Notes under the pieces: model-generated
The model's input: only the letters and a program-made list of their open reading frames with translations
The model's database searches: none
Told to the model about the DNA's origin: nothing
Program-made: the position numbers and the translations under genes
Shown here: positions 1 through 64,000 of the stretch, piece after piece
Position numbering within the stretch: position 1 is the first letter of the stretch
Layout: each line of letters opens with the position of its first letter
Source: Polytrichum commune
Taxonomy: Eukaryota > Streptophyta > Polytrichopsida > Polytrichales > Polytrichaceae
Assembly: GCA_950295325.1 (NCBI GenBank)
Contig: OX485808.1
Coordinates: 5,148,501-5,212,500 of the forward strand
DNA length: 64,000 nucleotides
Reading direction: 5' to 3'

Positions 1-2520
1 TCAAGGCCGAGCGAATGCGATCCCAATACGCGATCAACGGTTCATAAGTATTCCTAACACGTTTGGTGATGTCTTCCTCACACAACTCTTTCCAATATTC
101 AATGAATCCGGATATGCCTTTGATGATTTCCGGCCCATTCTTCATGGGATCGGGTTTACAAGGCTTTGGATCCCCATCCGGGAGCAAACATTTTCCATCC
201 TTGTTCTGACGCCACACGAGTATCCCATCCTCCGGACACCAATTAGGAGATGTGCACAAAAGCTTAAACTGCATAGCAGGGACACCATCATCCCTCATAT
301 AGAAGCGGAATTGTTGTGCTTTCGTGTGTCCCACCAAACGGTCATCTCCCTTCAGCATGTATAGCTTGATGAAGACCTTGAAATTTGGTACTTCCTCAAT
401 CATGTGCGGGATTACGGGCACATTGTCCAAATCCATGTATGATTTCATAAGAAGCGGTATGGTGGGAAAATCCTCTTCATGCAACTTCATGCTCCAACGT
501 CCAAATGACGCATCAATGTCATCGTGTGTGTGCCCCACCATCAAGAAAGATACAAACACCTCTTTGAATATGCCTTTTGCCACAAGCAATGACAAAACAC
601 ATATCGACATTTGTTGTCTTTAGCACAATTATCAAGTTGAACATGGAGAGTTGGAGGCAATGGTTTTGCACAAATGGGTTCTCCACGTGGTTCCGGCAAT
701 GCCGACATACAAACCTCCTTCCCCTGAAGCACTGCCTCGTAAAGGGGTGTCGTTCCACAACCATCAAAAAGCGCACGGGAAGAGTGAATCGGCGGCTTCT
801 CAAGATCGCGCAAGAGTTTTGCAAATGAACCAACCGTGTGGTTGGCATCACCAGGGTAAAAATCCAAACCATAATGGGCATATTTAACGTCCCCATGGCC
901 GTGGGCGATCATACCTGAGAAAAAAAAACGATGGATGAACAACAAAAATATGGTATAACCACTAAACAGACGGATGAAGTTTGACATATGGCAAACAAAC
1001 CCAAAAACATTGGAAATCCTTTCAAACACATTTGTGATTCCATACGAACCTGTGACAGCTACGGGCAACTTGAAGAGACCATCCGTGGCTTTAATTTTGC
1101 GTGCATAACAAGGGCATGCGGTTTTGGCATGGTCCATTTTATCATGGATGACAGTTAGGACCTCCGCATGCCTCATTATGGATAGTGCACGATTCTTGTA
1201 GTAATCTTGACGGTGTGCCTCCTGGTTGTTGACATGCTCAATGTATTTTCTTTGGTGTCTTGTATGGGACTCGGTGCCTATAGGATGGGCGTCTCGAAGA
1301 CCTTTGTACTTTTCACACGTCGTACACCTGGCAAACTTGTCCCCGGGTCTCTTCAAAATGTACTCCGCAAACTGTTGGTTTTTAATTACACTCAACTTGG
1401 ACAAAGAAATGGGCCCACACCCAGCTTTGCGACCCACTTCGTTTATGTCCGTTAAGATGTTCTTCCATTTTGTGCCCGTGGGCAACACCATTTGGACAAC
1501 TTTCTCCCCGGAGGACAATGTCCTCGTCTTGTGGGGCATTGCATCGGCCAACGGGACTATGATGGTGGAGAGTGTCGCGGAGGCTTGGAGTGTAGCCTCT
1601 CTAGGTTTCTTGGTGCCCGAGTTGCCATGAAATCGAGAACGGCGTCCCAACAAAGAATACTTCCTAAACCTATAAAAATCAGCCTTGGAGACTGCATGGA
1701 TGGAATACCATGCTGTGCAACACACTTCCACATTCTCAAGGGTAACCACCTTATTGCCATGGCTGTCAACGTGCAAATTTTTGTGGACCTCGAGTTTTTT
1801 TGCCGACCTCATACGAAAATCCGCAAGCCACATCTCTTGCCGAAAGGACCTAATTTTTTCACGCGGAAAGAATTGACAACATTTCTTCGCACAACAGTCC
1901 TTTGTGGATACTTGACGGATAGAGTCCTCTCCAAGTATGGAATCCCGTCTACGTTCTTTTTGTATGCCAGACACGCGACTAGAATCGTATTTGCGCAGAC
2001 CTTTGCGAGGACGTCTTGCGGCCAACAAAGCTGACTGCGTTTGCTTGTGCCGTCGCCCATGATCCCACAAGCTTACTTCTTCATGGAGAACTCGACGCAG
2101 GGGCCATCGCCGCAAGGAAAATCTCCAAGTCAACGGGACTTCCAACGGAAGTAAAGAATTCAAGATGCAAACGCCAACATCATCCAATCCAAGGGGGTTG
2201 GCATCAATACATTCAAGGGGATCGGAGTTTCTACAAATGCCATTTGCCACAGGGACACCATGCTCGTTCAGAAGAACAACATCAAGGCCCACCCACTGCT
2301 CCCTCCCGAAACCGGCACACAATGGAATGTGGTCGTTATCATCCCCATAATGTTGGGAATGTTCCTGCCCTTCCAAAGATTCATGGGAGGATGTATCCCC
2401 AGACACACCCAGGACGTTAGCCCCTCGAATATAATCCTCCGAAGGCGAAGAGAGGCGACATTCCGTATCCGACGACGATGCATTCGTCGACAACTCAAAT
2501 GCACTATCTCCCATATCCAT
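1..2520 (-). pseudogene. DUF7869-like transposase, copy A, partial and frameshifted
   Basis: The protein runs leftward from the ATG at 2520 (MDMGDSAFE) and leaves the window at base 1. A 135-bp GT-AG intron lies at 915-1049: the donor follows GTCACAG, the acceptor is TTTCTCAG, and splicing joins VAVTG to MIAHGHGDV in frame. Visible features are an acidic N-terminus, a Cys pair (RCTTCEKYK), a first acidic motif (VIHDKMDHAKT) and QLDNCAKDN. Near 589 a 7-nt deletion relative to copy B shifts the frame just after KCRYVFC. Past it, GHTHDDIDASFGRW is still readable in another frame. The pattern fits the family I recall as DUF7869, an RNase-H-like transposase-type protein. That assignment is from memory and was not searched. 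Confidence 0.7.
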
Positions 2521-2929
2521 CACAAACCCACCTAATGACGCGAACATGGAATCACAACATATATAAGTCAATCACAAATACGACAAGATTTTAGTAAACC
2601 TAAGTCACAATAGAGCACAAGTCACAGTGGGAATAACAGAACGATCGTCTGCATGCAGACACGCTTCTGTTTGAGTTGGGCATATATACGAACGGGCGTT
2701 CAAATGTTCCCCGTCATTCTGTATGTCAACTAAAACATGGACCGTTTCAATTGTGCAGGGATACCTGTTATATGCCTACACACAACTTCCGAGAGTCATT
2801 GACGCATATGAATGTATTATTCCATGTGCCCCAAATACACATTCCTCGCCCATACTATGTGTATGTGGAGCAAATGGAGCATTTTCCCACATCCCGCAGT
2901 CAATATCCAGATACATTCCCTGAATGAAT

Positions 2930-3535
2930 TCGAACGCACGTTCGTATTTATGTCTAATATTTTGTTGTAAATACATATATATTTGTGTGCGTGCCCAGGG
3001 AGGCGTGATGTATGCATCGACATACTCCCAGGTGGAAATCACGAACGCACGTTCGTAAACTCTCGCTCATCTTATGTATATCTGCTGAAATCATTGATAT
3101 TTTCGACCTTCTGTTTGCAAATTACTATCATATTGTATGTACATCTTCATACCCCTTATATCCATGAGTATATGGATTCTGAAAATAAGCGGTGTCACTT
3201 ACGAACGCACGTTCGTAAACTCTAATGTCATTTCAGTATGTACCATACACCGTTTACGCGCATTCAATATTTACGAACGCGCGTTCGTAAACTCTTGCAC
3301 ATTCCCAATGTTCTTCGGATGCTCAAAATGTACATTTACGAACGCTCGTTCGTATATGACTTTCATATTGTCTGTGCCTATGCATAATCATATCTGGGTC
3401 TATACATTTATGGATGTAAAATATACGCCAAGGCGGTATTTACGAACGCACGTTCGTAAACATCCAACCAACCTCGATATATCTCATCCACAAACACACG
3501 CGCGCACTGCAGGTTTACGAACGCGCGTTCGTAAA
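2930..3535. repeat. Inverted-repeat site array upstream of transposase, copy A (7 sites)
   Basis: Seven copies of arms TTTACGAACG and CGTTCGTAAA around a 2-bp spacer lie near 2930, 3040, 3200, 3271, 3335, 3439 and 3513. Spacers vary (CA, CA, CA, GC, CT, CA, GC) while the arms stay almost fixed. The array sits between the transposase ATG and a conserved non-coding block at 3540-3800, where a leader intron would be expected. Confidence 0.9.
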
Positions 3536-3539
3536 CCCC

Positions 3540-3800
3540 CGGTATTTGCGGCGGTATTTGCGGGATAAGGTTGTCTGCCACCTATGAGTGTACGGTTCAC
3601 GCACAGGAAACTGGCTCGAGCGCCCTCCGTCGGGTGTCTGGAGCGCACACTTGGTGTCTCCCGCAAAAAAGAGCTCTGCAATGGGGGGGAGAGCTTTAAG
3701 TACTCCTCTACCGTGGTTCAAAATCCCTTGGATTCTCTTTGAAAAGCGGATTCCCGCCGCCTACTTTAACCTAACAATATGCCATTCTATTCATGCGGGA
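3540..3800 (-). promoter_or_regulatory. Conserved non-coding block, probable transposase promoter/leader, copy A
   Basis: This block is strongly conserved with 47665-47945 in copy B although no ORF is shared. It has GCGGTATTTGCGG units, GTCTGGAGCGCACAC, AGAGCTTTAAGTAC and a TTCAAAATCCCTTGGAT stretch. It lies upstream of the minus-strand transposase beyond the site array, mirroring how 5600-5880 lies upstream of the plus-strand gene. A promoter or first-exon role is inferred from position and conservation. Confidence 0.45.
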
Positions 3801-3924
3801 CATAAATAACTTTCTGTATTGAATATGTATGGCATGTACGCATTGATAATATGTTCATCCGTTCCACACCTTAGGTGTTACCAAGGTTTCCCGAACCAAA
3901 AAATAAAATGTATATTCCTATATA

Positions 3925-3952
3925 CATATCGATGTATATATTTACTTATATT

Positions 3953-3988
<36 letters not shown>

Positions 3989-4205
3989 AATATATATCTA
4001 TATATATCTATATATATCTATATATGTGAATATATATCTATATACCTATATATATATGTGAATATATATCTATATACCTATATATATGTGTGAATATATA
4101 TCTATATATCTATATATATATGTTTTTTACATATATCTATACTTTACATATATATACATTACATGTATCTACATTACATGTATCTACATTACATTTATGT
4201 ACATT
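3925..4205. repeat. (TA)-rich microsatellite
   Basis: Long TATATA and TATATCTA runs followed by repeated TACATTACATGTATC units. The apparent small ORFs of Tyr/Ile repeats here are a by-product of the repeat. Copy B has a much shorter TA-rich stretch in the matching place (about 48030-48130). Confidence 0.9.
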
Positions 4206-4540
4206 ATTGCGGCAAATACTCACCAAGTGCATGAACACCAATAAAAAGTCTGGTGAATTCATGCAAGCTACTAAGGTAGATTAAGGAGATGAATTCAAAC
4301 CATGCCTAGATATACTTTATATCTTAATTCAAATGCAACTCTAGGTTTGCAAATAGTGAATTGATTCAACATTGTGTGGAAATGTTGAATTAATTTGGAA
4401 TGGTGCATAAGATAGTGTAATGATATGAATTGAAACCATACCTATATGGAGTCCCACTTATGCATTGTGTAATTAAAATGCACTCAACACTATTAGGTTG
4501 GATCACAACATTCCCCCATATAGTGCGGATGGTAAAAAAA

Positions 4541-4577
4541 CCTAGGGGTTTAGGGTTTAGGGTTTAGGGTTTGTGAG
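4541..4577 (+). repeat. Interstitial plant-type telomere motif
   Basis: Four or so consecutive GGTTTAG units of the plant telomere type, in the spacer between the two divergent genes. Copy B has degenerate runs at 49419-49500. The flanks are unique DNA, so this is not a chromosome end. Confidence 0.75.
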
Positions 4578-5590
4578 GGATGTGCATGTCCAGTAGTTCA
4601 TATAACAGGGTTTACATACAAACTATATTCACTACTCATAAATCCATATTGCACTAACTTAATTTATTTGTAGCTTACATTTGATGCGAGCCAAACTTTC
4701 AACGATCACCATATTCTGTAATTGGGGACATTTTCATGATTTTGGATACTATTTCAGAATATGGTATTCAAATAAAGAACAAGTAAAACACAAGAATACA
4801 TTCAATGTGACACAATAAAGCGATTTGCATGGGCAACACTAACCAATTTGGCACAAATGCATCTCATCCGAATAAGAATTTGAACCACATATTAAATTAT
4901 TTGCATTTATTTTGAGACTTTCCAAAGTCTCGGATTAACAAATATAATAATAAATTTAATGCAGTAGTTCAAGTTCACACATAATAAACTGAATTGAAAG
5001 CCTAGTATTTGAAATTGAATTTTCCCGCACCTCTTGTAAGAAAATCCTAAACCGTTCCCACCAATCTTAAATCGGGACCTTTATGGATCTTATATTAAAT
5101 TATTTGAGGAACCATTTAAAAACTTGAAAGATATTTCAATTATGAGAACACTATATATTTGAAAACACCATATTAATACACATCGTTGGGGGTAGGGTTT
5201 TCATCGAATCCCTAGTACATGATGTGCAATGTGGAAATTGAATTCATACTCCTTATCTAGAAGATGTTTATAATGAATCCAAAGTAGATGAAGGGGATGT
5301 AGCATTTAAAATGCATGTTTTGTACTGGACTCCTTATGTTTATGTGATGGAGGCATATACATATTAAAAAGCTTGAAATTAACGTGCCTTTATTGCTTAT
5401 ACATCCAACTTAGATTATTTTCGTTAATTAGAGAGTTGGGAAAGTCTCAAACTAAGTGCAAATGGTGTAATATATAGTTGCATTTCTTATTGTGATGACA
5501 TAGATTTATGTCAAATCGGTTAGTGCCCCCCATGCAAATCACTTTATTAAGTCACATTGAATATATTTATGTGCTTTGATTACATTGAAT
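4578..5590. other. AT-rich spacer of copy A, no gene seen
   Basis: No coding signal. At 4914-4931 there is an 18-nt inverted repeat (GAGACTTT-CC-AAAGTCTC), and with its flank GTTAATCCG it is an inverted copy of the subterminal sequence at the left end of copy B (42805-42840). A second, degenerate copy in the opposite orientation lies near 5420-5455. Confidence 0.6.
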
Positions 5591-5599
5591 TACTAAACC

Positions 5600-5880
5600 C
5601 CAATGAATTCCAACCCATCCCCCCCATCCACCCATCCCACACCCCATGCTATCTCCCCATCCCATCCCCTCATCTTCCTAGCCCGACCCATCCCTTCCCT
5701 CCCCAATGGGAAGCGGCCATGTGGCAGCCCGAGGGAAAACCCTAGAGGCGCGGGCTACCTCCCCGCGCCCCCTCCTCTCCTTCCTCATTCTCATTTGGAG
5801 CAGAGAGAGGAGGAGCGCCGCGTTGGTTTAGAGTTTAGAGGCGAAGCTCTTGCATTTTTTAGTTTTGTGTAGTGCACTTC
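5600..5880 (+). promoter_or_regulatory. Promoter/5' region of the ParB-FCP1 gene, copy A, with telo-box
   Basis: A C-rich pyrimidine tract (CCCATCCC repeats) is followed by GGCCATGTGGCAGCC, a telo-box AAAACCCTAG (5736-5745) and GGCTACCTCCCCGCGCC, then CATTTGGAGCAGAG. The same order recurs at 50480-50680 in copy B. Telo-boxes (AAACCCTA) are known elements of plant promoters for growth and translation genes. That this drives the large gene at 7098 is inferred from position and conservation. Confidence 0.6.
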
Positions 5881-6576
5881 TTTTGTAGGCGCAAGTGTTG
5901 AGAGTTATTGACAGTCCCTTGAGAGTTGCAGCTCAAGAATAGAGAACTCGAGTTAGAAGAGTTTAAAGTTTGTAGAGTTTAAAGCTTGAGAGTTGGAAGC
6001 TTAAGATTAGGATACTCAAGCTATAAGCTTGATAATTGCAAGTTTTAGAGTAGCAGCTTGAGAAATACTGCATTTGAAATTGCATATACATCAGAGTCTT
6101 AGTTAGGGTTCGTACATAGCATGCAACAACTAGTGTGAAGGCAATTTCAGTGGTGCAGTGGTGCATTTGACTTTCAAATCACCTTGCTTTTGTGGGGTTT
6201 CCTGGGGTTTTCAACAAAGGAGCAAGCAGCTTTTGGGTGTGTAAAATTTCAGAGTAAGCACAATATTCCTTCCCTTCTCAAATCCTTCACAGTCTATATT
6301 TGTTCATTATTGAATGGCATGTGTTTTGGAAGTCAAGTTCGGATCCTCGTTCTGAATTCTCTGTCACATTCCAAGTGTATATGTTTTGATTGTATTGTTT
6401 TTCTTCAATCTCACCTTTCTGACGAACACTTGCAGGCACAAGTGCAAGCTTTGCTGAGACACAGCAAGCAAGACCTTGCCATATGTATGTATACGAATCC
6501 GTATATGTACGAATCCGTATATGTACGGACACTATATTGTTATTATTAATTATATATATAAAAACAAACAACAGGC
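5881..6576 (+). other. Untranslated leader region, copy A
   Basis: No convincing ORF. Degenerate repeats of GTTTAAAGCTTGAGAGTTGGAAG type occur at about 5900-6060, matching the clearer 5' leader repeats of copy B (50720-50940). A short direct repeat of GTATATGTACGAATCC lies at 6490-6530. It probably contains non-coding first exon sequence. The main ORF begins directly at an AG acceptor (GATGCAG then ATGG at 7098), implying an upstream leader exon. Confidence 0.4.
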
Positions 6577-7068
6577 TCATTTACGAACGAGCGTTCGTAA
6601 ATACCTCTACCGCGCACAATATACACCCATTTACGAACGCGCGTTCGTAAATGCATAGGCCGCGCAAAATATATACCATTTCACGAACGCGCGTTCGTAA
6701 AGATTCTTTGGAACCCAAGGACTACGTTTACGAACGTGCGTTCGAAACTCTAAATCCAAAATGGAGGGATATATCCATGCTGTAATTCATATAAGTACTT
6801 AAATCCAATCACAACACTAAATTTAACTCAGTAGGTTCCACAATATCGCATGACTTTACGAACGCGCGTTCGTATAGTTATGTACAAAATACTAATAAAC
6901 AGGTATCTCATATTACGAACGCGCGTTCGTGAAAGATGTGAACCAATGTGAATGCATTAGAAACACCCTGAAATGCATAAAGCATTCAAAACTTCGTATT
7001 TCCAAAAACCACACTATGAAAATAATATGCATGGCACGGTGTTGTTTACAAACGAACGTTCATAAAAG
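6577..7068. repeat. Inverted-repeat site array in the leader of the ParB-FCP1 gene, copy A (7 sites)
   Basis: Sites near 6580, 6631, 6682, 6727, 6854, 6913 and 7047. Most keep perfect arms. The last (TTTACAAACG ... CGTTCATAAA) has lost two CpGs to CpA. The array ends about 30 bp before the ATG. Confidence 0.9.
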
Positions 7069-7097
7069 CAATTATGATTTGCTCTTGTGTGATGCAG

Positions 7098-8393
7098 ATG
7101 GCTAAAGCTAGCAGAAACGCCATCGACTTGTTCGCAGTGCCAGTGGAGCGCCTTCCAGAGGGCGTCTCGGATACCAATGGGAACGACAACTATGTCCCAA
7201 AAGAAGAATTCATGGCTGAGTGGACGGCCATCCCCACGAAGACCGAGGAAGGGTTGTTTGCATTGCGATTCACTTATGAGCTGCAGACAAGGGCTGACCA
7301 ACCAGACCAATGGGTGCAGACAAAGAATTGGGAGATAGAATCCGCAGAGGCACAAGGAGACTTTGTTATTCTGGATATGAAAAATAAAAAAGACCATGTG
7401 AACCTCCTCTTAAACTACCTATTGCACCCATTCTCTTATGCTTATGCATGCAATAATGTCGCATCTGATGCGAAACATTTCAATCTGGATGCTCTCTTCA
7501 CCAAATATGCCCTGAGTCAACACTGGACGGCGAGGAAGTTGACTGCCCTGACCTTGAATGTTTCGAAGTACAACAGTGTTGCCGCGGAGGCAAATAAAAA
7601 AAAGAAAAGTCCGAAAAAACCAGCTGCTTCGGGGGCAGGAGGATCGAGAAGTGCTCCGCGGCCTGTGCCTTCGGGGAGCAGGTTGACAGAAGGGCCCAGC
7701 AGACAATCCACTCCATCCAAGAGGTCGAGGGACGAGATGGAGAAGTCCGGATTGACGGAAGGCGCTGAGGTTAGTTCTCCGCCAGTGATGCCAACCCCTT
7801 TGAAGAAGGGAGAAAACCCAGACGCTGCCAAAGCGACAAAAATCCTTCGAGACTTCAACAACTACTCCAAGGATTGCTGGCCTATGGGACGCCACTTCAC
7901 TTTCAACGTGGATTGTTTCAAGTGCGAGAAATCTCCTAACAAGTGGGTGGTGAGGTCTCGTGAAAGCGGAGGGGTGAAGTGGCAGATTAATAACCTCATG
8001 AACAACGTGAAGTGGGATAGGCAGACCGTCTACGTGATGCCCAAGGGTTTTTTGTCACGCCCCACTGAGAAGGATTGGCCAAGAATCCAGAATGGAGAGT
8101 TCTGGATAATCGATGGACAACACAGTCTAGAGGCGTCACAGATCATCCTAAAGGATGATAACTTCCAGCACGAGCTCAAGGCGGACCTGCGCTACTGGAA
8201 GGCGTTTTTGGTTTGGTCTGACGACTGGGACAAGCTCCGCAAAATATCGACATTTTTGAATTCCGGAAACAAGATCAAGGCATTCGAGGCCTCCTGGGCG
8301 GCGAATACAGTGGCGGTCAGAGACGTGTGGGTCGCGCACGGATGCCCGCCAAAAGAGAGGGAGAACGCCAAGATGCAATCTCCACAGTGGAAG
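7098..8393 (+). CDS. ParB-MTase-FCP1-like fusion, exon 1, copy A (ParB-like domain)
   Basis: 432 codons from ATG 7098 (MAKASRNAIDLF) to a phase-0 donor AAG/GTGAG. The ATG directly follows an AG acceptor in both copies, so a leader intron probably ends there. Residues 1-160 form an unrecognised domain. A Lys-rich, Ser/Pro-rich linker with a likely nuclear localisation motif (NKKKKSPKK) spans about 165-240. Residues about 260-430 look ParB/sulfiredoxin-like, centred on GEFWIIDGQHS (D339, H342). Known ParB/DGQHR proteins have Arg where this has Ser. ParB-type domains bind DNA at inverted repeats, and this element is full of them, but binding is inferred. The exon is fully open in this copy. Confidence 0.7.
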
Positions 8394-8516
8394 GTGAGTT
8401 TACGAACGAGCGTTCGTAAAGCATATGTTGCATTAAACAATTTCTAAATTTTCCAACTTACGAACGCGCGTTCGTATTTAGTATTGAACACTGACGTCCT
8501 CGTATGTATGTTGCAG
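8394..8516 (+). other. Intron 1 of ParB-FCP1 gene, copy A, two inverted-repeat sites
   Basis: GT-AG intron (GTGAG ... GTTGCAG), 123 bp. One site begins directly after the donor (GTGAG then TTTACGAACG) and the second lies at about 8458-8479. Copy B has the same arrangement (53528-53643). Joining restores QWK-AFCDAM in phase 0. Confidence 0.8.
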
Positions 8517-9837
8517 GCGTTCTGTGATGCGATGGTGGACAAATTCTCCTCCATCGACATGAAGTCCACAAGCACCAAATCAGTTCTGGAGCTCAAAGGT
8601 GAGCTCCGTCTGATTTGCTGCAACAGAGACACCTGGGAGTTGTGGACCCAGTTCTTCGACGCTCACAGCTCGGGCGATCTGGTGAACCCAGACACAGAAG
8701 AGAAGTACGCTCAAGAGAAGAGCGGAGAGGCCCCGCCTCTACTGCGGGAATTTTTTAGGGCCCTGCAAGGACTGACTGAATCAGAGTTGCAGCGATGTGC
8801 GGTTCACGTTCTTGGGAACACCGTCGGAAGGACCATCCCTTATCCCAAGATATTTTTGAAGAGACCAAAGCACAAGCCCGGCACGTACTCGATCAAAGAG
8901 TGGTGCGACCACAGGAAGCTAAAGACCGCTGCGGGAGATTAGCGGCCTATTGCCTGAGATGCACCTTTTCCAGGCCGACGAAGATATCAACTGGGCGAAA
9001 TGGAAGGAGTTCAAGGCGCTGTACAATATCAACGGTGCCTCAATGCGCAGCCTGGTGAAGGAGCACGTCGCCGTCCTGAAGCTCAAGGGAAACAAAAGAG
9101 CAAAAAAAACAGAAACGGAACCTGAAGAGCTTCAACGGTACATCTCCTTCTTGGAGAAGAAGAGGAACGCCACCTTCGAGGGCGTGGCAAGATTTTGTGT
9201 GGTGACCACGGGGCTGGAGAGGACCACGTTTTCCAAGTGGGATGGCACCTTCAGCAGGTCCGAGGTCAGGGAGGATCGAAGGGGTTGTCCCTTCGCGGTC
9301 ATCGACTTCAGAGGGATACCCGGTGCCTCGCGACAGGGCGCAAAGGGGGAGCCTTTTTACAACCCTTTCATGGCGAAATTCATGGAGCACAAATCTCCGA
9401 CCATGAGGGAGCCGCACGTATGGCTGTGGATTGTGGAGCAGGAGAAGCAATCCGTCGTCATCGATTTGTATGAGAACAAGATCAAGTTCGAGTACAACAT
9501 CTTCCACAGCACATACGTGCCAGCGAAGACGGAGGGAATTGTTGCCGTAAACGAGGCCAGAGGCAACAGGCAAGTGGGAGCGGTGAGCCTCATCTTCTTG
9601 ACGTACAATGCGCTTAGGAATGGGCGAGCACCCATAAAGGCGATCAACACATTCAAGAAGATATACAGCATCCCTCACCCACCTCCAAAGGATCTCTTCC
9701 AGGAGACTCTGTACACTGTCTTCCCGGCGCTGGAGCTGAGGATGGAGTTCTACGTCTCCATATTGCAGGGTTTGGCAATGACTGGCGAGACTGTCTACAA
9801 CGTATTTGGAGGCAGCAAATTTATGTACGCGGCCATG
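8517..9837 (+). pseudogene. ParB-MTase-FCP1-like fusion, exon 2, copy A (methyltransferase-like; 5-nt deletion)
   Basis: The exon is 1321 nt against 1326 nt in copy B. The difference is a 5-nt deletion at about 8928-8934, after HRKLKT, which shifts the frame; the reading resumes from 8950. The second half resembles a beta-class N4/N6 DNA methyltransferase: CPFAVIDFRGIPG where DPPY motif IV is expected, then HVWLWIVEQEK, then IPHPPPK (compare HPTxKP), then ETVYNVFGGSKFMYAAM matching motif I (DPFxGSGT). Motif I continues across the next intron into MLGLCMNTYIDAVDEEDY. Both signature motifs are degraded, so methyl transfer is doubtful. ParB plus methyltransferase fusions are known in phages and bacteria. 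Confidence 0.6.
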
Positions 9838-10024
9838 GTAAGCCATCTCACACCACTTTTTACGAACGCTCGTTCGTAAACACTGCATGCTCCAAACAAT
9901 TTACCATGGGCAGCCGATACTTATGATTGTTTTGTAAATTGTTTTTTATTATTTCCTCGCTCAAAGCCTTCATGTTTACGAACGCGCGTTCGTAAATGAC
10001 TGAATCTTTGCCTTCTTATCTCAG
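9838..10024 (+). other. Intron 2 of ParB-FCP1 gene, copy A, two inverted-repeat sites
   Basis: GT-AG intron (ATG/GTAAGCC ... TATCTCAG), phase 0, with sites at about 9858-9880 and 9974-9996. The equivalent intron of copy B (54970-55141) also has two, both degenerate. It splits the methyltransferase-like motif I region. Confidence 0.75.
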
Positions 10025-11467
10025 ATGCTGGGGCTGTGCATGAACACATATATTGACGCCGTCGACGAGGAGGATTACAAGTTCCACAGGACAAAAACAT
10101 CGACGATGGACCTAGCTGACATGTCCGTGCCCAGAACGGACTTCAACATGCCGGCCGATGAAGGCATGCCGCCCATGGAAACAAACGACGACGAGCCTGG
10201 CCACTCCGTCAACGTCGATGCCATCCTCCAGGCTTTGGATGTCACTCCTCTCCGGTTGTTGGCCCCATCGGGGGAGCCTTCAGAATACCAAGGGACCCCG
10301 GCTAGATATACTGGATCCTCGGCGGGTGCCACCCAGGATGTCCTCCCCGCGCTTACCTCAGGCGCGGAGCCCTTCGGCACGCCAGGAGGTTGTTCGACGC
10401 CAATGTCCCTCAAGCAAAGGCTGGCGGTCCCGAAAATGGAGACCCTCGATGTCCTCGACCAATGCTCCCGTCCCACGTTGGACCTATTCCGCAACACGCG
10501 ACGGAGGATGAAGAAGACCCCGTACGTGGAGTTGCCCGAGGGGGCGATCATCGAGGTCTCCGACGAGGACGAGGGGGACATGGACATTATGGTCGAGCTT
10601 GGGGTGGAGTTCGACAAGAACAAGAGGGTCAAGGAGGAGGCCCTTTCCGTTGCCGAGCTTAACGCAAAGCTCGAGCAGAAGATGAAGGAAGACATGGCTG
10701 CGGCTGCAGAGGAGAATGCCCGGAAAATGAGAAAATTTGAGGAGGAGCTGAAGTCCTCCAACGAGAAGACGGACGCCATACTGGCGATGCTGACCAGGCT
10801 GCAGAACTTTGCAGTGGCCCCTCAGGCAGCATTCCCATTCCCTACGGGATACCCCATGCACGGTCCTTTCCCGGGAGGGCATTCCTACCAGCCAGCGCCC
10901 CACCCAACGCCGGTGGGGACTCCTCCACCCCCTACAATGCCCACGGACACCGCCAACATACACGACGCAATCTCGGCGGCTATCCGTGAGGATGAGGATT
11001 TACGAACGCACGTTCGTGAATCTTCAGGTCCAACAGTCCTCACCCCACCCCCACCAAGGGTAGGACTGCCTTCACAGACGGACACGGCACCTTTCACCGT
11101 CGTCCCCAGTTTACTAGATAGGACAAGGGGTGATGATACTGCGCGACACACTGACTTGGTCATTGTGGAGGACACGCAGGGGAGCCCGAGTGACACCGCA
11201 GGCGTCCAGAGGATGGACGTCGAGGACAGCCCTGCGGAAGACCGACATCCCCCCGCATGCATTGGGGACGTGCACATGGAGACTCTCGACCTGGGTGGCG
11301 AGGAGGACGACATACAGCAGACCCAGACGTCTCAGGCGGCGCGTGCTGACGACGTAATGGAGACTGAGGCACCTGCGGCGGCGGATGTGACGAACGCGCG
11401 TTCGTTAATCGCTGAGGAGGGAGCTGCCGCTCAATCCAGCGCCGCTGGCCCTCCCTCCGATGACGAG
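10025..11467 (+). CDS. ParB-MTase-FCP1-like fusion, exon 3, copy A (acidic, coiled-coil, Pro-rich)
   Basis: 481 codons, phase 0 at both ends (CAG/ATGCTG to GACGAG/GTAACT). The first 20 residues finish the methyltransferase-like fold. Then come low-complexity segments, an acidic patch (EVSDEDEGDMDIM), a coiled coil (ELNAKLEQKMKEDMAAAAEE) at about residues 210-260, a Pro-rich stretch, and an acidic Asp/Glu-rich tail. Two inverted-repeat sites lie within the coding sequence in frame: one at about 10999-11020 gives DLRTHVRES, the other at about 11388-11406 gives TNARSLI. Both are also present in copy B. Most of this exon is probably disordered. No enzymatic function is visible. Confidence 0.65.
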
Positions 11468-12058
11468 GTAACTCATCTTTGAGACTACCGCATGCATTTA
11501 CGAACGTGCGTTCGTAACATCTCTAACCACATGCGTTGTGTTTTTGGCGCGTTGTATACATCGGCATCCGAGACCTCCGATAGCCCATTTTTGCGTGCTT
11601 CCTCAGGTCGACCAGTTTTGTAGGACACGGCATCTTGTTGCCCTAGGAACCTGTACGATAGATTATCATCTGAGACAAACTGTAAATTTTCACGGAATTC
11701 ATATAAATGAAACATTTTTTTGCATCGAATCGCGTCGTCTTGCATTGGTTGTTTTGTGTATGTTCATGCGGGTTCAAATCTGTTGTGCATTTCTGCCTCG
11801 TTCACGAACGGACGCTCGTAAAAGGATGCCACCCCGCGACCATCTCCTTCACGAACGCCCGTTCGTAAATGCACTATAGGGTTCATTCACAAATGAACGT
11901 TCGTGAATGGTGCGCATGGTCACTGCTGGCCTTTCACGAACGATCGTTCGCAAATGTACCCTTGTTCTCGCCCTTCGTCTTTTTCCATACTGCATCTTCA
12001 TGTTTGCTAAATTCTTTATTGGATCATAGCATTAAACTAGTCGAATTGTTAATCACAG
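11468..12058 (+). other. Intron 3 of ParB-FCP1 gene, copy A, five inverted-repeat sites
   Basis: GT-AG intron of 591 bp (GAG/GTAACTC ... TTAATCACAG), phase 0. Sites near 11496, 11801, 11850, 11887 and 11932. Copy B also has five here (56597-57198). The ORF readings within this intron are shadows. Splicing joins DDE to DPPEIGR in frame in both copies. Confidence 0.75.
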
Positions 12059-12826
12059 GACCCCCCGGAAATAGGTCGCAACCCCTCCACCAGTGGACCT
12101 CAGACCCGAAACAAGCCGTTCATCGTGTTTGACCTCAACGGGGTGTTGTGTCACACCGAACACATCCCGAGGGTCCCCACGCGTCCCTTCCATCACCCCG
12201 ACGAAAGGGACTATGACGGCGAGCTCGACACCCTAATAAACCGCAAGGCTGGCCGCGCCCGTCCCGGCTTGCGCGACTTCCTTCGCGAGGTTGTCGAGTT
12301 CGCCCACGTCATTGTGTGGAGCTCAATGGTCATGGAGAACACGGAACCCATCGTCGACTTCCTATTCCGTGATCTCCCGAGCTCTTGCCTTGTCCTCGGG
12401 CAAGAGGACTGCGATGAACTACTCGACGAAAAGGGTCTACCGGTTCCCAAGTTCGGCGGCCGAGGCCGAGGGCAACAGTTCCTCAAGGTCCTAAGGTCCA
12501 GACTTTGGCGCGGCGTCCCCCGGCTTCAGGGGACCCCCCACGGGTGGTGGCCTACTCCGGAGAACACCCTCCTGGTCGACGACAGCCCCGCCAAGAGCGT
12601 TTTGAACCCCCCGGGCAATGTCATCTTTCCCGACACGTGGACCGGAGATAGGAAGGACGCATTTTTGGTCGATACGCTAGCGCCGTACCTTAGAAGGCTT
12701 GTCCTCCACGCCGGTAGTATCCCCTTTTTTGTTAGGTCCAACCCCATCGGCAATGCGGGACTAAGCCCCCGCGATAATGTATACAAGAGCATCATGAGGC
12801 TCGCGAAATTTAATAAACTCATTTGA
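12059..12826 (+). CDS. ParB-MTase-FCP1-like fusion, exon 4, copy A (FCP1/HAD phosphatase-like)
   Basis: 255 codons plus stop. The domain begins KPFIVFDLNGVLCHT (Asp at exon residue 25) and continues with RPGLRDFL, VIVWSSM (HAD motif II Ser), a Lys region (FLKVLRSRLW) and LLVDDSPAK (HAD acidic motif). It ends LAKFNKLI. The order fits the FCP1/NIF-type HAD family, which removes phosphate from Ser/Thr of partner proteins such as the RNA polymerase II tail. The second Asp of the DxDx(T/V) signature is Asn here and in copy B, so catalysis may be weak or absent. It is open in this copy; copy B has a stop. Confidence 0.75.
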   Translation, partial: DPPEIGRNPSTSGPQTRNKPFIVFDLNGVLCHTEHIPRVPTRPFHHPDERDYDGELDTLINRKAGRARPGLRDFLREVVEFAHVIVWSSMVMENTEPIVDFLFRDLPSSCLVLGQEDCDELLDEKGLPVPKFGGRGRGQQFLKVLRSRLWRGVPRLQGTPHGWWPTPENTLLVDDSPAKSVLNPPGNVIFPDTWTGDRKDAFLVDTLAPYLRRLVLHAGSIPFFVRSNPIGNAGLSPRDNVYKSIMRLAKFNKLI

Positions 12827-12939
12827 AATATCTTCATGTATGTGCGTGTTATCATTTGGTTCACATATCTAACGCTTCATCCGTTTTTGGATGTCTTTGT
12901 TGTCTGTGTTGTTGTTGTTATTGTTGTTGTTCCCCATAG
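12827..12939 (+). other. Interval between phosphatase stop and downstream module, copy A
   Basis: Contains a GTT-rich tract ending CCCCATAG that looks like a 3' splice acceptor; copy B matches (CTTGCCCATAG at 58077). The matching donor was not identified, because exon 4 ends in TGA before any clear GT site. Confidence 0.4.
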
Positions 12940-13449
12940 TTTGCCCCCATATGTGATGCCCCCGTCCTCGACGGCCTTTCCCGTCCCCCCTCGTCCCCAG
13001 GCTCCCCTTCCCGCGGCGTGACATATTCCGTGATCCCCTCACTCTACCACTTCTCGGCGGTGGATGCAGCCTCGGCCGTGGACTACTCCCGGGACGTCGA
13101 CGACGGTGTTGTCAACAGCCCGCCCCCCAGGGTTGTCCCTCGGGCGTTCGCCCCGTCGCCCTCCCCCCTCTCCAAGGAGAAGCGGACGCTCGTTCGTTTG
13201 GGGCATGTGTCGCCCTCGAGGGACGACGCCATCGCTCGTCGTGGGCCGAGCCGACGTCTCCACCTGGAAGCAACCCGGTGCGACCCCTCCCCCGTCGTCC
13301 CCGTTCCTCCTCCTGCAAACCCATCCCCGGTCGTTGGCCCTCCTTGCCATGCTTCCCCCACATTACTGAACAGTGCCGCAATTCAACCGGATTCGTATGC
13401 TCTCCTCGACGCCCCCATCGTCCCTGGGATCGATGTCACCAAATCCAAG
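12940..13449 (+). CDS. Downstream Pro/Ser-rich module, exon 5, copy A
   Basis: 170 open codons between an acceptor-like CCCATAG and a donor-like AAG/GTGCCC, conserved with copy B (58078-58602, 175 codons). The shared core reads FSAVDAASAVDYSRDV, then VNSPPP, SPSPLSKEKR and RRGPSRRL. It is basic and Pro/Ser-rich with no fold I recognise. It may be an alternative 3' exon of the large gene or a separate transcript. Conservation of frame in both copies supports coding. Confidence 0.5.
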
Positions 13450-13600
13450 GTGCCCTTCTTTGTCCCTAAACCCATATTCACCGTTGCTTTCCTCTTTGTC
13501 TGTGCGTGCCAAGAGGTTTACGAGCGCCCATCCCAAACCGCCCTTCCTCATTTTCCCCACTCCGTTCTTATTATTATCTTCCTATGGCGTTTTTTGGCAG

Positions 13601-13909
13601 GTGGCTCCCCGCTCGCTTGGTGGCCAACCCTCCTCGACTTCGTCAGTGCCAAGGCACGCCCTCAAGGCCGCATCTTCCGAGTCCGATCGTTCTCTGGCCC
13701 TCCGGAGAAGCGCAAGACGTTCCCTTTCGCAAACGCCCTCGTATTCTACTTATAATACCACCTCGTACAATTCGGGAGCGCGTCCTGAAACATGCAAGAA
13801 CGACACATATTCCTTTCCAGGCAACACACAAGGATACAGTCGTGGGCCTGAGATTTTTAGAGCCATGGAGGCCGCCCAAAAAAAGGACTTAGCCGCAAAA
13901 AAAAAATAG
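13601..13909 (+). CDS. Downstream module, exon 6, copy A
   Basis: 103 codons including the stop, beginning right after TTTTTTGGCAG and in phase with exon 5. The core SESDRSLALRRSARRSLSQT and the end MEAAQKKDLAAKKK are shared with copy B, where one base is missing near the end. It is basic and Ser-rich; function unknown. Intron 5 (13450-13600) keeps a half inverted-repeat site (TTTACGAGCG) in both copies. Confidence 0.5.
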   Translation: MAPRSLGGQPSSTSSVPRHALKAASSESDRSLALRRSARRSLSQTPSYSTYNTTSYNSGARPETCKNDTYSFPGNTQGYSRGPEIFRAMEAAQKKDLAAKKK

Positions 13910-14311
13910 TGGGTCGGACTAGTGTGACTAGAAGCGTACTAGTGGGACGGGCTCCCTAAATGGGCTTAGGTGTAGAACATATTTAAGTGCTTACTTTCTA
14001 TGCTATTCCAAGTTACTCAAGACATTGATGGTATTTCCATTATAATTGTATTTCTATCCCAATTAATTCATTCAACTTCCATTCATTCTTCGCATCTTCC
14101 CTTCCATTCATAACGAGTTGTCATTTCATACGCAACTATTTTCATGTATGCCTCACATTTTTTTTCACTTCCATGCCTTTATGTATAATAATAGTAGCAT
14201 ACCATTATACATATGGGATTTTTAGTCGTCATTACTGGTCCAATTTTGAAATGTGCATCCTTATATAGTCTCATAATCAACAAAAAGTCTCCAAATACCG
14301 AATATAGTGTT
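13910..14311. repeat. Right terminal region and right TIR, copy A
   Basis: About 400 bp with only about 9 substitutions relative to 59051-59452, ending in the terminal inverted repeat (14281-14311, reading inward AACACTATATTCGG). No ORF. Next to the right end is ACAT, the expected right-hand target duplication. Confidence 0.85.
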
Positions 14312-14751
14312 ACATCATAAAACTTTCACAAACTATGTAACGTATTTATACGAACACCATGGTGAAGTCAAACTTAGCTCTCGTATCTAGACATGGAATT
14401 TTGGATAAAAAAACGTGTAATTGAAACCTTTAGTTACGTAGAACTAGTAGATTCAATTAAACAAACAACTATTGCATATTGGAATAGAAAAGTAGACTCG
14501 GAGAATTTTCATTTCAATCGTTGAATTTATCATAAACAATTGAAATCGTCTTCAAGATAAACTTCAAGTTTGACTGTCAAAAAAGCCCCAAGGAGCCCCA
14601 AGGGGGGGGGGCTCCTTAGGCAATTAAGGGTTATTATAAACATCATTTGGCCTTTTTGGCACATCCTCACCTCCATCCAATCACCATGTATAATAAGAAG
14701 CTTAGGACTCATCAATGCCCCCCCTTTTGTTCAAATCCGGCCTTCCAACTA
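14312..14751. other. Intergenic DNA with a GC hairpin
   Basis: No gene seen. At about 14588-14621 AAGGAGCCCC and GGGGCTCCTT form a strong hairpin with an internal G run. Confidence 0.5.
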
Positions 14752-15089
14752 CACTAAATAGGTAGATTAATGTTGGAAACACTAATAGTCGATGAAAACG
14801 CTAAATGTAAATTGTCTCTATAGTGTTAGAACACTAAATGTCAACTCTAACACTATTTGTACCAAGTAGTAACTTTAAATATTTACATGAGCGCATTTAG
14901 TGTTAGATGATATTTTGTAAATCTTGGAATGAAGAATTGAAGGAAGAAGAATATGAGAACCTTGTAAAACGTATAATTTGTTCAAACCCTATTCAAACAC
15001 TAATTGTAATATCAGTTGAAAATTAGTGTTGTAGGTAACTATTGCATCTAACACTAATCTTCATCTAACACTAATCTACCTATTTAGTG
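14752..15089. mobile_element. MITE, 338 bp, TIRs CACTAAATAGGTAGATTA, TA duplication
   Basis: The ends are inverted repeats of about 25 bp (CACTAAATAGGTAGATTA.TGTT), flanked by TA at 14750-14751 and 15090-15091. The interior repeats AACACTAAT and carries no ORF. The TA duplication is typical of Tc1/mariner-derived MITEs, but the terminus does not let me assign a superfamily. Confidence 0.7.
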
Positions 15090-15517
15090 TAGCTAGCTCC
15101 GTTCAAAGCCGGCCCTCCAACTAGCTAGCTACACAATGGTGACTGACCTTGTTTGGGACGTGTTTTGGTGTGTTTATTTTATTTTATTATTTTGTGGTTG
15201 GAGGCGACCCCACTTCGAGACTCGGTGGTGGCTCCTCTTCTCATTGTCACGTGGCCAAAAGGACGTATAAAGAGAAGTCCACAAGTGATCCAAACACTAC
15301 ACGAGGGGTTAGTAACACCACTCGAGTCAATGACACCCACCCTAGTGTTGTGGGTCTTGGCTATTGGTCTAATGCACCGGCCGGTCTAATATGGAAGCTC
15401 CTCTACTTCTCACCTACTAGTACAACATGACTGTTAGCGGCTACTTTGTAGTGTTCGTTTTGCTTTTTTGAATATACTATACATGTATGTATTGAAGAGC
15501 AATTTTTTTGGATATTG
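15090..15517. other. Intergenic, no gene seen
   Basis: Opens with AGCTAGCT repeats on the MITE flank. Small ORFs here have no recognisable content. Confidence 0.4.
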
Positions 15518-15919
15518 AGGGTCAGTTTAGACTACGATGAAGAAGTGCACTGGTTAGTCAAGAATTTTAGCCCAAGACAAGGTTATTTGAGGCACCGGTT
15601 GGTATGGCGGACAAGACGGGGGAGAAAAACATTAAACAAACGCCTCAAGTTGGAGATTCTTTGGAGGTCAAGTTTTTGGTCCAAGGGTTTGGGGTTGCCC
15701 GACAAACTTGACCTCCTGAGAACTCCCTAGCAAAAAGTGTTGCCATGATGGTGGCCATGTCATTTTTTCATCCATGCTTGAAGTTTGTCCGTTGGAGAAG
15801 TCTTGAATGTAGTGTAAACCCTGGTGGGTGAAGAACCCATTTTTGATAACGAATATTATGCTCCATTCCCCTAATTTTTTTGACTGGTGCACTTCTTCAC
15901 CATATTCTAAACATGCCCT
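15518..15919. mobile_element. Probable MITE, 402 bp, long imperfect TIRs
   Basis: The left end (AGGGTCAGTTTAGACTACG then ATGAAGAAGTGCAC) pairs with the inverted right end (AGGGCATGTTTAGAATATGG then TGAAGAAGTGCAC) over about 40 bp. The inner part is also partly inverted (CAAACGCCTCAAGTTG against CGGACAAACTTCAAG). No ORF and no clear target duplication. Confidence 0.55.
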
Positions 15920-17000
15920 AAAGTCTTCATGTGGAGGAATCATGGTCAAATATGACCTTGTGTAAAACGAAGTGGGGCTACCACACGTTTCTCAATGAAT
16001 GAAGAAAAAATAACGGGGTTGGCACTATGGTGCATGATTGCTAGTTTTTCTTGATATGACACATGGGAATTTGTAGAGGTTCAAACCAGTGGAAAATCAA
16101 CACCGGACACCGTGCTCAAGTTTTGAAGTAATATGCATTGAGCCTATTTGTCACATGTAGTACTTGGTTAGCAATGATATCCAATGAACAAACACCAGTG
16201 TGATAGACATGCCTAATTCGGTCATAGATCTTAATCGGACACCTATATTTGAGTGGTCCGTGATTACATGTGGAGCCAATAATGGATACCAACAAGACAT
16301 GTATTTAAAGTTACATTTTCAAACTATGATAATTTTTCTTTGCTCAACAATCAATGTAAGGAGGGGGGAGGGGACTTGTATGACCATTTAATGTGCAAAA
16401 TATTCATTCATATGAGCTCCATAAATTATGAGGAAAGTGATGACAACCTCCATTTAGATTTTTGCTAACCATCTCATTTGTTTCATATCCTACAAGAAGT
16501 GGGCTAGTTGGGAAAAAAAAAAAAAAAAAAACCATTTAAGACTCAAATGTAGCATTATGCCTTAAGTGCCACCCAGTGGGACTTCTTCAAGTTCTTCTAA
16601 TAACTTATGAGGTCATCATTAATGTTGAGATTTGCACCCGTGACACCCAATAAATGTGCATCATGTATACATTTGGAGTTGTGATTTTGGACATTTGGAA
16701 ACCATGGTTTGTGATGGATGCAAAACTCAACCATGGTCACCATGATAACGTAATAACATTTATGCTCAATCATGATACCGCCCACAATTCGGATGAGATT
16801 CGTAAGGATTAGTTCCCAATCAAGCCGCTTGCCCACCAGATTCTGGTGGGCGAGCGGCCTACATGGAAACTAACCCTAAAAAAAATCTCAAACTTGGATG
16901 CCCATGCTGTGGAACGCATCCACTTTGGATGAAAAATAACAGGTGTCAGCTAGATTAGGTTTTAAAATATCCAAGGAAGGAAGCACCTACGAACTTCTTA
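15920..17000. other. Intergenic with a 35-nt hairpin
   Basis: No gene seen. 16824-16858 is a near-perfect inverted repeat with arms GCCGCTTGCCCACCAGA and TCTGGTGGGCGAGCGGC. A poly-A run lies at about 16510-16530. Confidence 0.5.
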
Positions 17001-17700
17001 GCCATCAAGCTGCCCGCGGGAAGGAAGGGGGGGGAAAAGTAAAAGGCAGTGGGGGGCCCACCTCGAGAACGGTAGACAAGGAAGGAAGCAGTCAGGGAAG
17101 GCCGGCCAGGCGCTGCTTTCCCCCGTCATCCTGGGTCTGACACGTCAGACGATCGTTGGTGGGCCCACCCGCCAATCATCCACGTGTACAGTCAACTCCC
17201 CAAATACCATCCTCTAAACCACGCGTCACATTAATCACCCCCCTCCATGTACATGGCCCACCACGTGGGCAGCGTTTCTTTTCTGCCCGTCGCCGAGTCA
17301 GCCCGAGCTGACCGGCAACCGGTTCAGCCGGTCATGGTAGTTCGCCGTGGCAGGGTAGTTCGTCATCGTCGCAGTTGCTTGGTACTTCTCCGTCGGGCGA
17401 GCTAGGTAATGAATTCTGACTTTGGTCCTGCGATAGCATAGATCTTGTCTTGCGATTAGAGTGTTGTGTTTGTGCATTTCCCGCCCTTCTTGTCTTGCAT
17501 GATGTGTGCCTTGCTTGCACTGTGTTTGGAGTGGATTTTGAGGTGTGGGTTTTCGAGATGCTTAGGGTTTTGAGGCCAGTGGCCACTTTCACAATAATGC
17601 ATAGTGAGCATAGAATCACCGGCCGGAGGCAACCATCGTGAAGATGGTTTAGGGTTTAGGGTTTTTTTGATCACTGTTGAACAAAGACATATTTTCGAGT
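17001..17700 (+). promoter_or_regulatory. GC-rich promoter-like region, relic host gene upstream
   Basis: Base composition shifts to GC-rich with two G-box-like CACGTG cores (about 17181 and 17262), then TTTAGGG repeats at 17647-17662. It may be the former 5' region of the ATPase fragment at 19430. No coding exon can be defended. Confidence 0.25.
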
Positions 17701-18170
17701 TTATCACAGTTTATCAACCTATATACCAGCGTTACACTGTCCGCATCATTCTCATGGTTCCTGTAAGTGTTTTTTTTCTTCTTCTTTCCTACAACAAAAA
17801 ACACCTCCCGTGCGAATTAAGCAGAGTCTGGTGACCATCAGGAGTAGCAACATTTTGTATTGCTCAAGTGAAGCATTCTAGATAAATCCGATACTTAAAT
17901 GTGTTCGTCAACGATTACAAGTATCTTCCTTCGGATGCATAAGGAAGCTATCAATGCTGCTCTTGAAGCTCACTCACTAGCTTAAAGTCCAAGAAAGCAT
18001 GTCAGAATCTGGAAGGTTATACGATCAATTTTAATATGCGCCGAAATTAGGCGATTCCACAATCTGCGGCGACCAGGCTGCAGGGCAAGCATTCCATGAG
18101 TTACCTATTTGATGTTGAGGATTAGTGTTGAACTGAAGGGGAGTCATTTGGACACATGCATAGCTGCAAA
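17701..18170. other. Intergenic, no gene seen
   Basis: No recognisable coding exon, splice pattern or repeat. Confidence 0.3.
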
Positions 18171-18706
18171 GGCACGGGTAGATCACTTAGTGCATTTAAA
18201 AAACGACGTGCGGCATAATATAGAGAGGATTAAAATCATTTGAAATAAAAATTATAAAGGAATTCCAAATAATGAAGGGGCCATTAAATGTAGACAATCC
18301 CATTATAAGTTAGATGGACATAAAACGTGGGCCATTATTTTTTTGTAAAATTAATATAGGGGCTGAAGATAAGGATCCTAGAAGGTATGTTTAGTATGGT
18401 ATATAAATGGGTTTAGGACTCACGGGGATGGATGATAATTGGGATTTCCGTCTGTCCAAAAATGAATGAAAAGGGAACGCGTTAGGAAGTAAATTAGTTT
18501 TTATTACTTAAAAGGAATATAGAGTACAAAAAATTGTAGTGACTTGGACAATATAAGTAATGGAAGGGTGCAAACAAATGGGCCATTTTTGAAATTTAAG
18601 TAATTATAGGGAGGCTTTAATTTAGCCCTTGAAGGTAAATAGCCCCAAAACAAAAAACCCCTAGCCGCACGTGGTGCACAAAAATGCCTTAGAGTGATCT
18701 ACCCGT
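18171..18706. mobile_element. Non-autonomous TIR element, about 535 bp
   Basis: The left end CACGGGTAGATCACTTAG then TGCATTT...GACGTGCGGC is matched by the inverted right end (GCCGCACGTGG ... AGTGATCTACCCGTG) over about 45 bp. TGCAAA flanks both sides (18165-18170 and 18707-18712) and is a likely target duplication. No ORF; the interior is AT-rich. Superfamily unassigned. Confidence 0.65.
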
Positions 18707-19429
18707 GTGCAAACGTGAACTGTCATCAAACAGATTGTTCAGCTCAACGTAGTATGACCGGATGTATTCAAGTGGTTCTTGGCTCACTCTGCATTCCACA
18801 CTTTCTGTCTGCTTAGGTCTCTTTCAATGATCAGTTGATGTATTTATCAACACATTCAAGTTTGACTTGTCCTTCTCAAAACCTCAACAAATGCATGACT
18901 ATGACTTGTTTACTGCACTTTCAAAAACATGGATGCAGTGTTAGAATGTATAGAAATCAGAGATGAACCTGCAAATGTTGCCCCGAGTATGATATGCTTG
19001 TGAAGAGACATTAAAGCAAGAGAGCAACACGAGGTAAGTGATTTGATCTTATGATATGCCATTTTTTGCCCCCTTTTTTGATCTTTTTTTCTCAGATGGA
19101 AATCTAATGTCTTGTAAAAATTCTAAAAAATTGTAGCTGATGACCACTAAGGGCAGCATTTCCTGGGCTACTTACGGGCTAGTGGGCTGGTAATTAGGAG
19201 ACCCATGGATCTTGATTGTAATTGTATTTCCTGGAGTGTTTCGATGGTGACCCCTGGTGACCCCTGTAAACCTTTTCATATTCACACACAAATGGTATTA
19301 ATTCATTCCTCTCAATGCCCTCTCTTTTCAAGCATGTTGCTCCTCTTTGTGTTTTAACAAATCATAAATTCACAAGAAGCACACAGAAGTGATTTAAAAA
19401 CAATTGGTCTAAAAGGGAGGGTTGCCATC
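18707..19429. other. Intergenic, no gene seen
   Basis: No supported feature apart from a direct repeat of GTGACCCCTG near 19248-19265. Confidence 0.3.
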
Positions 19430-20170
19430 ATGCAGGCAAGGGAGAGAGCGTATGAGGAACTGTTGCAAAAGGCGAGCAAGTATCAAAAGACAGATAAATT
19501 GGAATCTATGTTCCTTCCACCCAGACCACGTCTTGGGAATGTGGTGGTTGAAGCTCAAGCTCTTCAAATCAATTTTTTTGCATTTCAGTTAAGTGGACGA
19601 ACATTAATTATATGTAGGTTGTGTTCTTGTTGTTGATAAGTTGGATCAACTTGCAGGTATTGTTGGGGTCATTGGAGGAAATGGGGCAGGGAAAACCACT
19701 CTTTTCCGTATGATAATGGGCCAGGTACGGCAATTTCTTCACTTTGGTTCCTTCATATGCAAAAATGGTGCTCACTTCAACAGCGAGGTCACAGAACGTG
19801 GAATGCACATGCTTTAATGTTGTGCACGAGCTGACTCTCACCTGACCAACTGGTGCGAGCATGGCAAACAATGTGCCATTGGAGCAGTTTTCAGTTAATT
19901 ACTTATGGCTATCTCATTTCTCCAGAAATATCTTTTTGCTTTACTGGTGGCCCATAATCCTGTTTTTAATGATGTCTCGATTCGGTGCTGCAGGATTCTC
20001 CTGAGGGTTTTTAAGAGTAGGTGAAACGGTGGCTCCTCTTTACGTAGACCAATCGAGAGATGCACTCGATTCGGAAAAGAGTGTCTTCGACGAGATCACT
20101 GGTGGTCAGGAGGAGCTTATGTTTGGAAAATACGTCCATTGGCGAGTTCGTTTTGTGTTCTTGAGCTTTA
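19430..20170 (+). pseudogene. EttA-like ABC-F ATPase fragment (broken)
   Basis: Three exon-like pieces match a bacterial-type EttA (energy-dependent translational throttle) ATPase in order. 19430-19570 reads ARERAYEELLQKASKYQKTD then PPRPRLGNVVVEA. 19619-19724 carries the Walker [21 protein letters not shown] followed by a GT donor. 19994-20125 carries GETVAPLYVDQSRDALDSEK and VFDEITGGQEELMFGK. The third piece needs a frameshift after DSPEG. The N-terminal ABC domain, the signature motif and Walker B of this domain are missing, so it is a relic. A eukaryotic nuclear copy with introns suggests an old organelle-derived or transferred gene. Confidence 0.7.
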
Positions 20171-20952
20171 GTTCCTCTCGTTGCGCGTAAGTGCTCATTA
20201 CAGAAGCTGTGTGTAGGTTCAATTGACCAGTGAAGGTGAGTTCGACCTATCTGTAAGTGAGTTCCACACAAGGAGGATCTGTACATCTGTGAAAAAACTT
20301 TGTTGAAAGGGACCTTCCATTCCCCATTGAGAATTGAACAGAAAAGAAAATTGGAATTGAACTTGTGCGTCACTCATTGCGAGTGCTAAATGTGTAAACA
20401 CCTTCGTCTATGGGAGGGGACTCGTCTTGAGCACTTATATTTGTGTTTAAGGAGGGAATGTGGCCACTTCTCCTTCAAGAAAAACATTCCAAGTCCTCCG
20501 TTGTGTCATAGTTAGCTGCAGTGACCGAATTATTATCTGGTAGTTGAGGACTGCGTTATTTCTCACGAATAAGTCCGCAACTGGAGAGATTCATTCTTCG
20601 TACAACGAGGCAATTCGAAACATGTTGTTGGACATTTAGACTTTATGTTTCTTGAGGTTGTAGTTACACCCACTATATGGTGTCCATCGAACCAGCTTTG
20701 CATTGCATTCACACCCCATTCTCACAAAACATTCTTTGATGTCTGATATGTAGAGAAGAGCACCACTACTAGCAGACTTCCCAATATCAGTATAATTACT
20801 TTTAGGGGGGATGATCAGTGTTCAAGATTGAAGCCCTCATCTGCGTTTCATTTTGAAGGGCTCTCAAATTTTAGTCTTTCAGTTGAAGTACTGGTACATC
20901 ATACTGAAGATTTTTGGAGGCATACATCGGATACATGAATGTGTTTTAAAAC
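20171..20952. other. Intergenic, no gene seen
   Basis: Probably contains the left border of the MULE-like region, but I could not find its terminal inverted repeat. Confidence 0.3.
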
Positions 20953-21897
20953 ATGAAGGATGTTGACTCTAGTGGGTCAGTAGACTTGGAAGAGGAGGAA
21001 GGTCACAGTGAGGAGGTGATGTCCTTGAATTCGGACAGCTCCGCTTCGGAGAGCATAGGTCGCCCTCCCCTGAAGATTTACTTGAAGAAGAATAGGTCAA
21101 AGCGAGCAGAGGGTGTACAACCCTCTGGAGACGGTCTGAGCGATTGCATTGCAGTTTCCCAAAAACGGAAGTGGGAGAAAGAGGTGCTCCTTGCAAAGGC
21201 TAAGAAGAAGGTGTGGGACAAGGAGGTTGGTAATGATAAAAAACTCTTTGTGAAGGAGGACCAAAGGTTGATCAAACTACTTGGTTTGAAGCAATGGAAG
21301 CATTTAGTTCTCAATGGTGAGGACGGTCTGCAGAAGGTTAGTTTCCCCTCGCAACCCCTCTCCAATCCTCTAACTTGTGTGGATACTATGTTGTCTGTAT
21401 GCATTTTATTTGTCTTTCATTTGTCTCTATCAAAATTCAACCTCTCTCTCTATCAAACTTTAGGTGGGCAAGAACTTGTAACCGTACAAGTTCACTTTTG
21501 CAAACAGTTCTCTTGTGACTTTTACAAATATGCAGCTAGGTCTTCTACCAGTACACTACATTAGTTAATTATCCTCTTTGAGCCTTTTCATGAACGTACA
21601 TGAAATAATCAAAGTAGGTCAAGGATTACATAAGTATTACTCAAGGTTTGTTAAGTTTTAGTTGTATGTAGAACACAGGGTGGGATTATGTTGTGCTTAC
21701 GATTGCATGTTGTAACTGTAGGTGACCGCTGGAAAGGAGAAACTCTACCGGTGCACGATGACAAATTGCAGGACAAATTGTGTTTGTCTTTACACCGAGT
21801 TAGAGTACAAGGACCTCATTGTTGAGGCTCACCACCACTGGAGGGATCCGGTGAAGCACGATGACAACATGTATTGGTTCTGTTGTAGGTATTGTGG
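20953..21897 (+). pseudogene. N-terminal part of MULE-associated ULP1-type gene, split by retrotransposon
   Basis: The first exon starts MKDVDSSGSVDLEEEEGHSE and is acidic then Lys-rich (KRKWEKEVLLAKAKKK). A donor follows GLQK at about 21336. The next exon begins after a CTGTAG acceptor at 21722 (VTAGKEKLYRCTM) and has many Cys/His residues (CTMTNCRTNC, FCCRYC), suggesting a zinc-binding domain. The Ty3 element interrupts the codon after CRYC; the reading continues in frame at 33443 with GMHFKDK. The association with the downstream protease is inferred from strand, continuity and position. Confidence 0.55.
21893..21897. repeat. Target-site duplication TGTGG (left)
   Basis: Identical to 33438-33442 after the right LTR. 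A 5-bp duplication is standard for Ty3 integrases. Confidence 0.95.
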
Positions 21898-24062
21898 TGT
21901 GAGCCCAAAAGGGTGCCCACATTTAGTCTTAGACCCTTGAAACGTTAGTTGATGCACTTTGAAGTAGCATGTTACTTCACAAAAATATAAAAAGAGTGAA
22001 ATGTTAGTCTTAGAAGTACCATGTTGTAAGAGGCTAGGATGTGAGTTGTTATTGTGTTTTTACCTTCGGAAGGATTTGAGTGAATGAGGATAGGTAAGGA
22101 GAACTTGGATTGAGTAGTTAGTGAGTAGGCTAGTACAAATGGATGGAGACAACCAAAGTGACTCAAGAGGCAAGTGCATTCGAATTGGGATGAATGGAGG
22201 ATCACATGGAGCGCACAAGTGGACCACCTCATCATGGCCACTTAATGGGGAAGGCCCAAGGAAGAATGCAAGGTGGAGGATAAGCAAATTCTCAAAGCAC
22301 CAATCAAATCACGAGTTAAGCATCGTGGTTTGAATTAAGTGGTGAGCGACGATTTGGGAAAGTAAGGGGAGAAAGTTATGGCGGCGGAAAGCGAAGGAGG
22401 CTAAGTTTGGGTTGAAGCATCCCAAGTTTGGTAAAGTGTGGTAGGTAGAAAGCCAAGGCTAGTTAAATGTTCGAATTAGGATCCTTGTTGATCATTTGAG
22501 GGAGGAAGGCTTAGAAGATAGGATTGGCGCCTACTAAGTAGGAGGAAATCTCAAGGGCTTATCGTGAGCCTTGAGGGTGCTCACCCCCTCAAGCTTACTA
22601 TATAATCCCTCATTCTTCCCTCACTCATCCTCTCTTTCCTTTGTGCTCCAAGGCACCCCACGAGTTATAAGTGTGGGTGTGGAAAGCCATATTGGAGCAC
22701 ATGTGTGTGCTTAGTTTTTAGTTTGAGAGCCAAGGCTTGTTAGCCTTGAAGAGGGCTTGACCTCTTGGTAGAATTAGTGTTGACGTGAAGGATTTTAAAG
22801 TTAATTCATGATTCCAATTTGTGGTACTTAAAGTTCATGTTTTGAATACACGTGGTTGCAAGTTCCATGTTTAAGAGTTGAGCACTTGATGTTGTGATGA
22901 GTGCAAAAATATACTTGTGTGGATTAGTTAGTCTTAGTGAAGTTAGGAAATTCTCTCTCCCCCTCTCCTCTCTAGGATTTTAGGATTTTAGGATTAGAGA
23001 AGAATTGTGTGATTAGAAAGGGGTTGTTAGTAGAATTAGGGAAATTAGGTAGGAAGATTAGTTAAGGGCTTGAATAATTAGTGAGGTAGTTGGGGATTAC
23101 AACTACAAAGTTGTGGGTTCATGAAGGAGCTGGGTTTATGAAGGAGCTGGGTTTGTTTAGTTAGAAAGTAAAGAGCTGGGTTTATGAAGGACCTGGGTTT
23201 GTTTAGTTAGAAGCTAAGGAGCTGGGTTCATGAAGGAGCTGGGTTTATGAAGGAGCTGGGTTTGTTTAGTTAGAAGCTAAGAAGCTGGGTTTATGAAGGA
23301 GCTGGGTTTATGAAGGAGCTAGGTTTATGTAATTAGAAAGTAAAGAGATGGGTTCATGAAGGAGCTTAGTAGATAGCCTACCTAATTAGCTCATAGACAA
23401 GTAGTTAGTTACATTATGCTAGTTAGTGTTATGTGTGGCTTTCACAAGTAAATGTATTTGAGATTGACTATAGAGAATAGTGTTTTTTTTAACACTTGCA
23501 TCCTCTCTTTAAAAATAAACCACGTGCACAACTTAATGGAGAATGTGGAGCACTCTCGCGATGGCAAGACAAAGGAAGCAAAGACCAAAGGTGCGAGGGA
23601 GAGATTGACATAAGTCACATAAGTATTTCTTAATACTTAAAGGCTTATGTACGGTATGGAGACACCAAGTGAGACCTCTTATAGTAGCGATACGGAATAC
23701 ACAAGTGATAGTTCAAGTGGTAGTATAGAGTCAACGGCACGGACTCCATTTAGGAGAGGGATATCCTTAAGGGCTTGTGTAGCTAAAGCAGCCGGATGGA
23801 CGTTAGAAGCAAACAAAGACAAAATAGCACCCGAGCATAAGGAGGTTAAAATAACATAGTTAACTTGTGCATTCTCCACATACGTATTGAAATCGTACAT
23901 TGAGTTGTTAAAAGTGAAATTCCAGTTAAATCCAAGACCACTTGAAGGGTGAACCTTGCACTATGGACTCATCCAAGTCCAAATCCAATACCGCGGAGGA
24001 ATGTGAGCCCAAACCCACTACTCGGACTACGGACGCTTAAGGGTGGGGGGTTTGGCCTCACA
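21898..24062 (+). repeat. 5' LTR
   Basis: 2165 bp. A TATA-like CTATATAA lies at 22598-22605, and a tandem array of GGAGCTGGGTTTATGAA units lies at about 23115-23365. Short ORFs in it are duplicated in the 3' LTR and are probably not genes. Confidence 0.95.
22598..22605 (+). promoter_or_regulatory. TATA-like box in LTR
   Basis: CTATATAA followed by a pyrimidine-rich CCCTCATTCTTCCCTCACTC tract, the likely transcription start zone. The matching site in the 3' LTR is 31973-31980. Confidence 0.55.
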
Positions 24063-24066
24063 TAAT

Positions 24067-24084
24067 TGGTGCGTCCGCCGGGAG
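24067..24084 (+). promoter_or_regulatory. Primer binding site (tRNA not identified)
   Basis: TGGTGCGTCCGCCGGGAG begins 5 nt inside the 5' LTR. TGG is complementary to the tRNA CCA end. I could not assign the tRNA. Confidence 0.55.
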
Positions 24085-24971
24085 CGAAGCGGAAGGTAGT
24101 TACAAGACTTGGAGGCGACTAGGAGACTTGGAGGCAACTAGGAAAAATTGGAGACACAAACTTGAGAGAAGGGAAGGAGCACCCGAAACTCGGTAAGTAT
24201 TCTCTCTTTGGGTTACATTTGAATTCATTGTATTTCAATTATTCCTTGGAATGAATTGCATTGTCAATTACGCAAATTCATTTTTGAGGAAGGAGCGCGG
24301 CGAAGGTACGTCCTCAACCTTTTTGGGGATTTGCTAAGAACTTAAAAGGAACCTATAACCGAGTAGCTCATTAAAACATTAGAGGGTAAATTCACCTTAG
24401 GACATTGAACTTTGACACTCACCTCGGGGTGAGTCTCAAAGTTTTGGGAGTTGTCATTTCATGCTCTAGATTAAATTAATATTTCACAAAGTTTATGGTG
24501 TTGTTACATTGAGTCACGATTGAGGGGAGTGCTAACTCACAGGGGGATGCGATTGCTCAAGGTATGTTTATTTCTTCAAAGTGAACTCATTAACTAATTA
24601 AGGAATGCCTTTTGTACTCGTGATTGTTGTTATCCGTTGTAGAGGGTAATTCCCGAATTGTGGATGGTGTGAGAAGTTGAAGGGTGAAGCCTCGACTTTT
24701 AACATAATCTACTCGGAAGGTCACCCCCTCACAATCGGTATTGTGGTGAGTGTTAATTTGCGGGAAGGTGCGGAGGTGATGCTCCGACTTAACCAAAAAA
24801 TTAACATGAACATGCCTATCCCCTATTGGGATTCTTTCACCTAAGTGGGCTTGCAGGTTCTTTTCCTCACCTCCTAAAAAAATTATAACCACACCAAGAC
24901 AAGTGAAAATATTAAGAGGGGAATTGCTAGGATTATGTGTGGTCAAGTGAGGGTCGATCGATTCTTATGGA
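24085..24971 (+). other. Retrotransposon 5' untranslated leader
   Basis: About 890 bp between primer site and gag-pol ATG. No ORF is supported; it presumably holds packaging signals. Confidence 0.5.
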
Positions 24972-27900
24972 ATGCAAGGTAGGACTCGCTCACAAAAACC
25001 AAGTTTGATAGTAGGACTAGAGAAATCTACTCGAAAGAGGCGGTCCTCTAAAATCAGTGATAGATTAGAACAAGATAATGTTAGAATAGAGAGTTGTTTG
25101 AACGTCGAACCTAGGACTAGGTCAATTCTAGACACCTTAGAACTTGGAGCTCAACTTGAAGAGGAGATCACTCCCTCCAAATTGAGTGGTGAAACTTCTT
25201 CGGAAAATTACACACTTAGAGAAGAATTCCCGGTAGAAGTTGATAGGGGATTGTTGAATAGTTCACCGGTCACCATGGCCGAGGAACGGGGGATGGATCC
25301 ACCACCCATACCCCCAATTCCGCCCATACCTCCTATACCTCCAATAGACCCATTGGTTAGGCCAAGAGGCCTACCAATTGTGGTTCCACAAAATTTAGCG
25401 GCGATGGATATACCATCTCATCTCCCTAAATTTTATGGGACCAAGGATGAGGACCCCTCTCGGCACATGGAACGGTATATCGAACGGTTGGCTAGCTTCC
25501 TCATAACCGACCCGGGTTATTGGTTAGTGTGGTTTCCTACCACTCTAGAGGGGGAAGCCTATGAATGGTATCGGGATCATGCCGAGGGACATTTTAGGGG
25601 ATGGGAACAATTACAAAGGGAGTTTCTTAACGAATTTAGGCCGGAAGTGGGTCAAAGTACCGCATTAAGGGCATTGTCGTCATTGAAGCAAGGAAGGGAG
25701 GAAGAAATTTCGGCTTACATTAGGAGGTTTGATTTAGTGTGCACTAGATTTGTGGGTACCATGCTCAACGACGACACGCTAAAGCAATTTTTCATTCAAG
25801 GGTTTTTTAAGTCCGGAACTATTAGGGGTGTTCTAGAAAGGAATCCCTTGACCTTGGCGGATGCCAAGCGTGCGGCTAGAGATATTGAAAACTTGGATAA
25901 AGATCACGAAAGGCTATGGAGAAGGGAGGATGAATTGATCCCACAATTCATCCCCATACGCCCTAGGGTGGTAGCGGTAGAACCCGCTAAGTATGAGAAC
26001 CAAATTCCATATGCCATTGTGGACACCGGTCCCCGACCTTTAGCGGTTAGGGAACCGGCACCTCTTTTGGCACTACCGGCCCCTAGAACGGATCCACACT
26101 TGGAGGAGGTTGAGAGAAGACTAGGTGCTAGCCAACTAGGATTCCAAGAGGCTATGATAAAACAAATGCAAAGCCTCACGGATCAAATGTCATTAATGAT
26201 CCGGAGTCAACAACCGGGGCCTCCACCCCCGGTTGAGTCGGGTAGGCATTCTTCCGGATTATGGTGTGTCCAATGTGGCCAACCGGGCCACACGCGTCAA
26301 TTTTGTAGAAGTGGACAAAACCGTGACCAAAGAGGAAACGGTAACCCACCTCAACAAAATCAACGAGGTCAAGCGCCACCTCACTATGGAAATGGAAGCA
26401 ATAGAGGACCACAACCTAGAGGGCAAGGTGGCCAAAATTTAGAGAAGAAGGAATTTCATCCCTTTTGTGGAAGGTGGCACGCTCAAGGACAATGTTGGTC
26501 CGAAGGTCAAGAGTTTAATTGTAGCAATTGTGGAGGAAGTCATCCCTCGGATACGTGTCGCCAACCGGACAAAATAATTAATGTCCCTTACCCGGTGGCT
26601 AATCCACAACAACAAGCAAGGGATAATATGCGAGGTGCTAGGCCACAAGGAGTACCGGCCAATGAACTTAGGCCACCTAACTTATACTATGACCATAGTA
26701 ATGCTAGGCAAACTTTTCATCCACCGGCGGGCTTGCAAACTACAACCGGTTACATTCCAATACAAAATAGACAAGGAGTTCCACCTAATGGTAGTAACGG
26801 GAGACAAGCGCCTCCAACGGATCCGGGACCATCTAACTCCCAAGATGTTAGGTTCATGGATGGAGTGTTGGAGGCCACATGTGATGACATGCTTCCTCTC
26901 CCAACGAGAATTGGAGAGGAGCAAAGTCAATGGCCTCCTCACACCAATGCTATTACATATGAGTTAGTGAAGGGTAAGGGTGTGGTTGAAGAAGCACCTG
27001 CACTAGCGGTAACTACTAGGGCTAGGAGAGGGGATGCCCCGTTGGAGGTAGGAATAGGAGAGCAAGGAAATTACTCTTCGGATGAAGAGATTAATCTCTC
27101 CGAGTTGGATAGGGTAGCTAGAAGAGCTACTAAGAATGTGGAGAGGGAAAATATAATTTTACAAGATAGGGAGAGGACTAATGCGGTACATGACTTGGAT
27201 AATAGCGATGTGGGTGAATGGGAAGGACCGGGGGTTCCCGTAGACGAATTCGACGTAGTGGGTAATTCTAAGGTGGAAAGATCTACCGGGTACGACTTGT
27301 GGGCGGACCTTAGTACACTCAAGGCGGATATTACTTTCGGCCAACTATTGGAAATTTCACCCACGGCAAGGAAAACATTAAAGGAGGGAATGCCGGTACA
27401 CAAGAGGATGAGGAAGGTGAAAGCTAAAATAGCCGCTAGGATCCAATCACAAGGTGGAAGAGACGTGAAAGCTATAGAAATAGAAGTTGTTATAGTAGAT
27501 AAGGTGGTTCCTAATGTGCTAGTCGACGGAGGGAGTAGTCTAAATATACTACCGGAGGATACTATGAAAAAATTGGGACTTGGACTCACGGGGCCTTCAC
27601 CTTTGGTCATAAATATGGCAAATCAAAGTTCGACTACGCCTTTGGGGATGATCAAGGATTGTAGAATGACTACGGGAGGTGAGGAGTACTTGGTCACCTT
27701 CCATGTCATTAAAATGCACTCCAACAAGGACACCTTCCCCATTTTGCTAGGTAGGCCTTGGTTGCGGATGGCGAATGCTATGGTCAATTGGGGTGGACCT
27801 AAACCATCCATCACTTATGGTCCGGAGGGTAATAGGGTCATAGTGTCCATTGGTTCATTAGAAGGATGGATGAAGAAGGAGATGTATTTGCCATTGGAGA

Positions 27901-30900
27901 AGGAAATTGATGACTTAAACGAGAATGAGATTGGCAAGGCATTGGTGGGAGTCGTCCATCCCGAAGGTCAAAGGGTTGTTATAGATTCGGGCTCGGGAAG
28001 TCTAGGTCCTAATTTTTACAATTATGGGGATAATGGGGATTATGCCCAATGGCTAAGGGAGTACCCCGAGTCCGAGGTTGATGTAATGGTTACATTTCAC
28101 CAAGTAGGCTTAGGGAGTGAATTTCCTAGTGTTAGTTTAGGAGAGGGCTCATTGTTGGAGCCATGTGAGGTGCTCACCGAGGAAGAGTGGGTTAGCGGTG
28201 GGTTAACACCTTGGGTAGATGACGTGGAAGAGGGTGAGGTTAGTTTAATTCATGTAGATGGGACTCAAGAGGAGGATGTGATTATTGAGTCATCGAAATT
28301 GGAGGAGCCTTTATATTTCAAGACCACGTCTACGGGGATAGTTGTAGGTCAAGATGTGAAAGATTACCCCAATGTGCCTTCCGATTGGTATCGGAACAAA
28401 GAGGAACAAGCACATGTGTCGGAAGCGGATTGGCGGTACGTGGATGTGAAATTAAAGAATGGAAAAACCCGACAAATGAAGATGGGCTCCAAATTGGGGG
28501 AGAAAGAGGTTAGGGAGTATAGCAATTTGGTGGATGAGTTTAGTGATACTTTTGCATGGTCCTACGATGAGCTTAAGGGAATTCCTAGGGAAATGGTAGA
28601 GCACCGGATTCCTTTAATTCCGGGGGCGAGGCCAATTAGACAAAAGGAGAGGAGGATGAATCCTCAATTGGAATTGTTGGTGAAAGCGGAATTGGAAAGG
28701 TTATTGAAGGCCGGGTTTATCAAGCCGGTGGAAATCACGGATTGGGTTTCTCCTATGGTCTTAGTAAAGAAAAAAAATGGGAAATTAAGGGTTTGTGTCG
28801 ACTATAGGAAATTGAATTCGTGCACACAAAAGGATCACTTCCCCTTACCTTTTATCACCTTGTTGCTTGAGGAGGTTGGAGGTCATTCGCGATATACCTT
28901 TATGGATGGGTATGCGGGTTATAATCAAATTTCCATAGCCCTCCAAGATATCCATAAAACGGCTTTTACTACACCTTGGGGTACTTTTGTGTGGGTAGTG
29001 ATGCCATTTGGGTTATGTAATGCCCCGGCTACCTTCCAACGATTAGTAATGTATATCTTCACCGACTTGTTGTTCAAATCCATGACCGTCTTTGTGGACG
29101 ATTTTAGCACACAAAGTAATGTGGATGATCACCTACATTGTGTTAGGGAGGCATTGGTTAGGTGTAGGAAGATGAGGTTAGCATTGAACCCGGATAAGAC
29201 ATTTTTGGGAGTGAATAAGGGAGTGTTGTTGGGTTATGTTGTTAGTGAGAAAGGTAGAGAACCCGATCCGGATAAAATTGCGGCCATAAGCGACTTGGCA
29301 ACTCCAACCAATTCCAAGGGGATCTCTAAGTTGTTAGGACATGTGGGATGGTACCGGGAACTTATTCCTAATTTTTCAAAGATAGCGGTGCCCATTACCC
29401 ATTTGCTCAAAAAGGATGTCAAATTCGAGTGGACGGATGCTTGTCAAAAAGCCTTTGAGGAATTGCGGGATAGGTTGAGCACCTATCCGGTGTTGATACC
29501 ACCCAATTGGGGTAAACCTTTTCACGTCTATTGTGATGCTAGTAATGTGGCAATAGGGAGTGCGCTTTGTCAAGCAACGGGAGAAAAAAAGAAGGATCAA
29601 CCTATAGCTTATGCGAGTAAGCAATTGACCCCCGCCGAAAGAAACTACTCTACAACGGAGAGGGAGTGCCTAGCCATGGTGTTTTCCGTTAAAAAGTTTA
29701 GGCATTACCTCATGTGCAACCCGGTTGTATTTTTTGTTGACCACATGGCTATCAAGTATCTAATTAACAAGGCGGAGTTAAGTGGTAGGTTAGCTAGGTG
29801 GGTTTTGTTATTAGAAGAATTCGACTACACGGTGGAATATAAACCGGGTCGTATGCATTTACAAGCGGACCACTTGTCTAGGTTGTCGGAGGAGATAGGA
29901 AAAAATCCGGTAAATGATATGTTAGTAGATGATAGCCTCTTTGTGGTCACTTCTACACCGGAGTGGTATGCGGGCATAGTGGAATTTCTAACAACCCACA
30001 AGTTGCCCAAAGAGTGGACAAAAGAAGAGAGAAGGAAGGTGAGGGTAAATAGTAGGCAATTTGTTGTAGTGGGCCATAGGTTGTTTAGAAGGGGGTCCGA
30101 TGGTATTTTACGACGATGCGTGTCAAAAACGGAGGTTGAAGCGATTTTAATCGCTTGCCACGATAGCGCTTGCGGCGGTCACTTCTCGGGTCAACTCACC
30201 GGGCAAAAAATACTTAGAGCGGGCTACTTTTGGCCTACACTATTTAAGGACGCCCATGACTATGTAAGGAAATGCGACGCTTGCCAACGGTATGCCCGAG
30301 ACGACCTTAGAATGGAGATGCCTTTACATGTATCATTACCCTTAATTCCTTTCGAAAAATGGGGCATCGACTATGTGGGTGAGGTCCATCCCCAATCTTC
30401 AAAAGGAATGAAATATATTGTGGTGGCAACCGAGTACCTCACCAAGTGGGCGGAAGCCAAAGCGGTGAAGACCGACACGGCGGAACACGCGGCAACATTT
30501 ATGTACGAAAACATAATTTCGCGGTTCGGGGTGCCGAAGATCCTAGTAAGCGATAGGGGTACTCACTTTTTGAATGACTTGATTCGAGAGATGACAGAGA
30601 AATTTAAAATTGATCACCGGAAGACTACTCCCTACCACCCACAAACCAATGGACAAACGGAAAGGGTTAACGGAATTTTGGTGAGTATACTACGCAAGAC
30701 GGTTATAGACTCGAAGCGGGATTGGGATACGAAACTAACGGCGGCACTTTGGGCATACCGTACAACCTATAAGGTAACTACGCGTGCTACACCATTTTCC
30801 TTAGTCTATGGTCTTGAAGCGACACTACCAATCGAATATGAAGTCGAGTCACTTAGGGTGGCCGTGAGTACGAGACTTACCGAAAGTCAATCCTTACGAA

Positions 30901-31211
30901 ATCGACTAACCGATTTGGAAGCACTTGACGAAGGGAGGAGAATGGCGGCTCAACATATTGAGGCAATCCAAAGAAGGAGAAAGATTACTTTCGACAAACG
31001 ACATAAGAGAAGGGCCCTAACACCGGGAATGATGGTCATGATTCAAGACGCACGAAAGCTTGAATTTCCGGCGAAATTCAATGCGGTATGGTTAGGACCT
31101 TACCTTGTCTATGAGGTCTTTCCTAATAATTCAATTCAATTGGAAACGTTGAATGGTGAGCTCTTTCCTACCCGTACATCGGGAAGTAGATGTAAGGAGT
31201 ACCGAGCTTGA
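24972..31211 (+). CDS. Ty3/gypsy gag-pol polyprotein
   Basis: 2079 codons, one frame, no stop. The gag core lies at about residues 150-310 (FYGTKDEDPSRHM, LEGEAYEWYRD). A CCHC zinc knuckle CVQCGQPGHTRQFC is at about 431, followed by two more Cys clusters (about 498 and 516). The aspartic protease is at about 850 (VLVDGGSSLNILP, a D-G-G variant of the usual D-T/S-G). Reverse transcriptase spans about 1230-1480, with FVDD at about 1373 in place of YVDD. RNase H starts at about 1518 (HVYCDASN). Integrase has an H2C2 finger at about 1730-1773 and the D-D-E residues at about 1798 (GIDYVG), 1859 (SDRGTHF) and 1893 (NGQTERVNG). It copies the element through an RNA intermediate. All key residues look intact. 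Confidence 0.95.
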   Translation: MQGRTRSQKPSLIVGLEKSTRKRRSSKISDRLEQDNVRIESCLNVEPRTRSILDTLELGAQLEEEITPSKLSGETSSENYTLREEFPVEVDRGLLNSSPVTMAEERGMDPPPIPPIPPIPPIPPIDPLVRPRGLPIVVPQNLAAMDIPSHLPKFYGTKDEDPSRHMERYIERLASFLITDPGYWLVWFPTTLEGEAYEWYRDHAEGHFRGWEQLQREFLNEFRPEVGQSTALRALSSLKQGREEEISAYIRRFDLVCTRFVGTMLNDDTLKQFFIQGFFKSGTIRGVLERNPLTLADAKRAARDIENLDKDHERLWRREDELIPQFIPIRPRVVAVEPAKYENQIPYAIVDTGPRPLAVREPAPLLALPAPRTDPHLEEVERRLGASQLGFQEAMIKQMQSLTDQMSLMIRSQQPGPPPPVESGRHSSGLWCVQCGQPGHTRQFCRSGQNRDQRGNGNPPQQNQRGQAPPHYGNGSNRGPQPRGQGGQNLEKKEFHPFCGRWHAQGQCWSEGQEFNCSNCGGSHPSDTCRQPDKIINVPYPVANPQQQARDNMRGARPQGVPANELRPPNLYYDHSNARQTFHPPAGLQTTTGYIPIQNRQGVPPNGSNGRQAPPTDPGPSNSQDVRFMDGVLEATCDDMLPLPTRIGEEQSQWPPHTNAITYELVKGKGVVEEAPALAVTTRARRGDAPLEVGIGEQGNYSSDEEINLSELDRVARRATKNVERENIILQDRERTNAVHDLDNSDVGEWEGPGVPVDEFDVVGNSKVERSTGYDLWADLSTLKADITFGQLLEISPTARKTLKEGMPVHKRMRKVKAKIAARIQSQGGRDVKAIEIEVVIVDKVVPNVLVDGGSSLNILPEDTMKKLGLGLTGPSPLVINMANQSSTTPLGMIKDCRMTTGGEEYLVTFHVIKMHSNKDTFPILLGRPWLRMANAMVNWGGPKPSITYGPEGNRVIVSIGSLEGWMKKEMYLPLEKEIDDLNENEIGKALVGVVHPEGQRVVIDSGSGSLGPNFYNYGDNGDYAQWLREYPESEVDVMVTFHQVGLGSEFPSVSLGEGSLLEPCEVLTEEEWVSGGLTPWVDDVEEGEVSLIHVDGTQEEDVIIESSKLEEPLYFKTTSTGIVVGQDVKDYPNVPSDWYRNKEEQAHVSEADWRYVDVKLKNGKTRQMKMGSKLGEKEVREYSNLVDEFSDTFAWSYDELKGIPREMVEHRIPLIPGARPIRQKERRMNPQLELLVKAELERLLKAGFIKPVEITDWVSPMVLVKKKNGKLRVCVDYRKLNSCTQKDHFPLPFITLLLEEVGGHSRYTFMDGYAGYNQISIALQDIHKTAFTTPWGTFVWVVMPFGLCNAPATFQRLVMYIFTDLLFKSMTVFVDDFSTQSNVDDHLHCVREALVRCRKMRLALNPDKTFLGVNKGVLLGYVVSEKGREPDPDKIAAISDLATPTNSKGISKLLGHVGWYRELIPNFSKIAVPITHLLKKDVKFEWTDACQKAFEELRDRLSTYPVLIPPNWGKPFHVYCDASNVAIGSALCQATGEKKKDQPIAYASKQLTPAERNYSTTERECLAMVFSVKKFRHYLMCNPVVFFVDHMAIKYLINKAELSGRLARWVLLLEEFDYTVEYKPGRMHLQADHLSRLSEEIGKNPVNDMLVDDSLFVVTSTPEWYAGIVEFLTTHKLPKEWTKEERRKVRVNSRQFVVVGHRLFRRGSDGILRRCVSKTEVEAILIACHDSACGGHFSGQLTGQKILRAGYFWPTLFKDAHDYVRKCDACQRYARDDLRMEMPLHVSLPLIPFEKWGIDYVGEVHPQSSKGMKYIVVATEYLTKWAEAKAVKTDTAEHAATFMYENIISRFGVPKILVSDRGTHFLNDLIREMTEKFKIDHRKTTPYHPQTNGQTERVNGILVSILRKTVIDSKRDWDTKLTAALWAYRTTYKVTTRATPFSLVYGLEATLPIEYEVESLRVAVSTRLTESQSLRNRLTDLEALDEGRRMAAQHIEAIQRRRKITFDKRHKRRALTPGMMVMIQDARKLEFPAKFNAVWLGPYLVYEVFPNNSIQLETLNGELFPTRTSGSRCKEYRA

Positions 31212-31272
31212 CTAGGCAACTTACCCTTGGAGCAAGAGATGTTTGGATTCATCCCCCGATGGTCGCCAATTA

Positions 31273-33437
31273 TGTGAGCCCAAAAGGGTGCCCACATTTA
31301 GTCTTAGACCCTTGAAACGTTAGTTGATGCACTTTGAAGTAGCATGTTACTTCACAAAAATATAAAAAGAGTGAAATGTTAGTCTTAGAAGTACCATGTT
31401 GTAAGAGGCTAGGATGTGAGTTGTTATTGTGTTTTTACCTTCGGAAGGATTTGAGTGAATGAGGATAGGTAAGGAGAACTTGGATTGAGTAGTTAGTGAG
31501 TAGGCTAGTACAAATGGATGGAGACAACCAAAGTGACTCAAGAGGCAAGTGCATTCGAATTGGGATGAATGGAGGATCACATGGAGCGCACAAGTGGACC
31601 ACCTCATCATGGCCACTTAATGGGGAAGGCCCAAGGAAGAATGCAAGGTGGAGGATAAGCAAATTCTCAAAGCACCAATCAAATCACGAGTTAAGCATCG
31701 TGGTTTGAATTAAGTGGTGAGCGACGATTTGGGAAAGTAAGGGGAGAAAGTTATGGCGGCGGAAAGCGAAGGAGGCTAAGTTTGGGTTGAAGCATCCCAA
31801 GTTTGGTAAAGTGTGGTAGGTAGAAAGCCAAGGCTAGTTAAATGTTCGAATTAGGATCCTTGTTGATCATTTGAGGGAGGAAGGCTTAGAAGATAGGATT
31901 GGCGCCTACTAAGTAGGAGGAAATCTCAAGGGCTTATCGTGAGCCTTGAGGGTGCTCACCCCCTCAAGCTTACTATATAATCCCTCATTCTTCCCTCACT
32001 CATCCTCTCTTTCCTTTGTGCTCCAAGGCACCCCACGAGTTATAAGTGTGGGTGTGGAAAGCCATATTGGAGCACATGTGTGTGCTTAGTTTTTAGTTTG
32101 AGAGCCAAGGCTTGTTAGCCTTGAAGAGGGCTTGACCTCTTGGTAGAATTAGTGTTGACGTGAAGGATTTTAAAGTTAATTCATGATTCCAATTTGTGGT
32201 ACTTAAAGTTCATGTTTTGAATACACGTGGTTGCAAGTTCCATGTTTAAGAGTTGAGCACTTGATGTTGTGATGAGTGCAAAAATATACTTGTGTGGATT
32301 AGTTAGTCTTAGTGAAGTTAGGAAATTCTCTCTCCCCCTCTCCTCTCTAGGATTTTAGGATTTTAGGATTAGAGAAGAATTGTGTGATTAGAAAGGGGTT
32401 GTTAGTAGAATTAGGGAAATTAGGTAGGAAGATTAGTTAAGGGCTTGAATAATTAGTGAGGTAGTTGGGGATTACAACTACAAAGTTGTGGGTTCATGAA
32501 GGAGCTGGGTTTATGAAGGAGCTGGGTTTGTTTAGTTAGAAAGTAAAGAGCTGGGTTTATGAAGGACCTGGGTTTGTTTAGTTAGAAGCTAAGGAGCTGG
32601 GTTCATGAAGGAGCTGGGTTTATGAAGGAGCTGGGTTTGTTTAGTTAGAAGCTAAGAAGCTGGGTTTATGAAGGAGCTGGGTTTATGAAGGAGCTAGGTT
32701 TATGTAATTAGAAAGTAAAGAGATGGGTTCATGAAGGAGCTTAGTAGATAGCCTACCTAATTAGCTCATAGACAAGTAGTTAGTTACATTATGCTAGTTA
32801 GTGTTATGTGTGGCTTTCACAAGTAAATGTATTTGAGATTGACTATAGAGAATAGTGTTTTTTTTAACACTTGCATCCTCTCTTTAAAAATAAACCACGT
32901 GCACAACTTAATGGAGAATGTGGAGCACTCTCGCGATGGCAAGACAAAGGAAGCAAAGACCAAAGGTGCGAGGGAGAGATTGACATAAGTCACATAAGTA
33001 TTTCTTAATACTTAAAGGCTTATGTACGGTATGGAGACACCAAGTGAGACCTCTTATAGTAGCGATACGGAATACACAAGTGATAGTTCAAGTGGTAGTA
33101 TAGAGTCAACGGCACGGACTCCATTTAGGAGAGGGATATCCTTAAGGGTTTGTGTAGCTAAAGCAGCCGGATGGACGTTAGAAGCAAACAAAGACAAAAT
33201 AGCACCCGAGCATAAGGAGGTTAAAATAACATAGTTAACTTGTGCATTCTCCACATACGTATTGAAATCGTACATTGAGTTGTTAAAAGTGAAATTCCAG
33301 TTAAATCCAAGACCACTTGAAGGGTGAACCTTGCACTATGGACTCATCCAAGTCCAAATCCAATACCGCGGAGGAATGTGAGCCCAAACCCACTACTCGG
33401 ACTACGGACGCTTAAGGGTGGGGGGTTTGGCCTCACA
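31273..33437 (+). repeat. 3' LTR
   Basis: Same length as the 5' LTR, with the single noticed difference at 33149. No purine-rich tract precedes it; the upstream sequence is CCCGATGGTCGCCAATTA. Confidence 0.95.
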
Positions 33438-34642
33438 TGTGGAATGCATTTTAAAGACAAGAACATGATGTCCTTTCACCGGTACAACGACGAATGTGGG
33501 AGTTGGTCTGGTCCGTACACATTGAAGATGTACCCTACGTTTGACAAGAATGACCAGGCTACATTGAAGGCAACCTTAGATGAGCGAGGTATGAAATGCC
33601 TTTCGAAACACGCTGGAAGGGGGATCAAGGATTTTCACAAAGGAAAGAAGAGTAAGGTTGCAGAGGTTGTCCAGAAAGTTTGAGGAAATCAACTGACTGA
33701 GACGAATAAAAATCATGTTAAATTGCATTATTCAAGGGCAGGTGAAGTTGGGGCAGGAGGATCAAGAGGCCGAGAGAGAAAGAGGGTTGTGGAAAGCAAC
33801 CATCCAAACATCGATGATGCAAAGAAGAAGAGAAAGGTGACAACCATGGCAGACGGTTAAACTGATGGTCGTGATAGTGGGAAAGAAATATTTTAAAAAC
33901 GTGGTCGTCTTAAGAAGAAAACAACAAGTTCTCCCATCACAATCAGTTCGCAGGAGACTTTGCTATAACTGAAGAGATCTCTCACCCGAGAGAAGCCGTG
34001 TGGTGCAACCGAGGTGGATAATATCCAACTTAGGGAAAAAGTATCCCCCCTCAATTGCCTCAGCAGACTCTACCTACTTGTTCTGCAACTAAGCCGGACT
34101 TTGTGGACAAGCCGACGCGTGAGGAAGTGGAGGCGATGGCTAGGGCTTACACTGCATCATTTGAGGTAGACATGAGAAAAATTCCACAGCCTCCGAAGGA
34201 TGTTCCGACCCTTGGATTGTACTACTTGCTATCAGAGAACATGTCGTCCGCAATTATGCATCGCGACATCTTGCACGATCCTGAGAAATGCATTGAAACC
34301 TTACAAGTCATAGAGCAGAACAAAACTCTAGAGGCTGCAATGAAAGCTGCATACTTTGATTGGTCTGTCCATGACCGGAAACCGGTGAGTCATATGTAGC
34401 CTTTATTTGAATGTGAATTGCTTTAATTTTTCTATACTGTCATCTATAGCCGTGGTTGTCTTTCTAACCCGGTCATTGTGCTTCAGATTGAACGAGGAAA
34501 GAGTGAGCATGCGAGGATATCGGATATCGTTACGACAGCTATCGGCCACTGGGGAAATTGGGAAAAAAAAGATGGCTACTTTGGCAGGTGCGAAGAGATT
34601 TCAAAATTGAAAGACTACCTTGATTTTCATGCAACAAAATAG
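33438..34642 (+). pseudogene. Middle part of MULE-associated ULP1-type gene
   Basis: The reading from before the retrotransposon resumes with MHFKDKNMMSFHRYNDECG and runs to KVAEVVQKV (stop at 33681). A basic stretch (AKKKRKVTT near 33820) resembles a nuclear localisation signal. 34055-34390 reads PTREEVEAMARAYTASF to VHDRKP followed by a GT donor, then from about 34486 IERGKSEHARISDIV, with an in-frame TAG at about 34640. No fold is recognised. Stops show decay. Confidence 0.45.
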
Positions 34643-34829
34643 CAGTACAAGGAAGCTCTAAAAAGGGCTGATTTAGAGCTCCAAGAAAGACAAGAGGCTC
34701 ATATGCATGAACAACTGAAGCTCTATGACAACGCTCACCTTATGAGAGAAAGAAGATACGGCTTGGGGGTGGTTACAACTTTATCAAATTTTTCTTAGAG
34801 ATTTTTCTAAGACAAGACCACAACGCCCT

Positions 34830-35881
34830 TGGCGACACACGGAGGAGGAGTAGGTGCACATTGTCGAGGCCTTGCAGGTAGAGGGTGCCAAAGAACCTTT
34901 GACACTAGAGTTGGAATGTCCTCACATTGTACGTGCTCTGAAACTTTATTCCAGAGTATTTTCAAGACGCATCACTCCTCTCGCACATCCAGAAAGGGGT
35001 ATGACAAGGCACAATGTCTTAGGCACCGCGAGGGACTCTTACGAGTCAATGAAGTTATGTGTGGCTGCACAAGATGTTGTTGATTGTGGTTGGATTTTAT
35101 TTCCCTGCGTTTCTAGTGCAGGAGTGCCATCTGTATTGGACTGTAGGAAAGACTTCCTAGGTCTTGTAGGACACGAAGGTATTGAACAGGAGGCAGTTCT
35201 GCGCCAAATAGAGACTTTCATTGTGAGGGTGACCCGGAGATCAATCGTTGATATGGTTAGGTTGGGCAACATAGAAGAACTAGCGACCATGTGGTACAAG
35301 AAAAAAGTTGAAAGACTCCCTCGGCCACATTGTAACCGGGTATTGCAGAACACTTTTTATTACAAGATATTTTTATTGCAAGATCATGTATTGCAAGACA
35401 TGATTGATATTGTCTTTACCGCGTAAGGGAATTGGTTGCTGAATGTGAATTGTTTTTTTCAGGTCTTACGCATGCATATGAAGGTCAGAGAGGACATCGA
35501 TATTGGCTGGGGAATGTTGGGATTGGAGGAAGATGAAAACCCTAAACCTTGCAAGATTTAGTGGACACAGCTGTTGCCGTATTGAACACCCTAAGGCGTT
35601 TGCAACTGAGAGTGACATTTGAGAGTTTAGGACTGAACGTTCGGGATGGTTGTAGTAGCAAAAATGTGCAAACAGATGACACAGTCACTGAGCTCGCGGA
35701 ACAATACACAAATTTGCAACCTTTTAAGAACGCATGTGTATATGAAGGAGCAAGACAGAATGAGGAGGCCGAAAGACAGAGACATGTCATGCGCAACCAC
35801 ATAGCTAGTCATGCTCCGGTTGTGGGCAATCTTCGATCTGGTGGATTCAATAGAACGCCCCATATGTGGCCCATGAAATAA
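34830..35881 (+). pseudogene. Further exons of MULE-associated ULP1-type gene
   Basis: 34854-35426 reads HIVEALQVEGAKEPLTLELE through WILFPCVSSAGVPSVLDCRK. 35549-35881 reads DLVDTAVAVLNTLRRLQLR onward. They keep the same strand and spacing, with GT/AG-like borders, but contain stops between segments. Function unknown; they are listed as parts of the long gene ending in the protease domain. Confidence 0.35.
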
Positions 35882-36231
35882 ATCTTACTGGTTTTGCATT
35901 AGCTATTACTTCAATCCGATCATTGACATTTGAGCCAACGGACGGGGATGGAACAACAAATGATCAAGAATTCGCAGTGACTACAAGAACGAACAATATT
36001 GTCTCCGAGGATGGGCTCTCATTGCTTCGTGAAACGGCATGCAACACAACAGAGAGTAAAGACAGTAGGTAGTTAACGCAATACCATGTACCTCTTATAG
36101 TGATTGGCTTATAATGTGTAATGGGAATGACTTCGTTATCCTCCTGTATTTTGTTGGAATTCAAAATTGTCGTGAGTTGTATCGTACCTTATGTTGTTGT
36201 AGCACCTTGTCTTATTGTCATGTTGTCTTGT

Positions 36232-37265
36232 TGACAGATTTCTGACTGGGCACATGTCGATAGTGCCAAGGAGGTCCTTGAGCGGCTTTTGGTTGAGAAT
36301 GATGCCAAACAATTGGATTCCATCGAGTTTATCCGAGGGAAGGATACGGCAGTATTAAAGGCTATTGACTTACACACTTTGGAACAAGATGAAGGGAAAC
36401 TCAGCAATGACACAATGGATTGGTTTGTATTTTGGTTAAATTTACAAGTGTCACACTTGGATGTTTCCATTGTCAGTCCTTACATTGCGTCCCAGCTAAT
36501 CACATTGATGAATGATGAGCATTTTAATATGGATATGATCGAAGGATTTTATCGCCGTTCCAACGGATTCTAACAGTATAAGAGCAACACCCTCCTCGTC
36601 CCTATTTTAGATTCTGATCATTGGACTCTTGCTGTACTCTCTAAACGCCAGTTCCTGAAATTCGACTCAGTTTATGATGGGTCCTGGCATGGGACAGAGA
36701 GACTCCGTACACTTCTAGGAAGACTCTGGGCATTGCATGTTGGTGTGGAGGAGTTTGAAGAACGGGAGATTGCCGGCAATATGCGGTCGTGGAGCCATGT
36801 TGCATGTTTGCAACAAACTGGCAAAACTGAGTGCGGTTGGATGACAATGTGGAACATCGTGGACTATTGCGCACTCCATGGCTTTTGGGCAGAGTGGAAG
36901 GAGAAGGCTCAGTGAGTGATCAAATGACCATTTTTGTTGTCAATGTCCTCATGTGTGTTATATGATTCCGTCTTAATTGCAAATACCTCAATGTAAGTAT
37001 GTTGTAGTCTTGTCCTATCTCACTCATGTATGGACATGTTCACTTACATGTCATTTCCCGGTGGCATCGTGCTTGGCGTGAGGGACATGATATCTACGGC
37101 AATTGTGGACACACTAGTCCCAAGAGAGGGAATGATTTGTCATTGTTCATTCAAAATCAAGCTAGACGACAGGAGAGGAACGACCAAGACGTCTGAAACG
37201 AACTTCAACTCTCGCCAGTCAGAGACTCGTTCTAATAGTACCGCAACCACTACTATAACTATGTA
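36232..37265 (+). pseudogene. ULP1/C48-type cysteine protease domain
   Basis: After an acceptor at about 36238 the sequence reads ISDWAHVDSAKEVLERLL and later MDWFVFWLNLQ. An in-frame TAA follows at 36571-36573 (RRSNGF stop). Past it come SDHWTLAVLSKRQFLKFDS (His 36619-36621, Asp 36664-36666) and CLQQTGKTECGWMTMWNIV (Gln then Cys 36832-36834). This H-D-Q-C order is the catalytic arrangement of SUMO-type ULP1 proteases. A possible last exon is 37030-37265. Plant MULEs with ULP1 domains (Kaonashi type) are known. The stop makes this a pseudogene. Confidence 0.65.
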
Positions 37266-37573
37266 GGACTGCATGAAATACTCTTAAATGGTAGTCGGTA
37301 CATCCATCACAAATCGAAAGAAATGTAGAAATCCATACATATGATATTTGTAAGTGCAGTTCAGAAGTCTCGTGTACGCACAATATGTAAGTATCATTTA
37401 TGTAAAAGAACATTTATCAAGCATTGAAATTGTCTGTATTGCAGAACAAATGTACATGCTGAAGTTTTATTCTCAAAATCCTATAGTCTTGGGTGATAGA
37501 GTTTTGGATATATGATTGTATGACTACACCTACATGACAAAGTTCATCATGAACCCTAAACCCCAACCCTACA

Positions 37574-40500
37574 TCATGACTTCTTCACCCTTCTGCACTT
37601 CCTCTCTAGTAGTCCCTTCTTCCGCTTCAAAGAATTGTCCTCATCTCTAGTGGGGAAAGTAGGTTGAGTTGGGACCTGCTCGCCTGATCCAACCCCCCTT
37701 GCCATCATCATGTTCATCTTCCCACGGATGCTTTTCAGCTCCGCAACAAGGTGCTCTCGAAGGTGAGAATTATGTTTTGTCTTTGTGTATATATCGTGGA
37801 ATATGGCCTCTGGGTCGTTTGCAGTAAATTTGGCTTTCCCTGAAGGCGGTTTTGATATTGAATTTGATGTCTGGGAGAGATCAACCGCTTCTTCTATTGA
37901 AATACATGTGTCTTTGCCGAAATATACAGTGTCCACGAGAGTCATGTCCTCAACATCACTAAAGACAATTGGAAAATGAACTTCACCTGGGCGATCATGT
38001 TGAGGCTTGTCCTCCTTTATCACATCCAACATGGGTGGATTCTGTGATGTAGAGGCCTAGCTAGCTAAAAGTCTGCGACATTGGCGTAGTCTTATTTACC
38101 CCATAAGTTGTACCTGCCTCCCTCAGTATAAACCCATCTTCTAATCCAGGGTTGATCATCCTGAAAACCTTCATTACATGTTTGCAAATCATGCCTTGCA
38201 AAGAAGTCGGGCAATCGCACTGTGCAAAAGACGAGTTAGGACCGTGGATGGTCCATACATGGGGTTTGTCATCAGTAGACATGACCAACGCTACATCGTC
38301 ACCATCCGGATATAAGTATATATGATCATCTGGAATTCCAAATGCCTCTTGTATGGCACTCGCAATGATAACCTCCTGGTTGATGTTCCGAATGAAGCCA
38401 TTCCCCTTCAAAACACAATGGTACCAATAGTGGCTATGTACTTTCGTAATGAGACTATCAATGCACCAGTCTAATCTGCGTCCAACTAGGCGATGTTTCT
38501 CCAAGAACATGATTGTCTTTAAGTTCGCATGATACGCCTCTATTCCAGCATTTGTATTTTGTCCTGCATGACGGAGATTCCGGGTTGCAATACACCACAT
38601 GACAATCTTCTTCCGCCACTCTTTGTCCATGTAGTTCATGAATCGAGCAGCCTCCGGTCTTCTTGCCCTAATGTCATCAAGTTGGGACTGTGCCCATTGA
38701 ATAGGATCATCGCCATGACGGAATCCAACCCCATACATGATGTTACCGACTTCACAAAGAATAGAAGCACGGTCTTCAATCCTTGATATCTTGCTTGAAG
38801 CATTCTCCAGCCAAGCCTTGCGTACGTGCCAAAAACATAGTAGAATCAGTGAATCTGGCCAAACCTTCCTACAGGACAGTTTGAAAAACTTGAATTAATG
38901 ACTTGACATCTTTAGTTTCTTAATAAACACACCTGTTTGTATTGGGGTGGGAGTCATAACTTACTGTAGAGCATTAATCTTTGCTTGGGCGTTGTCAACT
39001 ATAATTGAAGACGGCTTCTAGGTAGGCATGGCCGCAACTATCTTGTCCTTCAATGTTGCCAACACAGGAGTGAGGTCTTCTTCTTTTGAACTGGACGTGA
39101 TGAACCACGCTACTGGAATCCCATTTCGCCATTCATCAAACACCATTATAGTATACAAAGGGTGTTGCAGATAGGTCATGCAAGACATGTTTCAGCACGG
39201 GTAGTCTTGCAACATTATCATGAAAAATGTCATACTTTTGACTTAAAAGGGAATGTCTTACCCTTGTATCGCTGGTTCCAAACGTGGCATCCATTGCAAG
39301 TGCATCTCCATGGCCGTACTTCATCATCTGCTTGAATTGCCAGTCTGTTTGAATACCAATTGTGAACGAGGTGTGGTCCTGCTCCGTGGCGTTGATGTTC
39401 AGTTGTCCATGCTCTTGGTACTTGAAGACTAGGTCCTCATTAGCTTCCTTCCACATGCGAACACTCATTGTTTCATTTGGGTGTCTCTTCCAAAGATTTG
39501 TTGCCATCTGATTAGCCAGATTTCGGACGTCTTGGGGCATGACAAAGGTGTCTCGTGTAACATGTGCATTTTTCAGTGCCATGTCACATACATGTTCTCT
39601 GTGTTGTTGCATGACTTGGGTGGCAGTGAAGCCCTGCCACAAAAGGTTGTTTAGCTCATCTTGCTTTTGTGCAGACAAGGTTGTGCCCAATGCATGTCGA
39701 AACCCTGCAATGTTGACACCGTGGCATCTATCACCATTCTTGTTTGCATGTGTTGTCTCTCTGTATATCAGCTGGCATAGAGAATTATCCATGTACACCT
39801 GCTTGGCATAGAAGTGTCTCTGGCAACCTCTCTTGATGGACGTCCCGGATTCAATTTTTCCCATTCTCTTGCTCGTGTGTCCAACCCTCTTGTGTTGCCT
39901 GAAAGCATCATAATCTGGCACCACCTTCTTCCCTCTCTTCTTCTTTGCAAATGACGATTTCTCTTGATTTCGCTTCCTTCTCCTCTGGGCTGCATTCATA
40001 ATCGACTTCAGATCTCAAACATAGACGTCGGAATGGCCCTCTGGTCCAAAATTGCAGTGATATCTGTAAATACAGTGGGCCAACTTAAGAGATTAGTGCT
40101 GCATCAATAGTGCAGGACAGCGAAATCCCTCGTCCCCACTGTCCTCCATAGTATAACAATCTTTCAAAGATTATAGAACTCATATGAGATGCAGTTTACA
40201 AGGTTGATCACCCCAATGGCAAATCAAGGAGTTCAGTTACGGATAAGTACTTGATTTGGACACTGCAGGTATTGGGACGCACGAGCTTTACAGAGCCTAA
40301 GGGGTTTCTTTTCAGCGTCTCCTTTGTGAATCTACATGGAAACCCTGGGTTGTTATTCTCTCCATCAACAAAGTCTTGTAACCTCTCCCAAGGAATGACA
40401 GCCACATCATTTAACCTACGGTGGCCGCCACCCTGTGATAGGATAGGCCTCCACAATATGTCCTCCTTCTTGAATGGTCCTGGTGGGGGGTTCTGCAACA

Positions 40501-40742
40501 TCCCCCTCATTTCTTCCAGAAGTACTCGCTCTCTATCAGGGTCGTATGGAGGATCTTGGGGATCAGTTTTCGCTTCCATGGTGAGGTCCACATTTGAGCT
40601 ACCATGAGCATGCCTTTGCCCTGGTCTACATGTTCGTGTAGTGCGAGAATCATCCTGGGTTTGAGGAGCATTGTGGCTCTCATGAGAGCACCCACTGATA
40701 TCAACTGTAAGATCAATATACACATGATTTCTACCATCCATT
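37574..40742 (-). pseudogene. MULE transposase with SWIM zinc finger (decayed)
   Basis: Reading leftward from MDGRNHVYIDLTVDISG (40742): IPWERLQDFVDGENNNPG near 40400; CNFGPEGHSDVYV then TGA near 40035; an RRRKRNQEK basic stretch; GHGDALAMDATFGTSDTR near 39290, the MULE catalytic core; FDEWRNGIPVAWF near 39120; an in-frame TAG near 39016; CFWHVRKAWLENA near 38820; NAGIEAYHANLK near 38535; and a SWIM finger CDCPTSLQGMICKHV at about 38180-38222. The C-terminal part (37574-38032) is basic. At least two stops and one frame change mark it as dead. It would have moved the element by cut-and-paste. It converges with the ULP1-type gene. Confidence 0.75.
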
Positions 40743-41814
40743 GTAAGTACGATAGGAAAGAAAAGGACTGACAGGGCTTTAGAGAAGCCTCCACTGCCTT
40801 GTTCATTAATGTAGGAAGTGCAACCCTGCAAACAATGGACTACAAACGTTGAAGCAAATGGGACACAAAACATTACAACACAACAAACCTTAAGTTTGAA
40901 TTCCCTACAACCTACACCACAAATTGCAACCAAAGTACATAAACAAGACGTGAAAAACAAACAAACCCTAATTCAAGAAACACAACAACACATAACCAAT
41001 CACTTCCAAGGTAAGCCCCCAACCAGCGCCCGCAAACCCTAAATTGTTGAGCCTCCGACCCTGAACCCTAAGTCAACACTTTTCAGATCCACATTTTCCG
41101 ACAGGACAAGATCTGGTTGTGCAGGACAAGATCAGTCTTGCAGCACAACAAATATTTCGTCGACGGATGGCACTGAAGTGTCGTCAACGGAGGCTTGGGA
41201 ACGCCGTCGACGGAGGGTGGGGAACAATGTCGACGGGAGCGAGGGAAGCGGGCAGTTGAAAAAGACCAAGATGCCCGACGTCGCCAAATTTTTTCGATTT
41301 CGGGCAGATTTTGCCGGGCAGCGGCCTGATGTCGTACGCTGGAAGGGGGGTGATTAATGTGAGCCCCTTTCTATACACATTCCCACAAAAGTCAAAAGAG
41401 AGCGAAAGAGGTTTCTATACAAGGAAAGAAGCATGATCCCAATTGAGGCAATCAAGAAGCCTGGATCTTCACGAGGATCCAGGGCCTTTGGCCACTGAGC
41501 ATAGTCCGGGGAGTTCTGTAGAGAAACCGGTTAATTGCCAAGGTTTCTGGAGGTGGCTCGGATTTTACAAATTTTACCCGGAAGTGGCCTAAAGAGTGCA
41601 AAATTTATCGGTTGATAGCCCCCATTTCTTAATGTGTTTAGGCAATTAGCCGGCAATTTTTTTTTCATTTATGCAATTTCCGGAAGGTCTAAAGTGTGGC
41701 CGGTTTTATATTTTGGTGGTGGATGTGTCATGATCATTTACTCAATTTTTTTTGAATTAATGTGGATTAATTCAATGTGGGCATTCACTCTCCATTTATT
41801 GCCATCTAAATAGT
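40743..41814. other. MULE right flank with GTCGACGG repeats, no gene
   Basis: 41158-41240 contains repeated GTCGACGGA/GTCGACGGG units about 20-40 bp apart, perhaps subterminal repeats of the MULE-like element. I could not find a convincing inverted terminus. Confidence 0.3.
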
Positions 41815-41868
41815 ATCCTTAGCAGGATTTGAACCTGGCAAAGCCCCTACCATATTAGGGGTAAGGAT
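41815..41868 (-). other. tRNA-like relic without D arm (SINE or tRNA remnant)
   Basis: On the minus strand a perfect 7-bp acceptor-like stem (ATCCTTA/TAAGGAT) encloses a CCCCTA/TAGGGG hairpin and a T-arm-like CCAGGTTCAAATCCTGC. At 54 nt it lacks a D arm. The B-box-like GGTTCAAATCC suggests tRNA or SINE ancestry. Confidence 0.3.
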
Positions 41869-42792
41869 TTAGCCTTCGAAAAATACAAGCACCACAAAAA
41901 GGGTCCAAGTATTATTCGGAGGCTAGTTAGTATTGAAAAGTCACGAGATTTGCATACCATTGCCGTTAGTATCAATTGCCCCAAATGAACAAGGCACATC
42001 ACTCATAGTCACGACACACCAACTCTCTCACAGAAGTAACAACAAATTTAGGGTCCAGGGTGCTTGTTTGTGAAACCGACAACGAAAATGGAACCTCCAC
42101 TACTACGGAGTCAAAGCTGGTTTAGGGAAGCAAGGGGAGCCCTAAACCACAAGCCACTCTAACCCTAGAGGGCCTAAACCACAAGCCAACAAGGCATATT
42201 AGTCTCCAACTATGCATAGTATTGAAAACCTTACCTAAAATATATATATTTGGTCGGTTGCCCGCCGTGAAAATACTTTCTCAATCGGCAATTTTCCGTG
42301 GATACTCTAGGGCAGCTTGCCGAAATGCCGGCATTTTATTTTTCTAATCGGCCCATTTCTGTAAACCTTCATTTTCTTCCGGAACCCCTTCCTAAACTTT
42401 CCAATTGCATTCGGAAATTCTCAAAATCAACCGGCTAGCTCGTAACTAACTGCCGGCACTACCCGTTCATTGCCACTGACTATGTATTAAAACGTTGTTT
42501 TCAATTTTCATACTACTGTTCTCCCTCTTTAGTATGACATGTTTGGGAAACATGAAAAAGATCGTATTATCGAGGTGTTGTCTTCTCATTAATATGACAA
42601 ATGGCATAAAGTTGTTGTATTATTGAGGGAATATGAATACATAAGTAACATGAGCTTTAAAATATATACAACGAGTTTAAGCAATACATATGGTATGAAA
42701 TAATAACTTATTACTCCAAACAAATACAAATGTTCTCAATAACTCTTCAAATCGGAGTTCAAAGATCTTTGATGTTGCCTACTAATAACCTT
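41869..42792. other. Intergenic, no gene seen
   Basis: AT-rich, ending at the CCTT duplication (42789-42792) that borders copy B. Confidence 0.4.
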
Positions 42793-42840
42793 AACACTAT
42801 ATTCGTTAATCAGAGACTTTTGAAAGTCTCAAAATAAAAT
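42793..42840 (+). repeat. Left TIR of copy B with GAGACTTT inverted repeat
   Basis: The TIR runs from 42793 to about 42823. Overlapping it, 42813-42830 is an 18-nt inverted repeat (GAGACTTT-TG-AAAGTCTC), a possible transposase binding site. It recurs in inverted orientation at 4914-4931 in copy A. Confidence 0.75.
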
Positions 42841-43203
42841 ATGCCCATGGTTTGGGATGCCAATATTGTGGGCATACGGAATATTGGGAACATCAAGAAC
42901 ATGACGATTTAAAATTTCGTATGTAAAGCATATTCTTATTACTAAAAATAGGGAATTTCATTTAAAATGAAAACGTGAGCTCCTTGTGGAAAATAACAAT
43001 CGACTCTAAAAAAACAAATGGTTTATGTCATTATAGAGTTTGGGGTGCACATCCCATAAGTATGGCTCTTATGAATTATTTGGATGGCACATCCCAAACG
43101 TATATACCATAATGGAGTGTGACAAGTCCACTAAGTCTAATAAAAACCAAGTCTACTAAGCACCCATGTTTTTCGCCATTAACTCCCACCTAATATGTTA
43201 TGT

Positions 43204-46200
43204 TTACACATCTCCATCTTCCACTTCATATCCATTCTCGGCGTCATTCATCGCAGCTGCAATACGTGCCAAGTTGTCTTTGGCAAAATCTATATGTTTT
43301 TGGGGGATGGTCATTGTTTTTGATTTGGAACCTTTCTGCGGCTTCCAAGCACAAAGTATAGTATCCGTGTTTATCCAAACCGGTGTGTACGCTGAGTCCA
43401 CTGTCCACTTAAAATTCTTCTTGGTGTCCCAACCTAAATAAGTGCGTAGCACATTTTGGTCTTTAGTGCTTGGACGACAATATTCCACCTCAATTTGACG
43501 AAAATTGGGGCTAGTTCGAACAAAATTGGGTGAAGACAATGCTTTTACCAACCAAATTGGCTTGGGATGCTCCTCATCCCCTGCTCGTACGAGGACTAAA
43601 TAACCTTCATGGCAATCAACACCTACACGAAACGATGGTGCCGGTCGATTGCGGGCAGGGCCAACGTAATGCTCGTCCATTGCGAACTCTTCACGAACGT
43701 CTCCATTGCTAAAAAACATGGTGTTGGACTCGACAACCGTTAAACGGCTTTGTGGCCAAAATCCTTGTGTTAAAGTTGTACGGGTGTCGCCACCAAGTGT
43801 CATTAGGGCCGAGCGAATGCGATCCCAATACGCAATCAAAGGTTTATGAGTATCTCTAACACGTCTAGTTATGTCCTCCTCACACAACTCTTTCCAATAT
43901 TCAATGAATCCGGATATGTCTTTGATGATTTCCGGCCCATTCCTCATGGGGTCGGGTTTGCAAGGCTTTGGATCCCCATCCGGGAGCAAACATTTCCCAT
44001 CATTGTCTTGACGCCATACGAGTATACCATCATCCGGGCCCCAATTAGGAGATGTGCACAAAAGCTTAAATTGCATAGCCGGGAGACCATCATCCCTTAT
44101 ATAAAATCGGAATTGTTGTACTTTGGTATGTCCCACCAAACGGTCCCCTCCCTTCAACATGTATGGCTTGATGAAGGCCTTGAAATCTGGTACTTCCTCA
44201 ATCATGTGCGGAATTACCGGCATATGGTCCAAATCCATATACGATTTCATAAGAAGTGGTATGGTTGGAAAATCTTCTTCATGCAACTTCATGTTCCACC
44301 GTCCGAAAGACGCATCAATGTCATCGTGTGTGTGTTCCACCATCAAGAAAGACACAAACACCTCCTTGAAGATTCCTTTCGCCACAAGCAAGGACCAAAA
44401 ACAAAATACGTATCGACATTTGTTGTCCTTCGCACAATTATCAAGTTGAACGTGGAGAGTTGGAGGCAAAGGTTTCGCACAAAGAGGTTCTCCGGGTGGC
44501 TTCGGCAATGACGACATACAAACATCCTTTCCCGCAAGCAGTGCTTTGTAAAGGGGTGTCGTTCCACAACCATCAAACAATGCAAGTGATGAATGTACCG
44601 GAGGCTTCTCCAGATCGCGCAAGAGTTTTGCAAATGATCCCACCGTGTGGTTAGCATCGCCAGAGTAAAAATCCAAACCATAATGGGCATACTTAACGTC
44701 TCCATGTCCGTGGGCAATCATCCCTGGGAAAAAACAAACGATCCATGAATGACAACAATAACAACAACAACCCTAAACGGATGTATGAAGTTGAAACCTA
44801 ACGCAAATACATCTAGTAAAATTGGATAGAATTTGAACACATATTTGTGATTTAGGGCAAACTTGTGACAGCTACGAGCAACTTGAAGAGTCCATTCGTG
44901 GCCTTTATTTTCCGTGCATAACAAGGGCATGCGGTCTTGGCGTGGTCCATTTTGTCATGGATGATTGTTAGAACCTCTGTAGGCCTCGTTATGGATAGAG
45001 CACGGTTCTTGTAGTAATCTTGATGGTGAGCCTTTTGGTTGTTGACATGTTCAATATATTTTGCTTGGTGTCTGGACTGGGATTCAGTGCCTATGGGGTG
45101 AGCGTCTCGAAGACCTTTGTATTTTTCACACGTCGTACACCTAGCGAACTTGTCCCCGGGTCTCTTCAAAATGTATTCAACAAACAGTTGGTTTTTAATC
45201 ACACTCAACTTGGACAAAGAAATGGGACCACATTCTGCTATGCGACCCACTTCGTTAATGTCCGTTAATATGTTCTTTCATTTTGTACCCGTGGGCAACA
45301 CCATTTGTACAACTTTCTCCCCTGACAACAATGTCCTCGTCTTGTGGGGCATTGCATCGGCCAATGGGACTATGATGGTGGAGAGTGTCGCGGAGGCTTG
45401 AAGTGTAGCCTCCCGAGGTTTCTTAGTGCCCGAATTTCCATGAAATCGAAAGCGGCGACCCAACAATGAATACTTTTGAAACCTATAAAAGTCAGATTTT
45501 GACACGGCGTGGATGGTATACCACGCGGTACAACACACATCCACATTCTCAAGTGTAACCACCTTATGCCCATGGGTGTCAATATGCACATTTCTGTGGA
45601 CCTCGAGTTTCTTTGCCGATTTCATACGGAAATTGGCAAGCCACATCTCTTGACGTAGGGACTTAATTTTCTCCCGCAGGAAAAACTAGCAACATTTCCG
45701 ATAGCAACAGTCCTTGGCGGACACAAGACGGATAGATTCGTCTCCCAATATGCGATCCCGTCGACGCTCCTTATCTCCTTGAGGCACATGGTTAGAATCA
45801 TATTTGCGTAGGCCTTTGCGATGACGTATTTTGGCCAACAAAGCTAATTGCGTTTGCTTATGGCGCCGCTCATGGTCCAACAAGCTCACTCCGTCATGGA
45901 GAACCCGACAAGAAGTCCATCGACGCAAGGAAAATCTCCATATCACCGGGACCTCAAGCGGAAGCAATGAATTCAAGATGCACACACCAACATCGCTAGG
46001 ACCAAGGGGGTTGGCATCCACACAATCACGGGGATCAGAGTTTCTACATATGCCATCTGCCACAGGGACACCAAGGTCGTTGAGTAGGACGACATCAAGG
46101 CCAACCCATTGCTCCCTCCCAAAACCGGCACACAACGGAATGTCATCGTGGTCATTCCTGGAATGTAGAGATTGTTCGTGCACTTCTGAAGATTCATGGG

Positions 46201-46339
46201 AGGGTGTATGCACAAACTCGCCCATTACGTTTGGCAGACCATTACAACCCGCCGAAGGGGAAGAAAGTTCACACTCACCATCGGAGGACGAAGCAATTGT
46301 GGACAACTCCAATGAACTATATGCCATGGGCAGCGCCAT
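43204..46339 (-). pseudogene. DUF7869-like transposase, copy B (full length, two stops)
   Basis: The gene starts at ATG 46339 (MALPMAYSSLE) and ends at TAA 43204-43206. A 139-bp intron lies at 44724-44862; its donor context is CACAA/GT where copy A has CACAG/GT. Visible features are RCTTCEKYK, TIIHDKMDHAKT, QLDNCAKDNKCRYVF and EHTHDDIDASFGRW, and a long C-terminal region rich in Trp. The acidic motifs could form a DDE/D-type catalytic set. Two nonsense codons interrupt it: TAG at 45686-45688 where copy A has Gln, and TGA at 45278-45280 where copy A has Trp. The 505-codon C-terminal exon is otherwise open. Confidence 0.7.
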
Positions 46340-46461
46340 CCAACCTAAGCAAACCACTAATCAATGACCAAAACAACAAGCACCGCAATGCACACAAAAG
46401 CGAAAATGAGAGCTGTGTAGATATATGGCTCAAAAAACACAAACAACTCTCGCGGCACCGT

Positions 46462-47662
46462 TGGGGGACCTCACATATGAAGACGAACGTGCGTTTGAAA
46501 ACAACGCCATGACATGCAAATACTACGTGGGAATCACACGCCAATGGACAACGGCATTGAATTGTGGTACATATTACCCGTGAAGGGTGTTGGGTCGATT
46601 TGGTAATAAAACATGATAAGGGTTGCCAACCAACAAAAGACAGCATACGCACATATATTCACGAACGCGCGGACGAAAACATCAACCCAACAAACAATGA
46701 ATTGTGAAAGGGATAAGCAATGTGCATTGCTCAGGAGCACCCAAAATGCACCTGAATCATTATCCACATGTAGCAAGCATCGTAATTGAAGGGCATGTCT
46801 TTGACGGGTGTGTGTCTAGGAACAACCGACCCCAAGCTAGAGCCTAAACTGAAGGGTGTATGTATACAAACGATCGTTCGTAAGTCATAGCCGAAACATA
46901 TGGGCGTATGCCTACGAACGATCAATCATATGTTCTAGCAGTGACCGTGTTTGTAAAAAATGTTGACCCGTCGGAAGAAATATCTATAGCCAAGTACAAG
47001 GAGGCATGTGCATAAATGAACGGATATTTCTGTATAATTGGAAAATAATATCAATTGATATTTACGAACGCACGTTCGTGAATATCCGACCATCATATGT
47101 TCAGTTGGACATAACAGATTCACGGGAGGGTAGGTGTCTTTGAGGGTTAAAAGGAAAATATACGAACTCACGTTCGTATATCATTAAACATTTTAGCGCC
47201 TACGACTACCTATAAGTAGTTCAACGTGGAGTACTGTCGAATGCTCTACTTACGAACACACGTTCGTAAACCACTCGCATCACACGAACTTACGTGCGCC
47301 TGTATCTCGAAGGAAATATATACGAACGCACGTTCGTAAATCATTGAACATTTTAGCGCCTACGACTACCTATAAGTAGGTCAACGTGGAGTACTGTCGA
47401 ATGCTCTACTTACGAACGCACGTTCGTAAACCACTCGCATCATACGAACTTACGTGCGCCTGTATCTCGAAAGAAATATATACGAACGCACGTTCGTATA
47501 TAATTGAACATTTTCTTGCCTATGACTACCTGTAAGTAAATCTACGCGGAATATGTCTAATGCTCTAATTACGAACGCACGTTCATAAACCACTCGCATC
47601 ACATCTCTGAACATCTTGTGCCTATGCTACCAACTCATCTTTACGAACGTACGTTCGTAAAC
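46462..47662. repeat. Inverted-repeat site array upstream of transposase, copy B (about 12 sites)
   Basis: Sites near 46480, 46659, 46863, 46911, 47060, 47161, 47249, 47320, 47410, 47480, 47569 and 47640. The first four are degenerate. Part of the array was expanded by a tandem duplication of about 160 bp. Confidence 0.85.
47161..47600 (+). repeat. Tandem repeat, period about 160 bp, each unit with two inverted-repeat sites
   Basis: Units begin near 47161, 47321 and 47481 and share GCGCCTACGACTACCTATAA, ACTGTCGAATGCTCTA and CCACTCGCATCA. The third unit is more diverged. Copy A has no such duplication. Confidence 0.85.
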
Positions 47663-47664
47663 GT

Positions 47665-47945
47665 CCGGTATTTGCGGCGGTATATGCGGGTATGTGCAAC
47701 CTATTGTGTACCTGGGAGGTATAGGGTGGACGCACAAGAAAATGGTTTGTGGTCGTTCCAGTCAGGTCTGTGGAGCGCACACAAACTTGTGCCGCAGAAA
47801 ACAGCTCTGATGTGGGGGGAAGAGCTTTAAGTACCTTCCCCCTGATGGTTCAAAATCCCTTGGATGCTATTTAAAAACCGGATTCCCGCCGCCTACTTTG
47901 ACCTAACAATATGCCATTCCATCCGTGCGGAATAAATAAATAGCA
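47665..47945 (-). promoter_or_regulatory. Conserved non-coding block, probable transposase promoter/leader, copy B
   Basis: Counterpart of 3540-3800, with GTATTTGCGGCGGTAT, TGGAGCGCACACAAAC, AGAGCTTTAAGTAC and GATTCCCGCCGCCTACTTT. No shared ORF. Confidence 0.45.
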
Positions 47946-50470
47946 TTATGTATGGAACATGTCTTGCATGAACGCAACATATTGTAAATATGTCAATCGG
48001 TCGCACACCTTAGTTGTCACCAAGGTCTAACGAGAATATATGTCTATATTTATATGTATATATAAATTTCATATTGTATATTACATTATATTAGATTATA
48101 TATACACATATATATAATATTAGATACATAATGTCTATATAGGTTGATGGTTAACATTGAATTTAAATGATTTGCGACTAAGGTGTGAAGTCCAAGTTAA
48201 TTGACGATTGATTATACCTAATAAAGTGATGAAGGGTTTAGGGTAATACATATTCACACACACAATGAGGTAAGAGTGGCTAAGAACATGTTGTGGAAGC
48301 CCCTAAAATTGTAGGTATCATATGATTCACATAAAAAAATGTCCGTAATATGGTCACCAAGTGCATGAATACCAATAAAAAGTCGCTTAATTCATAATGG
48401 CTTGTACTAGGTAAATTGAGGGCATTTTGAAGTAATCATACCCAATATATGTAGGTAAGGTCTTCATTCAAATGTAACACTAGGTTTGAAAATAATGAAT
48501 TAAAATGGCATGATTGGAAATGATCAATCACTTTGGAACGGTGCATACGATAATGATAAGAATTGAAACCATGCCTACGTGAAGTCACACTTACAATTAT
48601 TAATATCATGTGTTTCACGTCCTATGGGAAATAAAATTTCCTCCACCTCTTGTAAAGGTTTAGGATAGCGCAGGCTCGCCACAATCTGAAATTCAGTCCT
48701 TCATCCAATAAATATTTTTTTAAGGAACCATTGAACACCTTGAAAGACATATTGTCCATAAAAATTTTATATTTTAAAACACCATATACACATCCTTGCG
48801 GGTGGATTTTTTATTTGAATCCACCCCCTACACTCGAGGCTCGCCAAACATCGGACCATATTATGAACTATAAGTTTAAATGCAATTGATCATTGGTAAA
48901 ATTTAAAGTTGATGGCACTAGTATTCGTTTGTTAGTTTAAGTCGACAACTAATTAAATGACTTGACCTCCTATTGGAAATTCATTTTTCCTCCACCATGG
49001 TGTGAAAATGGATAACTAACTTGGAATGGTGCATACAATAGTATGCACTTACAATTATATGTTTATATTATTTGTATCCTACAAGAAGTATGTGCATGAC
49101 CATAGCTTAAACTGTTGTTTTAAACCAAAGTCTTAAACCATTCATGTTATAATAAGATTAAGTATGCATTGTGTGATCAAATTGCACTCAAAACTATTGT
49201 GTGAAAGGGCTAGCATTTCAAAATTCACTCTTCCCCTATTAAACCAATGTTTTATCTCAAAATGACAATTACTGGCATGAGTCTAGATTATTATAGTTGC
49301 TATGAACCAAATAAAGCAGGCTCCAATCAAACCAACATTGGTAGACCATTTTGACATGATGCCCATAGACCACAACATGGCCATAATATATAAGAAAGGT
49401 TGGTAAGATAAAAAGATGTAGGGTTTAGGGGTTAGGGTTTAGGGTTTGGGGTTAGTGTATAGGGTTTGTGAAAGTTGTCTATGTGGTTTGTGGGTTTAGG
49501 GTTTAGATCGTTAGTGATACTTAGGACGGGTTTAGACTTGGAGTCAAGGCTCAAAAATGGGTTGGGGTGAAAGAAATCCACTCCTCTCATTGGTAGAGAG
49601 GCTGGGACTCGCCTCTTCAAGTTTACACCATGAGTTGGGGCCAATTCACAAATAAATTATTTTATTCATCATGACAATGGCCTCAAGCCTTGGAAAAGAG
49701 AGCTCCCAACCTTGTGGACTCTTTCCCTCTAGTTGAGGCCATTGTTAGAGCTTTTATTCGCTTATAGTAGTTTATTCTTTGTGCATTGAATAGGAAGGGA
49801 GAAATTCTAAATTTATTATACTTTAATCATTATCTATAGAATAGTTCATGAGTACGTTGGAACCTCTCATAACCCTCTCATAATTGCAACCTCCAAATGG
49901 CCCCAACCCCACCTAAATAGGTTTACACATGAAAGCAATGACTGGAGTTAGGTTACTTTCTTATTAATGGCCTTGGGGGCCCATTTGCATGCCACATGGG
50001 ACATATTGGCCTTCGTTCACAATGGCCTTGGCCCCAAGTCTAAACAGGCCCTTAGTGTACTATGCGTTCGTATTTAGAGTATCTAACACTAAATATCATA
50101 TTAAGGGTGGGTCAAGCTAATGAAATCGTATTGAAAATTGAATTTTCCCCCACCTCTTGAGGAGAATCGGATAGCCCCTCTCCACAATTCAAAATGCGTC
50201 CTTTATGTATGTAAATTTTGTTTGAGGAACCATTGAACAACTTTAAGGATGTGTGGTTCATGAAAACTCTATTTTGCAAAACACCATATACACATTGGGA
50301 TGGATTCTTCATCGAAAACCTACTAAATGACATGCATTGTGTTGTACAAATTAATTGAACATACTTTTCTAAAATATGTTTACAAATAATCCAACTGTAA
50401 AGATATTAAGGGGATACGGAATGTAAAATTCATGTCCCCGAACTAAGCTCCCACCATTTCGTATTTCTTA
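47946..50470. other. AT-rich central spacer of copy B, no gene seen
   Basis: Short TA-rich stretch at 48030-48130, telomere-like GGGTTTA runs at 49419-49500, and repeated CCCACCTCTTG-type motifs. Small ORFs are not supported. It resembles 3925-5590 in role and composition, with little detailed similarity. Confidence 0.5.
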
Positions 50471-50479
50471 ATTCGTAAA

Positions 50480-50690
50480 CCCTCATCCCTCCCTATCTCC
50501 ATTTCCCTCCCCTCCCCCTCCCCTCCCCCATCCCAGCCTTGGCCAGTGGCCATCAGCCACGTGGCAGCCGCCAGGAAACCCTAGCGGTGCAGGCTACCTC
50601 CCCGCGCCTCTTCCTCTCCTCCTCATTTGTCATTTGGAGCAGAGGAGGAGGGGAAAGCTTAGGTGCGGCGAAGCCCTTGCCATTTGTATA
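50480..50690 (+). promoter_or_regulatory. Promoter/5' region of ParB-FCP1 gene, copy B, G-box and telo-box
   Basis: A CCCTCCCCTCCCC tract, a perfect G-box CCACGTGG (50557-50564), a telo-box AAACCCTAG (50576-50584), GGCTACCTCCCCGCGCC and CATTTGGAGCAGAGGAGG, in the same order as copy A. In copy A the G-box position reads CCATGTGG. Confidence 0.6.
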
Positions 50691-50719
50691 GCCTCATTTT
50701 ATGTTTTTTCTTGGCGCGC

Positions 50720-50945
50720 ATTGTTAGAGGCTTGATAGAAGGATCGCTTGAGAGGTTGAGATTTTTAGAAATCTTGAGAAGGTTGAGAGTTTTAGAAAGC
50801 TTGAGAGGTTTAGAGTTTTAGAAAGCTTGAGAGGTTGAGTGTTTTAGAAAGCTTGAGAGCTTTAGAGTTTTAGAAAGCTTGAGAGGTTGAGTGTTTCAAA
50901 AAGCTTGAGAGCTTGAGAGTTTTAGAAAGCTTGTGAGTTGTGTGT
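50720..50945 (+). repeat. Tandem leader repeats (AGCTTGAGAGGTTGAG...)
   Basis: About seven imperfect units of GAGAGGTTGAGTGTTTTAGA type, 25-30 bp each, in the presumed untranslated leader. Degenerate equivalents occur in copy A. Confidence 0.75.
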
Positions 50946-51433
50946 ACATCAGAATATTTGTAGGATTTGTAAATTAGTTCTGAAGGCTTGAGAGTGTGAG
51001 AAAGGAGCGAGGGTACAAGATTGCATTTGAAAGCGAATTCAGTGCATTTGTGAGGTTTCTGGATTTCTGAGTAGCAGGCAACAGGTTTTGGGTGTGCAAC
51101 AATTCAATGTGAGTAAAAGTTTCCTTTTCAAATCACTTCTTTCCAATCTGAAATTGTTCTTTGTTGAATTCCATGTGTTATGTTTTATGCATTAATATGA
51201 GCTTTGTCATGTTTTGTATGAATTAGGACTTTCCTCTTCATTATGAATTCTCAATCACTGAATCTCAATTTTATTGTCATTCCATATTTCACTTTGTGTT
51301 TCATCATTCTGATCAAGAGTTGCAGGCAGAAATCCAAATCGCAACATTCATAAATCCATACATATGTATTCATATGTATATGTATCCGTATATGTACGGA
51401 CAAAGCATTTATTATCATACACCGATGACCACA

Positions 51434-52203
51434 TTTACAAACGATCGTTCGTAAATGTGGCGTTTAGACATCTAATACACCAACCCCTCTACTTTTACGA
51501 ACGTGCGTTCGTAAAATACGCACTCACCTTCTAATTTTACGAACGGGCATTCGTAAAATACGCACTCTCCTTGTACCTTTACGAACGGGCATTCGTAAAA
51601 TACGCACTCTCTTTGTACCTTTACGAACGTGCGTTCGTAAAATACGCACTCTCCTTCTCCTTTTACGAACGTGCGTTCGTAATTGATTAAATAAGGAACA
51701 TCATGTATTTTGCGAACGTGCGTTCGTAAAATAAGCACTCACCTTCTACTTTTACGAACGTGCGTTCGTAATTGATTAAATAAGGAACATCATGTATTTG
51801 CGAACGCCCGTTCGTGAACATACACTGAATCACACATAAATATCCTAGATTTACGAACGATCGTTCGTAAACAGGGATCCAAACACACCCAAGATTTACG
51901 AACGCACGTTCGTAAATCTACACAAAGGCATGGACATAAATATGTGTACCCAATAACTAATAAAAAATGAGCCCCAAAAAATGAGCCTAAAAACGAACCC
52001 CACATCTTTTGATAACGCCATATAAACATCAAAGCACACAAATACGAACGCGCGTTCGTATTTATTAAAAATGAAAAACACCTTGGAAATCAAACCAAAT
52101 TTGCGAACGAACGTTCGTAAATAAGAAACATCATATGTCTTGCCAATAATAAATGATTTATTGACGACCCGCAAATGTCAGTAACGAACGCTCGTTCGTA
52201 AAT
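51434..52203. repeat. Inverted-repeat site array in leader of ParB-FCP1 gene, copy B (14 sites)
   Basis: Fourteen sites. Eight between 51494 and 51800 are spaced about 40-46 bp apart, with similar AATACGCACTCTCCTT spacers; the rest are irregular. Two carry GGGCATTCG, a CpG-to-CpA change. The last site ends about 30 bp before ATG 52234. Confidence 0.9.
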
Positions 52204-52233
52204 GCAATTTTGAATGTGTCTATCACATTGCAG

Positions 52234-53527
52234 ATGGCTAGACCAGTCAAGAGCGCAATAGAGATGTTCGCGGTTCAGTTGGATCGGCTTCCGGAGTCAG
52301 TGACAAATGACAATGGGAACGATAACTACGTCCCCAAAGATGACTTCATGGGGGAGTGGACGGCGCTCCCGGAGAAAATCGATGGTGGATTGTTCGCCCT
52401 GAGGTTCACATACGAGTTGGAGACAAGGCCAAACCAGCCGGAGCAGTGGGTGCAGATGAAGACATGGGAGATAGAGTCCATAGAGGCACAGGGTGATTTT
52501 GTTATATTGGACATGAAAAACAAAAAAGACCACATCAACCTCCTGCTGGACTTCAGGAGGCACCCTTTCTCCCATACATACGCACAGAATAATGTTATTG
52601 AGGATGCAAAGCATTTCGACCTTGTTAACCTCTTCACAAAGTACAGCCTTAGCCAGCATTGGACAGCCAGGAAGCTGACTGCACTGGCCCTAAATATGTC
52701 CAAGTATAACAGTGCCGTCGTGGAGGCCAACAAGAAGAAAAAGAGTCCGAAAAAAACTACTGCATCTGGAGCAGGAGGTTCTAGAAGTGTGCCGCGGCCA
52801 GTGCCTTCAGTTAGCAGATTGTCAAAAGGGCCAAGCAGACACTCCACGCCATCTAAAAGAACTAGGGACGACATGGAGAAGTCTGGTGTCACGGAGACAG
52901 CTGAGGTCAACTCGCCGCCTGTCATGCCGACTCCTTTGAAAAAGGGGGAAAACCCTGATGTGGCAAAGACGACTCGTATTCTTCGCGACTTCAACAATTA
53001 TTCGAAGGATTGCTGGCCCATGGGACGGCACTTCACCTTCAACGTGGACTGCTTCAAATGCGAGAAATCCCCCAACAAGTGGGTGGTGAGGTCACATGAA
53101 AGCGGAGGTGTGAAGTGGCAAATAAACAACTTGATGAATAACGTGAAGTGGGATAGGCAAACTGTGTGCGTTATGCCAAAGGGTTTCACTTCCCGTCCCA
53201 CGAAAAAAGATTGGGCAAGAATCCAGAACGGGGAGTTCTGGATTATTGATGGACAACACAGCTTGGAGGCATCGCAGATCATCCTCAAGGATGATAACTT
53301 CCAGCATGAGCTCAAGGGGGACCTACGCTACTGGAAGGCGTTCCTGGTGTGGTCAGACGACTGGGACAAGCTCCGGAAAATTTTGACATTTTTAAATTCC
53401 GGGAATAAAATCAAGGCGTTTGAGGCATCATGGGCAGCAAACATAGTGGCTGCGAGAGACGTGTGGGTGGCACACGGGTGCCCACCAAAAGAGGGAGAAT
53501 GCGAAAAACCAGTCTCCACAATGGAAG
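52234..53527 (+). pseudogene. ParB-MTase-FCP1-like fusion, exon 1, copy B (ParB-like; 2-nt deletion)
   Basis: Begins MARPVKSAIEMFAVQLDRLP right after a CATTGCAG acceptor. Layout is as in copy A, including the KKKKSPKK linker and GEFWIIDGQHSLEASQ. It is 1294 nt against 1296 in copy A; the missing 2 nt at about 53491-53497 (AAAAGAGGGAG against AAAAGAGAGGGAG) shift the last 12 codons, so the splice phase no longer matches exon 2. Confidence 0.65.
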
Positions 53528-53643
53528 GTAAGTTTACGAACGATCGTTCGTAAACCTCTGGTTCCTTTTCAACATTCTTGATCATTTGATTTACGAACGT
53601 GCGTTCGTATTTGGTTGCCCGCTGACATTGCTTTCCAATGCAG
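53528..53643 (+). other. Intron 1, copy B, two inverted-repeat sites
   Basis: GTAAG followed directly by TTTACGAACG; the second site is at about 53591-53612; acceptor AATGCAG. Confidence 0.8.
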
Positions 53644-54969
53644 GTATTTTGCGATGCGATGGTGGACAAATTCTCTTCCATTGACATGAAGTCCACTTCA
53701 ACGAAGTCGGTGCTCGAGCTTAAGGGTGAGCTCCGGCTTATATGTTGCAACACAGACACCTGGGATTTGTGGACCCAATTTTTTGATGCTCACAGTGCGG
53801 GGGATCTTGTCAACCCCGACACTGAAGAAAAATATAATCAGGAGAAGACTGGTGAGGCGCCTCCGCTGCTGAGGGAATTTTTTAGGCCAATTCAGGGGTT
53901 GACGGAGTCGGAATTGCAGAGATGTGCAGTGCATGCTCTTGGGAACACCGTCGGGAGAACAATCCCTTATCCGAAGATATTTCTGAAGAGGCCAAAGCAC
54001 AGGCCCGGAACGTACTCCATCAAGGAGTGGTGCGAACATCGCAAGTTGAAGACCAACACAATGAGGGAGTTGGGCGCACTCGTCCCGGAGTACAAACTCT
54101 TCCAGGCCGACGGAGACATCAACTGGGCTGGATGGAAGGAGTTCAAGGTCGGGTACAACATCAACAGCTCTTCCATGCGTAGGCTAGTTAAGGAACACGC
54201 CTCCGTCTTGAAACTGAAGGGGAACAAGCGGACCAAGAAAGTAGAGACAAATCCCCAGGAGGTGGAGTTGTATATAAAGTTTTTGGAGAGGAAGCGGAGG
54301 GCCACATTCGAGGGACTGGCCAGATTTTGTTTGGTAACCACCGGGCTGGAGAGGACCATTTTTTCTAAGTGGGACGGCACCATCAGCAAGGCCGAGGTGA
54401 GGGAGGACCATTGGGGTTGCCCATTTGCCCTCATTGATTTCAGGGGGATCCCAGGAGGTGCGAGGCAAGGGACAAAGGATTTTCCCTTCTACAACCCTTT
54501 CATGGCAAAGTTTCAAGACTACAGATCGCCTGACATGAGGGAGCCTCACGTATGGCTTTGGATAGTGAAACAGGAGAAGCTATCCATTGTGACAGAGCTG
54601 TACAAAAATACCATCAAGTTTGAATACAACATCTACCACAACACCTACGTGCCCGCAAAAACGGAAGGGATCGTGGCCATCAACGAGGCCAGGGGCAACA
54701 AGTAGGTGGGAGTTGTCAGCCTGATCTTCTTAACGTACAATGCTTTCAGAAATATGAGAGCGCCTGTGAAGGCAAACAGTACTTTCAAGAAGATATACAG
54801 CATCCCTCACCCCCCTCCCAAGGAACTGCTGCAGGAGACACTGTACACGGTTTTCCCCGTGTTGGAGCTTAGGTTGGAGTTCTACGTGTTAGTGTTGCAG
54901 AGCTTGGCAATCACTGGAGAGACTGTATACAACATTTTTGGAGGCAGCAAGTTCATGTACGCGGCCATG
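53644..54969 (+). pseudogene. ParB-MTase-FCP1-like fusion, exon 2, copy B (methyltransferase-like; one stop)
   Basis: 1326 nt, the full-length exon (442 codons). Contains CPFALIDFRGIPG, HVWLWIVKQEK, IPHPPPKELL and ETVYNIFGGSKFMYAAM. The single lesion is TAG at 54703-54705 where copy A has CAA (Gln), fitting a C-to-T change of CAG. It supplies the segment lost from copy A by deletion. Confidence 0.65.
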
Positions 54970-55141
54970 GTAAGCTGTCATTCTTCGATTTACGAATGCT
55001 CGTTTGTAATTAATTCTCATTGATTCAAATGTTATAATAGTTTTTGCATTTTTTCCATTGCGTTGATCTGGCATTGTCTCAATGTTGATGTTTACAAACG
55101 CACGTTCGTATATGCTGACATGCTCGGAATCGTTGGTACAG
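54970..55141 (+). other. Intron 2, copy B, two degenerate inverted-repeat sites
   Basis: GTAAGCTG ... GGTACAG. Sites near 54990 (ACGAATGCTCGTTTGT) and 55090 (ACAAACGCACGTTCGT) have lost CpGs to TpG or CpA. Confidence 0.7.
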
Positions 55142-56596
55142 ATGCTGGGGTTGTGCGTCAATAACTATGTTGACGCCCAAGACGAGGATGAATACCAGGT
55201 CCACAGGGTGAAAGCGTCCACAATGGACCTCGATGACATGTGTGTCCCCAGGGAGGACTTCAGCATGCCCGTCGACGAGGGCATGCCGGGCATGGAGACA
55301 GACGATGACGAGCCCGCCCCCTCCGTGGACGTGGACGCCATCTTGCAGTCGTTCAACATCACTCCTTTACGGATGTTGGCGCCAACGGGTTACCCTTCTG
55401 ACCCCCAAGGGACACCAGGGGGCTATACAGGATCCTCGGCTGGGACAACCCAGGATGTCCTCCCCGCTAGAGTGTCGGGTGCGGAACCCTTCGGCACGCC
55501 TGGCGGCTGTTCGACGTCAATGTCTCCCAGGCCCGTCGTGGTTCCGAGGATGGAGACCCTCGACCTCCTCGACCAACGCTCGCGTCCATCCTTGGACCTC
55601 TTCCGGAACACGAGGAGGAGGATGAAGAAGACGCCGTACGTGGAGTTGCCAGAGGGAGCAATCATCGAGGTGTCGGACGAGGACGAGGGGGACATGGACA
55701 TCATGGCGGAGCTGGGGGTGGATTATGACAAGAACAAGCGTGTGAATGAGGAGGCGTTGACTATTGCCGAGCTGAATGCCAAGCTAGAGCAAAAAATGAA
55801 GGAGGAAATGGCGGCTGCGGCAGAGGAGAGTGCAAGAAATATGGCCCGCATGCAGGAGGCGCTGCGGGAGTCCGCAGCAAAGACGGACGCCATATTTGAG
55901 ATGCTCAGAAATATGCAGAGCTTCTCGGCGCCAGCACAACAACCTTACCCCTTCCCCGGAGGATACCCCTCCCATTCCCCCCCTCCGGGCCTGTTCCCCG
56001 GAGGACCTTCGCACCCACCAGCACCACACCCAACGCCAGCTGGGAGTCCTCCGCCCCCTCAAATGACTGCCACCCCCGCCAACTCCCACGATGCGATAAG
56101 GGCTGCCATACGCGAGGACGAAGATTTACGAACGCGCGTTTGTGAATCGTCAGGTCCGGCAGTCCTAACCCCTCCCCCTCCAAGGGTAGGACTAGCCTCT
56201 GTCACTGACACCGCCTCTTTGACAGTCGTCCCGAGGGTAGTGGATAGGCATGGCGATGAATCTGCGCAACACACTGACATGGTCAGTGTGGAGGAAACGC
56301 AGGGGAGCCCCAATGATGCGGCAACTGTCCAAGGAATGGACGTTGAGAGCCCTGACCTGGGACGGCATCCATCCGTGGAGATGGAGGATGTCCGCATGGA
56401 CACTCTCGACCTAGGCGGAGACGACGACGACGACGCGGACCACATTGTGCATACCCAGGCGTCACAGTCAGAGCGTGCCACAGATGCCATGGAGACAGAG
56501 GCGGCTGGCCCAATGGGGATTACGAACGCGCGTTCGTTGATCGAAGAGGAGGGAACTGCTCGGTCCAACGCCGCTGCCCCTCCCCCCGATGACGAG
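55142..56596 (+). CDS. ParB-MTase-FCP1-like fusion, exon 3, copy B (acidic, coiled-coil, Pro-rich)
   Basis: 485 codons, fully open. Starts MLGLCVNNYVDAQDEDEY, which completes the methyltransferase-like motif I region. Same acidic patch (EVSDEDEGDMDIMAEL), coiled coil (ELNAKLEQKMKEEMAAAAEE), Pro/Gly-rich segment and acidic tail as copy A. In-frame inverted-repeat sites at about 56124-56145 (DLRTRVCES) and 56520-56538 (TNARSLI) sit at the same places as in copy A. Confidence 0.65.
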
Positions 56597-57198
56597 GTAA
56601 CTCTCCTCTGAGAATACCACTCATTTGACGAACGCGCGTTCGTAACCACTAACCCATGCGCGTTGTGTTCTTGGCGGTTCCTATCCATCAGCATCACGAG
56701 GCGTGCGAGGACCCTTCTCTACGTGGACCCTTAGCCCGATAAATTTTGTAGAACACGGCATGTAGTTGCCATAGGAAACTGTGAATAATTATCATGTGAG
56801 ACAATTGTAAATATTCATCGAATTAATATATGAGCAGATGATCTCTGCGTTGCATCTCCCAAACTTATTGTATCGTATTGCATCTTGTATTATGTATGTT
56901 CATGCGCATCATTACACTTTCACACCCACCTCATTGACGAGCGCCCGTTCGTAAAAGGGTGCGACCCTCTGTCCACCTCCGTCACGAACGAGCGTTCGTA
57001 CATGTGCTTCTATCTGCGCTCACGAACGAGCGTTCGTAAATGATGCGCCACCCCCAGCCTTCATTCACGAATGCTCGTTCGCAAGTCTGCACTTGACCAC
57101 ATTCTCCTTGCACTATTTTCCTTGCATAATCGTCTTTTCCTTAATGCAATGTTATTTATTGGATCATAGAATTAAACTAGTCGAGTTGTTAATCACAG
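56597..57198 (+). other. Intron 3, copy B, five inverted-repeat sites
   Basis: GAG/GTAACTC ... TTAATCACAG, 602 bp, sites near 56628, 56937, 56982, 57021 and 57066. Confidence 0.75.
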
Positions 57199-57966
57199 GA
57201 CCCCCCGGAGATAGGTCGCAAACCCTCGACCAGTGGACGTCTTACCCGAAACAAACCGTTTGTCGTGTTCGACCTGAATGGGGTGTTGTGTCACACCGAA
57301 CACATCCCCCGGGTCCCCACGCGTCCCTTCCGTCACCCCGACGAAAGGGATTACGACGGAGAGCTCGACACGCTCATTAACCGCAAGGCTGTCCACGCCC
57401 GTCCCGGCCTGCGTGACTTCCTTCGAGAGGTGCTCGACGTAGCTCACGTCATTGTATGGAGCTCCATGGTCATGGTGTACACCGAGCCAATCGTTGACTT
57501 CCTCTTCCGCGATCTTCCGAGCCCTTGCCTCATCCTCGGCCAAGAGGATTGCGATGAATTGCTTGACGAAAAGGGTATGCCGGTTCCAAAGTTCGGCGGT
57601 CGTGGCGGAGGACAATAATTCCTCAAGGTCCTGAGGTCAAGACTGTGGCGGGGCATCCCCCGGCTGCAAGGGGTACCCCACGGGTGGTGGCCGACCCCCG
57701 AGAACACCGTCCTCGTCGACAACAGCCCCACCAAAAGCGTCTTGAACCCCCCGGGGAACGTCATCTTCCCCGCCACTTGGACCGGCGATAGGAACGACAC
57801 GTTTTTGGTCGATACGCTAGCGCCTTACCTTAGAAGGATTGTTGTCCACGCCGGTAGCATACCACTTTTTGTTAGGTCCAACCCCATCGGCAATGTGGGT
57901 TTAAGCCCCCGTGATAATGTATTCAAGAGCATCATGAGGCTCGCCAAACTCAATAAATTGATTTGA
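57199..57966 (+). pseudogene. ParB-MTase-FCP1-like fusion, exon 4, copy B (FCP1/HAD-like; one stop)
   Basis: Same length as in copy A (256 codons with stop). Reads KPFVVFDLNGVLCHT, VIVWSSM, LVDNSPTKS (copy A has VDDSP, so one acidic residue is also lost here) and ends LAKLNKLI. A TAA at 57616-57618 replaces the CAG codon of copy A after GGGQ. Confidence 0.7.
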
Positions 57967-58077
57967 AATTCCTCCATGTCTTTGCTTGTTATCATGTGGT
58001 TCACATATCTAATGTTTGCTCCGTTTTTGGATGTATTTTGTTGTTGTGATTGTTGTTGTTGTTGTTCTTGCCCATAG

Positions 58078-58602
58078 TCTGCCCCCAAATGCGACGCCCC
58101 TGTGGTCGACGGCCCTTCCCGTCCCCTCTCGCCCATAGCCTCCCCTTCCCGCGACGTCACGGACTTCCAAATGCCATCCCTCTACCAGTTCTCGGCGGTG
58201 GACGCGGCCTCGGCCGTGGATTACTCCCGCGACGTTGGCATCGACGACGGCGTCGTCAACAGCCCGCCCCCCGCACTTGTCGCCCGCGCCTACGCCCCGT
58301 CGCCCTCCCCCCTCTCCAAGGAGAAACGGAGGCTCATTCGTTTGGGGCACCTCTCGCCCTCGAAGGACGACGGCGTCGCTCGTCGCGGGCCGAGCCGGCG
58401 TCTCCGCATGGAAGGCCCCCGTTGCCACACCTCCCCCGCCGACTCCGTTCCTACCCCCACAACGTCCTCCGCGATCGTGGGCCCTCCACGCCTCGACTCC
58501 CCCCCGCCATTCAACAATGCAATAGTTCCATCGGCTCCGGATGCTCCCGTCGACGCCCCCCTCGTTCCCACCGTTTCCCGCATGGAAGTCCCCAAAGCCA
58601 AG
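58078..58602 (+). CDS. Downstream Pro/Ser-rich module, exon 5, copy B
   Basis: 175 open codons after the TTGCCCATAG acceptor, ending AAG/GTGCCC. Reads SAPKCDAPVVDGPSRPLSP, then FSAVDAASAVDYSRDV, SPSPLSKEKRR and RRGPSRRLRM. No known fold. Confidence 0.5.
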
Positions 58603-58742
58603 GTGCCCTCCTCAACCCTAAACCCCTTTCCCGCTTTTGCTTCCGTGTGCGTGCCGTCCTCTTTACGAGCGCCCATCCCAAACCGCCCTCATTATTTTCC
58701 CCACTCCATTCCTACCCTAAACCCTATGACGTTGTTTCGCAG

Positions 58743-59050
58743 GTGGCTACCCGCTCGCTTGGTGCCCGGCCCTCCTCCACATCCTCCTTGGATAGGCACG
58801 CCCTCAAGGCCGCATCATCCGAGTCCGATCGTTGTTTGGCCCTCCGCCGTAGCGCAAGACATTCCCTCTCGCAAACGCACTCGTATTCCACTCACAATAC
58901 CACTCCCCACAATTCGGGAGCGCGTCTGGAAATTTGGAAGAATGGCGGGTATTCCGGGTCCGTCAACAAAAACGGTTATAGCCGCGGGCCGGAGATTTCA
59001 GGGCCATGGAGGCTGCCAAAAACAAGGACAAGGCCGCGGAAAAAAAATAG
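58743..59050 (+). pseudogene. Downstream module, exon 6, copy B (1-nt deletion)
   Basis: Begins VATRSLGARPSSTSS after TTTCGCAG, with SESDRCLALRRSARHSLSQT shared with copy A. One base is missing near 58996, so the original ending (MEAAKNKDKAAEKK in the shifted frame, stop 59048-59050) is out of phase. Confidence 0.45.
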
Positions 59051-59452
59051 TGGGTCGGACTAGTGTGACTAGAAGCGTACTAGTGGGACGGACTCCCTAA
59101 ATGGGCTTAGGTGTAGAACATATTTAAGTGCTTACTTTCTATGCTATTCCAAGTTACTCAAGACATTGATGGTATTTCCATTATAATTGTATTTCAATCC
59201 CAATTAATTCATTCAACTTCCATTCATTCTTCGCATCTTCCCTTCCATTCATAACAAGTTGTCATTTCATACACAACTATTTTCATGTATGCCTCACATT
59301 TTTGTTCACTTTCATGCCTTTATGTATAATAATAGTAGCATACCATTATACATATGGGATTTTTAGTCGTCATTACTGGTCCAATTTTGAAAAGTGCATC
59401 CTTATATAGTCTCAAAATCAACAAAAAGTCTCCAATTACCGAATATAGTGTT
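59051..59452. repeat. Right terminal region and right TIR, copy B
   Basis: Nearly identical to 13910-14311 (about 9 differences). The TIR occupies about 59422-59452 and is followed by the CCTT duplication. Confidence 0.85.
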
Positions 59453-61589
59453 CCTTACTTCTCATTAAGTTTCCAATGATAAGTGAAGTTTCCAAGTAGT
59501 TCCCAAGTGAGAATGCATGTATTTTAGATGTACATAACATAGATGAAAAGAATTTTAGCATTAACTACCTCTTTAATATGAAAAAATGGAGATTCTAAAT
59601 GTCGCATTATCGAATGTCATAGTTGTATAAAAGAGGGAGTTTTGAACCAAAAAGTTTGGTCATGCAAAAATGTGTTGTGATATTTAGGGTGTCATATAAA
59701 CGAGTGTTGTATTAATGAGGTTAGATTGTATGTGACTAAATGGCATGATTAAAAATGAGTTTCATGTTCCCATTACAGATCATCATCAATGCAATATGCA
59801 ATACATTATAATTATACGCGTGTTAATTTTACTTCCAAGCTGCCTAGGTCGGACAGTAGTAGTCTATCGGAGTTGTTGAATATCACTGCCATCGAATGGC
59901 TTGTGGACACAATGATTGACACAAGGTGACTTGGGTGTGTGTCATTTGGACATATCAATTCGTCTATGTGTTTTCTACTACATTGTTTATGGGTATTTAG
60001 TGTCACTTATTGTTAAGAGTTACGTGATGCTATAGCTGTTGACGAAGTTCATGTACTTTTTTACCAAGTGAAGACATTAATATGCTGTAATGTCCAAACA
60101 ACAAATTCAACTTTTGTTGGTAATAAATGAAAAATATAATTTATTTTTATAATAATTGCATAACTCCAAATATCAAGTGACACTAAATGCCATAAACAAT
60201 GTTGTGTTGAGAAGATACCTCAAAACCCCATATCCAAAGGTCAAACATGCTTATTTTTCAACTTAACAACAACTATTGTATGAATGCGTAATACAAAATC
60301 CTAGAATGTATTAGTCAAATGTGTTTTTATTCATTTGTAAATGTGATTGTTGGGACATTCATTTGAATTTGAGCACAATTGAGCTCAAGGCACTAGTGCA
60401 AGAACAATTACATGTCAAGCTAAGTGGAAGTCAATGGTACTTTTATCATTCTCTTTACCCATGATAGAAATGATTCTTTGTGCTCCTTGCATAGAGCAAG
60501 TGGATCAAGCACTTTGTTCTAGCAAACATCAAGTATTGACTATGTAATGTTTTAAAAAAAGTGTTTTGACTATTGCAATATATTTGAAATTAATTTATCA
60601 TGACCTCCATGTATATGATACAATAACATATCCAAAAAGAATGAACAAAACATACTTAATTCACCCTTCAAATAGTACTCATGAGTAAAGTTGCTAAATT
60701 TGTGTTTCATGCAAGTGTTTCTTACAGTGAAATGAATGATTTTGTTGATTTTTCCCAACAAATTTGTGCATCAAAGTATGTTCTAGGTCATCATACAAAA
60801 ATTCTCATTCAATATGTTGTTATGAAACTATACATATGTCACTTTCAACCACTTGCAAATTCTGACAAATTTGCGTAGGTGCTGAAAAATGACATATAGA
60901 TATTCTAAAACACATGTTCGAGGAGGAGGCTTATAGTCCTTTCCGGAAATGCCGCCCTCTGAGACAACCATGTCACTTGTTAGGTTTAGGCTTAGACTGA
61001 AGAGCTCCAAACCCTAGCTCTAGCAATGGCGATCATTTCTTCACTTTTCTGTCACTCACTTGATTCCTATACTAGTGTACTATAAGAACAACATTTCAAT
61101 ACTCATAGAAAAATCACACTTATATTTAATAATGATCACCAAATTGACATTGACCGGAGCACTTTCTTGGTCCACTTTACCATGCTTCCATCCTCCTCCC
61201 AATCATGTTCACTATTGAGGGTGGCGTAGTTTATATTTTTACAAGATGTAGTCCACTCTCTTTTAAACATGTGTGTTTTTGGATCCTCACCTAGAATCAA
61301 ATATAGGGGTCCGATTAAGAAAAGTAACCGAATAACATCCGCACTTATCCGAAACACAATTACGATCTTGCCGACGAGGACATTCAACCACAGTTACTAC
61401 AATGATCCGACGAGAACAAGAGCATCATTCGAGTTGCCATGATCCGGGACAAGGATCCCCTATAAGTTGGAACTCTGGCCACTATTCCATTCATTCAACA
61501 CTGAAGCTGGTCCTTCAACAATATTCCACAAAGTGCAAATTTGATCCGAGGTTCCAGAAGGTTGGAGGGGGGTTCGAGAACCAGCAGCT
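59453..61589. other. Intergenic AT-rich DNA, no gene seen
   Basis: No feature until a TATA-like TATAAGT at 61461-61467, about 125 bp before the dirigent ATG. Small ORFs carry no recognisable domain. Confidence 0.45.
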
Positions 61590-62168
61590 ATGGCGATGAA
61601 GAAGATCAGATCCTGCTTTGTGAGGATTCTCGCCACATTATTTGTTGTTTTTGTTGCTCAAGATTGTGAAGCAAGACCAGCGCGCAATGTGCAATCGACT
61701 CTGAAACCGAGGGTGATCAAGTACTACGTTCACGACGACTTACTGCAGAAGGCGAACAACACAGCTTTCATCATTGCTGGCCCTGGAGGCAATGTGAGTG
61801 CGTTGGAGCAATTCTCTCTGGTCGCGATTAACGATCTTATCACCGAAGAGCCGAGTGTGGGCTCACGGAAGCTCGGAAACGCGCAGGGAGTGTACTTGAT
61901 CTCCGAGTTCTTTCCGAGCACACCGCACATTCATCAGCAGTTCACAGCCGTGTTTAAGGACAAATACAACGGGACGATTGCGTACCAAGGTGACGACGAC
62001 TTGATGCTTCCTGTGAGAGAGATCGCGGTCGTCGGAGGCACGGGAGAGTTTCGGAACGCCTTTGGTTATTGTTTCATTACTACGGTCAAGCAGACCGATG
62101 CCTGGTCTTATATTCTTGCTTTTGAAACTCATCTTTGGACACACGATCTGGGACGAGACGATCGATAA
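61590..62168 (+). CDS. Dirigent family protein
   Basis: 192 codons, no intron. Residues 1-28 form a secretion signal (basic MKKIRS, then LATLFVVFVA), so the protein is likely exported to the apoplast. Dirigent hallmarks follow in order: VIKYYVHDDL (about 40-50), NNTAFIIAGPGG, LVAINDLITEEP, LGNAQGVYLISEF, a YNGTIAYQG strand with an N-glycosylation site (NGT), and VREIAVVGGTGEFRNAFGY (about 142-160). The length fits the family (about 180-200). Dirigent proteins guide stereoselective coupling of phenoxy radicals in lignan formation or related cyclisations. The exact substrate cannot be told. No premature stop; this is the only clear intact host gene. Confidence 0.9.
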   Translation: MAMKKIRSCFVRILATLFVVFVAQDCEARPARNVQSTLKPRVIKYYVHDDLLQKANNTAFIIAGPGGNVSALEQFSLVAINDLITEEPSVGSRKLGNAQGVYLISEFFPSTPHIHQQFTAVFKDKYNGTIAYQGDDDLMLPVREIAVVGGTGEFRNAFGYCFITTVKQTDAWSYILAFETHLWTHDLGRDDR

Positions 62169-62203
62169 AGAGTCTGTTGATGACTTAACTCTCTCTATTT
62201 AGT

Positions 62204-62209
62204 AATAAA
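62204..62209 (+). terminator. Poly(A) signal of dirigent gene
   Basis: AATAAA 36 bp after the stop codon. Confidence 0.6.
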
Positions 62210-62254
62210 TACCGTTTCGAAGCTCTCTGAAGTACAATTCTCATGTCCTCCGCG

Positions 62255-62600
62255 TGTCATCCTCTTTTTTAACTCCTAATAAAATTCTTGAAACGACCTT
62301 GCATCACAGCAGAGTCGAATATGAAAGGATGATTAGATATGATGACACATGAAGTCAACTAGCTTTGATATTGCAATAATTTAGTTCTAGGTCAGGATTC
62401 TTTGGCCAATGGAATACAATTGGCACGTCTTCGGTGTTTCATCCACTTTTTAGTCCTATTCTAGCAACGAGCTTGCATCACAGCATGGAGTCAGCTGTGA
62501 AAGGCGGATTAGGGATGAGGACACATTTCGTCATACAGATTTGATATTGACAATGATTCAGCATTGATTAAGTTGAAGATTAGGATTCTCTACCTAAGAA
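62255..62600. repeat. Imperfect tandem duplication, unit about 190 bp
   Basis: TTGCATCACAGC...GAGTC, GTGAAAGG/ATGAAAGG, GGACACAT and TTTGATATTG recur in order at about 62300-62410 and 62470-62590. No ORF. Confidence 0.6.
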
Positions 62601-62615
62601 AGCTAATATGCAGCT

Positions 62616-63180
62616 ATGGCATGTAATTTCAATATGGGAGAAGATGGAAGGAATGTCTATCCAATGATCATGCTCGAAGTCAGTATCCCTTTGACAACCT
62701 TTAATTGGTATGTAGGGCATGAGCGGTGCCTTTTTATGTATCTTCTTTCTTGGCTTCATCTTCATCATGATCGTCATGGATTAAGTTGCGGAGTCCGATT
62801 CTTTAGCCAATGTAGCTATCCAGCGATGGCGTGCCTGAAAATGGTCCTTGGCGTGCTTGATTATTTAGCAAACGTAGTTGGTCATGTGTTACGTCGCCGA
62901 CAGCCTGTGGAGGAAGCATACAGGACAGCCTGTACTAGGCTTGAGTTAACATTCTGCAAACCTGATTAATTTTATTGTCTTCAAAAATGTTACTTCCATT
63001 GAACTGTCCAGGATATCGGTGATGCCCGAAGTCAAAATCCCTATGACAAAACTTAGGATCATATATGATTTGAGGATCAGCTTGTTGAATGAACTCTTCT
63101 GATGTCTTGGCTTCATCGTCACTTCCATTCTCACTCTCACCGTCACTCTCAGGACTTTTTAATTCCACCAGATGACGATA
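62616..63180 (-). pseudogene. Two decayed copies of an unrecognised gene segment
   Basis: The minus strand near 63168-63020 reads ELKSPESDGESENGSDDEAK, then CHRDFDFGH. A related segment near 62780-62670 has DEAK-like and TDFEHDHWID sequences. Both contain a GAAGTCA.TATCCCT.TGACAA stretch (as read on the plus strand). No family recognised; short and broken. Confidence 0.3.
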
Positions 63181-64000
63181 CCTGTGGGTCTAGGACATCT
63201 CCCTGCGTGGAACGTTCGCTAGGACATGTTCGATTCGCATTGATGCACTCTGAAACCACATTCACCAGCATCATGCATTGAAATTCAGCTACGAGACGTG
63301 GAGCATTTACTTGGACTCGATAAATTGGTGTAGAATCTGCGTCTTGTCACCAATTGATTCAGAAGCAGTCTACAGGACTTAGAATCATGACAGTTACATT
63401 CGAATCATGTGCTTATTAATTTGATTGTATGCAATGCTTGAGTTCAAGCATCGTAATGGGAGTGTTATAAGTTTGTAGATCGGGTGGTACAAAATTGGAG
63501 GTACAAAATCATCTATAACAGAGTACTTAGCTCTTACCGTCGAAGCATTCTAGAGTGATTCTTGCGACAAATGCAGTCACTCATGGCTGCCACTTAATTT
63601 ACATTAGTGGGACATGTCTTATTCAAACACAAGCCTTCAATAAATTTCTCCTAAATTGAGCGACATTTCTAGTATCTTCTAGGAATTGATACGACAGGAT
63701 CTTGTTAATTGGTATACCCAAAAGGTCAATGCTCAACACTAACCGCTTAGGGAGATCACATATTCGCACTTTCAAAATTTGTGGCAAGGTGAGGTTGAGC
63801 CACCTTAATCTCATTATACGGTGTTGGATTCATACAAGAATTGATTACATCGGGGCTTACTAATCACGACTAATCACACTTGCATTTTATCAATCAGGGA
63901 TTACTCTCATCCCGCCGCGGAATTACATCTGGTTTACGACGCATTGCTTTTTCCCTGTGGGTCTCCGAAATTATCCCGATTATAACTCTGCCTCAGACGT
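63181..64000. other. Intergenic, no gene seen
   Basis: No supported ORF, repeat or RNA gene. Confidence 0.4.

Follow-up and report, generated by a model that had tools for sequence, protein, structure and literature searches.

The DNA analysed here (the window), 64,000 nucleotides of Polytrichum commune, raises the question of what use a DNA transposon has for a gene, here called gene B, in which ParB-like, methyltransferase-like and phosphatase-like domains are, on strong evidence, fused. The answer that we favor, with confidence that stands about midway between doubt and certainty, is that gene B encodes a self-recognition accessory protein, which would bind the element's own palindromes and either counter silencing or drive transcription.

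Two copies of the transposon, which have no assigned strand, lie in the window. Copy 1 (1..14311) has its left end ~1 kb before the window and is ~15.3 kb long in total, and copy 2 (42793..59452) spans 16,660 bp. Both end in AACACTATATTCG and its complement (AACACTATATTCG...CGAATATAGTGTT), with 4-bp target site duplications (TSDs) of ACAT and CCTT, respectively. These terminal inverted repeats (TIRs) and a 4-bp TSD flank both genes of the element in all six copies tested, namely both of those in the window plus L009, L010, L012 and L013. According to the available text of PMC12730594, CACTA/EnSpm transposons have CAC..GTG ends and a 3-bp TSD, whereas all six copies have AACACTA..TAGTGTT ends and a 4-bp TSD; in the wider CMCT clade the TSD is 2-5 bp. 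Exon 2 of gene B (group I) has matches at 131 or more places in the genome, and a second group (II) has them at 87 or more; the transposon is abundant and probably recently active. The window gave no match in Rfam.

Besides gene B, on the plus strand, the element holds gene A, which is divergent from it on the minus strand. Gene A of copy 1 (1..2520, end approximate) continues before the window, and that of copy 2 (43204..46360) is in several pieces with approximate limits; positions 5-2514 are 84% identical to 43807-46327. The main piece of gene A has DUF7869 as its sole Pfam match (3.9e-38). No paper using this term was found in a literature search that had most subscription journals outside its coverage. 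Gene A probably encodes the transposase.

Gene B of copy 1 has four exons. Exon 1 (7098..8393, 432 codons) encodes a possible, weak PH-like domain (residues ~33-158), a disordered linker (~171-238) and a predicted ParB/Srx fold (~255-393) with the motif DGQHS (8112-8126). Exon 2 (8517..9837) encodes a helical region and then, from ~9181, what is likely a methyltransferase fold, in whose predicted model the strand for DPPY comes ahead of that for FxGxG; DFRGIP lies at ~9304 and FGGS at ~9805. Exon 3 (10025..11467, 481 codons) presumably completes this fold before an acidic proline-rich region, and exon 4 (12059..12826), with its own stop codon at the end, encodes a HAD domain of the NIF (FCP/SCP) type with FDLNGV and LVDDSP. 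The exon borders and motifs are those of the preliminary description: the junctions of copy 1 are GT/AG, and the borders align in copy 2 (52234..57966; exons 52234-53527, 53644-54969, 55142-56596 and 57199-57966). The frame of about 1600 codons proposed there is open in other copies, but intact in neither copy of the window. In copy 1, 5 bp are missing from exon 2 near 8932; copy 2 is broken by 2 bp missing in exon 1, one stop in exon 2 and one in exon 4.

Twenty further copies were fetched and 11 of them were examined exon by exon. In L009, L010, L012 and L013 all four exons are open (1,610 aa) and the GT/AG splice sites are kept. The other seven have at least one exon with a stop or frame change, or a misplaced exon 3 start (L023, L025 and L026, the exon 3 of which was not properly assessed because the assigned start was wrong). 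By tblastn within the fetched stretches, all gene B pieces were matched in 14 of the 20 copies and exon 4 in 15.

The palindrome ACGAACGNNCGTTCGT had been overlooked when the window was first described. It occurs 38 times in exact form, 19 per element and nowhere else in the window; with up to one mismatch there are 55 sites, all inside the two elements, where shuffled sequences give an expectation of 0.00. None of these sites is at the TIRs; they occur close to the 5' end of either gene, within introns 1-3 and within exon 3. In copy 1 one cluster is close to the 5' end of gene A (2930..3532) and another is upstream of gene B (6583..6930, with a diverged site also at 7048); two follow in intron 1 (8402..8475), two in intron 2 (9862..9993), two in coding exon 3 (11002..11405) and four in intron 3 (11500..11951, two of them with one mismatch). 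Copy 2 has the corresponding clusters at 46866..47658 (gene A) and 51437..52199 (gene B, partly tandem), and further sites within gene B, in its introns and its exon 3 (53536..57037). The palindromes are under constraint: their arms in introns are 89-98% identical between subfamilies, as against 62-79% for the intron remainder (10 pairs from 5 copies; the first member of a pair served to mark the sites).

The genome also contains two diverged families, of each of which one copy was read. In these the exons for the ParB, methyltransferase and phosphatase parts follow the same order, and each of the three families has a different palindrome. The copy of the second family (group II, L037) contains eight ACGGACGNNCGTCCGT and one ACGAACGNNCGTTCGT; against group I relatives its exons 1 and 2 show 43% and 54% identity, and its exon 4 is 61% identical to that of the window. 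The copy of the third (group III, L036), which contains stops, has 14 TGGGTCGNNCGACCCA and no ACGAACGNNCGTTCGT, with identities of 33% (exon 1), 37% (exon 2) and 43% (phosphatase part); on its gene A side (L034), 11 further TGGGTCGNNCGACCCA lie upstream of a gene A homologue. In both copies the sites are upstream of gene B and intronic; L036 has further ones within the open frame assigned to exon 3.

In metagenome relatives, peptides from intron read-through had hinted at other palindromes, and the DNA from the same genome agrees. FTNxRS and YERxFV each occur in 13 of 49 group I proteins; FTDxRP, YGRxSV and LRPxGRK in 8, 2 and 3 of 33 group II proteins; and VWVxRPK, VWAGRPK and VSGDRPK in 3, 1 and 2 of 7 group III proteins. 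None of these group-specific patterns was found outside its own group among the 49 + 33 + 7 proteins, whereas LRTxVRK fits both groups I and II (9 and 4 proteins). The patterns were written after inspection and the groups set by identity; the L037 DNA was fetched after the patterns had been written, and the L036 DNA was read after the peptides had been noted and before the patterns were written. As each of the three families combines a protein version of its own with a palindrome of its own, an undescribed self-recognition system is suggested. A candidate further family, with GTTTCGGNNCCGAAAC palindromes in L027, was rejected: these palindromes lie in an insertion, and eight exon 1/2 queries found nothing there by tblastn.

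Dimers of ParB proteins bind short palindromic sites. The closest working parallel to gene B is VANC of the Arabidopsis VANDAL elements, likewise an accessory protein encoded by the transposon, with motifs in the element DNA that the available text of PMC5735166 describes as family-specific, often tandem, located in non-coding DNA and changing between related families. The parallel is drawn here from motif distribution and family specificity. It differs in detail, as the VANC21 motif has nine bases and is arrayed in one orientation (PMC5735166, same text), whereas the palindromes here are at least 16 bp long and two lie in an exon. Taken together, this parallel and the dimeric binding of ParB lead us to propose self-recognition followed by anti-silencing or activation. 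The gene B protein likely binds the palindromes and would recognise them as a dimer through its ParB-like and helical parts, loading near the 5' ends of both genes and in introns. Once loaded, it might counter silencing or act on transcription, and the element would stay transcribable. The mode would be VANC-like, with a ParB-parS-like marking of self DNA. In a bolder version, which we consider doubtful, the transposon has a ParB-parS-like self-recognition system, whose fused protein loads on the family-specific palindromes, spreads along the element including the gene body, marks it as self and keeps RNA polymerase II active against silencing. From ParB, Noc and KorB one would expect the motif Arg, whereas gene B has Ser or Thr.

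The main rivals of the proposed self-recognition are base modification and binding of the palindromes by something else. In the latter case, the gene A transposase or a host factor would bind the sites, or these would be DNA structures, and gene B would diverge along with them by linkage. Gene A indeed diverges between families too, its third-family homologue being 55% identical over 152 aa of the N-terminal part. However, the sites are found near the 5' ends of the genes, within introns and within exon 3 rather than at the TIRs, where a transposase would be expected, and we regard this explanation as unlikely.

Another alternative concerns exon 4. Downstream of it there is a second frame (12940-13480), phase-compatible with exon 3 and with an AG before it. 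Over the first 540 bases of this frame, the 12 of 15 pairs with in-frame dS > 0.05 give an in-frame dN/dS of 0.42-0.56, against 0.87-3.2 for the other two frames; the in-frame values of the three remaining pairs are 0.38, 0.53 and 0.87. Because of this frame and its constraint, splicing from exon 3 may also skip exon 4, which could then occur in one isoform only or in a separate transcript; in that case the protein would not always include the phosphatase-like domain. We nevertheless find this improbable. There is no ATG before the exon 4 motif, the donor GTAACTC after exon 3 and the acceptor TCACAG before exon 4 are kept in 11 of 11 copies, and the exon order is the same in the two other families. 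Exon 3 is likely spliced to exon 4. The search for full-length relatives, in which 7,989 candidates were scored, returned a single one (P0089), which reads across intron 1 and does not prove splicing.

The nature of the domains bears on whether gene B might instead be an active enzyme. The chain runs from possibly PH-like through ParB/Srx-like, helical and methyltransferase-like parts and an acidic linker to the FCP/SCP-phosphatase-like domain. Of these, the FCP1-like assignment made in the preliminary description is borne out by Pfam (NIF, 55.4 bits against a cut-off of 21.8). The ParB-like and methyltransferase-like identities are visible only in the predicted folds: sequence searches of Pfam, PHROGs and NCBIfam, and of the PDB by profile, gave nothing over the cut-off for these parts, with GmrSD_N (0.057) for exon 1 and DUF6551 (best 0.012; 10 of 32 rows of alignment A3, and one weak match for A2) below it in Pfam. 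The exon 2 model had no match among viral folds at E <= 0.001. Scans of viral contigs and of bacterial and archaeal genomes, seeded by a few short conserved peptides, found no relative, although a lone methyltransferase relative could be missed because the exon 2 seed was the N-terminal helical part.

The key motif of each fold looks changed. The catalytic motif of NIF/FCP-SCP phosphatases is DxDx; exon 4 reads DLNG in one copy of each of the three families and in 15 of 20 group I copies, namely those whose fetched stretch includes the exon. In place of the DPPY-type catalytic motif, alignment A1 (39 rows) reads DF[R]xxP, with D, F and P in 39/39 rows and R in 38/39, an equivalence that follows the strand order of the model and not a residue-level superposition. 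The last residue of DGQHS, presumably at the position of the superfamily Arg, is Ser or Thr in all 30 of the 32 A3 rows that cover the site (2 are gapped), as DGQHS in 27 and GGQHS, DGQHT and DGQYS in one each. In the ParB/Srx superfamily an active-site Arg is highly conserved, according to the available text of PMC5512222. Because of these changes, the main role of the three enzyme-like folds is probably binding or scaffolding, and catalysis may have been lost. The earlier interpretation is partly supported.

An active DNA-modifying enzyme, in which the ParB-like part would target the palindromes and the methyltransferase-like part add an m6A or m4C label, is not without attractions. The methyltransferase fold is predicted, the FGGS site has a GG[S/T]K core in 33 of the 35 A1 rows reaching it, ParB-methyltransferase fusions occur in phages, and ParB-like proteins have been proposed to guide DNA modification to sites (PMC6536676, available text). 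With DF[R]xxP in place of DPPY in every A1 row, as placed by the strand order of the model, we nonetheless consider it distinctly unlikely. The phage fusions (PMC6536676) and polyvalent proteins (PMC5512222) resemble gene B in that a ParB-like domain precedes a DNA amino-methyltransferase; they are prokaryotic and, in the available parts of both papers, no phosphatase domain is named. Gene B further differs from these proteins in its apparently altered key motifs and in having no significant match in PHROGs.

All four exons form one frame inside the transposon that is under purifying selection. By NG86, for pairs with dS > 0.1, dN/dS is 0.03-0.06 in exon 1 (5 pairs, dS being saturated in 8 more of 13), 0.05-0.13 in exon 2, 0.24-0.32 in exon 3, where constraint is weakest, and 0.07-0.28 in exon 4. 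Though gene B is broken in many copies, both window copies among them, such selection and the conservation of gene B across three families make it extremely improbable that the gene consists of captured pieces without function.

As for novelty, a literature search with most subscription journals outside its coverage turned up no eukaryotic transposon described with such a fusion; ParB-methyltransferase fusions as such were already known in phages (PMC6536676, available text). Fungal DNA transposons with TET/JBP genes likewise carry an accessory gene thought to counter silencing, but with another domain and in another host, and DUF7869 is not named in the available text (PMC12730594). If the proposal is right, a eukaryotic transposon has an accessory protein made from ParB-like, methyltransferase-like and CTD-phosphatase-like folds, and a new source of orthogonal DNA-recognition pairs is at hand. 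Three natural pairs of protein and palindrome in one genome would make both specificity and anti-silencing directly testable.

Across the 20 fetched copies, the arms are intact in 225 palindromes, and a further 36 show one or two C-to-T or G-to-A substitutions, the only kinds of change counted. The observed/expected ratio of CpG is 1.92 upstream of gene B, a value raised because the palindromes themselves contribute, against 0.59 in the neighbouring spacer.

The 3' part of gene B, the four-exon transposon gene with ParB-like, methyltransferase-like and phosphatase-like parts, seems to have been swapped between subfamilies, because in the same pairs among the 20 further genomic copies (L009-L028) the dS of exon 4 is far below that of exons 1-2. 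In the L009-L021 pair, for example, it is 0.53 in exon 4 versus 1.8 and 1.7 in exons 1-2. 3' of exon 4, preceded by an AG, lies a further conserved frame (12940-13480 and about 13605-13909 of the window), which is under weaker purifying selection than exons 1-2. Gene B may use it as one or more alternative terminal exons.

One of the genomic copies, L027, has repeated GTTTCGGNNCCGAAAC palindromes at its positions 6814-9604, within an insertion where tblastn with exon 1 and 2 queries found no relative of gene B. The host genome is 407.8 Mb in size, and seven large contigs are seen among the matches to exon 2 of gene B.

Between the two elements of the window, a pair of 2,166-bp direct repeats (21898-24063 and 31273-33438; 99.95% identity, spacing 7.2 kb) has the appearance of a young LTR retrotransposon. 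On the minus strand, at about 37574-40972, several frames show a SWIM-like CxC..CxH motif and in this resemble MULE/FAR1-type transposase genes. The spacers of both elements contain short TTTAGGG runs (about 4540-4575 and 49420-49450), a repeat of the plant telomere type.
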